DNA of 64,000 nt, taken from assembly GCF_029227915.1 (NCBI RefSeq), contig NC_079885.1, forward strand, positions 19,479,001 through 19,543,000, in the 5' to 3' direction. The position numbers and the translations under genes are program-made. Below are positions 1 through 64,000 of the stretch, in pieces; position 1 is the stretch's first letter, and each line of letters begins with the position of its first letter. The stretch is from Hydractinia symbiolongicarpus. Taxonomy: Eukaryota > Cnidaria > Hydrozoa > Anthoathecata > Hydractiniidae. The notes under the pieces are model-generated. The model saw only the letters and a list, made by a program, of their open reading frames with translations. It did no database searches and was not told where the DNA came from.

Positions 1-82
1 TCTCAAAAAGCTTGCCCTGAAAGAACGTACGTACAACTGTTAAAATAGCATTTCAATCAAGAAATAAATATCATCAAGCATA

Positions 83-154
83 TCCCGAGTGGTCTAGTGG
101 TTAGGATCCGGCGCTCTCACCGCCGTGGCCGGGGGATCGATTCCCCGCGCAGGA
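83..154 (+). tRNA. tRNA-Glu(CTC)-like, copy 1
   Basis: A box TGGTCTAGTGG; 5-bp anticodon stem CGGCG/CGCCG around loop CTCTCAC, anticodon CTC. T stem CGGGG/CCCCG closes an 8-nt loop instead of 7, and the acceptor stem has two mismatches, so function is doubtful. Confidence 0.6.
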
Positions 155-612
155 GAATACGATTTTACAACATTTCCTATTGTCGCATCTTTCCATTGGC
201 ACTTTGCAATAATGTGGTAGTGTTAAGTCATTGACGGATTTGGTCCATCTAACAGAAAATGATTAATGCAGAACCTCAGCGTTTCCAATAACTTTTTCCG
301 TATGTTTAAGAAACAAGTACATATTTTCTATTGCATAATAAAGGTTGAGGAAGATTTAGAAAACAGTTTGCGTCGAAGTGTTTAAAGGTTTTCAAGAGAC
401 ATTCTTTCTCCAATATTTTACTAACACCCCGATATGTAACTTGGCGCTTTAATAACTTTGAGATCAGCATATTTGCCAATGGCAGTGTTTCTGATTTTTA
501 ACTCGGCATTTAAGACATGTGAGAAACATTATCTCAAAAACTTGCGCTAAAAGAACGTACGTACAACTGTTAAAATAGCATTTTAATCGCGAAAATAATA
601 TCATCATGCATA

Positions 613-682
613 TCCCGTGTGGTCTAGTGGTTGCGATCCGGCGCTCTCACCGCCGTAGCGGGCTTTAATTCCCCGCCCGAGA
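613..682 (+). pseudogene. tRNA-Glu-like copy 2, degenerate
   Basis: The anticodon arm (CTC) is intact, but the D arm reads ttgcgatcc and the T arm is altered (gggctttaattcccc), destroying the B box. Confidence 0.6.
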
Positions 683-1141
683 GTATACGATTTTACAACA
701 TTTCCTATTCTCGAATCCTGCCTTTGCCACTTCAAAATAATGTGGTAGTGTGAAGGCATTGATAGTCTTGGTCCATCTAACAGAAAATGAATAATGCAGT
801 ACCTCAGCGTTTCCACTAACTTTTTCCGTATGTTTAAGAAATAAGTACAAATTTTCTATTGCATAATAAAGGTTGAGAAAGATTTAAAAAACACTTTTCG
901 TCGAAATGGTTGAAGGTTTTCAAGAGACATTCTTTCTCCAATAATTTACTAACAGCCCGATATGTAACTTGGCGCTTTAATAACTTTGAGATCAGCATAT
1001 TGGCCAATGGCGGTGTTTCTGACTTTTAACTCGGCATTTAAGACATGTGAGAAACATTATCCTAAAAAACTTGCGCTAAAAGAAAGCACGAACAACTGTT
1101 AAAATAGCATTTCAATCGCGAAAATAATATCATCATGCATA

Positions 1142-1210
1142 TCCCGTGTGGTCTAGTGGTTAGAATCCGGCGCTCGCCGCCGTAGCGGGGCTTCAATTCC
1201 CCGCCCGAGA
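1142..1210 (+). pseudogene. tRNA-Glu-like copy 3, anticodon loop deleted
   Basis: The stem-loop reads ggcgctcgccgcc: three bases of the anticodon loop are missing compared with its neighbours. A box intact. Confidence 0.6.
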
Positions 1211-1669
1211 GTATACGATTTTACAACATTTCCTATTCTCGAATCCTGCCTTTGCTACTTTAAAATAATGTGGTAGTGTGAAGGCATTGATGGATTTGGT
1301 CCATCTAACAGAAAATGAATAATGCAGTACCTCAGCGTTTCCACTAACTTTTTCCGTATGTTTAAGAAACAAGTACAAATTTTCTATTGCTTAATAGAGG
1401 TTGAGGAAGATTTACTAAACACTTTGCGTCGAAGTGTTTGAAGGTTTTCAAGAGTCATTCTTTCTCCAATATTTTACTAACAGCCCGATATGTAACTTGG
1501 CGCTTTAATAACTTTGAGATCAGCATATTGGCCAATGGCGGTGTTTCTGACTTTTAACTCGGCATTTAAGACATGTGAGAAACATTATCTCAAAAAACTT
1601 GCGCTTAAAGAACGTACGTACAACTGTTAAAATAGCATTTCAATCGCGAAAATAATATAATCATGCATA

Positions 1670-1740
1670 TCCCGTGTGGTCTAGTGGTTAGGATCCGGCG
1701 CTCTTACCGCCGTAGCGGGGCCTCGATTCCCCGCCCGAGA
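1670..1740 (+). tRNA. tRNA-like copy 4, Glu body with CTT anticodon loop
   Basis: Loop CTCTTAC in the CGGCG/CGCCG stem gives CTT (a Lys anticodon) at positions 34-36. The T loop is 8 nt (cctcgatt) and the acceptor stem has two mismatches. Confidence 0.5.
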
Positions 1741-2198
1741 GTATACGATTTTACAACATTACCTATTCTCGAATCCTGCCTTTGCCACTTTAAAATAATG
1801 TGGTAGTGTGAAGGCATTGATGGATTTGGTCCATCTAACAGAAAATGAATAATGCAGTACCTCAGCGTTTCCACTAACTTTTTCCGTATGTTTAAGAAAT
1901 AAGTACAAATTTTCTATTGCATAATAAAGGTTGAGGAAGATTTAGAAAACACTTTGCGTCGAAGTGTTTGAAGGTTTTTAAGAGACATTCTTTCTCCAAT
2001 ATTTTACTAACAGCCCGATATGTAACTTGGCGCTTTAATAACTTTGAGATCAGCATATTGGCCAATGGCGGTGCTTCTGATTTTTAACTCGGCATTTAAG
2101 ACATGTGAGAAACATTATCTCAAAAAATTGCGCTAAAAGAACGTTCGTACAACTGTTATAACAGCATTTTAATCGCGAAAATAACATCATCATGCATA

Positions 2199-2269
2199 TC
2201 CCGTGTGGTCTAGTGGTTAGGATCCGGCGCTTTCACCGCCGTACCTGGACTTCGATTGCCCGCAAGAGA
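2199..2269 (+). tRNA. tRNA-Glu(TTC)-like, copy 5
   Basis: Loop CTTTCAC gives anticodon TTC. The T loop TTCGATT has normal length, with one mismatch in the T stem and two in the acceptor stem. Followed by the 422-bp short unit. Confidence 0.55.
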
Positions 2270-2620
2270 GTATACGATTTTAAAACATTTCCTATTGTCG
2301 AATCTTGCCATTAAAACTTTATAAAAATGTGGTAGTGTTAAGTCATTGATGGATTTATTCCATCTAACAGAAAATGAATATTGCAGAACCTCAGCGTTTC
2401 CACTAACTTCTTCCGTATATTTAAGAAACGAGTACAAATTTTTAATTGCATATTAAAGGTTGAGGAAGATTTAGAAAATTGGCCAATGGTGGTGTTTCTT
2501 AATTTTAACTCGGCATTTAAGACATGTGAGGAACATTATCTCAAAAATTGTGCGCTGAAAGAACGTAGGTACAACTGTTACAATAGCATTTCAATCAAGA
2601 AAATAATATCATCATGCATA

Positions 2621-2691
2621 TCCCGCGTGGACTAGTGGTTAGGATCCGGCGCCCTTACCGCCGTAGCGGGGCCTCGATTCCCCGCCCGAGA
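2621..2691 (+). tRNA. tRNA-like copy 6, CTT in anticodon position
   Basis: Loop CCCTTAC lacks the universal U33, which argues against translation use. T loop 8 nt. A box changed to TGGACTAGTGG. Confidence 0.45.
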
Positions 2692-3149
2692 GTATACGAT
2701 TTTACAAAATTACCTATTCTCGAATCCTGCCTTTGCCACTTTAAAATAATGTGGTAGTGTGAAGGCATTGATGGATTTGGTCCATCTAACAGAAAATGAA
2801 TAATGCAGTACCTCAGCGTTTCCACTAACTTTTTCCGTATGTTTAAGAAATAAGTACAAATTTTCTATTGCATAATAAAGGTTGAGGAAGATTTAGAAAA
2901 CACTTTGCGTCGAAGTGTTTGAAGGTTTTTAAGAGACATTCTTTCTCCAATATTTTACTAACAGCCCGATATGTAACTTGGCGCTTTAATAACTTTGAGA
3001 TCAGCATATTGGCCAATGGCGGTGTTTCTGATTTTGTACTCGGCATTTAAGACATGTGAGAAACATTATCTCAAAAAATTGCGCTAAAAGAACGTACGTA
3101 CAACTGTTATAATAGCATTTTAATCGCGAAAATAACATCATCATGCATA

Positions 3150-3220
3150 TCACGTGTGGTCTAGTGGTTAGGATCCGGCGCTTTCACCGCCGTACCTGGA
3201 CTTCGATTGCCCGCAAGAGA
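3150..3220 (+). tRNA. tRNA-Glu(TTC)-like, copy 7
   Basis: Same subtype as copy 5, with one further acceptor change (tcacgtg). Followed by a 422-bp unit. Confidence 0.5.
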
Positions 3221-3571
3221 GTATACGATTGTAAAACATTTCGTATTGTCGAATCTTGCCATTAAAACTTTATAAAAATGTGGTAGTGTTAAGTCATTGA
3301 TGGATTTATTCCGTCTAACAGAAAATGAATATTGCAGAACCTCAGCGTTTCCACTAACTTCTTCCGTATATTTAAGAAACGAGTACAACTTTTTAATTGC
3401 ATATTAAAGGTTGAGGAAGATTTAGAAAATTGGCCAATGGTGGTGTTTCTTAATTTTAACTCGGCATTTAAGACATGTGAGGAACATTATCTCAAAAATT
3501 GTGCGCTGAAAGAACGTAGGTACAACTGTTACAATAGCATTTCAATCGGGAAAATAATATCATCATGCATA

Positions 3572-3642
3572 TCCCGCGTGTTCTAGTGGGTAGAGTCCGG
3601 CGCTCTCACCGCCGTGGCCGGGGTTCGATTCACCGCCTGGGA
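3572..3642 (+). tRNA. tRNA-Glu(CTC)-like, copy 8
   Basis: One of the better copies: anticodon CTC, 7-nt T loop TTCGATT, one T-stem mismatch, and acceptor TCCCGCG/CCTGGGA with one mismatch and one wobble pair. A-box region changed to tgttctagtggg. Confidence 0.55.
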
Positions 3643-4100
3643 GAATACGATTTTACAACATTTCCTATTGTCGAATCTTGCCACTGCCGCTTTAAAATAA
3701 TGTGGTAGTGTTAAGTCATTGATGGATTTGGTCTATCTAACAGAAAATGAATAATGCAGAACATCAGCGTTTCCTCTAACTTTTTCCGTACTTTAAGAAA
3801 CAAGTACAAATTTTCAATTGCATAATAAGGTTTGAGGAAGATTTAGAAAGTACTTTGCGTCGAAGTGTTTGAAGGTTTTCGAGAAACATACTTTCTCCAA
3901 TATTTTACTAACAGCCCGAGATGTAACTTGGTGCTTTAAAAACTTTGAGATAAGCATATTAGCCAATGGCGGTGTTTCTGTGTTTTGACTCGGCATATGA
4001 GATATGTGAGAAATATTATCTCAAAAAGCTTGCCCTGAAAGAACGTACGTACAACTGTTAAAATAGCATTTCAATCAAGAAATAAATATCATCAAGCATA

Positions 4101-4172
4101 TCCCGAGTGGTCTAGTGGTTAGGATCCGGCGCTCTCACCGCCGTGGCCGGGGGATCGATTCCCCGCCCGAGA
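4101..4172 (+). tRNA. tRNA-Glu(CTC)-like, copy 9
   Basis: Same anticodon arm and 8-nt T loop as copy 1, but with the cccgaga 3' acceptor strand, as if a copy-1 type and a copy-4 type unit had recombined inside the tRNA-like core. Confidence 0.5.
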
Positions 4173-4631
4173 GTATACGATTTTACAACATTTCCTATTC
4201 TCGAATCCTGCCTTTGCCACTTTAAAATAATGTGGTAGTGTGAAGGCATTGATGGATTTGGTCCATCTAACATAAAATGAATAATGCAGTGCATCAGCGT
4301 TTCCACTAACTTTTTCCGTATGTTTAAGAAACAAGTACAAATTTTCTATTGCTTAATAGAGGTTGAGGAAGATTTAGAAAACACTTTGCGTCGAAATGGT
4401 TGAAGGTTTTCAAGAGTCATTCTTTCTCCAATATTTTACTAACAGCCCGATATGTAACTTGGCGCTTTAATAAGTATGAGATCAGCATATTGGCCAATGG
4501 CGGTGTTTCTGATTGTTAACTCGGCATTTAAGACATGTGAGAAACATTATCTCAAAAAACTTGCGCTAAAAGAACGTACGTACAACTGTTAAAATAGCAT
4601 TTCAATCGCGAAAAGAATATAATCATGCATG

Positions 4632-4702
4632 TCCCGTGTGGTCTAGTGGTTAGGATCCGGCGCTCTTACCGCCGTAGCGGGGCCTCGATTCCCCGCCCGA
4701 GA
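4632..4702 (+). tRNA. tRNA-like copy 10, CTT anticodon loop
   Basis: Near-identical to copy 4: loop CTCTTAC and 8-nt T loop. Confidence 0.5.
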
Positions 4703-5160
4703 GTATACGATTTTACAACATTACCTATTCTCGAATCCTGCCTTTGCCACTTTAAAATAATGTGGTAGTGTGAAGGCATTGATGGATTTGGTCCATCTAA
4801 CAGAAAATGAATAATGCAGCACCTCAGCGTTTCCACTAACTTTTTCCGTATGTTTAAGAAATAAGTACAAATTTTCTATTGCATAATAAAGGATGAGGAA
4901 GTTTTAGAAAACACTTTGCGTCGAAGTGTTTGAAGGTGTTTAAGAGACATTCTTTCTGCAATATTTTACTAACAGCCCGATATGCAACTTGGCGCTTTAA
5001 AAACTTTGAGATCAGCATATTGGCCAATGGCGGTGTTTCTGATTTTTAACTCGGAATTTAAGACATGTGAGAAACATTATCTCAAAAAATTGCGCTAAAA
5101 GAACGTACGTACAACTGTTATAATAGCATTTTAATCGCGAAAATAACATCATCATGCATA

Positions 5161-5231
5161 TCCCGTGTGGTCTAGTGGTTAGGATCCGGCGCTTTCACCG
5201 CCGTACCTGGACTTCGATTGCCCGCAAGAGA
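5161..5231 (+). tRNA. tRNA-Glu(TTC)-like, copy 11
   Basis: Same as copy 5 in the core; third member of the TTC/short-unit subtype. Confidence 0.55.
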
Positions 5232-5582
5232 GTATACGATTTTAAAACATTTCCTATTGTCGAATCTTGCCATTAAAACTTTATAAAAATGTGGTAGTGT
5301 TAAGTCATTGATGGATTTATTCCATCTAACAGAAAATGAATATTGCAGAACCTCAGCGTTTCCACTAACTTCTTCCGTATATTTAAGAAACGAGTACAAA
5401 TTTTTAATTGCATAATAAAGGTTGGGGAAGATTTAGAAAATTGGCCAATGGTGGTGTTTCTTAATTTTAACTCGGCATTTTAGACATGTGAGGAACATTA
5501 TCTCAAAAATTGTGCGCTGAAAGAACGTAGGTACAACTGTTACAATAGCATTTCAATCGGGAAAATAATATCATCATGCATA

Positions 5583-5653
5583 TCCCGCGTGTTCTAGTGG
5601 GTAGAGTCCGGCGCTCTCACCGCCGTGGCCGGAGTTCGATTCACCGCCTGGGG
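5583..5653 (+). tRNA. tRNA-Glu(CTC)-like, copy 12
   Basis: Same as copy 8 apart from changes in the T stem (cggag) and the 3' acceptor strand (cctgggg). Confidence 0.5.
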
Positions 5654-6111
5654 TAATACGATTTTACAACATTTCCTATTGTCGAATCTTGCCACTGCCG
5701 CTTTAAAATAATGTGGTAGTGTTAAGTCATTGATGGATTTGGTCCATCTAACATAAAATGAATAATGCAGAACCTCAGCGTTTCCTCTAACTTTTTCCGT
5801 ACTTTAAGAAACAAGTACAAATTTTCAATTGCATAATTAGGGTTGAGGAAGATTTAGAAAGTACTTTGCGTCGAATTGTTTGAAGGTTTTCGAGAAACAT
5901 ACTTTCTCCAATATTTTACTAACAGCCCGAGATGTAACTTGGTGCTTTAAAAACTTTGAGATCAGCATATTAGCCAATGGCGGTGTTTCTGTGTTTTAAC
6001 TCGGCATATGAGATATGTGAGAAATATTATCTCAAAAAGCTTGCCCTGAAAGAACGTACGTACAACTGTTAAAATAGCATTTCAATCAAGAAATAAATAT
6101 CATCAAGCATA

Positions 6112-6183
6112 TCCCGAGTGGTCTAGTGCTTAGGATCCGGCGCTCTCACCGCCGTGGCCGGGGGATCGATTCCCCGCGCAGGA
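6112..6183 (+). tRNA. tRNA-Glu(CTC)-like, copy 13
   Basis: Same as copy 1 except the A box (TGGTCTAGTGC). Confidence 0.5.
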
Positions 6184-6641
6184 GAATACGATTTTACAAC
6201 ATTTCCTATTGTCGCTTCTTTCCATTGCCACTTTGCAATAATGTGGTAGTGTTAAGTCATTGACGGATTTGGTCCATCTAACAGAAAATGAATAATGCAG
6301 AACCTCAGCGTTTCCACTAACCTTCTCCGTATGTTTAAGAAACAAGTACAAATTTTCAATTGCATAATAAGGGTTGAGGAAGATTTAGAAAATTCTTTGC
6401 GTCGAAGTGTTTGAAGGTTTTGGAGAGACATTCTTTCTCCAATATTTTACTAACAGCCCGATATGTAACTTGGTGCTTTAAAAACTTTGATGTCAGCATA
6501 TTAGCCAATGGCGGTGTTTCTGACTTTTAACTCGGCATTTAAGACATGGGAGAAATGTTATCTCAAAAAACTTGCCTGAAAGAACGTACGTATAACTGTT
6601 AAAATAGCATTTTAATTGCGAAATAAACATCATCAAGAATA

Positions 6642-6713
6642 TCCCGAGTGGTCTAGTGGTTAGGATCCGGCGCTCTCACCGCCGTGGCCGGGGGATCGAT
6701 TCCCTGCGCGGGA
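6642..6713 (+). tRNA. tRNA-Glu(CTC)-like, copy 14
   Basis: Acceptor TCCCGAG/CGCGGGA with a single mismatch, perfect anticodon stem, CTC anticodon. The T loop is still 8 nt. Confidence 0.55.
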
Positions 6714-7139
6714 GAAAACGATTTTACAACATTTCCTATTGTCGCATCTTGCCATTGCCACTTTAAAGTAATGTGGCAGTTTTAAGTCATTGATGGATTT
6801 GATCCATCTAAGAGAGAATGGATATTGCAGAACCTCAGTGTGTCCACCAATTTTTTCCAGGTCTTTAACAAACATGCACAAATTTTCAATTGCAGAATAA
6901 AGGTTGTGTTGAAGTGTTTGAAAGTTTTCGAGAGACATTCTTTCTCCAATATTTTACTAACAGCCCGATATATAACTTGGTGCTTTAATAACTTTGAGGT
7001 CAGCATATTGGCCAATGGCGGTTTTTCTGACATTTAACTCGTCATTAAAGACATGTGAGAAACATTATCTCAAAAAAAAGAACGTACGTACAACTATTAA
7101 AATGAAATTTCCATCGCGAATATTATATCATCATAGATA

Positions 7140-7200
7140 TCCCGTGTGGTCTACTCGTTAGGATCCGCCACTTTCATTGGTTCAATACCCCGCACGGAGA
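7140..7200 (+). pseudogene. tRNA-Glu-like copy 15, internally deleted
   Basis: Only about 61 nt: the 3' half of the anticodon arm and the variable loop are missing (ccactttcattggttcaatacc). Confidence 0.6.
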
Positions 7201-7657
7201 ATGCCATTTTACATCTTTTTCCTATTATCGAATTTTGCTTTTGAAACTTTAAAATAATATGGTAGTGTTAAGTCATTGATGGACTTCGTCCATCTAAGAG
7301 AAAATGAACAATGCTGAATCTCAGAGTTTCCATTACCTTTTTCTGTATGTTTAACAAACAAGTTCAAATTTTCAATTGCAAAGTAAAAGTTGAGGAAGGT
7401 TTTAAAATACTTTTCGTCGAAGTGTTTGAAGGTTTTCGAGAGACATTCTTTCTCTAATATTTTACTAACAGCCCGATATGCAACTTGGTGCTTTAATAAC
7501 TTTGAGATTAGCATAATGGCCAATGGCGGTGTTTTTGAATTTTAACTCGGCATTTAAGACATGTGAGAAACATTATCTCAAAAAATTTGCGCTGAAAGAG
7601 GGTACGTACAACTGTTAAAATAGCTTTTCAATCGCGAAAATAATATCATCATGCATA

Positions 7658-7728
7658 TCCCATGTGGTCTAGTGGCTAAAATCCGGCGCTCTCCCCACCG
7701 TGGCCGGGGTTCGATTACGCGCACGATA
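7658..7728 (+). pseudogene. tRNA-Glu-like copy 16, degenerate
   Basis: Loop CTCTCCC, a mismatch in the anticodon stem (CGGCG/CACCG), and broken T and acceptor stems. Confidence 0.55.
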
Positions 7729-8187
7729 GTGTACGATTTTACAACATTTCTTATTGTCGAATTTTGCATTTGCCACTTTATAATAATGTGGTAGTGTTAA
7801 CTAATTGATGGATTTGGTGCAACTAACAGAAAATGAACAATGCAGAAACTCAGCATTTCCGCTGTCTTTTTCCATGTGTTTAACAAACATGTACAAATTT
7901 TCAATTGCATAATAAAAGTTGAGGAAGGTCTTAAAATACTTTTCGTCGAAGTGTTTGAAGGTTTTCGAAAGACATTCTTTCTCCAATGTTTTACTAACAG
8001 CCCGATATATAACTTGGTGCTTTAATAACTTTGAGATCAGCATATTGGCCAATGGCGGTGTTTCTGACATTTTACTCGGCATTTAAGAGATGTGAGAAAC
8101 ATTATCTCAAAAAAACTTGCGCTGAAAGAATGTACGTACAACTGTTAAAATAGCATTTCAATCGGCAAAATAAGTTCATCATGCATA

Positions 8188-8258
8188 TCCCGTGTGGTCT
8201 AGTGGTGAGGATCCGGCCTTCTCACTGCCGTGGCTGGGGTTCGATTCCACGCACGGGA
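8188..8258 (+). tRNA. tRNA-Glu(CTC), copy 17, best preserved
   Basis: Perfect 7-bp acceptor stem TCCCGTG/CACGGGA; A box TGGTCTAGTGG; B box GGTTCGATTCC; anticodon CTC with U33; 7-nt T loop TTCGATT and one T-stem mismatch. The most likely functional copy and closest to a founder tRNA gene. No T run follows directly as a Pol III terminator. Confidence 0.65.
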
Positions 8259-8624
8259 GATTTCGATTGTACAACATTTCCTATTGTCGAATTTTGCATT
8301 TGACACTTTATAACAATGTGGTAGTGTTAACTAATTGATGGATTTGGTCCATCTAACAGAAAATGAACAATGCAGAAACTCAGCATTTCCACTGGCTTTT
8401 TCCATGTGTTAAACAAACATGTACAAATTTTCAATTGCAAAGTAAAAGTTGAGGAAGGTTTAGAAAATACTTGCGTCGAAGTGTTTGAAGGTTTTTGCAA
8501 AACTTTCTTGTTGCCACATCTGTGTAAATGCAATATATCTATCAAAAAAAAAGAAAACATTTTCAAATTTCCATGGCAACAGTTTACAAGATTGAACTGT
8601 AAAAGTTTTTCTGAAAACATAAAA

Positions 8625-9263
8625 ATGGAAATACAAGTTTTATTGGCAACTATTTCACTTCTTCTTGAAGATGACAATGTGGGATACACAAAAGGTAAGA
8701 AAAAAAGTGGAAATAAACGCAAGTGGATAAGACCGTGGATGCAACGAAGAAATAAAGAGGGAGCATGTCATAAAATTTTCCAGTAACTAATGTGGGAAGA
8801 TTCTAAAGGTTTCCGAGAATACATAAGAATTGATGAAGCTTAATATGATGAATTTGTTAAACGTTTACGACCTTATTTAACAAAGAAAGACACAATAATG
8901 CGTAATGTATTAAACCTGAATAAATGTGTTGCTTGACGCTCAGGTATCTTGCCAGTGGCGAGTCATATGGATTCCTGGAATATCAATTTAGAATAAGCAG
9001 AAAAACAATTTCCTACATTATTGCTGAGGTTTGTCTTGCTACATTAAAATCGTTTGGAAAAGAATATCTTCACACTCCTAATACCGTAGAACAATGGCAA
9101 GCCATAAGTAAGAAATTCCAATATTCGATGGGATTTTTCGAACGGAATGAGTGACGTAGATGATAAGCATGTGGTTTTTGAACAGCCTAAGAATTCTGGT
9201 TCCCATTACCGTAATTACAAAGGTACGGATAGCGTAATGGGTATGGTTGGTCCGGTCCCATAA
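8625..9263 (+). pseudogene. PIF/Harbinger transposase, broken
   Basis: DNA transposase of the PIF/Harbinger (HARBI1-like) superfamily, which cuts and pastes its element through a DDE nuclease. The reading starts at ATG 8625 and contains KRKWIRPWMQRRNKEGA (8715 onward), the usual N-terminal motif. After a stop at 8784 it resumes with EYIRIDEA-like residues and, at about 8940-9150, the helix-turn-helix block LRYLASGESYGFLEYQFRIS. A frameshift near 9150 leads to DDKHVVFEQPKNSGSHYRNY (9159-9263), the first part of the DDE domain. It stops where the middle and end of the domain should follow; the sequence joins directly to the end of the convergent MADF gene. Stops, frameshifts and the internal deletion show it is dead. 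Confidence 0.85.
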
Positions 9264-9975
9264 CTCTGTTTTAGCAGATTGCTCTTCCTCCTTGTTTGTA
9301 ATTTTCTTTCTTTTACTTGCCGGTGCCAAATAATATTCCTCTGTGTCTAACGATGAATATGAGTCATCAACAGCACATGTTATTTCGACAAATGTCATGC
9401 TTCCAAAATGTTTCCATGAAAACACAAACAAATCACGTGAACCTAAGTCAGAGCTTTCGGAAGCTTCTTGACGCTGACGCTCCCTTTTAAAAATAGTCAA
9501 AAGGTTGTGCCACTCTTTTTTAATTTCGTCAGTCGTACATATTTTTTACATTCTTCAATTAACTTATTTAATATTGCTTGTCTTAAGCCGCGGTTTCGAT
9601 ATTCTTGCATTCTATGATCCAACAGCGGTGGATTGTTTTTGTAGAAATTAATTAACCTATCTCTTTCCTCGTCTGTAAACACTGTGGTTTTTATTTTTTC
9701 TTCTTCAAGAAAAAAAAGCATTTGATCATAGAGCTTCCATTTCTTCAAACAATTCTTGTACTTCCTTGATGCTCAATTACATCAACTGTGTACTTTCCAT
9801 CGAATAACTTCATTAAATTCCCCTTTGCATCTCTTTTTCGTTGCTTACTATTAGCTTGAAATCCTTTATTATCTTCGTAAAATTTAATAAGATTATTTTT
9901 TTCTTCGTCAGAAAGACGTACATTGGTCTGATTCTCTTGATTTTCAGTTATCTCGTCTTGTCTTTCCTCCGCCAT
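9264..9975 (-). pseudogene. MADF/Myb-SANT-like accessory protein of a Harbinger element, broken
   Basis: PIF/Harbinger elements usually carry a second gene for a Myb/SANT or MADF-type DNA-binding protein that helps the transposase. Minus-strand reading from ATG 9975 gives LSDEEKNNLIKFYEDNKGFQ and MKLFDGKYTVDVI (one MADF-like helix set), then a stop at 9745. A second stretch (9748-9497) has DERDRLINFYKNNPPLLDHR followed by AILNKLIEE, another MADF-like repeat. A third frame (9500 down to about 9264) carries a linker and the basic, acidic tail ASKRKKITNKEEEQSAK. Three reading frames are needed, so it is inactive. The arrangement is convergent with the transposase, as in intact elements. Confidence 0.75.
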
Positions 9976-10039
9976 TTTGACCTTTGATTATTCAGCAAAT
10001 TACTGCATTGTGATTGGTCACGCGTAAAAGTGTTGCATC

Positions 10040-10340
10040 AGAATTTTTGCAGCAAGTGGCGAGACGGAGAATATTCATAAGTGTAACGTTTTCTTTGCTG
10101 CTGGTAACGTTTTTTTATTAAACACAACATTTTTTCGTTGCCAGTAACAAGATACAAAATCAAATCGATTTGATTTTGTATCTTGTTACTGGCAATAAAA
10201 TTAATGTTGCGAGTAACAAAAAATATTGTGAGCAACAAAAAGTTTCTCTGGCGACACAAGTTAACATTTTTAGGCGATAGTAATTAACATGAATATGTTA
10301 TTATCGCCCGAAAATATTCTCTCGTGTCCCCGTGGCTTTA
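10040..10340. repeat. Foldback region with a 58-bp perfect palindrome
   Basis: 10138-10195 is a perfect, spacerless inverted repeat (arms of 29 bp meeting at 10166/10167; centre caaatcgatttg). Around it are scattered forms of a gttgccagtaacaa-like motif in both orientations, and a second hairpin at 10273-10308 (GGCGATA...TATCGCC). The ends are loosely inverted (gagaatatt near 10070 and aatattctc near 10313). This looks like a foldback/MITE of about 280 bp next to the Harbinger remnant. Confidence 0.7.
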
Positions 10341-11331
10341 CCTTTGGAAGAAGTATTAATGCTGAATAAATTTTTGTGAATATTACCACAAATATTTATG
10401 TACCAGCATTAATTTATCCTCTTATGGCATGTGACATAAATTACTTTACTTCTATTTGGAGTTTCTAATTTTAATATTTCTAGTTTATTTTCTGCGTTTT
10501 TTTCTTCACCATTTGGGCTAAACATTTTTTTGTATTTTAGTCAAATTTTCTTTAGAGAACAGAATGTCAAGATAATATGGTCCCTTTGTTTTCCCAAACA
10601 AATTGTAGACCTTAACAGACATTTAAACCAAAATGATTCATAGAAAGTCAATCTTTTAAGGTAGAAACCAGCAATTGAAAGTAAGAAAAAGTGATAGCAC
10701 TTCTAACGAGAAATTTATATTTGACCTTGTAATTTATAAAAATAAGGTGAATTTCGCTTTTCTTGCAGCATTCAGTTGTTGCAATTCCAAGTGAGAATAA
10801 TTCTCACTATCAGGTGTGTTTCCAATTGCGGATACTGGACATTGTATTTTAACTAAGCCTTTTCTGTGGCAACAACAATTCACGGCTAGCTCAGTGTGGC
10901 AGAAATTATATTGATGCCAAGATGAATTTTCATTCCAGGATTTTTTTATTTTAAAATTGTCATTTTGTTTCACATGAATTTCATTACTGATACTTTGTTT
11001 CATTCTCCAGATCTGTACATTAGGTTGATCTAAGAGGGAAAAAAACAGAAGGTAAAACAACTCTTTAGATTCTATTGAAACACAGCGCCAGGTTCTGGCA
11101 GGTGTCTGTATAGAAACTTAATTTTAAACTTTGTGAATAAATTATTCGTAAATTGAAATCTGCAAATACGATTGGTTTTGTAATGTAAACAATTACATTA
11201 TTCTTTAATTTGTTAATTCCTTAATCAAAAGTTTCTTATTAAAGTAATTGCTTTAAAAATATATATATATATACCATAAAAAGTATTTGAAACGAGCTAC
11301 TTACTTCTTTTAAACCTTTTGTGTGAGTGAG
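10341..11331. other. AT-rich DNA without recognised gene
   Basis: No coding similarity seen on either strand. Contains an AT dinucleotide run near 11262. A minus-strand reading of 108 residues (10734-11060) has no recognisable family features. Confidence 0.5.
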
Positions 11332-11535
11332 AGGTATGGAATGCCTGCTAGAGAAAGGTAGGAATGCCTGCTATAGAGAAGTATGGAATGCCTGCTGGAG
11401 AAAGGTAGGAATGCCTGCTATAGAGAGGTATGGAATGTCTGCTATATAGAGTTATAGTTGCCTGTTATAAAGAGGTATGGAATGCCTGCTATAAGAGGTA
11501 TGAAATGTCTGCTATAGAGAAGTGTGGAATGTCTC
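11332..11535 (+). repeat. Minisatellite, about 27-bp unit
   Basis: About seven imperfect copies of a unit like gaggtatggaatgcctgcta plus a tagaga spacer, with small length changes. Ends at ggaatgtctcaag. Confidence 0.9.
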
Positions 11536-13852
11536 AAGAAAACGTGAACACGAACATTTTTATGGTATGGACACCATTTACGTATGCAAATTCTGGTTCA
11601 TGAAGCATGCCACGCGGACAAAACACATGCCATGTGACGAGAAACGCTGATATTGTCATTGCTGACAAGATAAACCTGATGAAACAGCTAACGTGACAAG
11701 GGTCATATAACAGAAGCATATAAGAAGAAGAAAAAAAATGCCACACGTGACTCTAATCTTTTACAACATTTTGTGACACGTGACTGCAATCTTTTACAAC
11801 ATTTTGTACATAAATGCATGCAAACCTCCCGGGTACAAACAGAAAAGTTTTGAACGCGCAATAAGAAACATGTTGAGAAAACAACAAAGAAAATACAAGT
11901 CACCAGTGGTGAAACGAAAGAAATTGAGACTATCTCATAGTGCGACTCATAGTGCGACACATGTGGGTGAAAAGTTAACGTAAGTAATTTGTTGTTGTTT
12001 GTGATTTATTCTTTCTTGTAATGATATTTTAATTGACGGTAAGGTTTTAGTTGAACTTTTGCCAAAAAATTAAGAAAACTCTATTTTGGCTGATTTGAAA
12101 ATATATGGTCGACACTCAATTATGGACAAAATATATTTAAACAGACAGTTAATTTTGAAGTTCGCCACAGGCGATTTCTATTTTAGATTCACGCAATTTG
12201 GACATGTTAATTCTCAGTAGCTTACTCCACGACTGTCGTTTACAACTGTGAAGTTGACAAACTTCCGCCTTTGTACGTTTGACAGTTTCTTTCTCCTATG
12301 TAACAGACTTTTTGATGTAAAAAGTTCATTTTCTTGAAAACCTTACATCCAGTTCAATGTCTTATACTTTATTACCATCTCTGTTCGAAGTTTGATAGCG
12401 GGATAAAATTTATCCTTCACTCGTAAAGCTTGTGTAAAAATAACAAAAACATGTCAGAAAATTTATTACAACTCATAATAATTTTTAAAACATATTTTCT
12501 TTTAAGTCATGATTTTGTGCACATATTGACAACGCAATAACATAAATCATCAAAACATATATCGCCCATGCAACAAATGGGTAGAAATTGTCAGGGATTA
12601 CGCATGCGTAACCAAGAGAACGCGGTTACGCATTCGTAACGGTTACACCCCCAACAACACCTCTAATGTTACCCACTTACATTTTGCGTTGCCGCATACT
12701 GATATTATTTTAGAATCACGTGTTCTCTTCGGTGTGAATTTACCTTAAATTTTTATATAGTTTTTATCTCGTTTAAAACATTTGATTTTTACCTGCCTTA
12801 AACCTCGTTATTTAATCAGAGTAGTGAAACTTCAAGAACCCCCCGAAAAAATGAAGAATAAAATCCTGACGAAGCCTAATCATACTACTACAAGGCATTA
12901 GAACTCAAATTTCGGATGTTAATTCATTGCAGCATTAAAACGCAGCTAGGAAACAACAATTTCCTTGTAGACGGAGGTTTATTGTGGCACATCCGTGTGC
13001 TATCACCTTATCTACATATGCACACAAGCCGTAAAAAACATATTGTTACACGTAGTGTAGTTGGTTTGTCTGCGGCTTCAAGTTCTGCGACAGCGGATTA
13101 AATCTGAAATAAATTTTACTCTCTGCTATGTTAGCAGCATGTTAGCGAGGTACAAAGTTTTCAACAATCCCAAAAATCCCTAATTAGAAATATTACTACT
13201 ATTTCTGTTCCATAGTATTTTATAAAACGTTAAAAGTATTTCTCCAACAAAAACATTTAGTCTTAAACTGAAATACTAAAACAAACCGAATCAGAACATG
13301 CAAAATACTAACCATTAAGTGAATCTTGGCAAACCGCAACAGAATCACCGCATCAACTTCAAAAGTTATTAAAACTTCATGTGGAAGTTTCAAAGAAAGA
13401 TGCAAAATACACCTCAAGTAAGAAGCTACTCAGCTTTTAAAAAGCAAAACATCAGAGACATTGCAACTGAAAACGATCTAAAGAAAAAGCAACCTCGTGG
13501 AACTCTTGAATTTAAAAATTGACTTTCTCTTAGTTAAGATGACAAATTGACGTTAAAGTTTCTTCCCCAAATTAGCAATATAGGTGCTAACAAAGAGTTT
13601 CAAAGTTAAGAGCTTGATTTCAACGGTTGTTGATTCCGTAGATGTCCTTCTACAGTGGAGTCTCTCTCAGATATTTTCCTATTTTGATATAATGGTCTCT
13701 ACATTCTTTCTTTCTCCTGAACTTTATCAATAACGGTAGAACCTTTCGGTGGTTTGCGAGCTCAAAAGAGTTCATTGTAGTTGTTGTTTTCTCCTTCCTT
13801 TTTTTGATTTTATTAAGAATTCTTTTTTTTTAATTCTCATAATTTTTTTCAG
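11536..13852. other. Intergenic/5' region upstream of the decarboxylase exons
   Basis: No confident exon. There is a short direct duplication at 11747-11806 (cacgtgact..aatcttttacaacattttgt, twice). 12597-12610 holds the perfect palindrome TTACGCATGCGTAA followed by ggttacgcattcgtaacggtta, which resembles a CpG-containing promoter motif. The missing 5' exon or exons of the downstream gene may lie here. A 61-residue ATG reading at 12916-13101 is a possible but unsupported start. Confidence 0.4.
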
Positions 13853-16800
13853 ACCAACATTTCGACCACATAAAGAACCACTGTCCTCTTTAAGCTCTTG
13901 GTTTCTGGGACCAAAGGCGGAAAACAGAGATATACTGAATCGGTTAGCCTCACATGTGTTACATCGACATGCTGAAAGCCGTGATGCTTATTTCCCGACC
14001 GATCCAGCCTTCGTGGATGAAGAAATGAAATCTTCTGCCGGTTTTAAAGCAGGCGTAGAAAAACTTGTCTAAAGAATTGATAGATTCCGTCCCAACATTC
14101 AGTAGTCGATACAGGGTAAGTTTCGTGCCTATTGAAGTAAACTATATACGGCCCTGGATCCGGCATTGCCGTTTCAAATTTTGTTTAGACGCAAAGAAAA
14201 ACTGCAGAAGATCTTTCGCTAAGGTGCATGCAACACAAAGTTGCATTTTCTCAAAAACATTGCGAACTTTTAAGTTATTGTTGTTGTTATTGTGCATGCA
14301 AGTTAATTTTCAATTACTTTTTTATTAATTTGGCGTTTAGGGGCACATGCTGTGGGAATATACACTACCGTCAATCTTAGGTTACCTGACTGGTATGCTA
14401 TGCAATCCAAACAATGTTGATACTTCCATTTCAGCTGTAACGACTCTTTATGAAATTGAAGTTGGTCAACAATTGTGTGAAATGGTCAACTTTCAGCATA
14501 ATGACGGTATTACACCTTGGGCACACCTTACAGGCTGTGGTACTATTTCAAATATAGAAGCTATGTGGGCAGCACGAAATTTGAAATTTCATCCAATAGC
14601 TGTTCAAGCGGCTGTAACAAGTCTACATGCTGGATCATTAGCCCGTATGTGGCTATCTTTGTCTATTCAAAGCAAATGGACCTATAAATTAGTTTTTTTA
14701 TTTTAAGGAAAACTTTAATCCATTTTCAACGATATATTTTCATATATTTCTAAGCAGTAGCAAAGATTGCTATCATTCTCTAAGGGTCCCTTCAGTGCAG
14801 AATCGCCATTACTACAAAATGTAATTAATCCCACAAAATAAAACTCCGTGATAATTTGTGAAAAATTGGGGTAAGTCTTCAAAAGGTTAACTAAAAAAAA
14901 ATGTTGAAGACATTTTTTTGGTTTGTCTGTTCAGTATTCATATTATTATTGAAGATATATCATTTCTTGAACATGATAGTTTAGACTGCGACGTTGCGGG
15001 AGATCCTGCTCTCATCATCACGCAAAATATACATTTTACTTTGCCTGTTGATGGAAAGTAGGTCTTCTGAAAGACAATGTTAATTTTTTTGCGGGCAACA
15101 TTTTTGCGAGTTGGAATAATGTTTACAAATGTTCTTATTTGAAAGTAATAATATTGGGAAACAGCAAGAAATAGTTATCTATTTAGCACCTTCATTTATA
15201 TTGTACTCTAAGCTCTTATGCAAACATGACAATTAAACAGTCATGGTTGCACTTATTATGTTGTAGTATTGTTAACGCACATTATCCTATATCCACTTTC
15301 TAGGAGGTACAACCACACCTGTTTATATCGCGGAGTTGCACAAAACTATTCCACTAAAAGACTGCACGCAATGGCAACTGCTGAATCTTGATGTAGACGT
15401 TGTTTGCGACTTGACAGAATCTGTACGCACACATGCTGGATTATCAGATAACATTTTGTTGTTTGAAAAGATCAAGGTATCCATCTTTATAGCATAGATC
15501 TGTGGAGTAAAGTAATGTTTCTGATGTATATCTTGCGTTTGAATTTGTCGAAACAATGTGACATTGTGCCTTGCATTTGTGCAGTGTTGTGAAACAATGG
15601 CCTACATCTTCGTAAATTGTAATTATTGTTTCTGTATCTGTTCCCATCTATCTGTATCTGCTTTACTTCCGCGACATATAAGTCGTACAACATATGTTTA
15701 GGATGAATCTGTTGTAGCCATTGGAATAGGAGGATTTATGTTAAGACATAACATAAGAAATAGTCCTCTTATTATTTCCCCCGGAACTAACCATTACTCT
15801 TGGCCAAAAGGAGCGACTCTTCTTGGTATTGGACAAAGCAACGTTATTGCAGTGCATGTCGATAAGGATGCTCGCCAGAATGTTGCAGGTAAAATACTTA
15901 ATCTATTGCACCTGTTGCGGATATTGTTATTTCAGACTTTATTGTGGCTGCAATTTAAGTTTGAAGTCATACAGATTTCAATTTTCGTGTGATCAATGTA
16001 TGCATTCTTTTTAAAAGTTTCGTATTCCATTATTTCTACTGCAGAGTTGAAGAATATATTGGAGCAGTGTTTGCAAACAAAGACGTCAGTATTTATGGTG
16101 GTAGTTGTAATGGGCTCAACAGAAGAGGGTGCTGTTGTTCCACTATGTCAAATTTTAACTCTTAGAGAAGAATACAGAGAAAGGGTAAGATGATAAAAAT
16201 GTCATTTTAACAACAATTTCATGATTACAAATGCATGATTCATCATTTTTTGTGTCAACCAAGAAAATAAAAGAGCAAAAATTGTTGTTTCTACAAACAC
16301 ATCCTGTCTATTTTCTATTCACTGTTTAAGTGTCACTATACAACTGTGTTATTGCTGTTTTTTCAAGGGCATAGTTTTTTCTTAGGGTTTAAATTTTATG
16401 ATTCATGCTGATGCTGCTTGGGGTGGGTACCTTCTAACCATGCTAAGCCCTTCGAATAAATCGAATATTTATACAGAAGAAAAGAGAGGGGATTTTGTTC
16501 CACATATTCCATTGTCTACCCATGTGGAAGCACAGTTTCATGTACTGAAATATGTTGACACAGGCAAGTGCATTTTTTGTTTGTTTTGACAATAGAATAG
16601 TTTGTAATCCAGACTTTCTTATCATAGACTAGTACTATTATAAGCATAGAAATTATTATTTACGTGAATTAACCAGGAATAAGAATTTTCTTTCGCAAGT
16701 ACGTATTTCTTAAACGTTCTTTAATCCAAATTTTTTAAACTTTTCCATTACAACAGTGACCATTGACCCTCACAAATCAGGATTGTGCTTGTACCCAGCT

Positions 16801-19800
16801 GGTTCACTCTGTTATCGTAACAGAAAAATGAGAGAATTCGTCAGCATGAAAGCATCTGAAGTTTATCATGGGGAGGATGATAAAAATGTTGCTGTTTTTG
16901 GCATTGAAGGGTCAAAACCTGGTGCTTCTGCTGCTAGTGTAGCTTTGTCACATAAGGTATGTTCACAGATCCACTTACTGTATTTACTGGAATAACTGCT
17001 TGTATTACTTCAGAATTCAAGGACTTGCACGTTAAGGAGGAGGTCTGAGAATTTTAAAAATGACTACGAAATAGTTTTATTTAAACAAAACACGACACAG
17101 ATTATTCATTTAATTTCAACCTTCAACCACGTATATTAATACCAATAGGTAAGGAAAGAAATAGTTTGTCAAGATAATTTGGATGAATATCATCTTTTGT
17201 TTCAATAAACTTCGTGACAAATTATTTTCGTGAATAGCCGATTTCTAGGATTTGCAGAAAAAAATAATTTGCGTGTGTTTATTGCTTTTATTACAAGTTT
17301 ACGACTATTAATCAAATAGTTGGAAGAATTGTGTCCTTTAGTAACATGAAAGTCTATAAGACTCATCTCTCCACTTCTGCAGCTGGCACGATGTCAGCGA
17401 AAGAAAAAACTATTTCTGTTATTAAGATATGTGAACAAAGTGCAGACGGGGTCGAAGATTGGTGAATTACGCGAACAAAATGACTTTATCCGAAGATTTT
17501 GCTAAACATAAGGTTTTGGAAATGTATAGTATAGTGCGAGTATATAATTTTGCAAATAGAAAAATTGACAAAAATTCGCGAGAACATATTTTCGCGAATG
17601 GCGACAGTGGCAATTAAAGCATTTTGCGAAAAGCTTAAAAATTCATTCTCGTGAAATTATTCACCTACATGCGTTGTTGGTCCTGTTAATTTTAAAATTT
17701 ATCGACAGCATTCCTTACATTACAGGTTATAGGATTAAATGACAAGGGATATGGAAGAATTTTAGGCCAATGTCAATTCAGTGCCAAATTGTTTTATTGT
17801 CTATGGATGACAGTTGCAAAAGATTATGACGAATGGCATTGTTTGAATTTTGTTGACATGCCTTCGTGTATTGGAAAAACGGTAGAGGAACAGAAAGGAT
17901 TCATACGAAGAAGAATTTTAGGACGGCAAAACACTGAACTAATTCAGGTATGACCATTACAGTTTACTAAACGTATTATACGTTAAGGGAACTAATTTTC
18001 CGAATTCATTTTTGCGAGTCAAGAAATGTTGTATTTCGCATTAAATTTTGCGAATTTAATACATATTGATTCTTCACAGGAATTTTTGCGGTTACTGGAT
18101 TTGCAATAATTTTTTTGATCTGATAAAAACCGCGAAAGTCTCGGGTTTTTAAAACCTTTATCTCTATTTACTATTTTGTATAAAATGTTAAATTTTAGTT
18201 TAAATTTTTGTGTCTATTAAAAATATGTCGCCGGCATTATATTTCGCGAAAAATGTGAACAAAATTACGCGGAAATTAGTTCCCTTAAGGTAGTTAACTT
18301 CGCAATTAATACTTAATGTCATTGATATGCCATAGTACTATTTGCAACATTTAGCCTTGGTTATGTCCATTTAGGCTCACAAACATAAATCTTTATTCTT
18401 ATTACCATATTCGTGAAAAGTAGAATAAATTTATTTACACTCCCAATTTCAACACTAGGACAGGGAGGCAATGGAGTTTCTTTCAACGATTGGTCCTGAT
18501 GCTTTGATCAATACCTTTGCTGTAAACATGAAATCCAACACGGATATTTTAATTTGTAATGAAATTCAACAACTATTATTTGATGAAACCAATGGTAAGC
18601 GTCGCGCTTTGCAAATCTGTTTAAAATCTTTGTAATATCAAGATTAATGGAAGGTGTATATTTACCGTAATATTCCTAAAGAGCATTCAAAAGGTACAGA
18701 AAGAGGAAACATTATAAAAAAGATTACATTATTAGACAGGTCCCTTTCCACTAAAGTGGTGTTTCGTGTTGCAATATCTATTTCACTCTATTGCAGTCTA
18801 GAAAACTTGCCTCTAAAGTACTTACTTCGTTATTAAAGATTTCATTTTGGTTTGTATGTTCAGTTTCATATTATGATGGCAGAAGTATCTCCCGAAACGT
18901 CCGCCTACTAAACTATCATGTTCAAGAAATAATAAACCTTAAACAATAAAACTTTGCCATTAACTTCCTTCTTATATTTCGACCATTTCACACTCATAAA
19001 AAGAATACTTATTTTTCGTTCAGCAGCAATTGGTAAAACCACCAAAAGGATATCTTTGTTTCTGACTGGTTCTGTGCTGAACAGTAACCATTATGGTGCA
19101 GGACTCAGTGATTTCAAAGCAAGACTGGGACTTTCCTCCTCTGATCATAGAAATTTAAGAATTATGCGAAATACTTGTTTGAATCCATTTCAATGCAGCG
19201 AAAATTATGTGATTGAAGCTGGAAATGCATTTCGAAATGCTGTTTTGAATTGCATTGGAGGGGTAAGTTTTCGTGTATACTGTCACTAAAATATATACCA
19301 CTTACTTTTTTGTTTGCAATCTTGTAACTTCTCAATCACTAAGGCAATCTGGTTGGCTTAAGATATAAGAAATTTTTTTGCAGGTCATGTCTGGAGTTTC
19401 GGCTGTTGTCCCGAAGATTTTATCACGCATCACAAATATATCTCTTTATCTTAATATATTTCTTTATTTTAACTTATCATTTAAATATATCCACAGTCTA
19501 GAATAGTCTCCTGAGAAAGCTCAAATGTTAAAAACTTCTGTCCAGCCACAATTTGCCGGATTTTAAGCAAACAAGATTTTCTCACTCCTTTAAAAGATAC
19601 AAAGACCTGTAATTAACGCGAAAACATGAAAACAGATAAGCTATGTGATTTAGTTAATTGCTTCTTCGTTATTGTTTGAATTTAATTTTTCATAGCTTCA
19701 AAATCACTACGGCGATCCTGCAGATTTGCATTCATTTGTTGTGTGTGGTAAAATGGATCACAACGGAAAAGTGTTTTTGGATTATATGCCATCATTCTCA

Positions 19801-21434
19801 AAACCACAGTTTCAATATCATGTTGTCTTGGCAATGAAATGTTGCAACGAGCAAGATTTTATACGTTTCAGGTGAGCATCGATAACGTGTTGCACTCTAC
19901 GACATATTATTATAAGCTAAACTGAAGTTCTTCGTCACATCCAAGTATTGGTTCTGTTCGGATTCGTTTTTATTATGGATAATAAAAATCGAGCATAATG
20001 AAAAGAAAAATAATGTAAATAATGTATAATGTAAAGAAAAAGATTCAATTAATGTTAAGCATCTCTATTACAAATTTATAACAATTAAACATGCATTTTC
20101 ATTCCCTTGAATTGAAAAATGCCTAGGGTTGATAATACAACTTACAACTCTGTTTTATAAAAGGACATTATTAATTTTAATCGGAAAATGATCTTTATTT
20201 GTCTGACTTATTTGTTATTGCATGTGTAGATATGTTCAGAAGTACACCAGTAATACGCTTCTCCTACAGACGAATGCGCAAACGAAGATGATGCATTTCC
20301 TTAATAATACAAAGGATATTATATCTATGGCAGTTTACAAAAGTATGCAACTAAATCTTTTGTTTGGAAATGATTGTAGATGTTGTTACTTTGGAGGCCA
20401 ATGAGAAGACCTCATCATGCTACCTTTTTCTCTAAATTGTATTCCAATGAGTTGTCGAGTTCTATGTGTTCTTCTATACGTTCAGCAAAAGGTGGATTCA
20501 ATAGTCCCTTTCCAGATTTTTAGAGTCCCTAAAGGGTTAGCCTTGATCCTGAAATATTAGCACTATTGAATACTCTGCTAAATATATCAAAATTTCTGTT
20601 CCGATTAAAGTCTAAGCATCGTACATATTTTGTATGCTATTGGGCCCTTCTACAATTTGCTACCTCGGGTTGCCACTAAACTCCACATAAAATATAACCT
20701 TAAACAATATTTGTTTTGTTTGCTCAGGAGATCTGATTGGTCAAAAGTTATTTGATGTTCACATGAAAGTCATTGAAGTCTTAAGATATCATCACTTAGA
20801 AGGTGCAAAAGCTGCCGACTATATTGACTATCCAGAATGTCAAACATATTTCTTATATGGAGACGAAAGACATGCTTATCTTTCTCATGTTTTCACCAAA
20901 CATCCTGATTTTCACCAGGTAGGTTTTTTGCTGTGATAAAACATCTAGTCATCCGAAGTACTTATGTTTAGAAATATGGATGCCAACATACCTATTCTTT
21001 TAGTGAAGTTAAATTATTGAGGTGTCCAATTTTTCACTTATTGCGTTGTGTTGTTTAAATGAAAGAGATCTGAATATTTGTTTTATTAAAAGAAACCAAG
21101 TTAAAGTTTTTGATATTGAAATATAGTTCGATATTGCACCTCTTATCCTTCGGGTGCAGTTATGAATCACTGATCGTAATAATTCACTCATTTACAGGTG
21201 ATACAACTAAATGAGATACCACAGTACGTTTCAAATCAACTACTGGATTATGGAGTTATTATTAAAATTCAAAATATTGATGGACAGCCAGTAATAATTA
21301 AAAATGCTGTTCAAGATCCCCTTACTCAAGACGAATATACAGTTGGCTTTAAAGGTTTTCGAAATGCTGATTGTCAAACTACGATCAAATTTAGTAAGAA
21401 AACTGCAAAGAAATGGTTTAATGGAAATTTGTGA
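13853..21434 (+). CDS. Group II PLP-dependent decarboxylase (tyrosine decarboxylase-like), 5' incomplete
   Basis: Fold-type I PLP enzyme of the amino-acid decarboxylase family, of the long type (about 918 residues seen) resembling bacterial tyrosine decarboxylases and fungal homologues. Exons by phase: 13853-14115, 14341-14644, 15304-15476, 15702-15888, 16045-16184, 16386-16563, 16757-16956, 17726-17947, 18459-18594, 19024 or 19027-19262, 19696-19871, 20230-20342, 20728-20918, 21198-21434. Landmarks: N-terminal WFLGPKAENRD; NNVDTSISAVTTLYEIEVGQ; NDGITPWAHLTGCGTISN; PGTNHYSWPKGATLLGIGQ; HADAAWGG with the cofactor Asp; TIDPHKSGLCLYPAG with the PLP Schiff-base Lys; SKPGASAASVALSHKVIGL. The long C terminus after about residue 500 is family-specific. 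Intron 16564-16756 is GC-AG. A one-base frame disruption lies at about 14064-14068. No start codon was found; the first exon begins in phase 2. Substrate is inferred only. Confidence 0.88.
14925..14990 (+). repeat. Dispersed short repeat, copy a
   Basis: tttggtttgtctgttcag leads into atcatttcttgaacatgata. A related block in the other orientation is at 18850-18935, and a hairpin version at 53200-53275. Intronic. Confidence 0.5.
17983..18288. mobile_element. TTAA-flanked MITE in a decarboxylase intron
   Basis: Bounded by TTAAGGGAACTAATTTTCC at 17983 and its near-exact inverse GGAAATTAGTTCCCTTAA ending at 18288. A TTAA target site fits piggyBac- or Kolobok-type elements. No ORF inside; interior rich in ttcgcgaa-like words. 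Confidence 0.8.
18850..18935 (-). repeat. Dispersed short repeat, copy b
   Basis: actatcatgttcaagaaat is the inverse of the 14960 block, with agtatctcccgaaacgtccg matching the inverse of gcgacgttgcgggagatcct. Starts with the same tttggtttgt.tgttcag as copy a. Confidence 0.5.
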
Positions 21435-22064
21435 CATGAAATATGCAATTAAGATACACATTTGCATGATGACAACAGATGTGTGAGGGAGGTTCCATTA
21501 AATTTATAAAAGAAATTGTAAGATAATTTTTTATTTAAACGAAACTGTGACAGAGAATTTGTGATTTAAGACGCATAGTTTCCTTGAAGAACGATTGGTT
21601 AAACGAAAAAAATTCTTGGCGGGTTACACGCGAAGTAAAAATAATTAATTCAGTATTTTTGACGATGAGATAGTGCATTTTACGACGTAAGGTAAAAAAT
21701 ACTTTTTGAGAAAAAGGGGTAAACAATATGCAGAAATCAGCTATTCTGTTAAAAGTCGGAACAGATATGGTCTTTATCTAAAAAATTTTCTCTCTTGCAC
21801 AGTGGCCTGAGTTATTAAATTTAAAGTAAGTCTTGTTAACTTATCAAAATCTTTTGACTTTGCAGCGTTCTCTTTTTTATAATAGATAGCTAAATTTATA
21901 TTTAAAATTTACATTGTTAATATTTTGTTTATTTGTAGTTTAATATTATTATAAAATTATATGTATTTATTCCTTAAAATTTATCCGCATTAATAAATAG
22001 AGTGGGGAGGGGGCAATCGTTCAATTTTTGAAAAATAGGCTATCCGCACTAATTAAAGGTTGCA
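21435..22064. other. 3' flank of the decarboxylase gene
   Basis: Mostly AT-rich, no coding similarity. The only clear AATAAA on the plus strand is at 21992-21997, about 560 bp after the stop, a possible polyadenylation signal. Confidence 0.4.
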
Positions 22065-22205
22065 CTAAATTAGTAGTTTTACGGTAGGATTTTCAGTTTT
22101 TACGGCTTTTCCAGTCAGAGAGGAAGCACCCATATGTTCGCAAGCTCTAACTTTCAAATGTCGCACGGTTTTGCCGTAATAGATGGCGTTGCAGCCATTG
22201 CACTT
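22065..22205 (-). pseudogene. GIY-YIG endonuclease fragment of a Penelope-like retroelement
   Basis: Minus-strand reading KCNGCNAIYYGKTVRHLKV followed by RACEHMG and LTGK, then a stop at 22065. This is the CxxC + YYGKT + R-x-x-EH core of the GIY-YIG nuclease at the C terminus of Penelope-like elements. The reverse transcriptase upstream (higher coordinates, to about 22320) is not readable, so this is a truncated relic. Confidence 0.75.
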
Positions 22206-23511
22206 AAGCGATAAACGACGTTTAAATGCTTAGCGGTTCTCAAATCTGAAAAAGTCGCCAATTCTGATGTTGAACTTTGTTTTTGATTATGGCCGAAATG
22301 TCTTTAAAAAAAGTTGTGGTTCTTTTTCCCTTTCAAACTACGGCTATTTTTAAATGCAGATATCAGATTGTTTTGAAACATTAGGAACTTTCAAATCAAA
22401 ACACAACACCCAGTTAATTTGATATTGCTATATAACTCAATGTTTTGATTATTTTTGACATCCAGTGCTCAAAGGACAGCAAACTGTCATAAACACACAA
22501 AGTCGAGCGAAAACATGTGTTAGTTGGCTTGTGTCACCCAAGCCCAAGAGTGTACCTTCGTGATACATGTAGTAAAATTGTCAAATCAAGCAAATTATAA
22601 AAGAAGAAACTACCTGCCTTCTGAAAATTATTTTCGTGTTAAGATGCGGCAGAATTTCTTTAAATAAAATAAAATAAAATTGTCTGCGTGCAGGCAAGGA
22701 CAATACGAAAAGAAAATTATGCTTGAAAACTTTCTTACCGAATAATTTATATAAAAATTATATAAAGTACTATAAAATTGAAGGGAACATTTCTGTCAAA
22801 AATCCCTGGGAAAGAAGATGTGTACAAAAGAATATATTACAAGTTCCCTGCCTCTCAACCAACAAATGTAGACTGATAAATTTGTTTGTATACTCACTCC
22901 TTTTTATCTAGAAATTTAGATTTTTTGTAGTGCACTAAAATAATAAGCAAACACCGACAATGGATTTGATCGATAGAAAACTATAAGTTTTGTTTTATAT
23001 AGTGGCCTATCGTGAGCGCCAGGTGGCAAATTTTTAAAATTTACACCTGTAGATTGGCAAAAAATGCCCTCCAGACGTCAACGATATCATCGTTTGAAGG
23101 TAAAACAATATGATGAATGTTTCTATATTTTTGTGATTTAGAAACAGATAAAATTTCTAGCAGAAACAAAAATATGAAAGAGATACATGTATGTACATTA
23201 CACGACTACAATGATATAAAATTTCATAAGAACACTAGAAATTTTAAGGGTGCTGCCACTTTTTAAAAAATTTATATTGCCTTTTGACTTTTTAAAATAT
23301 GCTGACTCCCCTTAAATATTCAGTACTTTTTATTTACTATGAGTGTAGAACATGTTTTTCATTTCTCTCTCTGTCCCCCTGTCTCTCTCTTTCTCTGCCT
23401 CCCTCTTTCTCTCTTCCTTTCTTTTCTTTTTTTTATTCATTCTTTCTGTCTTTCTTTCTTTCTTTCTTTCTTTTTTTTTTAGTAGGAAATTTTTTTGTGG
23501 GGGAAGGGCTG
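22206..23511. other. Intergenic DNA with simple-sequence tracts
   Basis: No gene recognised. Holds an aaaataaaat repeat near 22665 and a pyrimidine-only tract at 23363-23482 (tctc, cctc and ctttctt repeats). The 78-residue reading across the tract is a low-complexity artefact. Confidence 0.5.
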
Positions 23512-23874
23512 CCCAGTAAACACGAGACGTTTTGAGAAACGTAAAAAAGACGTCTTTTCGCGACGTATTTAAGACGTTTTAAAGACGTTTTAGAGACGTA
23601 GGTACCAAAACGTCTTAAGGACGTCTTTATTTAGTCTCTTTCGGACGCAGGCAAAAGGCAGACCTGTTTCAAATTATTTTAGCCAATGTGTATTAGGATT
23701 TAAGTAATTTTAATTCTGAAGAGACGTTTTTAAGACGTTTCTTTCGAACGAGATTTTACTGGTCTTACAGAGACCAAATAAAGACGTCTTAGAGACGTTT
23801 TTTTTTGTCGGAAGACGTCCGGACGAGTTAGAGACGAGAAAAACCGTCTTTAAGACATCTGTGTATTTACTGGG
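23512..23874. mobile_element. MITE dense in AGACGT words
   Basis: Termini CCCAGTAAACACGAGACGT at 23512 and its imperfect inverse ending TTTACTGGG at 23874. The interior is filled with aagacgtctt, gagacgt and agacgtttt words in both orientations, so it can fold on itself throughout. No ORF. Superfamily not identified. Confidence 0.75.
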
Positions 23875-24283
23875 TGTGCCCCCTGCGCTCCCCCCCGGTG
23901 GTTATTGCCACTGCACAGCAGTATTGGTTAGAAATTTCGAGGAAACTTATATTTTTGAGACAGTGACCAAATCTGCGTACGGTGGAATAGAAGTTTGAGA
24001 ATAAATTATAAGAGTGGTTTTCTTAAAATAATAGTTCAGCCATCTCTTACTGGGAGTAGTAATGCCTAAAACAGTTTAATGAAATTATTTGAAAAGGCAT
24101 ACGCCTTTTCGGAGTTAGCGCAGCCATATTTAATTTTTCCGCAAGTGGTGCAAGCTAGACTTTGAACCGTATTTTACTGATTTTTTGAGTTTCATTCCGG
24201 ATACTTTTGCCCTACTTAGGGTACGATTTAAAAAAGTCCGACTTTGGGCGGTCGCCCTACTTTGGGTGGAATAGACAAACAAA

Positions 24284-27200
24284 ATGGCGTTTTCGGCGAG
24301 GTTCTTTTCAACTGCTTTTCGAGCTCTAAAGAACCCAGTTATATGTGCAAATGTAGCAAGACGGGCAAGAAAGGGTAAAATTAATTTATTCAAAGTGATT
24401 AATCTTTTCCCCGGATTGTTAATTGCCAGATATATGCTTAAGATGTGCGAAAGAAAATTGCATGGTTGACCGTATGACGTGCGTGATGACAGATAGCTAG
24501 CTAGGTAGATAGATGTGCATATTTAACATGACCAGCCATAATTTCCAGAAGTAGCCATGGCTCAGATGGAATGTCCTGGAGTATTTGAGTAGTATCTAGT
24601 GGCGCCTTAGATTAGTGGTTATAGCTTTCGTACTCTGTGCGGGAGACCGGGGTTTGATTCCTCTTGATGGCGATTCAACATGGGCGAGTGAATGTTACCA
24701 TAGCCCCGGGTTAACCCGAACCATGTGAGGGAAATTGGGGAGATGGCACACTGTGTGGGCCGTTGGATGTTGCCGGGAGTTGTCTAGTAGAGCGTGGGCC
24801 CTACTAATTGGGTCTGCGTAGGACTCTCCATCTAAGCCATGGCCCCTCCTGGAAATAATAGACAGGGTATATCCCTCGATATTTGTGAGGCTAGCCATGT
24901 AAAATATGCACATCTATCTATCTATCTATCTATTTTATGCTTATTTTGGCCTACCAGGTTCAATTAGGGTTGGTATGTATCTACCATCCAGACAACATTC
25001 TGGCAACAAACATCCAATCCAACGACTGAAACAGTGTGCCATCTCCCCAATTTCGCTCACATGGGTACCTTGGCTATGGTATCGTTTAAAGGCCAAATAG
25101 CATTTTCTTCATTAAGTTCATAGTTAACTGTCAACTGTCTTTTTATGTTTTAAGATGAGCTCATTAGGTTAGGGCATCTTTAAGTTGTATATCGCCAGTG
25201 ACATGCTTCAAAAATGCTTGTCTCAAGTACATTTCAACATGAAGCAAAACTGTACAGGACAATCTCTTGTTAGAGTCTTCACAGAACATCTCTCCTTACA
25301 AAACCAAGGGCAGGGCTGACTTATTGCCTGGCTGTGTAGTGTGGGAGAGAGAACTTCTGGGCTTCTTTATAATATGATATACAATTTTTTTCGATTATTA
25401 TTACGAATGGATTGTGCACCATGATATTTCTGTAGCTTAAATGATTTTAGTTAGTGATAATGGCCTAACTTACCGAAAATCAAGTGTAATTATGTCTGGA
25501 CAGTGCCAAATGCTGACACAAGGGCCTGTCCAGACATCCTATATGCCAGTCAACAAGAAAAAAATGCATGTGGTAAGGTGGATCAGCTCAAGTTTCAACT
25601 TTAGATTAACCTATAATTTGCATGTATTTTAAATTAACAATAACATAATCTATTTTATACCAGCCAATTTTTCAGATTTTTTTCTGCACACCCGCGAGAA
25701 TCCCATCAAAAATTGAAACTCATGTATTTGGAAAATTTGGTGAAGTAAAGTAACACAAACAAGACCTATTAAAAAGATTTCCCAGCCAGTGGATGGTTTC
25801 ATAATAATATATATAGTTTGGCTTTGTATTCAATAATAATAGACCACCCCGGCCTTGTTTGGGCTGCCTATTCTGTAGATTACACAAGTTTTAGTACCAG
25901 TGAAGCAGTTATTTATGATAGGTCCTAGAATTAGGCTAAAAATATTATGTTACAAAACAGAGAGAAAAAGTGAAATTACTTAATTCGGCTATCTTCACAT
26001 AATATGGATGGTATACACAAGATATATAACTATTTGCTAATTAATTAACTACCAAATTTTACATTTTGGCAACTTATGCTTCAAGAGACATTGTCCTTGG
26101 ATGTGGTATGCCTTTATATTTTTATTAGCCATACTAAGGAAATATATAATGCACTTTTTGATGGTGAAATTTATTTATTTTTGGAATGGGAAAGTTGAAT
26201 TTATCCAAATAAGTAACTCTTGGATATTTCACACCTTGATGTTGATAGAAGTTTTGAGTGATTTTTTAGCATATACTATCCTCTTTATCTTCAAATTTAA
26301 AAAGACAACCTTCTGAATCTTTGTAGCCTCAGAAGGTTGAAAGTATCACCAACATCAAGTCTGGGTTAACAAATAGCATTTTGGAATATTGAAATATATA
26401 AATTAAAAACAGGGACTTTTAATGAGAGCTTGGAATGGAGTAGTTTTAGCGTGTTTCAAAATATGTCTCTGTATTTCTAAGAAGTTGAAGGGTTTTTTAA
26501 AATGTTTTATACCATTTGATAATAATTTTTATTGATGCATAATTTCCTTACTTCCTTTTCCTTACTATTGCTGAAAAATCATGTTTTAAAAATCTTGCTC
26601 AGAAGCTTTACCTGTTCATAACTTTTGATTAAAAAAATAAAATAAATAGTATCATTAAAGGGAACCTGAGGTATAAAATGATGTTGGACTTATATTATAG
26701 AGCTTAAAAAATTAGCTAACAAGTCTTTTTAAATTTTTTAAGAAGCTCTTTTCGTTCTCAAGATATTCACATTTAAAGAATTTCAGATTTAATTATGCTG
26801 CATGAATTATGATGTTATATTTCAGTAAAAGCAAATTTGGACTTTTTTCTTCTTTCATTAGTAAATTTAGACCTGTTAAGGGGTATGCATTTAAACTTTA
26901 TCAATGCATAGATATTATAAAGGTTAATTGATTAAAATAATTTTTTTTTCCAATATCACACTCGGTTGCTCATCCCAGACCTCTTATGTTTTTGGTGATG
27001 ACTCAATAACTCGGGATCTGCCACTTGGTTTGCAATCAAATTTTGTGGGTAAGCTTGTATAAGCCCCATATGTTAACTCACAAAATTTGATTGCAAACCG
27101 ACAGTTCGTCAGCAAAAAATTAGGGTTCTCTTTAAATTTTTATTGTGGTCATAACCATAATTTATTGTGGTCATAACCATTTTTAAATATTGCATTTTTT

Positions 27201-30090
27201 AGTTAGCAAACATTTAAAAAAAACCTAAGTACATATTTGTTTTTAGTTGCCAATGATCTTTTCTTTTTTAGATGCATTTAATGTACGAAAGACATTGGGT
27301 GTTGCATTGTTGCAAAAGGTGCAAACGGTCAGACTTTCCAGCACTGCTGTTAGTACTCAAGGTATATACATCTATATTTATATATTGAAAGACTCCATGC
27401 CAGCTATGTCTTTCTAGAGAACTGTTTTTGAAAAATGATGTGTTTTCCCTACATTTTTAGAAAACCCTAAAAGGACTAAATTAATGGAATTTGGACAGTT
27501 TGTTTCGAATTCAATGCCTAAGTATGTGCAAGCAGCTCAAGTAACTGATGGTAATGAGTTAGAGATTCTGATTTGTCCAGAAGGTATTTTACCTGTCATA
27601 ACGTTTCTACGTGATCACACAAATGCTCAATTCAAACAGTTAATAGACATGACTGTGGTGGATTGGCCCTCAAAGCCGTATAGATTTGAGGTAAGATATT
27701 ACCTGAGTTTTTTATTATTTTGCTTTTCAATGTACAATTTTTGTGAATTTGGCTAAATACAATGTTTCTGCGTCTTTTACTAATAGACAAGAATTTAAAA
27801 AAATAATCATTAAAGCAAATGTTGTGCTCTGAATTAGTAATTTATTTAGAGAAATTTATTGTCTTCATGATCTAATCGTTAAAACAATTTTTTTTTTGTC
27901 AACTATGTTTTAAACCAATAATGAAAAAGTGAAATTTTTACAAGAGATCAGAATATAAAATTGAAAGAAGGGGTTTAGTATTAAACAATTAAATATGTAA
28001 ATAGCTGACTAAATAAACGCATTGTCCACCAGTGCGAAAAATCAACATTTGTGCCAGATAAAAAAGGAATGTCTAGCAAGCAGTTTGTTTGATTTCTTCT
28101 ATTATTTTTATCTACAGGTCGTTTACATGTTGCTGTCTATGCGTTACAATACGAGGGTGGTGGTGAAGACATACGCTGATGAACTCACGCCATTAGACTC
28201 AATTACACCACTGTTTAATGCTGCAATTTGGGCAGAAAGAGAGGTAGATTACTTTTGATATCTTATACTGGTTGTAAGTAGCTGGTATTTCTTTGTGATC
28301 TTTGTGATGCTAAAAATATGTTTGTCAAATTAATTCAATGCAAAACGAAGAATAAAATTCATCAGTTCCTTTAAAATCGAAAATTTGATGACGTGTATTT
28401 TGAGCACAATTCTTTCGATAAAATTATTATTGGTGAAAGCAATTCTGTTGTAGATTGTAGCTCTTTTTTTGCGAAAAGATGAAATGATTTTCTAGAAACG
28501 TTAAAATAATCACCCACCAAATTGAATCTGATAATAGTAAAAAAAATCTCACTTAGGCCAATCAGAAAATTGATTCCATGCTAAATTTTCTGTGAAGGTT
28601 TTTTTACCTATAAAGAGGAAATAAATTCTTGTTCTAGGTATGGGATATGTATGGAGTGTTTTTTTCAAATCATCCAGATTTGAGACGAATATTAACTGAT
28701 TATGGTTTCGAAGGACATCCATTTAGAAAAGATTTTCCATTGGCTGGATACTATGAGGTACGGAGTGAACATGTTTTCTGTGAAAGTGTCGTATGCAAAT
28801 AATTTTAATCAGTTACTACTGTAGTTTAGTTAAAATTCAATATTAACGCTTAGCAAGATATGTGAAAAGTTAAATGTACTTTAAGTGTTGCAAGATATCT
28901 TTGTTTTCTTTTATTTGGCTTAAAATTAAGCAACTGCTAAGCTACTAGTCAGACTGAAGGTTTGTAAAGTTCGAAGTAAATGTGGCTTTAATCTGATTAA
29001 TCTGCCGTAATGGTACTTTACTTTTTGCGGGTTCTTTATTTTTGCGCTTTTGGCGAAATATAATACCTGCAAAAAATAGATGAAAGAGACATGCCAACAT
29101 AACATCAAATTTTATCAAAAAGAATGCAATTTTTTTCACACCAAAATAAAATTAAAACAAAATATTATTAAATTATGTTGATCAAAATTAGTGCCTGCAA
29201 AATGCTATTTTTTTTCAAAAGAAGCAAGTCTTGATATTTGATTTCCCAACAAAAACTCCCCTCATTGCTTTGAAAGAATAAAAATAAAATAAAATTGATA
29301 CCTTATTCCAGGAAATTAACAAGGTACAAAATCAACATGCACCAAATTAACACAAAGGGAATTCATGTAAAATGCGAAATTAATGAGAATTTAATTTATG
29401 ATTCAGCTGAATGGGTTTAAAATAGCATTAAAATAACGCGAGTCAGGAAATTCAAGAGATTGACAACCAATTTTTTGTTTTCTTCAATATCAGCTGCCCA
29501 TCGGCCTAAACCATATCAGGACGATAATAAAAAACTTTTTTGTGCAATAAAACAATTTCTAAAAACTATATTTTACAACTTTAATAAAGGGTTAAGTAGT
29601 AATTTTTTTTACCTCCTTGATACACTTTAATAAGGGGTGTTTAATTAACGTGAATTTTGTACCTCTTTATTTTCCTGGAATAAGTGTGTTTGTAAATCGA
29701 ATTTTTATAGTTTCTTAAAAAGCTAGTACACTCAACAAATAATTAGCTCAGTAATTTATTTATTGCATCGCTGTTTAGAAATCCTTTGAAAGCTTTGCAT
29801 GTTTTTTATAAGCAACTTTATTCAGTTTAGTCAAAAAATTTTCAGAGAAAATTTGGGGTGACCATTAAAAGAATCGTACTGGTTAACTACTAGTTAACAA
29901 GCAATGTTTTATTGATTTAATTTAGGTACGTTACGACGATGAGTTGAAGAGATTGGTTCAAGAACCAGTTGAGTTTGCTCAAGAATTTCGTAAATTTGAT
30001 TTCCAGAGTCCATGGGAGCAATTTCCAAAGCATCGCAAGGAACATTCGAGTATCGAAGCTGGAGAAGAAAAGAAAGAGGAATCGAAATAG
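24284..30090 (+). CDS. NDUFS3: NADH dehydrogenase iron-sulfur protein 3, complex I 30-kDa subunit
   Basis: Core subunit of the Q-module of mitochondrial complex I (matrix arm). Exons: 24284-24374, 27272-27361, 27461-27690, 28118-28243, 28638-28757, 29926-30090; phases all agree, giving 273 residues against about 264 in human. The first exon encodes an Arg-rich, acid-free presequence ([19 protein letters not shown]), a mitochondrial targeting peptide. Conserved body: [52 protein letters not shown], and the family signature [21 protein letters not shown] followed by [20 protein letters not shown]. The C terminus keeps [16 protein letters not shown] and [11 protein letters not shown], then an acidic/basic tail. 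AATAAA at 30124-30133 is the likely polyadenylation signal. The first intron is 2.9 kb and holds a foldback SINE and a TTAA element. Confidence 0.97.
24503..24925 (+). mobile_element. Foldback element with tRNA-like module
   Basis: Inverted termini: gtagatagatgtgcatattt at 24505 and its inverse at about 24900-24919, extending inward through catggct blocks near 24558 and 24838. Inside, at 24600-24670, is a tRNA-like block with A box ttagattagtggtta and B box ggggtttgattcc. A tetranucleotide run (atct) follows the right end. Lies in NDUFS3 intron 1. Confidence 0.65.
24950..25080 (-). repeat. Inverted partial copy of the preceding tRNA-like element
   Basis: cagtgtgccatctccccaat (25032 on) is the inverse of the attggggagatggcacactg block at 24735. 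The similarity extends through the catgtgag and gttggatg words, so the two copies could form a large hairpin. Confidence 0.65.
26655..27135. mobile_element. TTAA-flanked MITE with internal perfect hairpin
   Basis: TTAA-AGGGAACC at 26655 faces GGTTCTCT-TTAA ending at 27135. Inside, 27027-27047 and 27079-27099 are a perfect 21-bp inverted repeat (GGTTTGCAATCAAATTTTGT at the left arm). The left part recurs at 60686-60785. Confidence 0.65.
29302..29684. mobile_element. MITE in the last NDUFS3 intron
   Basis: Left end CTTATTCCAGGAAATTAAC with aggtacaaaat following; right end is the inverse (attttgtacctctttattttcctggaataag) ending at 29684. Interior AT-rich, no ORF. Confidence 0.75.
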
Positions 30091-30902
30091 ATTTAGTTTT
30101 TTGTGTGTAAACTCTTTGATGTAAATAAATAAAATACGAAAAAAAATTAGTTCAAGTTTGCGACACATTCGCATTTTGCCATTGTCATTGTTAACTTTGT
30201 TCCTTCCAGCATTAGTAATAAAAGCTTTTATTAAAATAACATAATAGTACGAGAGGTTGCCACTGACGAAAATTGTAGGAATGTTGATTTTTTGACTAAT
30301 CAATATTTTGCAACTGCATGTAAATAAGGCAAAAGCCTTTGGATGAATTTGGTTGGTGTGTTTAGAATTTGAAATTTATTGATTTGTTTTCAGGATCATT
30401 TTCAGAAAATAGTGTGACACCTTTGAATTTTGAAAAATACCGAAAAAATTACACTGGGCAAAAAATTGACTTACGTGGTTAATTTAGCCTAGAATTTTCA
30501 CAGGTAGAAATAGCCTATATAAATTGGTGTGGTGGTTTAAAAATGTGACAGAGGTGCTATTATTTGACTTACTACAGAGAATCACTACTTATGATTTAAG
30601 TAGGTCAAAAACATTAACATTAAATAGTTTTTTAAATTATTCACAGAAACTTTATACGTGTATGTATGTGTAGATATATAAACATAACCAAATTTATTGA
30701 GACAGTTTTTGTCAACTACAAATTTTTGGCAAGTACAAAGTCTCTAAATATTTGCTCAAGAATAATATAGTTTTCCTAGTACAGAATGTCATCAAACTTT
30801 TGTCTTTTGTTTTTTAGAATAGTATAATGTGAATCTTGGATAATGATACAACTACCAATTAGAAATATATAATTATTTCATGTGACATATTGGTCTCTTA
30901 GA
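30091..30902. other. Intergenic spacer NDUFS3 - phosphatase
   Basis: About 800 bp of AT-rich DNA holding the NDUFS3 3' UTR signals and, presumably, the phosphatase promoter. No specific motif identified. Confidence 0.5.
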
Positions 30903-33900
30903 ATGTCGACTTTTAATCAGATTTGCTTCACTGACGAGGCCAACTGTCTCTCATTTGTTGGTCATATGTTGAAGGCTAACATGTGTACAAGCTGTATGAA
31001 AGATATCGCCAAACATAATGCAGAAACAGTGAAAGAAGAAGACTTGATCAAGGTTAGTTTTGTTGCTTTATATACCTCCCTTTAACGTTCCATGGTTTAA
31101 TGTGTTTGTGAAGAAAGCAGCAGGTGTTGTACGAAGACTTATTTTCGCGAGGTGTCAAAAAAGCACTTCGCCAAGATCAATTTTCGTGAATCTGTTATGT
31201 GGGGATATTTCGCGACAATATTATTGAGATAAGGTAGCTGTTAATTGAACTTGCTCATATCACAGAAGCTGGTCATTATTTTTATGGACTACAAAAAAGT
31301 TTGCGAGAAAAACAAGAGAAGTTAAACTAAAGAATCCCTTTGTTTGTTTGTTTTTAAATAAAAATAATGAAAATTAATTGTAGCGAATAAATCATTTTTA
31401 GTGATTTCACGTATATAAACTTGTTTTCACGAATAAAGATGACATTCGCGAAATTTGCGAAAATTAATCTTCGCGAAAATTAATCAACTCAACGTAGTTT
31501 GTTTCCAGGAATGATGATAAATGTCGGAGTGTACTTTTATGTTTTATTTTCATCCAATGCGTACCAAGAGAAATAAAATGTAGTTATTTCTTAATGAATA
31601 TCGAAAAAAATCGAGTACTCTTTTAATAGAAAGCAACATTCACAAAAAAATTTTCCCATACGTATTCATTACAAAAATTCAAGATCTTTTTTATATACAG
31701 AATTTGAAATGAATTCCTAAAAAAGTAATTTCTCTAAAAAACCGAGGACTTATTTCTTCTCGCTGTCAGAATTGGAAAAAAGTCCCAGGGATAAGGTTGT
31801 ATTCTAGCGCCCTCCATCGTAGGCGACCCCTTGTTGTTATTGCACTCAGAGCACAGTACAAAAACTTGTTTTTAACCAACGGTGTTAAATTTTTTAAGTT
31901 GAAAAAGTGTTGCGTTAGTCTTAAGTAGCTAAAGATTATGCTAATGTCAGCATTTTCGCTAAAGACTGCATCAAATCTGCTAAATCGGGTAAAAATTGGC
32001 TTAAATTTTGGATTTCTAAAACATTTGTCTTACTGATTTTTGTTCGTCACACTAATGTGGTGAACGCAAAATAATGTTCACAATAAAAAGCTAATTAAAA
32101 CAATTATCAAATAAAAAATCAAAGTATAACCACATAAAAAGTCATGGAAATGTTGAACAGGCGGCTCCGCTCGGCACAAGGAATAGGGCTAAAGTGTAAC
32201 ATGATTTGCGCCAAACTACTTTTTAGTATGGCATCTAAAATCCAACTTCAATTTCTGGCTTTTCTAGTTTAAATTTTGCGACGAAATCAGGACTTTCCGC
32301 AAATTGCGACAAACAGTTTCTTGATGGGACGCTCAAGATTGTTAGGCAAACATAAAAAAAAACATTTTTTTCGCATAACGAAGGTTTTTAATGTGATACA
32401 AAGTTTAATAATGTATAACATAGGATATGAACTTATTATTTTTCCAGGCGTTGGAATACACTCAATGTGGTGAAAAAACTCCCACTCTCATATTGAAGCA
32501 AGAAGGTTCGTACGGACAACTGTTTCTCGGTGGATTCAAAGCCGCGCTTAATTCCGAGTTCTTGCAGAAAGAAAATGTCCAAGCTGTAGTGAATACAGCT
32601 GGAAGCGGCTTGTTTCGTTTATTTGGGAAGAAGTTGGAGGTTGGGATTTTGTTTTTTAAGAAATTTTCGCGGAAATAAAAATCGATAATACTTGATAGTA
32701 AATTATTATTTCATAACTTTGAGTTTTTGCGGAAATAAGAGACGGGCAATTAACCTTTTGGAGCTTAGCTAGGATGTTTCTGAACGTTGAAAATAAAAAC
32801 AAGGAGTCTGATCTTTTTTTCACTTTTAAATCCTATTTAACTAGAGTCGTTTCGAATAAGTTTACATTTTTTATTAACCGATGATATATTAACAACCTCA
32901 GCAGTTATGAAAATGTTTATTTATTAAAACGCATTTTAACTTCCTTCTTTTCCTTCACTAGAAGACATATCTTGAAGCCACCAGTAATCCCGTCAGTTTG
33001 TTCTTAGAATGGGAAGATAGCATTTCGTACGATATAACTGACGAGGACTTTGGAAAGGTCATTAATTTTATACACGATCACAGACAAAAAGGCGGATCAG
33101 TCCTTGTTCACTGTGCGCAGGTTAGCGAATGGTGATTTGTACGGTTAATTTGTATTAACAATTAAAGTGGACGAGTTATTATAATAGTTTTTTAAAATTT
33201 TAACATTCCCTGTATTAGCATGTTACAGTTTATATCTTTGCTTCATACCATTGCATAAAACGTTTTAAGTTTCTAGGGTGAACAGTGCGTGGTCTCTGGC
33301 TAAACCCGTTCTCGTCCATGTCTACGGATGTTTTTTTAACGGAGCCGCCATTATTACCCTGTTTTAGATTTTGGATTTAACTGTAACAAAAAGAAGAGAG
33401 ATTTTTTTACAATCTCACATATCTGCGAAAAAACACGTATTTAAGCTGGTTATCTGGCGATAAGTAACAATTGCTAGTAAAAAAATACAACGCTTATATT
33501 GTTCTGCCCGGATAATAAACGCTGCCCTGATTATGTACGGCAGCTTGTCCTGTTTAAGAACAGGGCAGAAAAAACATAATCAGGGCAGTATAATCAGGAC
33601 AGGCTGGCTTATTATGTTCGACTGTTAAAAATATCATTTAGCAGTTATAAAAGGAACATAATCAGGGCAGGTCGGTTTATGTACGACAGTCTAATATCAT
33701 TTATTACTTAAAAAACGAAGATAATCGGGGCCGACAGGCTTTTATATCATTCATGACAAGCAAATAGCCCTGGTGGCAAAATTGTTGTTCTCAAATGAAA
33801 CGAAATTTCGTGACCAAACTTAATTCCGGCAAAACGAATAATTTAAGGTCATCCCCAGAATAAAATTCCTTCGAAAAATAAAAATGAACCCACCCATCCG

Positions 33901-34548
33901 CAAAATCTACACTACAACAGGAGTTTATGCTAAGAATTATGTCCAGACTTTGCTCTGCGTAGTTTTCAATGGTGGGTTATCCTGCAGTGAAAAATTAAGT
34001 GGAGACTTTTTTTCTTTCGCCATGCCTAGTGTTCAATAGTGTTCTATCTTGCAGAGAAATATGGCATGTGACAATAATTCGTCAATGGTTCATTCACAAA
34101 GTTCGAAGAAAAGGCCAATCACAGCCTTCCTAAGTCAGCCATTATAATCCAGCGTTCATAATCCGGTCACTACGACATAACCAGGGCAAAAAAAAAACAT
34201 AATCGGGCCATGCGTACATAATCCGACTGTTTTCGCAATCTGGATAGAACAATATCAATAAGAACCATTCTGGAGACTAATTGAATATTGTTAAATCATC
34301 TTAACCTTTTGTGATTTATTCAGTGTTAATCCCTTTTTTATCTCTACATTTAGGGCAAATCTCGCTCAAGTACAGCTGTTGTCGCCTATATCATGGCCGT
34401 GTTGAATTTGCCGTTAGCCGAAGCTTTTTCTTTCGTTCAAAAGAGGAGGAAAATGGCGGAACCCAACGCTCATTTTATGTTCATGCTACATCAACTACAA
34501 AGCAGTGACGTTTTAAAACAAGTACGACTACAGTTATCTTCTGCGTGA
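30903..34548 (+). CDS. Dual-specificity protein phosphatase with Cys/His N terminus
   Basis: Cysteine-dependent phosphatase of the atypical DUSP class. Four exons: 30903-31052, 32448-32639, 32962-33120, 34354-34548; all introns phase 0, total 231 residues. The catalytic loop reads HCAQ-GKSRSST (H-C-x2-G-x-S-R-S), split between exons 3 and 4 just after the Gln; the nucleophile is that Cys and the phosphate-binding Arg follows in exon 4. A candidate general-acid Asp lies in WEDSISYDITDEDFGKVI. The recognition segment VVNTAGSGLF and the helix AVVAYIMAVLNLPLAEAF fit the fold. Residues 1-50 carry C, H and a CTSC pair (FTDEANCLSFVGHMLKANMC), possibly a small zinc site; this is inferred. No kinase-interaction or membrane segment seen. 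AATAAA at 35023 and 35040. Substrate unknown. Confidence 0.92.
33496..34255. mobile_element. Non-autonomous element in the phosphatase intron
   Basis: Ends ATATTGTTCTGCCCGGA (33496) and TCTGGATAGAACAATAT (to 34255) form an imperfect 17-bp inverted repeat. Internally the word cataatcagggcag and its variants recur at least six times in both orientations (for example near 33523, 33577, 33590, 33657). No ORF. It sits in the intron that splits the phosphatase active site. Confidence 0.75.
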
Positions 34549-35788
34549 TCTAATCTCAATAAAACTGAGCGACACTAACTCGACGGAACAGATTAACATT
34601 CACGTAGCGTCATTACGGATGTTGTAAACAGGGATTCCTTTATATGTTTTGCCTATAAACAGTTAACCTACGGTGACTACTGAGAATTTATCCAACAGAT
34701 TGTTTATTTGGAATGAAGAGTGAAAGACGCGGCTTCGTAAAATGACGGCGACAAGAAAAACGTATGGTTGGTTGTGTTTTGTGAAATCAGCACCGATTTG
34801 ACTTGAATTGTAACGTCAGATGTTTTTTCCTGGCGGACACTGACTAAAAACTGTTAGTTTATTAATTTTGGAAAACTGATGCTCTGAAGTTCCGTGTTTT
34901 GACGCATGTTGACATGTTTAAAAAATAAAAAAAGATGACGATGGTATTCAACATGCTGTTGACATTTATAGGCGTGGTTATGTTTTTAATATTTTATGTA
35001 TTTTTGTAATCACTTAATTTGAAATAAAATTTTTGATGAAATAAATTTATAATAACGCTTATTTACCATGATCGACCTTGTCCCCAGGGCTTTGCGCATA
35101 TGTCGGGGCGCGAAAATCACCTATGTATGTGTTCTTTCAGCTTTAGACAAATATTTTAAGAATTTAAGATTGTATCATAGCAAGGTTTGTATAAAGGTTT
35201 TTCTTTAAAGCAGCAATTTTAGCCACAGTTAGCCAACTGGCTATACAAGTTTTTTTTTAGAATCATAACCACTTCCCCTTATTGTGCTTTTAGAATTTCT
35301 AATGTAGATATTACAAAGGTTGTGATAAATTCAGAAATTATGTATAAAAACAATAACCCTCACCCTACCCTTTCACATAATACTCGGGGAAATATGCAGA
35401 ACACCCTCGTCCCCAGGGTTTTTTGCTTTCTTGATACAAAGAGCAAAATCGCGCTCTCGATAACAAGCTCATGCGTGGCCGTGTTTAAATATAAACGTAA
35501 ACCACGTGGCAATATGTAAACAAGCTGCTATAACGCAAAGCATCATGTGATTAAAAAGCTCAAGGATAAAATGAAAATCGAGCAACCCACGGTTGTTAAA
35601 ATTGTAAAATTGAATAATAAAATTTCTAAAATGAAATCATGCTGTGTAAACACATAAAATAATGGCAGATGTAGCTTAGTAGCCACTCGGAATCGTGTTC
35701 AACAGTTTTGGGGAGAAGTTAAGAGGACTTGTTAACCGGTGCATTTTTAACAACTTGTATAAACTTTTATGAATGAATTATATTTATA
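34549..35788. other. Intergenic DNA with a cctcgtccccaggg motif
   Basis: After the phosphatase 3' end no gene is seen. tgtccccagggctttgcgc (35080) and cctcgtccccagggttttt (35405) share a terminal-repeat-like motif, seen again inverted at 38180 (ctggggacgagg). These are probably ends of one MITE family. Confidence 0.45.
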
Positions 35789-35880
35789 TAATACACCTTT
35801 CCCGAATTTATATTTTGTAAAATATTGCGTGCATGAAAACGAGGCAAATCTTGGTAAACATTATTCGCGTTCATATAAAC

Positions 35881-36230
35881 ATGGAGGAAGACAATACTAT
35901 GAGAGATATTTTGCTTAAAATAATTGAGGAAAATATAGATTTAGTCTTCCATGAAACTGATGAAAAAGCGTGAGGAAAAACATGGAGGGAATGCCACCGT
36001 TCACGATAAAAGAAATTGAAATGCATCGACAAAATAGTGGTAAACAGCACGGTGTGGCAATTATTAAGACTTTGAAGCGTGCCAGAAAGTTTAGGGATGA
36101 ACTATACATATCTGCTGATAGCATTTTCACATCAACAACTACATTTGCTCCAAGTAAAAACAGCATTTTTAAAGACTTAGTTATGGTCAGCCCTGTAAAA
36201 AGTAATGCTGACAAAAAGGTATCCATCTAA
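35881..36230 (+). CDS. Element-borne ORF with MPPFTIKEIEMHR motif
   Basis: Two plus-strand readings. A short acidic one starts at ATG 35881 (MEEDNTMRDILLKIIEENID) and ends near 35973. The second, from about 35970 in another frame, gives MEGMPPFTIKEIEMHRQNSG and then KTLKRARKFRDELYISADSI. The latter resembles the N terminus of a family common in cnidarian genomes, where it precedes SWIM-finger/YqaJ-type exonuclease regions; this is from memory and unverified. The reading ends at 36230, with a possible donor site at aaaag-gtatcc (36218). Either a truncated gene or a first exon. Confidence 0.5.
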
Positions 36231-36319
36231 CGTTATATGATCCTAGAATTAATGTTAGTTTGTGTAACATAAATCCAAGAATATTGAAACTGATGTAAAT
36301 CGTGTATTAATCCCAAAAG

Positions 36320-36942
36320 ATTGGGGTAAATTAAATCAACATTACACACACCTAGCTGTTCAGTAAAGTTGTTTATAGTATCATCAATTAGTTTTTCTTT
36401 TAACATTGAATTCTCAGTTTTGATAGTTTCTAATTCATCAGGAGTGGAAAAACCAGGTTGTTCTTCAGTGATCTCAGCAGAATCAGATGAAGAACTTTCA
36501 TATGTGCTTTCAGAATCTGTTTCGAGTACTACTGGAAGGGCTCTTTCTTCAGACTTTTCCTTTTTTGTGTTGTATTATTTTGTTTGAACATAAATATATA
36601 TGGCACAGAGCCATTGATTAATGTTTTCCGTTCACAACCAAAACCTATTTTTACACAGTGTACTTCAAAGTGGACTTCGCATACTTTTGTGTTCTTGTTT
36701 ACTGTGAACACATCACACCTCCCCTTCTACGATATCTTGAAATGATGCTTACCCATTGTTTTCTCAAACTTGAATCCGATGGAAATGAAAACATTCCAAT
36801 GTTTAACTCTGGGTTTATTAAGAGTAGAACTTTTGCATAACAGTACGCAACAAGAGTTACCAGGTCGAGAGGTCGATAAACCTGGATAGATTAAATTATG
36901 ATAAATTTCTTGCTGACCTTTCTGATTGCTACTCGTCATCAC
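36320..36942 (-). pseudogene. THAP zinc-finger protein, minus strand, frame-broken
   Basis: THAP domains are C2CH zinc fingers, often the DNA-binding part of P-element-type transposases and derived proteins. Minus-strand reading around 36880-36800 has NSCCVLLCKSSTLNK, the N-terminal Cys pair. 36711-36529 has KNTKVCEVHF (CxxxH part) and GCERKTLINGSVPYIF (the C-terminal block before the AVPTIF-like box). After a one-base frame shift near 36530 a further segment reads VVLETDSESTYESSSSDSAE, then ELETIKTENSMLKEKL, a short coiled coil typical after THAP domains. The middle is either an intron or lost. Decayed or intron-containing. Confidence 0.7.
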
Positions 36943-37174
36943 AAATACATATTCTTCTTTTACAAGACAAGTATGTTTTTAAATACAATTTTACGTAGTT
37001 TCGTTAAGAAAAACCTGCAATCTTTTAGAAAAATACACAATAAAAGACCATTTACAACGCATAAAAGTATCACACTCACCAGCTGTATTTTTAATGTTTA
37101 CAAAGTTTACTAAGAAGTGCCTCGTTTTCATGCGATGATGTAATCGATAATTTAAATTCGGGAAAGGTGTATTA

Positions 37175-39588
37175 GTCTCACTAAAGACAGTTTAGAAAGC
37201 TCCTGTTTGATTTGTTGAAACCTTTTTAAAATTTCCCACAGCCGATTGAAAATAAGTCAGACGTTCTATCAAGAGCTACAAATCCCTAAAGCATACTAAC
37301 TGAATGAACCCCTTCTTTCAAATAAGCCACATATGAAAATATATCAAATGACGCTAGTGAATAAGCCTCTGGCCTCAAACAGACCTGCTTGTTTATGAAT
37401 TGGATTATTAACTTTAAAAGTAGGATGCTCCTCAAGGCAGTAAATGTATCAAAATTTTAAAAAATAACGCCAAACCGATTATTTGATGTCGGCGATAAAA
37501 AAAAACGTACTCGTCCGTTTAAGTCCTATAACTTTTGCAAAAATTGAAGTAAGGATGTGAAAATCGTTGTGGTATATTTTCAGACCAGCTTAATGAAATA
37601 GAGCTAAATCAATCTGACCTATTCGTGTTTAAAATAATTTGGTAGGGTCTAAATTAAACGTGCTTTATCCAATCCAGAGAAATTAGACTTACATTATCCA
37701 AATAAAAGAACTTTAACTTTTATAACAGATATAAGTTGCTTCGCTCTAACCTTCGCAAACTCTTTGTTGTTAAATTATTTTTTTCTCTACTGGTAACACT
37801 TCCAAACAAGTTTAACAACGTTAATGTCCCATATGTCTTAATAATATCGATAACGTCGTTGAATTGAGGGGCTATTAATTCCATAAAAATTAGAGGACCA
37901 CAGTTGTGAAGCAGACTCAAAAGGGTTGTAAATAATCTCCTCCTTAAAAATGACAATGATGTTACTTGATTTTTAACAGTATGTCTTAGTGTGATTTTAC
38001 ATTTTTACGTTTTTAACAAAATAATTGAACTGTATCTTATCTTGTAGATGTCCTCAACCACACAAAAATATAAAAGTTAGTTAAGAATAGATTCAACCAC
38101 TTTTGTGGCTTCACCCACCCTGAAATGCGGAAGATTAATTAGACCCCGAGGGCGTCAAATAGAGAGAATACGGTAGTAGATCTGGGGACGAGGATGAGTC
38201 ATGATAAGACCTCCACTCTCGACCTAACCGCACAGATAAAAGCACTGTGAAAGAGGTTGGTGGGTTGCCATGGAACAGCGTCATTAAGTTATACCATAAT
38301 ATAAGGGGCGACTCAAATTAAATAGTATGCGCTATAGGACAATTTGATGTTTAAATTGTACCCACTCCCTATTATTTTGTGAATAATCCCTAATATTATT
38401 AGCAACAAGTTTATTTGGAAAATATTCTTATTAAAAGCAAAAACTTCGCAAGATGTTCTAAATCTAACATTGGAGATAAATTTACACATGATTTATCTTT
38501 GAGCTGTTTGCTTGGCAATGACTGAACAATAAACAAAAGTCAAAAGTCACACTGAAAATAATGAAAATAATACGTTGCAGAAATTTCTTGGTTAAACGGA
38601 GAAGAGTTGCTGGGATAAAATTAGGACAGCTGTTCAATGTGGTTAAAAATGGAAAAAAATTCTGGAAATAACTTTTCCAAACACATTTCTTGTTTAATTT
38701 CATTCTTGTAGCCGTGTTTTTGTTTGTGTCAAAGGAAATTAGAAAAAGTCCTGAAAAATGAAATTAACTTTTGAGAGAATGTGACTTTGTTAATGGTTTT
38801 ATTTCACTTCCCCACGGGTCCAGCTGTCAACTAATAAAACATTATCTTAACTCCACATCTGCGGGTTCCTCTTCCTCAGTGCTCTTTTAAATTATCTGCT
38901 CTATATTTAAAGTTTCTTACGTCAATATATATTAGAGAGCTCTATTCCGCGAGCGCCCTGGGAATAAAGTTGGTAAGTTAATTCTTGGAAATTACGTAAT
39001 ACCAGAAGCCTTTGCATACACTTTATTAAAATGGCGACGATCAGTGAGTTTCGTAATGTTTATGCTTTGAAATAATAAGGAAGGTTTACTTTCTTATAAG
39101 CAATGATTATACTCTAAACATGATTTTATGCATACTTAGGAGATGCTCAATAATACGAGGCTAATCTTAGTGTTTGAGTCATTTGATATGTGTGTACCAT
39201 GACTTGCTATAAACCTTGTTAACATTTTTTTCGGCAGGCTGATTCTTCTAAAAAGAATTATTATATCAATTATCGTAAAGGTGTATTGAAAAAAAATTGC
39301 GATAGCATCGTAATTATCCAGGGACGGATCGTAATTATCCAGGGGCAGAATTCAAACAAGTTCTGGGGACCGCGGATCGAATCCCGCTCACTGCTTGGCA
39401 GTATGTTAGTGATGAACAAAGTAGTTCTTCTTCAATATGAGGGACAGGTCTATATATTAGCCAGTTTTATACTAAGATTTACTTGAAAATAACATGTTTC
39501 ATAAAGTGACGGTTTGCACACGTGTTGAGGTCAAAGTATTTTAACCCCCTATCCAGGAGGCATTTTTTAAAGAACTACAAATTTTGTA
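37175..39588. other. No gene recognised
   Basis: AT-rich sequence with short uninformative readings. One ctggggacgagg motif at 38180 (see 34549 entry). A tRNA-like B-box word ggatcgaatccc at 39374-39385 has no convincing cloverleaf around it. Confidence 0.5.
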
Positions 39589-40354
39589 CAGTACTGGAAA
39601 AAGGTTGTTTAATATATCTAGTGGGCAACGTGCGTGGACTCCCTCGATACGCAATGTACCGCGTTTATAATAAGAAGAAACAATTATAATAAATTGTCGC
39701 AATCTATCGAGAATCAAGTATATATTGTGACAAAATCTATTTCAGTGTGTCGCAATGGTAGGTGATAATGAGAATAAAGAGAAAGTTTTTTTAATGAGAA
39801 TAGAGAGAAAGTTTTTTTTATTTCAAACACATCTCTGCTTTATCTTTTTTTTAAAAAATAGGTGTATATTATAAGAAAATTTTTAACTTTCGTATTTATT
39901 AAAGTGTATAGTTTATAAACTTTTAAAATTCGATCTTAAAAAACATTTCTATCGCTGCATTTCGTTTATAACTTTTTAACTTCGATCTAAAAAAGCATTT
40001 CTAACGCCGCATTTCGTTCTTAAACTTTTAAAATTCGATCTAAAAAAACATTTCTATTGTCACTTTTCATTTATAAAAAACTTTTAAAATTCGATCTTAA
40101 AAAACATTTCTATTGTCACTTTTCATTTACAAAAAACTTTTAAAATGCGATCTTAAAAAACATTTCTATCGCTGCATTTTGTTTATAACTTTTTAACTTC
40201 GATCTAAAAAAGCATTTCTATCGCCGCATTTCGTTCTTAAACTTTTAAAATTCGATCTAAAAATTTGAAAGTAAAAAAAAAACGTCTATTGCAGATCGAG
40301 AATACCGTCGCGATACACGAAGCGCGATGTTAAACAACCTTTTTCCAGTATTGT
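39589..40354. mobile_element. TIR element filled with about 60-bp tandem repeats
   Basis: CAGTACTGGAAAAAGGTTGT at 39590 and its inverse ending CCAGTATTG (40353) make TIRs of about 24 bp with one mismatch, next to TA on both sides, consistent with a mariner-type target site. 39900-40265 holds six copies of a unit with acttttaaaattcgatct and aaaaaacatttctatcgctg, length 59-62 bp. No ORF. Confidence 0.8.
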
Positions 40355-43300
40355 ATACCACATGGCTACTCTACACTGGAGAGCATATTTCAACAGATTT
40401 TTGGTGACCAGTCGAATAAGAATACTGTTTTATGAAACCCTGTGTGAGAAAAAAAAAGCAGAACAAAATTTACACATGACAACATAAAATTATATTTTAT
40501 AAATTATAAATTACATTTATGTGAATAAGGCATTTTCCGTTTTTATATAACTAACAAAATATTTATAGCTTAGTGATTTTTTATCTTACTAGTTCAAAAA
40601 TAATACGAATGTTTTTCTGCACAATTTATCTGCACTCTAACTAGCTAAAAACACATTAGAAACATTACAAAATCTACCTAAAAACAGTCCATCGATACAC
40701 AATGTTTACTAGAAAATAGTATTTTTCGAGGTCTTGTAAAGTAAACCATTCTTTTAAGCTAAACTGGTTGATTTAAAAAGAGCAGCTTATTCCACTTCAC
40801 CTCTGCTGTTAATTCGAAAATTTATAGTGCCAGGCACAACAACTTTCTCTATCCATCTTAACTAAGAGCAAAGCTTTAATAAAAAAACATCATGCGTTTT
40901 CTTTTTCAAGCTGACAAAAAACTTTTTACGAACACCACATATGCTAGCTACGGCTTCAAAGTTTCATATTCAATTCAGCATGGTAATCTCTTCACACAAG
41001 TCAGTCGCAATAAATTTATCAGGGGGTAGTTGTACAATTTTTGTCAAGTTCTTATTTCTTTGTTGTTTTATGACCTTGATAACAAATCTTCAAAAGTAAA
41101 TATGTTGTTTTTTGTGCGACGAAGTAAAGCATCATTTGTATTTGTTTTTGATGATTTTTACGGGGATTGGTTTATGCTTTTTACGGTCACATGTTACCAT
41201 TATTTATATTTTTCACCCCCTAATACAACAAGTAAGTCGAAGTACAGCGAGATTAAATTAGGGGGTATATGCTACAAATTTTACAATCAATTAAAGCAAA
41301 TAACTGAATTTTGCGCCCCCTAATAAAACAACATGCGAAGTAAGTCACAGAATAATTAAGCAGTCTCCTATGTATTACGCCATATCATTTATGAATATGC
41401 GATCAACTATATAGCATGCATGTATGTATTATGTGTAGATATTCTATAGAAATTCAACCCAGAGCATATTACAAAAGCCACCCTGGAAGATTTTTGTGCT
41501 TAAGCGAAATACTTTTTTGAAATTGCAACAACAAAGCTTTTGACGAATATTAAGTACGTCCACCCAACTAGCTTGACATACCCTAAATTCGCCACTGTTA
41601 TCATTTTATGATCATGATGCTATCATAATAATTGTTAGATCATCTTTTTGCGTTCTACTTATTTATTTTGACTGTTTTTAAATGATCTACACTGATGTTT
41701 TTTGCTCTCTACAATTCCGTTTTGATGGTGTTTAACTGATATAAATAACGGTGATGTTTTTGCTTTCTAAAATCCTGTTTTGACTTATTTTACTTGATCT
41801 AGGATCCATTTTGTTCTGTCATGTATTTAAAATGTTGCATCAAAATATAATAGTTTTTTTACAAGAACCACTGCCACAATTCGTACTTTCATTTAAAGGG
41901 GTAGAATGTTTACTTTGTTTCTCCTTTAAGCCTTATTTTCACCATATTGTAACAGAATCGCTGATCATGATACATGGTTCATGATTTTAAATGTCCTGGT
42001 ACCAGAACTGTGGCTACCTAGCTAGCTAATGAAATTTTGTTGGGTCAATAGAGTGATTATTTTTCCTTATGCCATTTTCACTTTATCTTTTGTGTCTCAC
42101 CCTAGAATTTTTGGTATTCTGGTTGATGTAGAATATTCTTAGCTACTTTCCTGTAATAAGCTTTGTGTTCTTGTCTACTAAAATCTACATATCAAAATGT
42201 GTATCCGGCGTGGACAGGAGTAAGATTTATAGCGTACGGGCCATCACACGCCAAAGTCTTGTTGGTGAGTGCAACAGACCGCATGCCGTAACATGAAGTT
42301 AGGCGGCGTAAATACTTGGCATGCATGCGTTTTTTATTGAATAGTCCTGGTCCTTTTAATCCAGGAGTAAGCCTATTCATAGCCAACCTCGCCATCTTAG
42401 CTAATTAACCGACTCCTGACTTATATAGTTAAAAGAAATACGAAATCTCTATTGCCTGCCCCATTCATCTTTGGTAACCTGGTCTTACACAAGAAATCCA
42501 ACCATGCGGTTTTTACTAATGCGGAGGTGAAACCTGACAGAGCATGGATAAAGTAAGTCTGCAAAACTGCACTTACAGGCCGAACAGACACACAATTATT
42601 TTCAAGCACAAGCTAACAACGTTCTATGACAAGTTGGAATGCTCTCAGTTGGAGATGTTTCATAACAAAAAGAATTAAATATTTTTTTTGAGACCATGGA
42701 GTGTTGCAAGTAAAATGCGCAGCCTTATTTTGTTTTTTAACGGTGCCTGACACATTTATTACTTGTGGTAAAGTGTGATCTCAATTACGAAACTTCCATT
42801 ATGGCACATAGCAGATAAAAACAAAATGAATAGATGCCAAACAAAGGTTGATTGAAGATTATTTTGTCATTTTGCATGTTTCGATTTTTAATTTTTGAAG
42901 TTATAATAAGGGAGATGTAGCAACAAACGTTGTTATTTAACAGGTCTATGTCAATGTTCAATGTACAATGTCAATGTATGTTGTCATCATTCAAGAACCC
43001 TAATCAGTTTTGGGGTAACTATTGATTCTGATGGTGCCACTTAAATATAACTTTACATGTACACAAGTTTTACGGCGTCGTGTAACGATCTTATGTCTAC
43101 AAAAAAAACCTTAGCATATCTTTTGCTTACACATGAACCTAATTGCTTTCTATTGTTATCATCATGCGCGAGTCATAACAATAAGATTTGGTGAATCCTT
43201 TTGTTCCTACATGTAACATGCATGCTATTGTTTAAAAGTGTGAACAATCACGAAAGCTATTACCTTGTACCTTGTAGGTTTTCGCAAAAAGTCTTCAGGA

Positions 43301-43389
43301 TTAGCAGTTGTGTGCCTGTCCTCCATTGGATTGAACATCCAGTTTACACCATGTGTGCATATGTATAATAGAGTTTGAATTGGCCCGTC
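40355..43389. other. No gene recognised
   Basis: AT-rich, with a weak threefold repeat of about 58 bp at 41655-41810 (gatgtttttgctttcta variants). 42190-42420 is locally GC-richer, without coding similarity. The 97-residue reading at 41030-41323 shows no family features. Confidence 0.45.
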
Positions 43390-46270
43390 TTAACGTGGTG
43401 TATCATACCAGTTGTGGTTCATCTGGTATCTGGAATAGATATTTATCAAGGCTGTTTTGAGGATGCTAAAGAGCTTTATTCCATGGATGGGTAAGCTGAA
43501 CTCTGCCTGTAACCCTAACTGTATGGACCACATGGAAGTTTTGCTTTCCACCCATGCCAAGGATGATGATAGCTTTGGATTTTCAGATTGACATTTGGTA
43601 CCAACTGTTCCATGATTTTCCAAATATAAATTATTCGATACCTTTTCCTTCTACGCTCCAATGAATACAATTTCAGTTCCTTCAGTGCTTTCCAATAATT
43701 GTGATTGGTCAAGTTTCTGATTTTTCGAATTAGAACCATTGCAATGCCTCTATCATCTGCATCTCTCCAACTTTATGTGGACTCCATAGGACTGAACAAT
43801 ACTCTAATAGAGGAAGAACAAGAGATTTCCACATGGTCATAAGGTGATCCTTCGTTCTGGTGTAAAAAGTTCTTAAAATCCAAGACATCATGTTTTTACT
43901 GTCATTTACTACTTTCAATATGTGGTGATAAAAGAAGAAAGTTGGTGGATAATATGACACCAAGATCTTTCAGTTTCTCTTGCTCTGTGATGATGGATGC
44001 AGTGGGGGAAAGATACGACGTGCAATTTTTCAGGGTGTCGTTTGTGCCATAATGCATGACCTCAAACTTTATATCATTAAATTTCATGTTTGCATCTTCT
44101 GGCCATAATTGCTGATAGCTTCATAATTTTTCTGTAGATCACTTTGCAACTTGCTCATGTCCCTGAGATAGTCGATGCTCTTGGTAACCCTTTTATCATC
44201 GGCAAATGACCGTACAATGAAGATAAGTGGTCCAAGCACACTACCTTGGGGGTACGCCTGAAAAACCAGCAACAGGATGTGATTCCATTCCATTGACAAT
44301 GACTGATTGGGTGCGGTTTGTCAGGAAAGGTTCAACAAAGTTAAATAATTTTCCTTTGATTACAAGTTTTTCAAGTTTTTTTAAGACAATGGTAAAATCC
44401 ACTTTGTCGAAGGCTATCGCAAAGTCAAGGTATACAATGTCACAATTTAGTTTTCCATCAACAAAGTATATCACATTATCGAAATCGTCTAAGAGTTGGC
44501 TAAGACATGACCGACCAGAGAAAAATCATGTTGATTTTCGTTTAGCAGCTTGTTTTCTTCAAGGTAGCAAGAGATATGATTCCCTACGACTTTTTCGAAA
44601 ATTTTAATAATATGAGATGTCAAGGCTACTGGGCGGTAATTGGATGCATCAGATTTCTTTTCCCCATTGAAATGAGGTGTGATTAGTGAGTGCTTTAAAA
44701 TTTGGGTAATTTCACTACAGTCCATACATTTTTGGCATAACAGAAGAAGTGGTACAGATAGCGATGTTTTATACTACTTCAGAAAAATTGCTCGGAAGCC
44801 ATCTGGGCCTGGTGCAGAGTTGTCAGAGAGTTCATCAATTGCATTGATGATGTCTTTTGAGAGAAGTGGAGTTCTGGAATTTCTGATGTGTGTTGGGGTA
44901 GGTTGATTGTTATGTCTTCTACATGTTTTGGCTTACTGAATACTCTCTGATATTGACGGGAAAAGATTTCAGCCATATCTCTGCTCTCATGTGTTAATTT
45001 ATTGCTGTGATCCATAAGCGGTCCAATTTTTGTTTTTATTTTAGAAAACTTTTGCGTATGAATAAAAGTATTTAGCATTTTTTTTTTTGATAGCTTCTAA
45101 AGCTGTTTTTTCTTTTTGTAGATTTCCATTTAAATAAGATTTTTGTAAATTTTTTTCTATTTCAAGAAGTTCCTTGACTAGTTTTTTCTTTTTTGCAGGT
45201 GAAAAGGTATTGTTCAATATTTTGTGGATTCTTCTTCTCCTCCTTGTGAGATTTCGGCAGTATCATAAATGTTTGTTTGATCTGACAGTTGTTTTTGCAG
45301 ATTTGCTTGGGACTATTGCTGAAGACATATTGTAACATATAGCATAAAATATAAATAGTATTTCATTCACATCTTTTTTTTTTTGAAATTCGTTATGGCA
45401 ATCATAGTGAAGATTATTATTCAGTTTTTCCCAGTCTATATCTTCTTTAAAATAATTAAGCGACATGAAAGATGTTAGGCGCTCTTTGGGGGGTGTTTGC
45501 ATGCTTTGTTTTACCTTGAAGAGAGTTAGTACTTCAACAAAGCTATGATGAGATATACTGAGTAGCGTAGGAATAATTTGATAATCAAAAGACATATCAA
45601 TGTTGTTCAAGAATACCAGATCAAGAGGTTTCTAGTCCCATGTTGCATTAACTTTTTGCAAAGTCTAGAATGAAGGAATTTACATGATGCACCTTTCATA
45701 CCATGTTTACATTTTCCTTTTTTAAAAAAGGAACAAATTTTGGAAGTCATTTTCGGTTCTCCAGTTGTGTTATCTTGAGATGAGTTACTTTGTTGTGGTG
45801 GGAGTGACCTTGTAATAGTAAGCTCAGTCTCCGTGTTTGGTTCAGGATCACTTGTGGAGATTTCAGGGTCCAACAAATTTTCTGCGCATTCATTTGTGGC
45901 ACTAGATTTTATGTTACATTTCACTTGAGTTTTAGGTTGTTTGACAACATTTTGAGGAATGGCTGATTTGTCACAATGGTCACAAATATAATAAATACCA
46001 GGTAGTAAAAAAGGATTATAAAGCTGTTTGAGCGACATTTCATCTTTATCCTCCAAAAGATCATCAAGGCTAGAAATCACTAATTGAAGCCAACATTGCT
46101 TATGAACAGCCTGATCACAAACGGCACATTTGAGGATAGGGATTTCCTCAAATGACGTTTGGTATCTCTGTTTGCAGAGAGTGCAATCTTCTGGTAAAAG
46201 GTTTTGAATTCTGCAAATGATAAGATGAATGAGGTCTGGCTTGGTTACATGGCTACAGCCTGGAATATTG
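43390..46270 (-). mobile_element. CR1/L2-type LINE, minus strand, decayed
   Basis: Non-LTR retrotransposon read on the minus strand. From 5' (high coordinates): a Cys-rich PHD-like stretch (CTLCKQRYQ, then CAVCDQAVHKQCW, CDHCD; 46240-45960); a CCCH finger ICSFFKKGKCKHGMKGASC (about 45760-45690), typical of ORF1-like regions; a join after QHGTRNLL that skips most of the AP endonuclease; the linker before RT (45610-45263); reverse transcriptase with VALTSHIIKIFEKVVGNH, DIVYLDFAIAFDKVD, PQGSVLGPLIFIV and the catalytic FADD (44230-44200); and a C-terminal region with LEYCSVLWSPHKVG and LYSLERRRKRYRIIYIWK (to about 43600). Several frames are needed, so it is dead. Confidence 0.88.
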
Positions 46271-46279
46271 AGAAATATA

Positions 46280-48120
46280 GCAGTTTCCTATAAAATGGGT
46301 TTGTTCGACTTTGAAAATTCTCTACTTACTTGCTGAAGGGATTTTCTGTATTGATAATTCCTCAAGGAAGGAAGGAGGTATTCAAGATAGCAAAGCAAAT
46401 GTCTGATGATGATGTTGTAGAAGGGCCAGCTATGCAGATCAAGACAGAATGGGTAGTGGAGGCTATTAGGAAATTAAAGGTTGGCAAGGCTGCAGGAGTA
46501 TCAGGTATTGTTGCAGAGATGGTAAAAGCATCTGGATATATTGGAGTTGAGCTTATTACAAGTCTTGCTAACCAGATTATAAAGGATAGTGCTATTCCGA
46601 GTGAGTGGCAGTCGAGTGTAATAGTGAATTGTTTCAAGGGCAAGGGTGATGCATTAGAAAGGGGTAACTGTAGATGTTTGAAGTTGGTTGATCAAGTAAT
46701 GAAAGTTATTGAAAGAGTGATTGATAAGTTACTTAGAGAAAGAATTGATATAGATAAGATGCAATTTGGTTTTGTTCCAGGGCGTGGCACTACAGATGCA
46801 ATATTTTTACTCAGACAGCTTCAGGAAAAGTATTTAGAAAAGAAAAAGAATCTCTATTTTGCCTTTGTAGATTTAGAGAAAGCTTTTGATAGAGTGCCAC
46901 GTAAAGTTATTTGGTGGGCTATGAGAAAATTAGGTGTGGATGAGTGGTTAGTTACGATGGTACAGTGTATGTACAGCAATGCTAGAAGTCGTGTCAGGAT
47001 TAACGATTCACTTGGTGATGAATTTAGTGTAAATGTTGGTGTACATCAGGGTTCTGTACTTAGTCCTTTGTTGTTTATCTTAGTCTTAGATGCGCTGTCG
47101 ATGGAGTTCAGAACAGGTTGTCCATGGGAGTTTTTGTATGCAGATGATTTGGTTCTCATAGCAGAGTCGATGGAAGAATTAGTTGAAAAGTTTGAGAAGT
47201 GGAAGAAAGGACTAGAAGAGAAAGGGCTAAAGGTAAACACAGCAAAGTCTAAGGTCATGATTAGTAGCATTGCAGCCAAGTGTGACCTTGTAGTTGGAAA
47301 GTGGCCTTGTGGAGTTTGCAGGAAAGGGGTTGGTAGTAACTCAATTTTTTGTCAGACTTGCAAGCATTGGGTACATAAGAAGTGCAGTAGTATTAGTGGA
47401 AGGTTAAGAGCTGACATTCAGTTTGTATGCAAGCGTTGCAAAGGTGAGATTATAGAGAATGAAGTATTTCCAGCTTTAATAATGTACAACAGTGGCTCGT
47501 TAGAGATAGTTGAGAACTTCTGTTACTTAGGTGATATGTTGGGCAGTGAAGGGGGTGTTGGAAGAAGTGTTACTTGCAGGATAGGTTCTGCTTGGAAAAA
47601 GTTCAGAGAGTTACTTCCTTTGTTGACTAGCAGAGCCCTGTCAATTGAGGTAAAAGGTAGGTTGTATGAGGCCTGTGTAAGAAGTGTTATGTTGTACGGT
47701 AGTGAGACATGGTCAGTGAAGCAGGAAGATCTTGACTGTTTAGAAAGGAATGATATGAGAATGGTTAGGTGGATGTGTAACGCCAGTCTGAGAGACAGAA
47801 AGAGTTCAGATGAGCTAAGAAGCAGGCTAAGTCTCCGTAGAATTAAAGATGTTATCCAGATAAGAAGATTGAATTGGCTGGGGCACTTGGAAAGAATGGA
47901 GGAGGATAATTAGGTAAGAAAGTGTAGAGACTTGATAGTTCCTGGGGCAAAGCCCAGAGGCAGACCGAGAAAGACTTGGCAGGAGGTTATAAGGACAGAC
48001 TTGATACAGAGGAAGTTGAGTTTAGATCTAACACAGTCTAGATCAGATTGGAAGAGGGTCATTAATATACCCCGTCCAACCCATGCTAGCATGGAAAACA
48101 GACGTTAAGCCGAGAATGAT
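46280..48120 (+). mobile_element. LINE with embedded PHD-like finger, 5'-truncated
   Basis: Second non-LTR element, opposite strand, abutting the first near 46280. It holds one long RT reading and a 3' tail ending around 48120. The N-terminal endonuclease is missing, the usual result of incomplete reverse transcription. A shorter, much more decayed relative lies at 61925-62700 in a CYLD intron. Confidence 0.85.
46330..48108 (+). pseudogene. Reverse transcriptase of the plus-strand LINE, one nonsense codon
   Basis: RT ORF of 527 codons to TAG 47911-47913; the same frame then runs on to TAA 48106-48108. Motifs: GKAAGVSGIVAEMVK; QFGFVPGRGTTDAIF; FAFVDLEKAFDRVPR (motif A with catalytic Asp); HQGSVLSPLLFILVL; FLYADDLVLIAES (catalytic YADD). 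Residues about 330-375 form a zinc-finger-like insert: CGVCRKGVGSNSIFCQTCKH, then WVHKKC and CKRC. The tail has LYGSETWSVKQEDL and RLNWLGHLERMEEDN. The TAG is where a Trp is expected (EEDN-W-VRKC; TGG to TAG by one base), then CRDLIVPGAKPRGRPRKTW completes the element. Otherwise open, so a fairly recent insertion. Confidence 0.88.
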
Positions 48121-49409
48121 GAAACAAAATTCTACGTCTTGAGAGTTTGTGCGGAGACAGAGTTCAGCCACCAAATCAGTTTTCATGGTTGCATTTTCCA
48201 ACATTTTCAAACAAGCAGAAATTACACGTACCTGTTTGGCTGCACATAAAAATTATTCAAATTAGTATGTGTCCTTGGTATCCAACTGATAGTGTTTCCC
48301 TGATCAGTTCCAACTTGCTTGTGCTACTCACTGGATCACTTGCACTTAGCTTTGACGATGTTGTACTTTCCACTGAAAGATAGAAAGCAGAGCCCCACTG
48401 CTGCTTTAAGGCCACTAATGGGGGATTACCCTCCTAGAACTTATATTCAGGGACCTAGAAATAGTGTGAGTTTTTTTATCTGTCAAATTAAAGATTAAAT
48501 TAACTTTTCAAATTAAATTGGCGGTTGTCGTCTGAAACCACCTGCACTTTCCCAAACTTGCCTGGAACATTCCTGAAATGCAATTCCTTGTAACATACCA
48601 TGCGGACAATAGTTTGAAAGAAGGCGCTTGAAGATAAAGGAGTTAATAAAGTTTATATATAAGTTATTTATCAAGTAAATTTTATTATAAACTATCAAAA
48701 ACAGTTCTTTAAGAACTTCGTTACCACATAGTAAGTTTATTATAATTTTCATAGTTTTTTGAATCATTGGTGTCTGTTTTTCTTTTCTTTTTCGTGCATT
48801 GTTTGGGTCTATACAGTGTTTTTGCGGGCAAATATTTGATATTTTTTTTAAAACACCGAAAACGCTTTTGCGCCTTATCGGCACCCTCATCACATGTAAA
48901 GCGTTAAAGATTTTGTGTTTAATTTAAAATCATGGGTATGGGAAGAATGTAAAATCAAAGGGATTATGCTAAAACCTTTTATAATAGCTTTGTATCTTGT
49001 GCTTTGATACCTGTTTTTTTTACTTCTATTTTGAGAACACTGTTTTAATACTCACATACCTTGTGCATGCGAATAGTTTCGGTCAATTAAATTAAACTTA
49101 CTTGACAAAGATTAAAATAAATAAAGTAATTTTGTGAATCCCAAGTTTTATTAATTTTTGTTGCGTTTTGTTGCATCTCCATAGATTGTTTAAAAATAAT
49201 GGAAACAGCATCATAGAAAGCGAAAACTTCACCGTAGATTGTTTAAAAATCAGGAAAACGGAATCGTAGAAAGCGAAAAGATCGCTGTGGATCATTTAAA
49301 AATCATGAAAACAAGATCTTAGAAGCGGTCATTTCAATTTGTATAAAAGGTAAAACGATGGTGGAGACAGTCCCTGAATAAAATACAACATTTAGGTATG
49401 TATAAAAAC
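48121..49409. other. Inter-element DNA, no gene recognised
   Basis: Minus-strand readings here (126 residues at 48513-48893) show no family features. 48147-48385 may be the displaced 5' part of the minus-strand LINE, but I cannot read a domain. Confidence 0.35.
49180..49335 (+). repeat. Three-copy tandem repeat, about 55 bp
   Basis: Copies begin at tagattgtttaaaaa (49181), tagattgtttaaaaatc (49234) and ggatcatttaaaaatc (49288), each followed by gaaaac..atc.tagaaagcg. Word content resembles the neighbouring 49600-50100 repeats. Confidence 0.7.
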
Positions 49410-50800
49410 ATTAAAAGTGCACGCAAAACAAGAGATTCTATCAAAGTATCATAATAAATTGCGGTACTGTATGTCAATGATCTTATCAATGGAACCTTTT
49501 GGGAAAGTTCACTTGTTTGCAGATGACACTAATATTCTACCTTCCAGGGTTCGAATTAACAGTTCGCAATTCACAATTTGTGAATCCAAATGCCATTTTT
49601 GTAATTCACTTTGCAAGGAAAATGATAAATTTGCAAATCGAATATTTTTAAGCAGCGATAGAAATGCTTTTTCAGATCGGGTTTTAAAAATTTAGGAACG
49701 AAAAACACCAATAGAAAAGCTTTGTTATATCACATTTTAAAAGTTTAAGAACGAAGAGCAGCGATAGAAAAGCTTTTTAGATCGCATTTTAAAAGTTTAA
49801 GAACAAAAAGCGGTGATAGAAATGCTTTTTTAGATCGCCTTTAAATAGTTTAAGAAAGAAAAGCGGTGATAGAAATGCATTTTTAGATCACATTTTAAAA
49901 GTTTAAGAACGAAGAAAGGCAATAGAAAAAATTTTTTAGATCTCATTTTAAAAGTTTATCAATGAAGAACGGCGATGGAAAAGCTTTTTTAGATCGTATT
50001 TTAAACTTAAGAACAAAGAATGGCGATAGAAAAGCTTCGTTATATCGCATTTCAAAAGTTTAAGAACAAAAAACGACGGATAGAAAAGCTTTTTCAGATC
50101 CCTGAGATAGATCCCTGAGATAAAACCTGCATTTAAGCTCTAACATCAAGCAACTTTTTAAGCATGTCAATATGAACCTGCTCATAGTTACATGTGATTA
50201 TCCCTTAACACCTCAAAGACAAAATATATATTATCTTCAAGCCTAAAAATAAAAGCCCTAATTGGGTTTTAAGTCAGTACCACAAAAATCTCTGAATCTA
50301 CTTGCATCAAATATCTCGGTTTACTTAAAGATAACACCTTATCCTGGAAACCACAAATTAATGCCGCAATAAAAAAACTAAGATCTACCAACTGTGTTAT
50401 TGCGAAACTGAGACACTCTGTGCCCTTAAAAGTCACTATCAATATCTATTATTATCTTTTTTATTTAAACTGAAATACAAATTCTTAATATCACTTTATT
50501 ATAAAACTTTTTCTCAAATGACATTCCTCAACCACTTGCTGAAACTTTTGATGTCAATGCTATCCATAGCCGTTATAACACAAGAAACAAATCTGCGGGT
50601 ATGCTAGACCACTTTCATTGCAACCCTTACACTATGGTTTCAACTGAATCAAATGTCAAAGAGTTCCATCTTTATCTTGGATAATCTTTAAAAGGCAACT
50701 AATCTATCTTTTTGTCACTTTCTGTCCCTTCTATAAAATCTAACCTAACTTCATATTTTTCTTTCCAGTTATGACCCTCCTTGTCTTTTGTAACGTAATT
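49410..50800 (+). pseudogene. LINE reverse transcriptase remnant, interrupted
   Basis: RT fragment GKVHLFADDTNIL at 49507-49545 (catalytic FADD box) is followed by about 600 bp of tandem repeats, then the RT/thumb region resumes at about 50135 with NIKQLFKHVNMNLLIVT. Further on come STCIKYLGLLKDNTLSWKPQ and INAAIKKLRSTNCVIAKLRH (50300-50440, frame changes). Stops are frequent. It belongs to a different family from the two LINEs at 43-48 kb, judging by these motifs. Confidence 0.75.
49550..50130 (-). repeat. Tandem repeats related in inverse to those at 40 kb
   Basis: About eight units of gcgatagaaaagctttttag plus atcgcattttaaaagtttaa, 59-62 bp each. The unit is the reverse complement of the 39900-40265 unit (ttaaacttttaaaattcgat; aaaaaagcatttctatcgc). 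Inserted between the RT FADD box and the downstream RT part of the LINE remnant. Confidence 0.85.
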
Positions 50801-51482
50801 CTTGATATGTAGTTCATTAATATTATATATAATCACTCCGTTATGTTTCTTGTGCTGTGTTTGTTGTGTTATGATGTGACGTGATGTTTTTGTCTCTCTT
50901 TAGTTTCTTTTTTCTTTTTTTACAGCATACAAAACTTTGGTGGTACTAAAAAAATTCTCTACTTGATTCCCTTCCGTCTTTTTTCTGTTTAAAATTTCCT
51001 TAGGGGATGTTTTTGTAAAATAAAACTTTGCGCATCATTGATGACGTTGGATCTGATCATTTGTTTTCTTGTTAACACCAACTTTATTTTGCATATCATT
51101 TTTTTTAAAAATTAAGAACGAAATATTAAGAAGGATAGCATGTATGTAGGTTTTGTTTTAATAAATTTTAATAAATTTAACTTGGATGGTTATAATTTGT
51201 TTGCTGTAGACAGAAACAGAAATGTATTGTATATAACACATTTCTGTTACTATTATTTACAAAGTATTTTTAGCATACTGAAGGATGTGAACTTTCTTTT
51301 CCCATACTGCTTAGAGTTTTTAACTTGTCCTCTCCACTATGACACAAATTAATATTTTTTAAGGTATAACTATGCAAGTTATGTCATTAACTAACTGTTA
51401 GTATCTGAGCTGATATCGCAATAAAATTTTTTATTTTCAAACTTTTTAGTGTATGGATAGAAAGTAAATTTAAGAATTAAAA
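50801..51482. other. Upstream region of CYLD
   Basis: No coding similarity. Presumably the 5' UTR and promoter of the gene starting at 51483, but no motif stands out. Confidence 0.4.
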
Positions 51483-54400
51483 ATGTCTCAGAAGAATGCA
51501 GCAGAGACAGATGAAAATGCAACAAAATTCATATTAATGAATGACAGAATTGGGAAGGTGTTGCCTAAAAATTGGCTTGAGAGAAATTTTAATACAATTG
51601 CAAAAAAAATAAGTGGGGATTATCATGCAATTAAAGGTGGGCTGTATAAAGAGTTGCCTGTAGATTTGCAACCAAAAGACACTAAATTTGTTAATCTTGT
51701 CTCGATTGAAAACAAACAGCATACACTTGAGGTTTCATTGCAAGATGTCCAAGAAGTTTCAAAGGAGCATGCTGACATGTTGTTGGCTGTGCCATCTTGT
51801 ATTGATCGAATGGAAATAATGAACAATCGTGATCTCTTGAGGTCAGCTACTGATGCAAAGGTTGGGGACCAAGTGAAAGTGGATACAGAACATGGTCAAC
51901 CGAAAGGTATTCTCATGTATAAGGGAAGATTACGTAGGCATAAAGGCATATATTTTGGAGTAAAATTTGACGTAAGTTTTTTAATTATAATATTGGCAAG
52001 TTTTTAGCATGCCTTACTGTGCTCTTTTCCTGATGGATTGATTCTTACACAATATGATATTTTGTGACCTAGGAAATGATTAGGGTGTGTTTATATACTT
52101 TAAAACTATCTAGACTTAAATTATTAAATTTAGAATGTGTATAACAATAATAATTGCAGGTTTTTTGTATAGGAGGGGCAGAGGGTGGATTAGATACAGT
52201 TATAAAAGTATGAAGGGACAATTTTTTTTGCACACAGTAGAAACTGTCCTGGATGCTCAATTTTTTATTTTGCATACGTCTTTCCATTGAACATTCCACC
52301 ATGAGTTAACCAAAATAATAAAATGAAATCAAGTTTTCCAAATCAATCCAAATCAAAAGGTACTTCAATTGTGACTATTAACCTCTTAACCCTTTTCACC
52401 GCAATACGAAAATAACAGAGAAAGAACATGAACTGGTGTTAACTCAGTTATGGTCAAATTCTTTTTAAATTGTATTTTAGAGGAATCATTTTTAAAAATT
52501 GTTCTTAAAAATTTATGTTTTAAAAAATTAATTGTTTTCCACAATCAGGACAACAGTCTGTTTTTGTTTTCTCTGTGACTATTACATTACAGATCCTCTG
52601 TAACATGGACATATAAACAATATTTCCTAATGTTTATATAATTTCTTTAATCTCTACAATAACAGTGTCTGTGATAAAAAAAATGCAGCAATAGGAATGA
52701 TATTTTCAATATCCCCTTTTCATGATCAACCATTGTGGCAGGAAATCAAAACAAATTATTTCAGATAAAATTCAGGGCTGTGGTTTTATAATTTTTAATT
52801 TATAATTTTCAACTGGCACATTGGACTAGTCGTAGTGGATAAAAGTATATAGAGGGTATTAATAGTGGTAGTGTGACAAAAATTATCAATATTTATTAAT
52901 ATTAAGTGTGTATTTATGACAACTTTAATGTTGGCTGGCTTCTTATTTCTCCAAAAAGTTTTCTGTAAGATCAAATGCTTACCAAGTTTACTGAAACTTT
53001 TAATTTTTTTTTCAAAAGATACCCAGCTTTTCATCCTATCCAGATTTTATAGGTAGGATGCTATAGCTAGCTATGCACACAGGGATGATATGCTGCCCAG
53101 CTATATGCATCGTTGTTATTGTCACACTTCCCAGCTAATATGCTTTGATCTTTCCGATTAGTATACATTTATAATAAGTAACCACAAATTGTTTGTTTTG
53201 TTTTGTCTGTTCAGAATCAAATTATTATTGTAGGTTTATCATTTCTTGAACTTATTCAAGAAATGATAAACATAGAATAGTAGCCACAAATTGTTTTTTT
53301 TTTCTTTGTTGGTTTTAGCATTATCCCAATGTTTTCAGAAGGTAACGACACCACTGACCATGCTGCTGTTGTTAGAAAATGTTTTTATTACAGGTCACAC
53401 ATCTATATAAATATTTAGTAGATGTAGTGTAGCCCTCTTTTCTAAAAAAATAAATTCAAGGATTTTAACATTGTTGTTATTCTCTTTGAAATTAACTTGA
53501 CAGAGCAAGACTAGGTCTCTATCAACTATATTGATGACAGTGGTAAACTTTTAAGAGTATGTTGTGTGGGTTATTCCAAGGAAAATAAAAGCAAAATCAT
53601 TTTTACTTACCATCTATATATATTCAAAACGTTTTTAACTTTCTGAGGCCATCACGTTGAGTTATTATGGTAAACTCATCAAGTATTAAACTCTGTCTCT
53701 ATTACCAGAAGGGAATCATTTAAATGTGCGCAATGTGATTGAAAATATATAAACAGTTTAGAATAGCAATAAGCCAAAAGAAAAAATGTTCTCCTGGATT
53801 GTGTTGTAGAGAGAGTGTGGAAATTGTTATAGAAGAACTGATTATAATAAATATATAATGCAATGTTGCATAATCGCATGACATAGGTGAAGTAAGGTTA
53901 CATACATATGTGATCACGAATGCAGTTATATTAATTTACACGTTATATCCCATGGGCAGTATTTTCTTTTTTGAGAGGCCTGCTTTAACTACACAATTCT
54001 GGAGAATGAACAAAGGCAGTGAAAACGTTTTGGTAAGCATATAGTAACCAGAATAGATTTTATGAACATGAATACAACATCTGTTTTTTAAAAAAAATCC
54101 CAAAAAACATTTCAACAACTAACTCCCTTTCCTGTTAAAAGTGTTTTTAAAACAAACTCATGTAGAAAACATACTGAATGTGAGAATGACATCAATTTAT
54201 TTTACTATATTGCCCAATTTGGGGTAATTTTAGAAAAAAGGTAGGAAAAAGGGGAGGATTTGAAAAAGGTAGCATTTCCCTAAATGCTCACTGATATTAG
54301 GATTGACCAAGGATATTCTACAATGTACCTACCTTGTCTATGAATCAAATGTAAAAGGATTATTTTTTTAGAACAAAGTTGGAGATTGTAATGGTTCAGA

Positions 54401-56176
54401 TGGTACTATGAATTATTTCAAATGTGAAGAAAACCATGGTACTTTTGTTGCATTGCATAAAATAATGTTTTCTGAACCAAGTCTTAATCAACAGAATGGG
54501 AGTAAAGAATATAAATCATCTACAAAGGAAAATTTACCAATCGATATAAGTCATCTAGCAGTTGGTATGCGTGTAATTGTGTTTGCTGACAAGGGAAAGA
54601 AAAAGATCCTTCGAGGAGTTATACGTTATTTGAATAAACCAAATAAGAATGCCAAATATATTGCTGGTTTAGAGATGGTATGTATAGCAGCTTCCGTACC
54701 TTGTTACCACAACAGTTTATAAGTTTATTTACCTCTAATGTATTGTAAAAACAGCCTTTTTATTACACCAGTATTTTCTTAAATTTTATATTTATGTTAG
54801 TACTTTTCTGCCAACAATTTTGAAGTAGAACTGCTTAAGGATATGATAGAACCTTTTGACACATGTTCAGTGTATTCAAAATTTCCCTATACATGCCACT
54901 TTTTTAACAAGATTCCAACTTTTTCAACAAGATTCCAAACAAAAAATACCCTCCTTTGTTTTGTTTTTATTTATAAAATACTACATAAATCGACCAATTT
55001 AACTCTTTTGATGAATCATTCGTTGATAACTCGATAATTTTAGTTTTAGACAAAATGGAGGGGAGTTATCAAAGCAAACACGCAGTGTGTTGACCAAATT
55101 TCTTGTTTCATGAGAAACCGACTGATAGCGTTGTGGTACAACGACTGATAGCCTTAGCCTTGTGGTAGAGCGTTCGCTTCCAGTGTGGGAGGTCTTGGGT
55201 TCAAACCCCGGCCGAGTCATGCCAAAGACTATGAAAGTGTGAATCTATTCTTTCTACTTAGCGTTCAGCATGAGAATAGGATTGATATCTTAGGCGGTTG
55301 TCTAGTTGAGCGATTGCTGTGCTTGCACAACTTTCGTAACTCAAATGGGAGCTTTAAATGCGCTAGGACCCCCTTTGAAGGACCCTCGTTGATACCAGTA
55401 CCAATAGGAACTGAAGAGGCTATCCTGGGTAAATAATAGTAATAATAATATTGATAATAATAATAATAAAAACGGCTTAAACATTTTCTCTGGCGCCCAC
55501 GCAGAGGTTTGGGGCTGGAATTTTACTTCTTGAATACTTAAAACTTTTTCAGTGTAAAATTAAAGTAAGTTAAAACTTTTGTTTATAACGTAAAAGATGG
55601 ATCCAACATGCACTCTTTATATCTTTATCATTGCACAGGTTTTCATTCTGTTGACTAAACTATGAAGTAGCATTGTAACAGAGAAGTTTCTTCTGTTTCT
55701 CCTGCTTCATCTTTATATTTTTCTCTTCCTGTTCTCATATTAATAAAATATTTTTTGCAGTAAATTTGCGGTAATAAAAATCCTGAAACTTATAACTTGA
55801 TTGCAAATAAATGTTGAGTTATATTTCTAGTATCTAAAAAGACCATGCAAAGCATGCATGTCTTGTAAATTTTAAATTCCAGACAAGATCAAAGATAACA
55901 TTTCGAAAAAATACATTTTAATTTTTTTATCTCACTAAAATATTACTTTGATTATATTTTTTTTCTTGCAACTAGCCAGAAAGTTAGCACGGAAGTTATA
56001 TCTGTGAGAAAAAAAATACCTTACCTTTATATTTTTTTAACTGTCACCTTTTACCTAACAAATTCACTCTTACTTTGAGGATTATATCTTTACCTCATTT
56101 TTTTAAATAAATTATCATTTAATCATGGTAACTCTGATGCCTTACTAATTAATTATTCTATTATTTATTTATTTTT

Positions 56177-56259
<83 letters not shown>

Positions 56260-59200
56260 TTTTCAGGATGAGAAATTGGACAAATTTTTTCAAAACGAAA
56301 GTAATATAAAGTATGCTGGCACCCCAAAACCTTTCCCATGTCCTAATGATAAACGTTTATATGCTGATCCAACAACATTATTACCAGAGAAACAATTTGA
56401 TGAAAGTGCTGGTGATATAGTTGAACCATACACAATTTTAAACGAATGTAAGTGTTAAAGCTGTTATTTTAAAACATTACACATGACAGCAAATTTGAAA
56501 ATTAAAACTTCATTCGTGATATTTTGTAAATTTTAAAGAGCAGGTTATAAAAGAAGGAACTTAAAAGATAATATTAATTGCTTTTGGTTCAACTAAGTTT
56601 GCTTCTTTATCTAGCACTAGACAAGAATGGGATGTCATCACTAAAGACAGAAGTAATAAAACCACCTGAAATAGAGGTTATAGATCTGGTTGAAGAGCAA
56701 GAACATATATGGAAAAAACACCAGGAGAAAAAAGAGTCTGAAAGGATGCGATCTTATTCTAATCCACACTCACTGCAAAATGGTGGAGATGATAGGTGGC
56801 AAGACAGTCTCTTAAATGATAATAAAAGTTCCAGCAGGGGTTCTGTTCCCACTGAAAACGAAATGAACGAGGAGGAAAGAGCAAATCAAATGAGAGAATA
56901 TGATACAAGTATTCATATTTTGAAAAAGGAAATGGGCATTGACAATCTTGGACATGATAACAGGTTCTCAACAGTTAACTTTGATCCCCCCCAAAATAAT
57001 GTTGATACAACATCAAAAGTTTTATCAAGTGGCAACCCTGTGAGTAACATAAGAGATGCAACTAATACATTTAAGCACACAGATCAAAAAAACATCCTAA
57101 AGTCTTTAAATCCTGACAGCAACTATCTGAATGTAAATTCAACTGACAGAAAACGACAACACTCTGCACCAAATGTGTCTGTTTATCCTGAAGAGTCATT
57201 TGAAGAAAAAACTAAAGACTTATACTCTGAGCGTCTACGTCACAAATCTGCTCCTGCGCGTGTTCTGCACAAAGATTTAAACCAAAATACAAACTACCTT
57301 ACAGACGTTAACAGTACAAGTAATAGTGAACGGTACAGAAGTAGTGCATATTCAAGCTTGCCTAGGCAACCTGATAATTATGGAGGTAAGTTTCATAAAT
57401 AAACAAAGCAAGATTAATTTTCCAGGTAATGTGTTTGTGAGAAAAGGGAGTTACTGTTCTCTAAAGTTTTATAGCTTGCCAACTATCTTGCTTACTTTTA
57501 GATTTTTTTGTCGTTTTGTAAATAATGTGATATCCTGTAAAAGGATACTCGTCATGTTTTCCAACACTGTACTTTTTTTATTTTTTTACAGAAAAAAGCT
57601 ATAATGCTACACAACAATCACCTACTGTTTATCCATCTGAAGACCGCAGTAGCTCTCTCCAAGTGGGTTCCATGGCTCAAATTGTGATTTCCTCAAAAGC
57701 TCATTATGGTGTTATAAGGTGGACAGGTTATCCAACGAATATACCTTATAAGCTGGCTGGGTTAGAACTGGTAACATTTTTGTTTTAAATAAGCTATATA
57801 CTAACATGACTCCTGCAAGTTATTAAAAAAAGGTGTCTAAAATTGTTTTCAAGTGTACCATATCCATTAAGTTCAAGTAATTAGAACTTAGCAGTTGTAG
57901 TGTCTTCTGATGAAATTTCAATTTGCAGTCTTATTGTTGGCTTGTTATTGTAAATTTACCAAAGGCATCTGTTGTTAGAGTGGTGATAGTTGTAACTTTT
58001 ACTGCTGCAGACAGGATATAAACAAACAACAGCTATGTAAGATTACTAATTCGCAATATTTAAATGGATATTTAATGAAATGAAATGAAATTGAGCTCAT
58101 TCTTAATGTTTATTCTGTATTTTACACAATCTTCAAGGTCCTATTTGCAAACTTTAATTCTGTAATTTTGTTTCAAAACAATTTTTTACTTTACGTTCTA
58201 TTAAAGATATTTTTAAAAGGTACCCATTTAAATTTTGTAATATTTGTGTTAAGCAATCCCTTATAGGAGGAAGATGGTTCCTAATAGATTATGGGAATTT
58301 ATGCCAACACCAAATTTCTAATTGCTTTTTTTTAGATTTTTATGAAATTTGTGACTATTAGTAATTTTATGTCTGACTTATAGTTCAGAATATTTGCAAA
58401 GTCACTGTAAGCCCTCTGAAATAAAAATTTGCATAAATTGTAATAATTTTGCCTCTTGTTTATTTGATTTGATTTTCATGACTTTAATCCCATATATTAA
58501 TTTTGTCGCTGTTGTTTATTTTTATGTACAAAAGCTGAAAAATACTATTTGAAGCAATTAATATATTAATCCAAACCTTTTAAAACGCGATTTAGCACAA
58601 AAATATTTACAATAATGTATTCCTTTTGTCAAGCTACTATTGTTTTATAAAGCTATTACTCTGAGAATTTATTGTGGTTGTATGTTTTATCCTCCCCCAA
58701 CTCACCCCCTAAAAGCTTATACCAAATAGAGTATTAATGACAACTTAGGCTGAATAGAGTATTGGTGATACTTAATTTGGGCTTTGTAAACACTTCTACA
58801 ATATATTTTTTACCAGTAAGGTTATATAGAACAATGATATTAAATTATTCAAAACAGAAGTGAAAGAAGTAAGTTTTTGACATTATTAAACAAAGTAAGG
58901 AGAAGAAATAGTTTCTTTAAGAGTAGTTTGTATTATAGTTGGAATAAACTTTGTTTCTGTGTATTATGTTGTGTATGAGGTCTATACCTTTCTTTGTTTG
59001 TCACCCTTCTTTTAATTTAAATTTTAATTTCCTTACTTTACTGCTTTACTTACCATTCTGTTGTGTTAGTATGCATGAATTCTTTAAAAGTTGTACAACT
59101 ATATATAAGGTTTAAAACATCTCTCTGTTTTAATAACTTAAAATTTGAAGACATTTTTAAAGTTTCAAAGAAACCCATACAACATAAACTGAAGTTATTA

Positions 59201-62200
59201 AATTTAACTGTACAACATAGATTTTTTATTTTCGAATTTACCTTTTAAGTTGTCTCTGTAAATATGGCTATAGATGTTTTCTGTGTTTAGGAAAACCCTA
59301 TAGAAGGTGGAACAGATGGTACATTTCAAAGGGAAAGATTTTTTGTCTGTCAACATGGGCGAGGCTTCTTCTGCAAGCTGTCAACTTGTAGACCTGACGA
59401 AAGGTTCAATAGTGTACCATATCCATTAAGTCCAAGTAAGTAGAACTTTGCAGTTGTAGTGTCTTTAGATGAAATTTCAGTTTGCAGTCTTAGTGTTAGC
59501 TTGTTATTGTAAAATTAACAGAAGGCATCTGTTGTCAGAGTGGTGATAGTTGTTACTTATTTTAGAACAGATCACCCAGTTATCTTAATTCTTAACCGGT
59601 CCGGGGTTTTTCGAACATACTATGACTGGGGGGCGGCTTCCGCCCCCCCTCAATAACTTTTCATAGGATTGTTCAAATTGAATCAAACTTGGCACACTTA
59701 TAGTACGTCATAAAAGAAACAAATTGGCGGCAATAAATTTTTGCTTGCGTCAGCACATTTTTTGTGACGTCATCAGAAGCTTGAAAATTGTTAAAAATGC
59801 CACTATCTGCTTAAAATATAATTACTTTTGTTCTAGAGCGAATTTTTACATTCTGTTTGAAGTTTCTGAAAGCTAAATAAATTTTTTTTAACAGATCTTC
59901 CGGTTTTTACATGAATCGGATAAAAAATTGCCAAAATCCGTTTTTTTCTGATTTTCGGGTGTCAAAATTATTTAAAATGATTCTTCTTGATGAAACAAAG
60001 TTGTGTTGCAAGTTTCAAGTTCTAAGGATATTCCTAACAGAAGTTATTATATTTTCCCCATTATAAGGATTTCATAGAGATTTTAGGGGTAGTTTCGAGT
60101 AATGGCCAATATCGAAGCCTCTGAAAGGTATGGGACCTAAAAATTTAGCATGGAGGTGTCTAATAGATAAATGTTGAAACTCAGTAAGTATCATAGCCAT
60201 ATAAGAAAGCAATCAAGAGTTATTAAAAAAACCGGAACCCCCCCCCCCCCCCCCTGGACCGAATAGGGTTAAATATTGTATTATTATTTTTTATGATTGC
60301 ATAAATTCACATGATGGACATTATTTAGATTGAAAATGTTCTTGAAACCTTTGCGTCAGCAATGCTCCAGGGTTTGCACAGGTCCTGTTGAGCCTAGAAA
60401 AGCATCATTAAAAAGTGATTTTAGCAGGAGTTTTAAAAAACTTTAAAAAGTGGGGGAATTGTCACCTTAGGAGTCAGGGAATTTTGTACTTTAGTATGGA
60501 CTTTTTTTATTTTCTCGATACAAAATAATAAGCAAAATTGCTGACAAAACACGTCTTAACTAGTTAATAAAGTAGCAAAATTATTTATTGCACGTTTGGC
60601 ATTGATAAGGGAAAATTACCTAATTTAGGTAAAAGGTAATGAAAAAATCATGGACTTCGTACAGACCCCGTATTCCATAATTACTTTAAAGGGAACTTAA
60701 GTTATAAAATGAAGTTGAACTTATATTATAGAGCTTAAAAAAGTCTTTTTAAAAATTTTAAAAAGCTTTTTTCGTTCTTCCCTTCAAGGTTCTAAAATTG
60801 TAGTAAAAAAACCATATCCTAGAATAATCTGAATGCAACTCTGAATACCTTGTTATGTTCTCAATCCGTAGTATGCATAACTTGCTTTGTAGGTTATGTT
60901 GCTGCCGAAATTGAATCAGTGCATGGTTGCCTTCTCCCAGCCACCAAATTGGAACCAAAGTATGTGGGAAGGAAAAAGGGTGTACAGGGTCATCACAATT
61001 CCTGCTATATGGATGCTACCATTTTTGCCATGTATGCATTTGCTCACGTATTTGATGTTGCATTGCATCGAAAGAAGCGGAGGGATGACATTTTAGAATA
61101 CGATCGCGTGCAGCGGATTCTTAAAGAGCAAATTGTAAACCCGCTGAGGCAGTAAGATTTTTTGCTTATTAAATTGTGATAAATGATATGGAGGACTTAT
61201 GGTCAGTCTTTTGGTTTGTTGTGCGGTACAAAAAAACAGAAGCTGCATAACGTTAAATAGCAAATAAAAAGTTTGTCAAAACTTAGCACAAAAATTCTCT
61301 CCTTATCGTATTAATTTAGGGTTCTGGTTTTTTTTTACGCAACTATCCTAATAATTTGATCATTGGATTTCTTGATGCTTGATAGCCTAGTAAAAATCCG
61401 TTTAGAAATTTAAAAAAAAAAGTTTTGATAACATGCACACTTCGTTTGTTAACAATTCTCAGCATCTTACCTTCATTTCTTTGCCAACTAATACTAGTTT
61501 TAATGTTGTATTTTAAAGAAAAAGGGCATGAGAAAGCAAATCTTTTCATGAGAAAACAAATGAACCTCTGTGTTTTTTTTAAAAGTTTAGGGTTCTGACC
61601 TTATGGAGACAGGGACTAAAGTAAAACTGACCTTTTTGATTTGTGAGTCCTTCCTTTTGAAATGCATGGAGAAAATTTTTTTTAGCTTTTTCAAGTCCAA
61701 AAGTCAGAGAATTCGTTCCTTGAGATGTACTTATTTTTAACATGTCTAATGTCTGACTTCTCTAGAAATGGTTATGTACATCATCAGAGTGTTATGGAGC
61801 TGCGCAAATGTTTAAATGATTTAGGAGATATTGGTGGCTTCCTAAATGAAGAAAAAGGTAAAAGCGACGTGTTTGTAGCTAGTAAAGAATTAGTTTACGA
61901 CCTTTAACACTTAACACCGAGTTGGGTTGGGACAGGGATAAGTTGCCTGACAGAAGAGGGGCTAGTTATGCTGATCAAGGCAAATGGTTAGTGGAGGCTA
62001 TTAGGAAAATGTAGAGAAGCAAAGCTGCAGGTGTGACAGAAATGGAGTTGCAGAGATAAAAGTGACTGAAGATACTGCAGTCATCCTTATTATATGTCTT
62101 GTCAATCAGATTGTTATTCTGGTGTTATTCTTAATGACTGGCAATCAAGTGTAATAGTCAATTGTTTCAAGGGCAAAGGTGACGCCTTAGAATGAGGTCA

Positions 62201-63758
62201 TTATAGAGGGTTAAATCTGGTTTAATCAAGTAATAACAGTTGTTGAAGAAGTGATTATTAGTTAAGAATCCTTATTTTACCTTGGTAGAATTTAAAAAGC
62301 TTTTTTGATAGAGTGTCACGTAAAGTTATTTGGTGCTATGAGAAAAATATGTGTGGATGAGTTGCTTGTTAAGATGGTTTAGTCTATATGTACTACAATG
62401 CTAGAAATGTCATGATTAACAATTCACTAAAAGGAATGAATGATAAATTCAGTTTGTATGTAAAGGTTGCAAAGATTGAGATTATAGACAAGTTTTTCCA
62501 ACTTTAACAGTGGCAGAGGCAGTTTAAAACTTCTGTGATATTTTGGAAGTGAATGGGATCTCGGAAGAGTTGTTACTTGCAGGATGGAGTTACTTCTTTT
62601 GTTGACTAGAAGATGTCTTGTCCATGTAGGTCTCAATTGAGGTAAAAGGTTGGTTTTGAGGCCTGTATAAGAAGTATTATTTTGTACAGTAATTGGGTTG
62701 ACAATAGGAAGCTTAGGAAACAAGAACAAGGCCTACCTGCAACAGTGTTTTAATAATTTTTTGTTTGAAGCTTGTTATATAAAAAAATATATGACTACTT
62801 CCAAAGTTACATAAAAACACCGTTAAAAATATAATTCGAATTGCCTGTGACATTTTTACTGCATCATAAGACCTAATGACATGGAATTTTCTCTGGGAAG
62901 ATGTCCAGGGTGGGAAAAATGAAAAAATTATCAACTGTGAGGGGGGTCGTTTATTAGGCACCAAAGAATATTTGTGAGACCAATTTTTGCTTAATTCAAC
63001 TCAATTCAAAAACAAGAAGTACTGTTTCAAAGTACTATTTACCAAAACCTTCTTTCATAAGTAAACGTTTGACAAGAAAAAAAACGGCTTTAAAAATGTT
63101 AGATAAAACACTGCCGTCTGTTTTTTACCTACACCGCGCCTTGCAAAGTGGATTATCTCTTAGTTAAGGACTTGAGTACACTCTATTACGGACTATTGTG
63201 AAGTTTTCAAATATGACCATACTGTCTCCTAAAATTTCCTTGGAAACCTGTTGTGATAAATTTGTTTTGAGTTGTTAGTTTTTTAATCAATCAAAGGTTG
63301 TTAAGAGAACAATATATTTTTCTAATTCAAGCTTTGTCACAATTGTACAACATGTTAAGTATTTTAGTTAATTTTATTGAGTTAACCGTCATCTTAAACA
63401 AAAATTAAGTCATGGAACACAAAGCTATGCTCAGCCAACTTAACATACCTACTAGCTTAATATTGTTGAAATTTTTTATGTTTTAAGATCCATGAAATTT
63501 GAGAGGTTAGAAAACATTTTTGGAATAGTTCATGCGTACAATCTGTTATAGATATTTGAAATTTTAATTATATTTAATAGTTCAAAGACAGTGTCTGTGT
63601 AGATATAGAAGAAGTACTCTCTGTTTCTCTCCAGTGAAGAACTTTTTGCCAATTATGAACAATATAAAATTAAACGAATTTCTTCTTTTAGATCCGGAAG
63701 AATTTGTTGTTTTGTTGTTTGAAAAAGTTTTAAAAATCGATCCATTTGTGAAGTTGAG
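51483..63758 (+). CDS. CYLD: CYLD deubiquitinase (CAP-Gly + USP), 3' end outside window
   Basis: Ubiquitin hydrolase that removes Lys63- and Met1-linked chains and restrains NF-kB/JNK signalling in animals. Exons: 51483-51971, 54372-54677, 56267-56447, 56615-57385, 57592-57770, 59291-59435, 60893-61151, 61766-61857, 63692-63758; all phases agree. CAP-Gly 1 spans exons 1-2 (VGDQVKVDTEHGQPKGILM ... CNGSDGTMNYFKCEENHGTF). A second CAP-Gly-like unit is LAVGMRVIVFADKGKKKILR to IAGLEM (exon 2 end). CAP-Gly 3 spans exons 5-6 (HYGVIRWTGYPTNIPYKLAG, then ENPIEGGTDGTFQRERFF). Exon 4 is a disordered Ser/Asn-rich linker. The USP domain starts in exon 7: GVQGHHNSCYMDATIFAMYA with the catalytic Cys codon at 61003-61005; then EEK-DPEEFVVLLFEKVLKI. 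The catalytic His lies beyond the window. Confidence 0.96.
53200..53275. repeat. Hairpin form of the dispersed short repeat
   Basis: GTTTATCATTTCTTGAA (53234-53250) and its exact inverse (53255-53271), 17-bp stem with a 4-nt loop, preceded by gttttgtctgttcag. Same family as the blocks at 14925 and 18850. CYLD intron 1. Confidence 0.75.
55145..55472 (+). mobile_element. tRNA-derived SINE with TAA tail
   Basis: tRNA-like head 55151-55222: A box ttgtggtagagcg, anticodon region cgcttccagtg, B box gggttcaaaccccg. About 210 bp of unrelated body follows, then a (taa)n tail at 55432-55472. The head start is partly duplicated just upstream (tagcgttgtggta). CYLD intron 2. Confidence 0.8.
56159..56263 (+). 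repeat. (ATTT)n microsatellite at a splice acceptor
   Basis: About 25 near-perfect tetranucleotide units running directly into the ttttcag acceptor of CYLD exon 3 at 56266. The run itself supplies much of the polypyrimidine-like tract. Confidence 0.95.
57850..58010 (+). repeat. Duplicated exon tail and donor in CYLD intron 5
   Basis: agtgtaccatatccattaag followed by t/c-caagtaa and about 130 bp of intron (gaacttagcagttgtagtgt, gaaatttcaatttgcagtct) repeat the end of exon 6 and its intron at 59409-59575. The copy has a changed donor (caagtaat) and no acceptor or exon 5' part. Confidence 0.85.
59592..60272. mobile_element. TTAA-flanked element with G/C-rich hairpin and poly-C
   Basis: TTAACCGGTCCGGGG at 59592 faces the inverse-like CCCCTGGACCGAATAGGGTTAA ending at 60272. 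Near the left end a hairpin gggggcgg-ctt-ccgcccccc (59628-59648). Near the right end a run of 17 C (60238-60254). Noncoding. CYLD intron 6. Confidence 0.75.
60686..60785 (+). repeat. Partial copy of the 26.6-kb TTAA element
   Basis: ttaaagggaactt and acttatattatagagcttaaaaaa match 26655-26760 with small differences; the rest of the element is missing. Confidence 0.75.
61925..62710 (+). pseudogene. Dead LINE copy in CYLD intron 8
   Basis: Nucleotide similarity to 46420-47710 with large deletions: tagtggaggctattaggaaa, tcaagtgtaatagt, gtttcaagggcaa, gagtgtcacgtaaagttatt, and a trace of the zinc-finger region. Many stops and indels. Same strand as the host gene. Confidence 0.85.
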
Positions 63759-64000
63759 GTATGTAATTTTTTTTTTTGGAAAAGTGTTTTTTTCTATCTT
63801 GCTGTTGGAAAAAAAAAACTGGCCTCGTATATGTTCATTCTAGTTGTAAATGAACCCGTTAAGTTAAGTGGGCTACTGTATTGAGGGACACACAAACATA
63901 ATTCCACATAACGACTACCTTAATATTGGTGAATTTAATATGTTGCGTGAGACACGCCAGACGGATAAAAAACACATGCTAATTAGAGGGGTCCCTCTCA

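What the first reader, a model, noticed from the sequence alone, without database searches (positions are those of the whole stretch)
1..8497. Tandem array of tRNA-Glu-like genes with unit subtypes and higher-order structure
Seventeen tRNA-like cores lie on a 529-bp period over at least 8.5 kb. Unit length and core type are linked: all three TTC copies are followed by the same 422-bp unit, with one shared 107-bp spacer deletion, so units were amplified as blocks. Tandem tRNA arrays of this kind are known only sporadically in eukaryotes, and a mixed-anticodon array with conserved spacer is unusual. It could be a tRNA cluster, a satellite born from a tRNA gene, or a chromatin boundary/Pol III landmark.
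Basis: partly seen in the sequence, partly recalled or inferred. Interest (0 to 1): 0.78.

Follow-up and report, generated by a model that had tools for sequence, protein, structure and literature searches.

The report
Giant tandem array of tRNA-Glu genes
The window holds the decayed right end of a roughly 268-kb chain of about 500 copies of a glutamate transfer-RNA gene unit, a type of gene array already described in the colonial hydroid Hydractinia, in which a good part of the inner copies still look like working genes while the outer copies are broken.

Summary
The repeat is real. Window 1-8509 holds 17 head-to-tail units of about 529 bp, each starting with a tRNA-Glu-like core. It is the right end of an array spanning C11:19219486-19487509, about 268 kb, an estimated 490-500 units. 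The consensus core is an intact tRNA-Glu(CTC) gene, identical over 72 of 72 bases to a solitary gene on another contig. In the window 0 of 17 cores are fully paired CTC genes and 2 of 17 reach Rfam's tRNA threshold. In the best interior block read, 13 of 19 are fully paired. In the interior, old core differences are scarce relative to young ones compared with spacer windows; at the edges they are not. I read it as a gene array maintained in the middle and dying at its margins. The kind is known; the living-centre, dying-edge pattern is the added result.

The parts
1..8509 (+). right end of the tRNA-Glu tandem array (17 units, about 529 bp each; array continues about 260 kb to the left of the window)
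   Evidence: blastn of one unit; extent
83..154 (+). core 1 (CTC; T arm altered)
613..684 (+). core 2 (broken)
1142..1213 (+). core 3 (broken, shortened)
1670..1741 (+). core 4 (broken)
2199..2620 (+). 422-bp unit with TTC core at 2199-2270 and 107-bp spacer deletion
2621..2692 (+). core 6 (broken)
3150..3571 (+). 422-bp unit with TTC core at 3150-3221
3572..3643 (+). core 8 (CTC; broken stems)
4101..4173 (+). core 9 (CTC; 37.8 bits in Rfam RF00005, above threshold)
4632..4703 (+). core 10 (broken)
5161..5582 (+). 422-bp unit with TTC core at 5161-5232
5583..5654 (+). core 12 (CTC; broken stems)
6112..6184 (+). core 13 (CTC; T arm altered)
6642..6714 (+). core 14 (CTC; T arm altered)
7140..7211 (+). 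core 15 (heavily degenerate)
7658..7729 (+). core 16 (degenerate)
8188..8259 (+). core 17 (CTC; 41.2 bits in Rfam RF00005, best of the window)
8260..8509 (+). last, truncated spacer; array ends here

Best explanation
This is the right margin of a tandem tRNA-Glu(CTC) gene array of about 268 kb and an estimated 490-500 units, of the kind described in Hydractinia. Each unit is one tRNA-Glu gene or its remains plus a spacer of about 457 bp. Shown: the array, its extent, its block structure, the intact consensus gene, the gradient of decay, and the shortage of old core differences in the interior. Inferred: units multiply by unequal exchange or gene conversion; interior copies are transcribed by RNA polymerase III from the A and B boxes inside the gene and supply tRNA-Glu, so broken interior copies are lost over time; units near the ends exchange less, escape selection and decay to a plain satellite. 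The window shows only that dead margin.
For: Unit matches fill 108.5 kb contiguously, apart from one 3.2-kb insert; 8 of 8 probes 110-245 kb left of the window are array and 12 of 12 at 275 kb and beyond are not; the leftmost core is at C11:19219486. The consensus core is a complete tRNA-Glu(CTC); two interior 10-kb blocks hold 12 cores identical to it and 12 hits of 59.0 bits in Rfam. A solitary gene on C6 is identical over 72 of 72 bases, shares no spacer, and has its own T run. Decay map, fully paired CTC cores: interior blocks 13/19, 8/19, 4/18 and 2 to 6 of 13-20 units; left end 1/23; last 38 kb on the right 0/75. Intact B box: 121/178 inner, 17/103 edge. Nucleotide diversity: the core ranks 36-38 of 39 windows (most variable) in the four edge blocks but 3-21 of 39 in the five inner blocks. 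Old/young ratio of differences in the core: 1.29 inner, lowest of 23 windows (spacer windows 1.93-4.98); 2.76 at the edges, rank 5 of 23. Over 12 settings the inner core ranks 1 of 18 in 11 and 2 of 18 in one; the edge core ranks 3-8. In the interior the deficit is present at A/T sites too (core/spacer ratio young 1.01, old 0.45), so GC-biased conversion alone does not explain it. U2 RNA genes in the same genome lie in a tandem array of about 5.85-kb period on C9.
Against: Pooled over 200 units of the 108.5 kb, the core is no more conserved than the spacer (0.077 against 0.069), and even in the inner blocks the core is never the least diverse window (ranks 3, 5, 13, 17 and 21 of 39). Only 51 of 178 inner units sampled are fully paired CTC genes. 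Of 52 such cores in the whole sample, 27 have a T4 run right behind the gene; in the other 25 the first T4 lies 65-172 nt after base 70. At the edges A/T sites also drop, from a young core/spacer ratio of 2.01 to an old one of 1.19, so the contrast between zones is not clean in every base class. There is no excess of compensatory changes. Inner and edge zones were drawn after seeing the data. No expression, Pol III occupancy or raw-read evidence is available.
Confidence: 0.7

Rival explanations
1. A plain satellite that happened to capture a tRNA gene: no copy is needed, and the interior looks intact only because it was amplified recently.
For: Pooled core and spacer diverge alike, and the core is never the least diverse window of a block. 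Multi-unit blocks and a segmental duplication are typical of satellites. Most units sampled are broken. At least one isolated, identical tRNA-Glu(CTC) gene exists, and three more matches to its centre lie on other contigs.
Against: The interior core has the lowest old/young ratio of all windows in 11 of 12 settings and the edge core in none; recency acts on core and spacer alike and would not be expected to give this.
Confidence: 0.22
2. A chromosomal landmark, such as a TFIIIC or Pol III boundary or a centromere-associated array, in which the tRNA cores act as protein-binding sites.
For: tRNA gene clusters have barrier activity in yeasts and mouse (discussion passages of PMC4041453). The array is very long and lies inside the contig, at 19.2-19.5 of 31.0 Mb.
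Against: Nothing found here points to it. Edge units have mostly lost the B box (17 of 103 intact), where a boundary would be expected to act. The matches listed off C11 were single places on four contigs, so no sign of one array per chromosome, though that list is incomplete.
Confidence: 0.05
3. Assembly artefact: copy number inflated or collapsed.
For: No raw reads could be examined; long arrays are hard to assemble.
Against: Units differ from one another (mean pairwise identity 88.5%), inserts break the array, and the 204 kb joined contain no N. PMC11067881 argues against artefact for such arrays in Hydractinia.
Confidence: 0.03

Closest known systems
Tandem ncRNA arrays of Hydractinia symbiolongicarpus and H. 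echinata (PMC11067881: section 14 read in full; other passages)
   Same: [quoted passage not shown] tRNAs of all 20 amino acids; U2 also arrayed, as seen here.
   Different: The words Glu and pseudogene do not occur in its main text (whole-word search), and section 14 gives no test of which copies are intact or under selection. Its supplementary tables could not be read here.
tRNA arrays of Entamoeba (PMC2652664, passages)
   Same: Tandem units carrying tRNA genes; homogenisation ascribed to concerted evolution.
   Different: There units hold up to 5 tRNA genes, in E. histolytica with short tandem repeats between genes; here each unit has one tRNA gene.
Human tRNA VNTR at 1q23.3 (PMC4041453, passages)
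   Same: Tandem repeat that includes tRNA-Glu; long and head-to-tail.
   Different: 7.3-kb GC-rich unit with several tRNA genes, 9-43 units, 98% identity between units, CTCF sites; here a 529-bp unit, AT-rich spacer, about 500 units, 88.5% mean identity.
Higher-order centromeric satellites such as alpha satellite (recalled, no call)
   Same: Block amplification and a homogeneous centre with decayed margins.
   Different: The unit here carries an intact tRNA gene in part of the interior; no link to a centromere was tested.

Membership tests
Hydractinia-type tandem tRNA array | Tens to hundreds of evenly spaced copies | tested here: met
   202 units in 108.5 kb plus 79 in further blocks; about 529-bp period
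[quoted passage not shown]
   Spacer about 457 bp, aligned in 281 units
Hydractinia-type tandem tRNA array | Copies nearly identical or highly similar | tested here: met
   200 units: mean pairwise identity 88.5%; median best match 98.7%
Hydractinia-type tandem tRNA array | Copies recognised as tRNA genes by Infernal/tRNAscan-SE | tested here: met
   RF00005 above threshold: 2 of 17 units in the window, 105 hits in the 100 kb to its left, 32 in two interior 10-kb blocks, 27 in 28 kb nearer the left end; tRNAscan-SE was not available
Hydractinia-type tandem tRNA array | Genome is that of Hydractinia | tested here: inconclusive
   480.9 Mb in 76 contigs against 482.9 Mb in 84 scaffolds for HSymV2.0 (passages); U2 array present. 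C11 has a rounded length (31,041,000) like the published N50 (33,314,500), but C6 (33,855,397) has not, so that is weak.
Plain (non-genic) satellite | Tandem units with higher-order blocks | tested here: met
   1481-bp blocks and a duplication of about 10.4 kb
Plain (non-genic) satellite | No constraint on the tRNA core | tested here: not met
   Not met in the interior by the old/young test; met at the edges; the plain diversity test is mixed in the interior
tRNA-derived SINE | Dispersed copies of core plus body | tested here: not met
   No copy in the 95 kb right of the array; the one off-array copy whose flanks were read (C6, 1 of 4 listed off C11) shares only the 72-bp gene and one base more
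CTCF-bound tRNA VNTR / boundary | Insulator occupancy | not testable with these tools
   No chromatin data

The most novel reading that the evidence does not exclude
A tRNA gene array that works as a self-renewing gene reservoir: hundreds of copies, with new intact units generated and kept by selection in the middle and old units pushed to the margins where they decay, so that one chromosome segment displays the whole life history of a tandem RNA gene, comparable to the active core and dead flanks of centromeric satellites.
Probability: 0.45. Interest if true: 0.55.

Novelty: new member of a known kind. Interest (0 to 1): 0.42.

Why it matters
Animal tRNA genes are usually dispersed (general knowledge); very large tandem tRNA arrays are on record for few eukaryotes, and their biological significance is stated to be unclear (PMC11067881). 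Here interior and margins of one array act as a built-in comparison: the old/young test finds the mark of purifying selection in the interior and not at the margins. That makes the question testable with tRNA sequencing, and gives a model of how selection and unequal exchange could maintain hundreds of copies of a small gene.

Tried and rejected
Core as mutation hotspot: closely related unit pairs differ about twice as often in the core as in the rest of the unit. Split by base class, most of this vanishes in the interior (ratios 1.25, 1.01, 1.21 for G/C, A/T, CpG sites); at the edges the ratios are 0.96, 2.01 and 1.18, the A/T value resting on 22 core differences. I do not claim transcription-associated mutagenesis. 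The pair choice was biased towards similar spacers, so the window tests choose pairs without the window tested. The bootstrap ratio (inner 0.37, 95% 0.29-0.46; edge 0.70, 0.52-1.12) still has that bias and is not used as evidence.

Compensatory changes as proof of RNA structure: 1 in 97 distinct inner cores and 7 in 62 distinct edge cores; the paired fraction does not exceed shuffles (403 and 102 of 500 shuffles reach it).

tRNA-derived SINE, mixed-anticodon functional cluster, assembly artefact: see the rivals and the membership test. Relatives elsewhere: a 43-nt piece of the core has 0 exact matches in viral contigs. Naming the organism by protein: one hit without a name for an exon with a weak CAP-Gly match.

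Genome-wide counts: the DNA search had too many candidates to be scored. One search reports 400 forward and 0 reverse matches, but its list stops on C11 at 19288079 although identical cores lie further right, so I treat 400 as a floor. In one search only 46 of 110725 first-look candidates were scored. Searches for U4, U3 and U5 did not complete.
Full report
What is there. The finding is correct as an observation. Window 1-8509 holds 17 head-to-tail units. ARAGORN of them tRNA-Glu, seven with anticodon CTC and three with TTC. Only 2 of 17 cores reach Rfam's threshold for tRNA (8188-8259 at 41.2 bits, 4101-4173 at 37.8 bits). Unit lengths and the link between the TTC core and the 422-bp unit are as stated; 9 of 9 units of 422 bp in the 108.5 kb read contiguously are TTC.

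The array is far larger than the window. The 100 kb to its left is filled with the same unit except for one 3.2-kb insert. Eight of eight 700-bp probes from 110 to 245 kb to the left are array, and twelve of twelve at 275 kb and beyond are not. Finer probes and the edge sequence put the leftmost core at C11:19219486, followed by another 3.2-kb insert. The array therefore spans about 268 kb. Dividing by 529 bp after taking out both inserts gives about 494 units; this is an estimate, as 281 units were aligned and the stretches 19265-19295 and 19305-19379 kb were seen only through probes and the places listed. No unit occurs in the window right of 8509 or in the next 40 kb.

Internal structure. 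Mean pairwise identity of 200 units is 88.5%, median best match 98.7%. Identity peaks at a lag of three units, where 26 of 197 pairs are at least 98% identical, and again at 19 and 20 units (14 of 181 and 12 of 180). The right part is built largely of 1481-bp blocks that include the 422-bp unit, and a segment of about 10.4 kb occurs twice. This is the mark of exchange or duplication in blocks.

Is the core a gene? The consensus core has all 21 stem pairs, anticodon CTC, and T4 shortly after the gene. It is identical over 72 of 72 bases to a solitary tRNA-Glu gene on C6, whose flanks do not match the array spacer and which has its own T run. A 43-nt piece of it is also present without mismatch on C12 and C13 and with one mismatch on C14; their flanks could not be fetched. 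So the array carries a tRNA-Glu(CTC) sequence that this genome also uses, or at least keeps, as a single gene.

Where is it intact? Fully paired CTC cores per block, from left to right: 1/23, 8/19, 13/19, 4/18, then 4/19, 3/13, 5/19, 4/19, 6/19, 2/20, 2/18, then 0/19, 0/20, 0/19 and 0/17, the last being the window. Both ends are dead or nearly so and the middle is not. The gradient is not symmetrical: the best block read lies about 35-45 kb from the left end.

Is it selected? Pooled over the 108.5 kb, core and spacer diverge alike (0.077 and 0.069), which by itself speaks for a satellite. By block, the core is among the most diverse windows at the edges (ranks 38, 37, 38 and 36 of 39) and unremarkable to low inside (17, 13, 5, 3 and 21 of 39). 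I then divided the 281 units into edge (103: the left-end block and everything from C11:19446000) and inner (178). For 72-bp windows I compared young differences (between closest pairs, chosen without the window tested) with old differences (from the zone's consensus). In the inner zone the core has old/young 1.29, lowest of 23 windows; spacer windows range from 1.93 to 4.98. At the edges it is 2.76, rank 5 of 23. With four distance limits and three zone borders the inner core ranks 1 of 18 in 11 of 12 settings and 2 of 18 in one; the edge core ranks 3 to 8. Split by base class, the inner core falls from young core/spacer ratios of 1.25, 1.01 and 1.21 to old ratios of 0.65, 0.45 and 0.49 (G/C, A/T, CpG sites). 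At the edges the young ratios are 0.96, 2.01 and 1.18 and the old ones 1.42, 1.19 and 1.09; the fall at edge A/T sites goes against a clean contrast, on few counts. On balance core mutations arise in the interior but do not last. Purifying selection on working genes is the simplest reading. Gene conversion favouring the consensus core is not excluded, though a G+C bias would not protect A/T sites. Zones were drawn after seeing the data, units are not independent, and windows overlap, so the ranks are not probabilities.

Promoter parts. Consensus-type B boxes are intact in 121 of 178 inner and 17 of 103 edge units; the strict A-box pattern in 119 and 50. A T4 run within bases 69-100 is present in 103 of 178 inner and 95 of 103 edge units, so the terminator does not follow the decay of the gene. 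Of 52 fully paired CTC cores in the sample, 49 have the B box, 35 the A box, 33 both, and 27 a T4 run directly behind the gene. The A- and B-box patterns and the T4 rule are recalled, not taken from a call.

What is known. [quoted passage not shown] The same section names Entamoeba and one mammalian case as other examples, and reports tRNA, 5S and U5 arrays in Nematostella. This genome resembles H. symbiolongicarpus in size and contig count, and its U2 genes also lie in a tandem array: all 46 scored matches (of 110725 first-look candidates) are on C9, many 5.85 kb apart. The HSymV2.0 paper lists 8.67 Mb of 'Small RNA' repeats (passages). C11 has a rounded length like the published N50, but C6 has not, so this adds little. 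The organism remains an inference, at about 80% in my judgement. I file the array as a new member of that kind: it may well be listed in the paper's supplementary tables, which I could not read.

Verdict. The array as a whole is best read as a tRNA-Glu gene array with a living interior. What works and what is transcribed is inferred; extent, decay map and selection pattern are computed.

Noticed in passing
window 39911-40263 and 49655-50100: Two tandem repeats of about 53-56 bp that are reverse complements of each other (77-nt arms up to 90% complementary) flank about 9.4 kb, including a 532-codon open frame with reverse transcriptase and PHD finger matches at 46315-47913: possibly one large mobile element or nested elements.
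   Followed up: partly
window 8640-9545: Just right of the array end lie fragments that by eye resemble a broken PIF/Harbinger-type transposase (recalled likeness, no call) and, on the other strand, a weak MADF/Myb-like match below Pfam's cut-off.
   Followed up: no
G000:C11:19395659-19398883 (L009): A 3.2-kb insert inside the array that by eye resembles a non-LTR retrotransposon on the minus strand, with long endonuclease- and reverse-transcriptase-like frames interrupted by stops (no family search was run).
   Followed up: partly
G000:C11:19219968-19223198 (L044): A second insert of 3.2 kb near the left end, with no blastn match to the first; part of it is 84% similar to window 59597-60291.
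   Followed up: no
G000:C9:7108744-7293531: U2 RNA genes in a tandem array with a period of about 5.85 kb and changes of strand along the array; further single U2 matches on C9 up to 12.3 Mb.
   Followed up: no
L042 3632, 4163, 5219; L010 2244: Some array copies carry anticodon GTC (Asp) instead of CTC; L010:2244 scores 52.0 and L042:3632 51.9 bits. Possible mis-charging copies or plain pseudogenes.
   Followed up: no
array, edge units: Edge units keep the T4 run behind the core more often (95 of 103) than inner units (103 of 178), although their genes are broken. Unexplained; may be subfamily history.
   Followed up: no
window 46001-48000: Strong GC skew (0.398) over the stretch with the reverse transcriptase frame, far above the other 2-kb steps of the window.
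   Followed up: no
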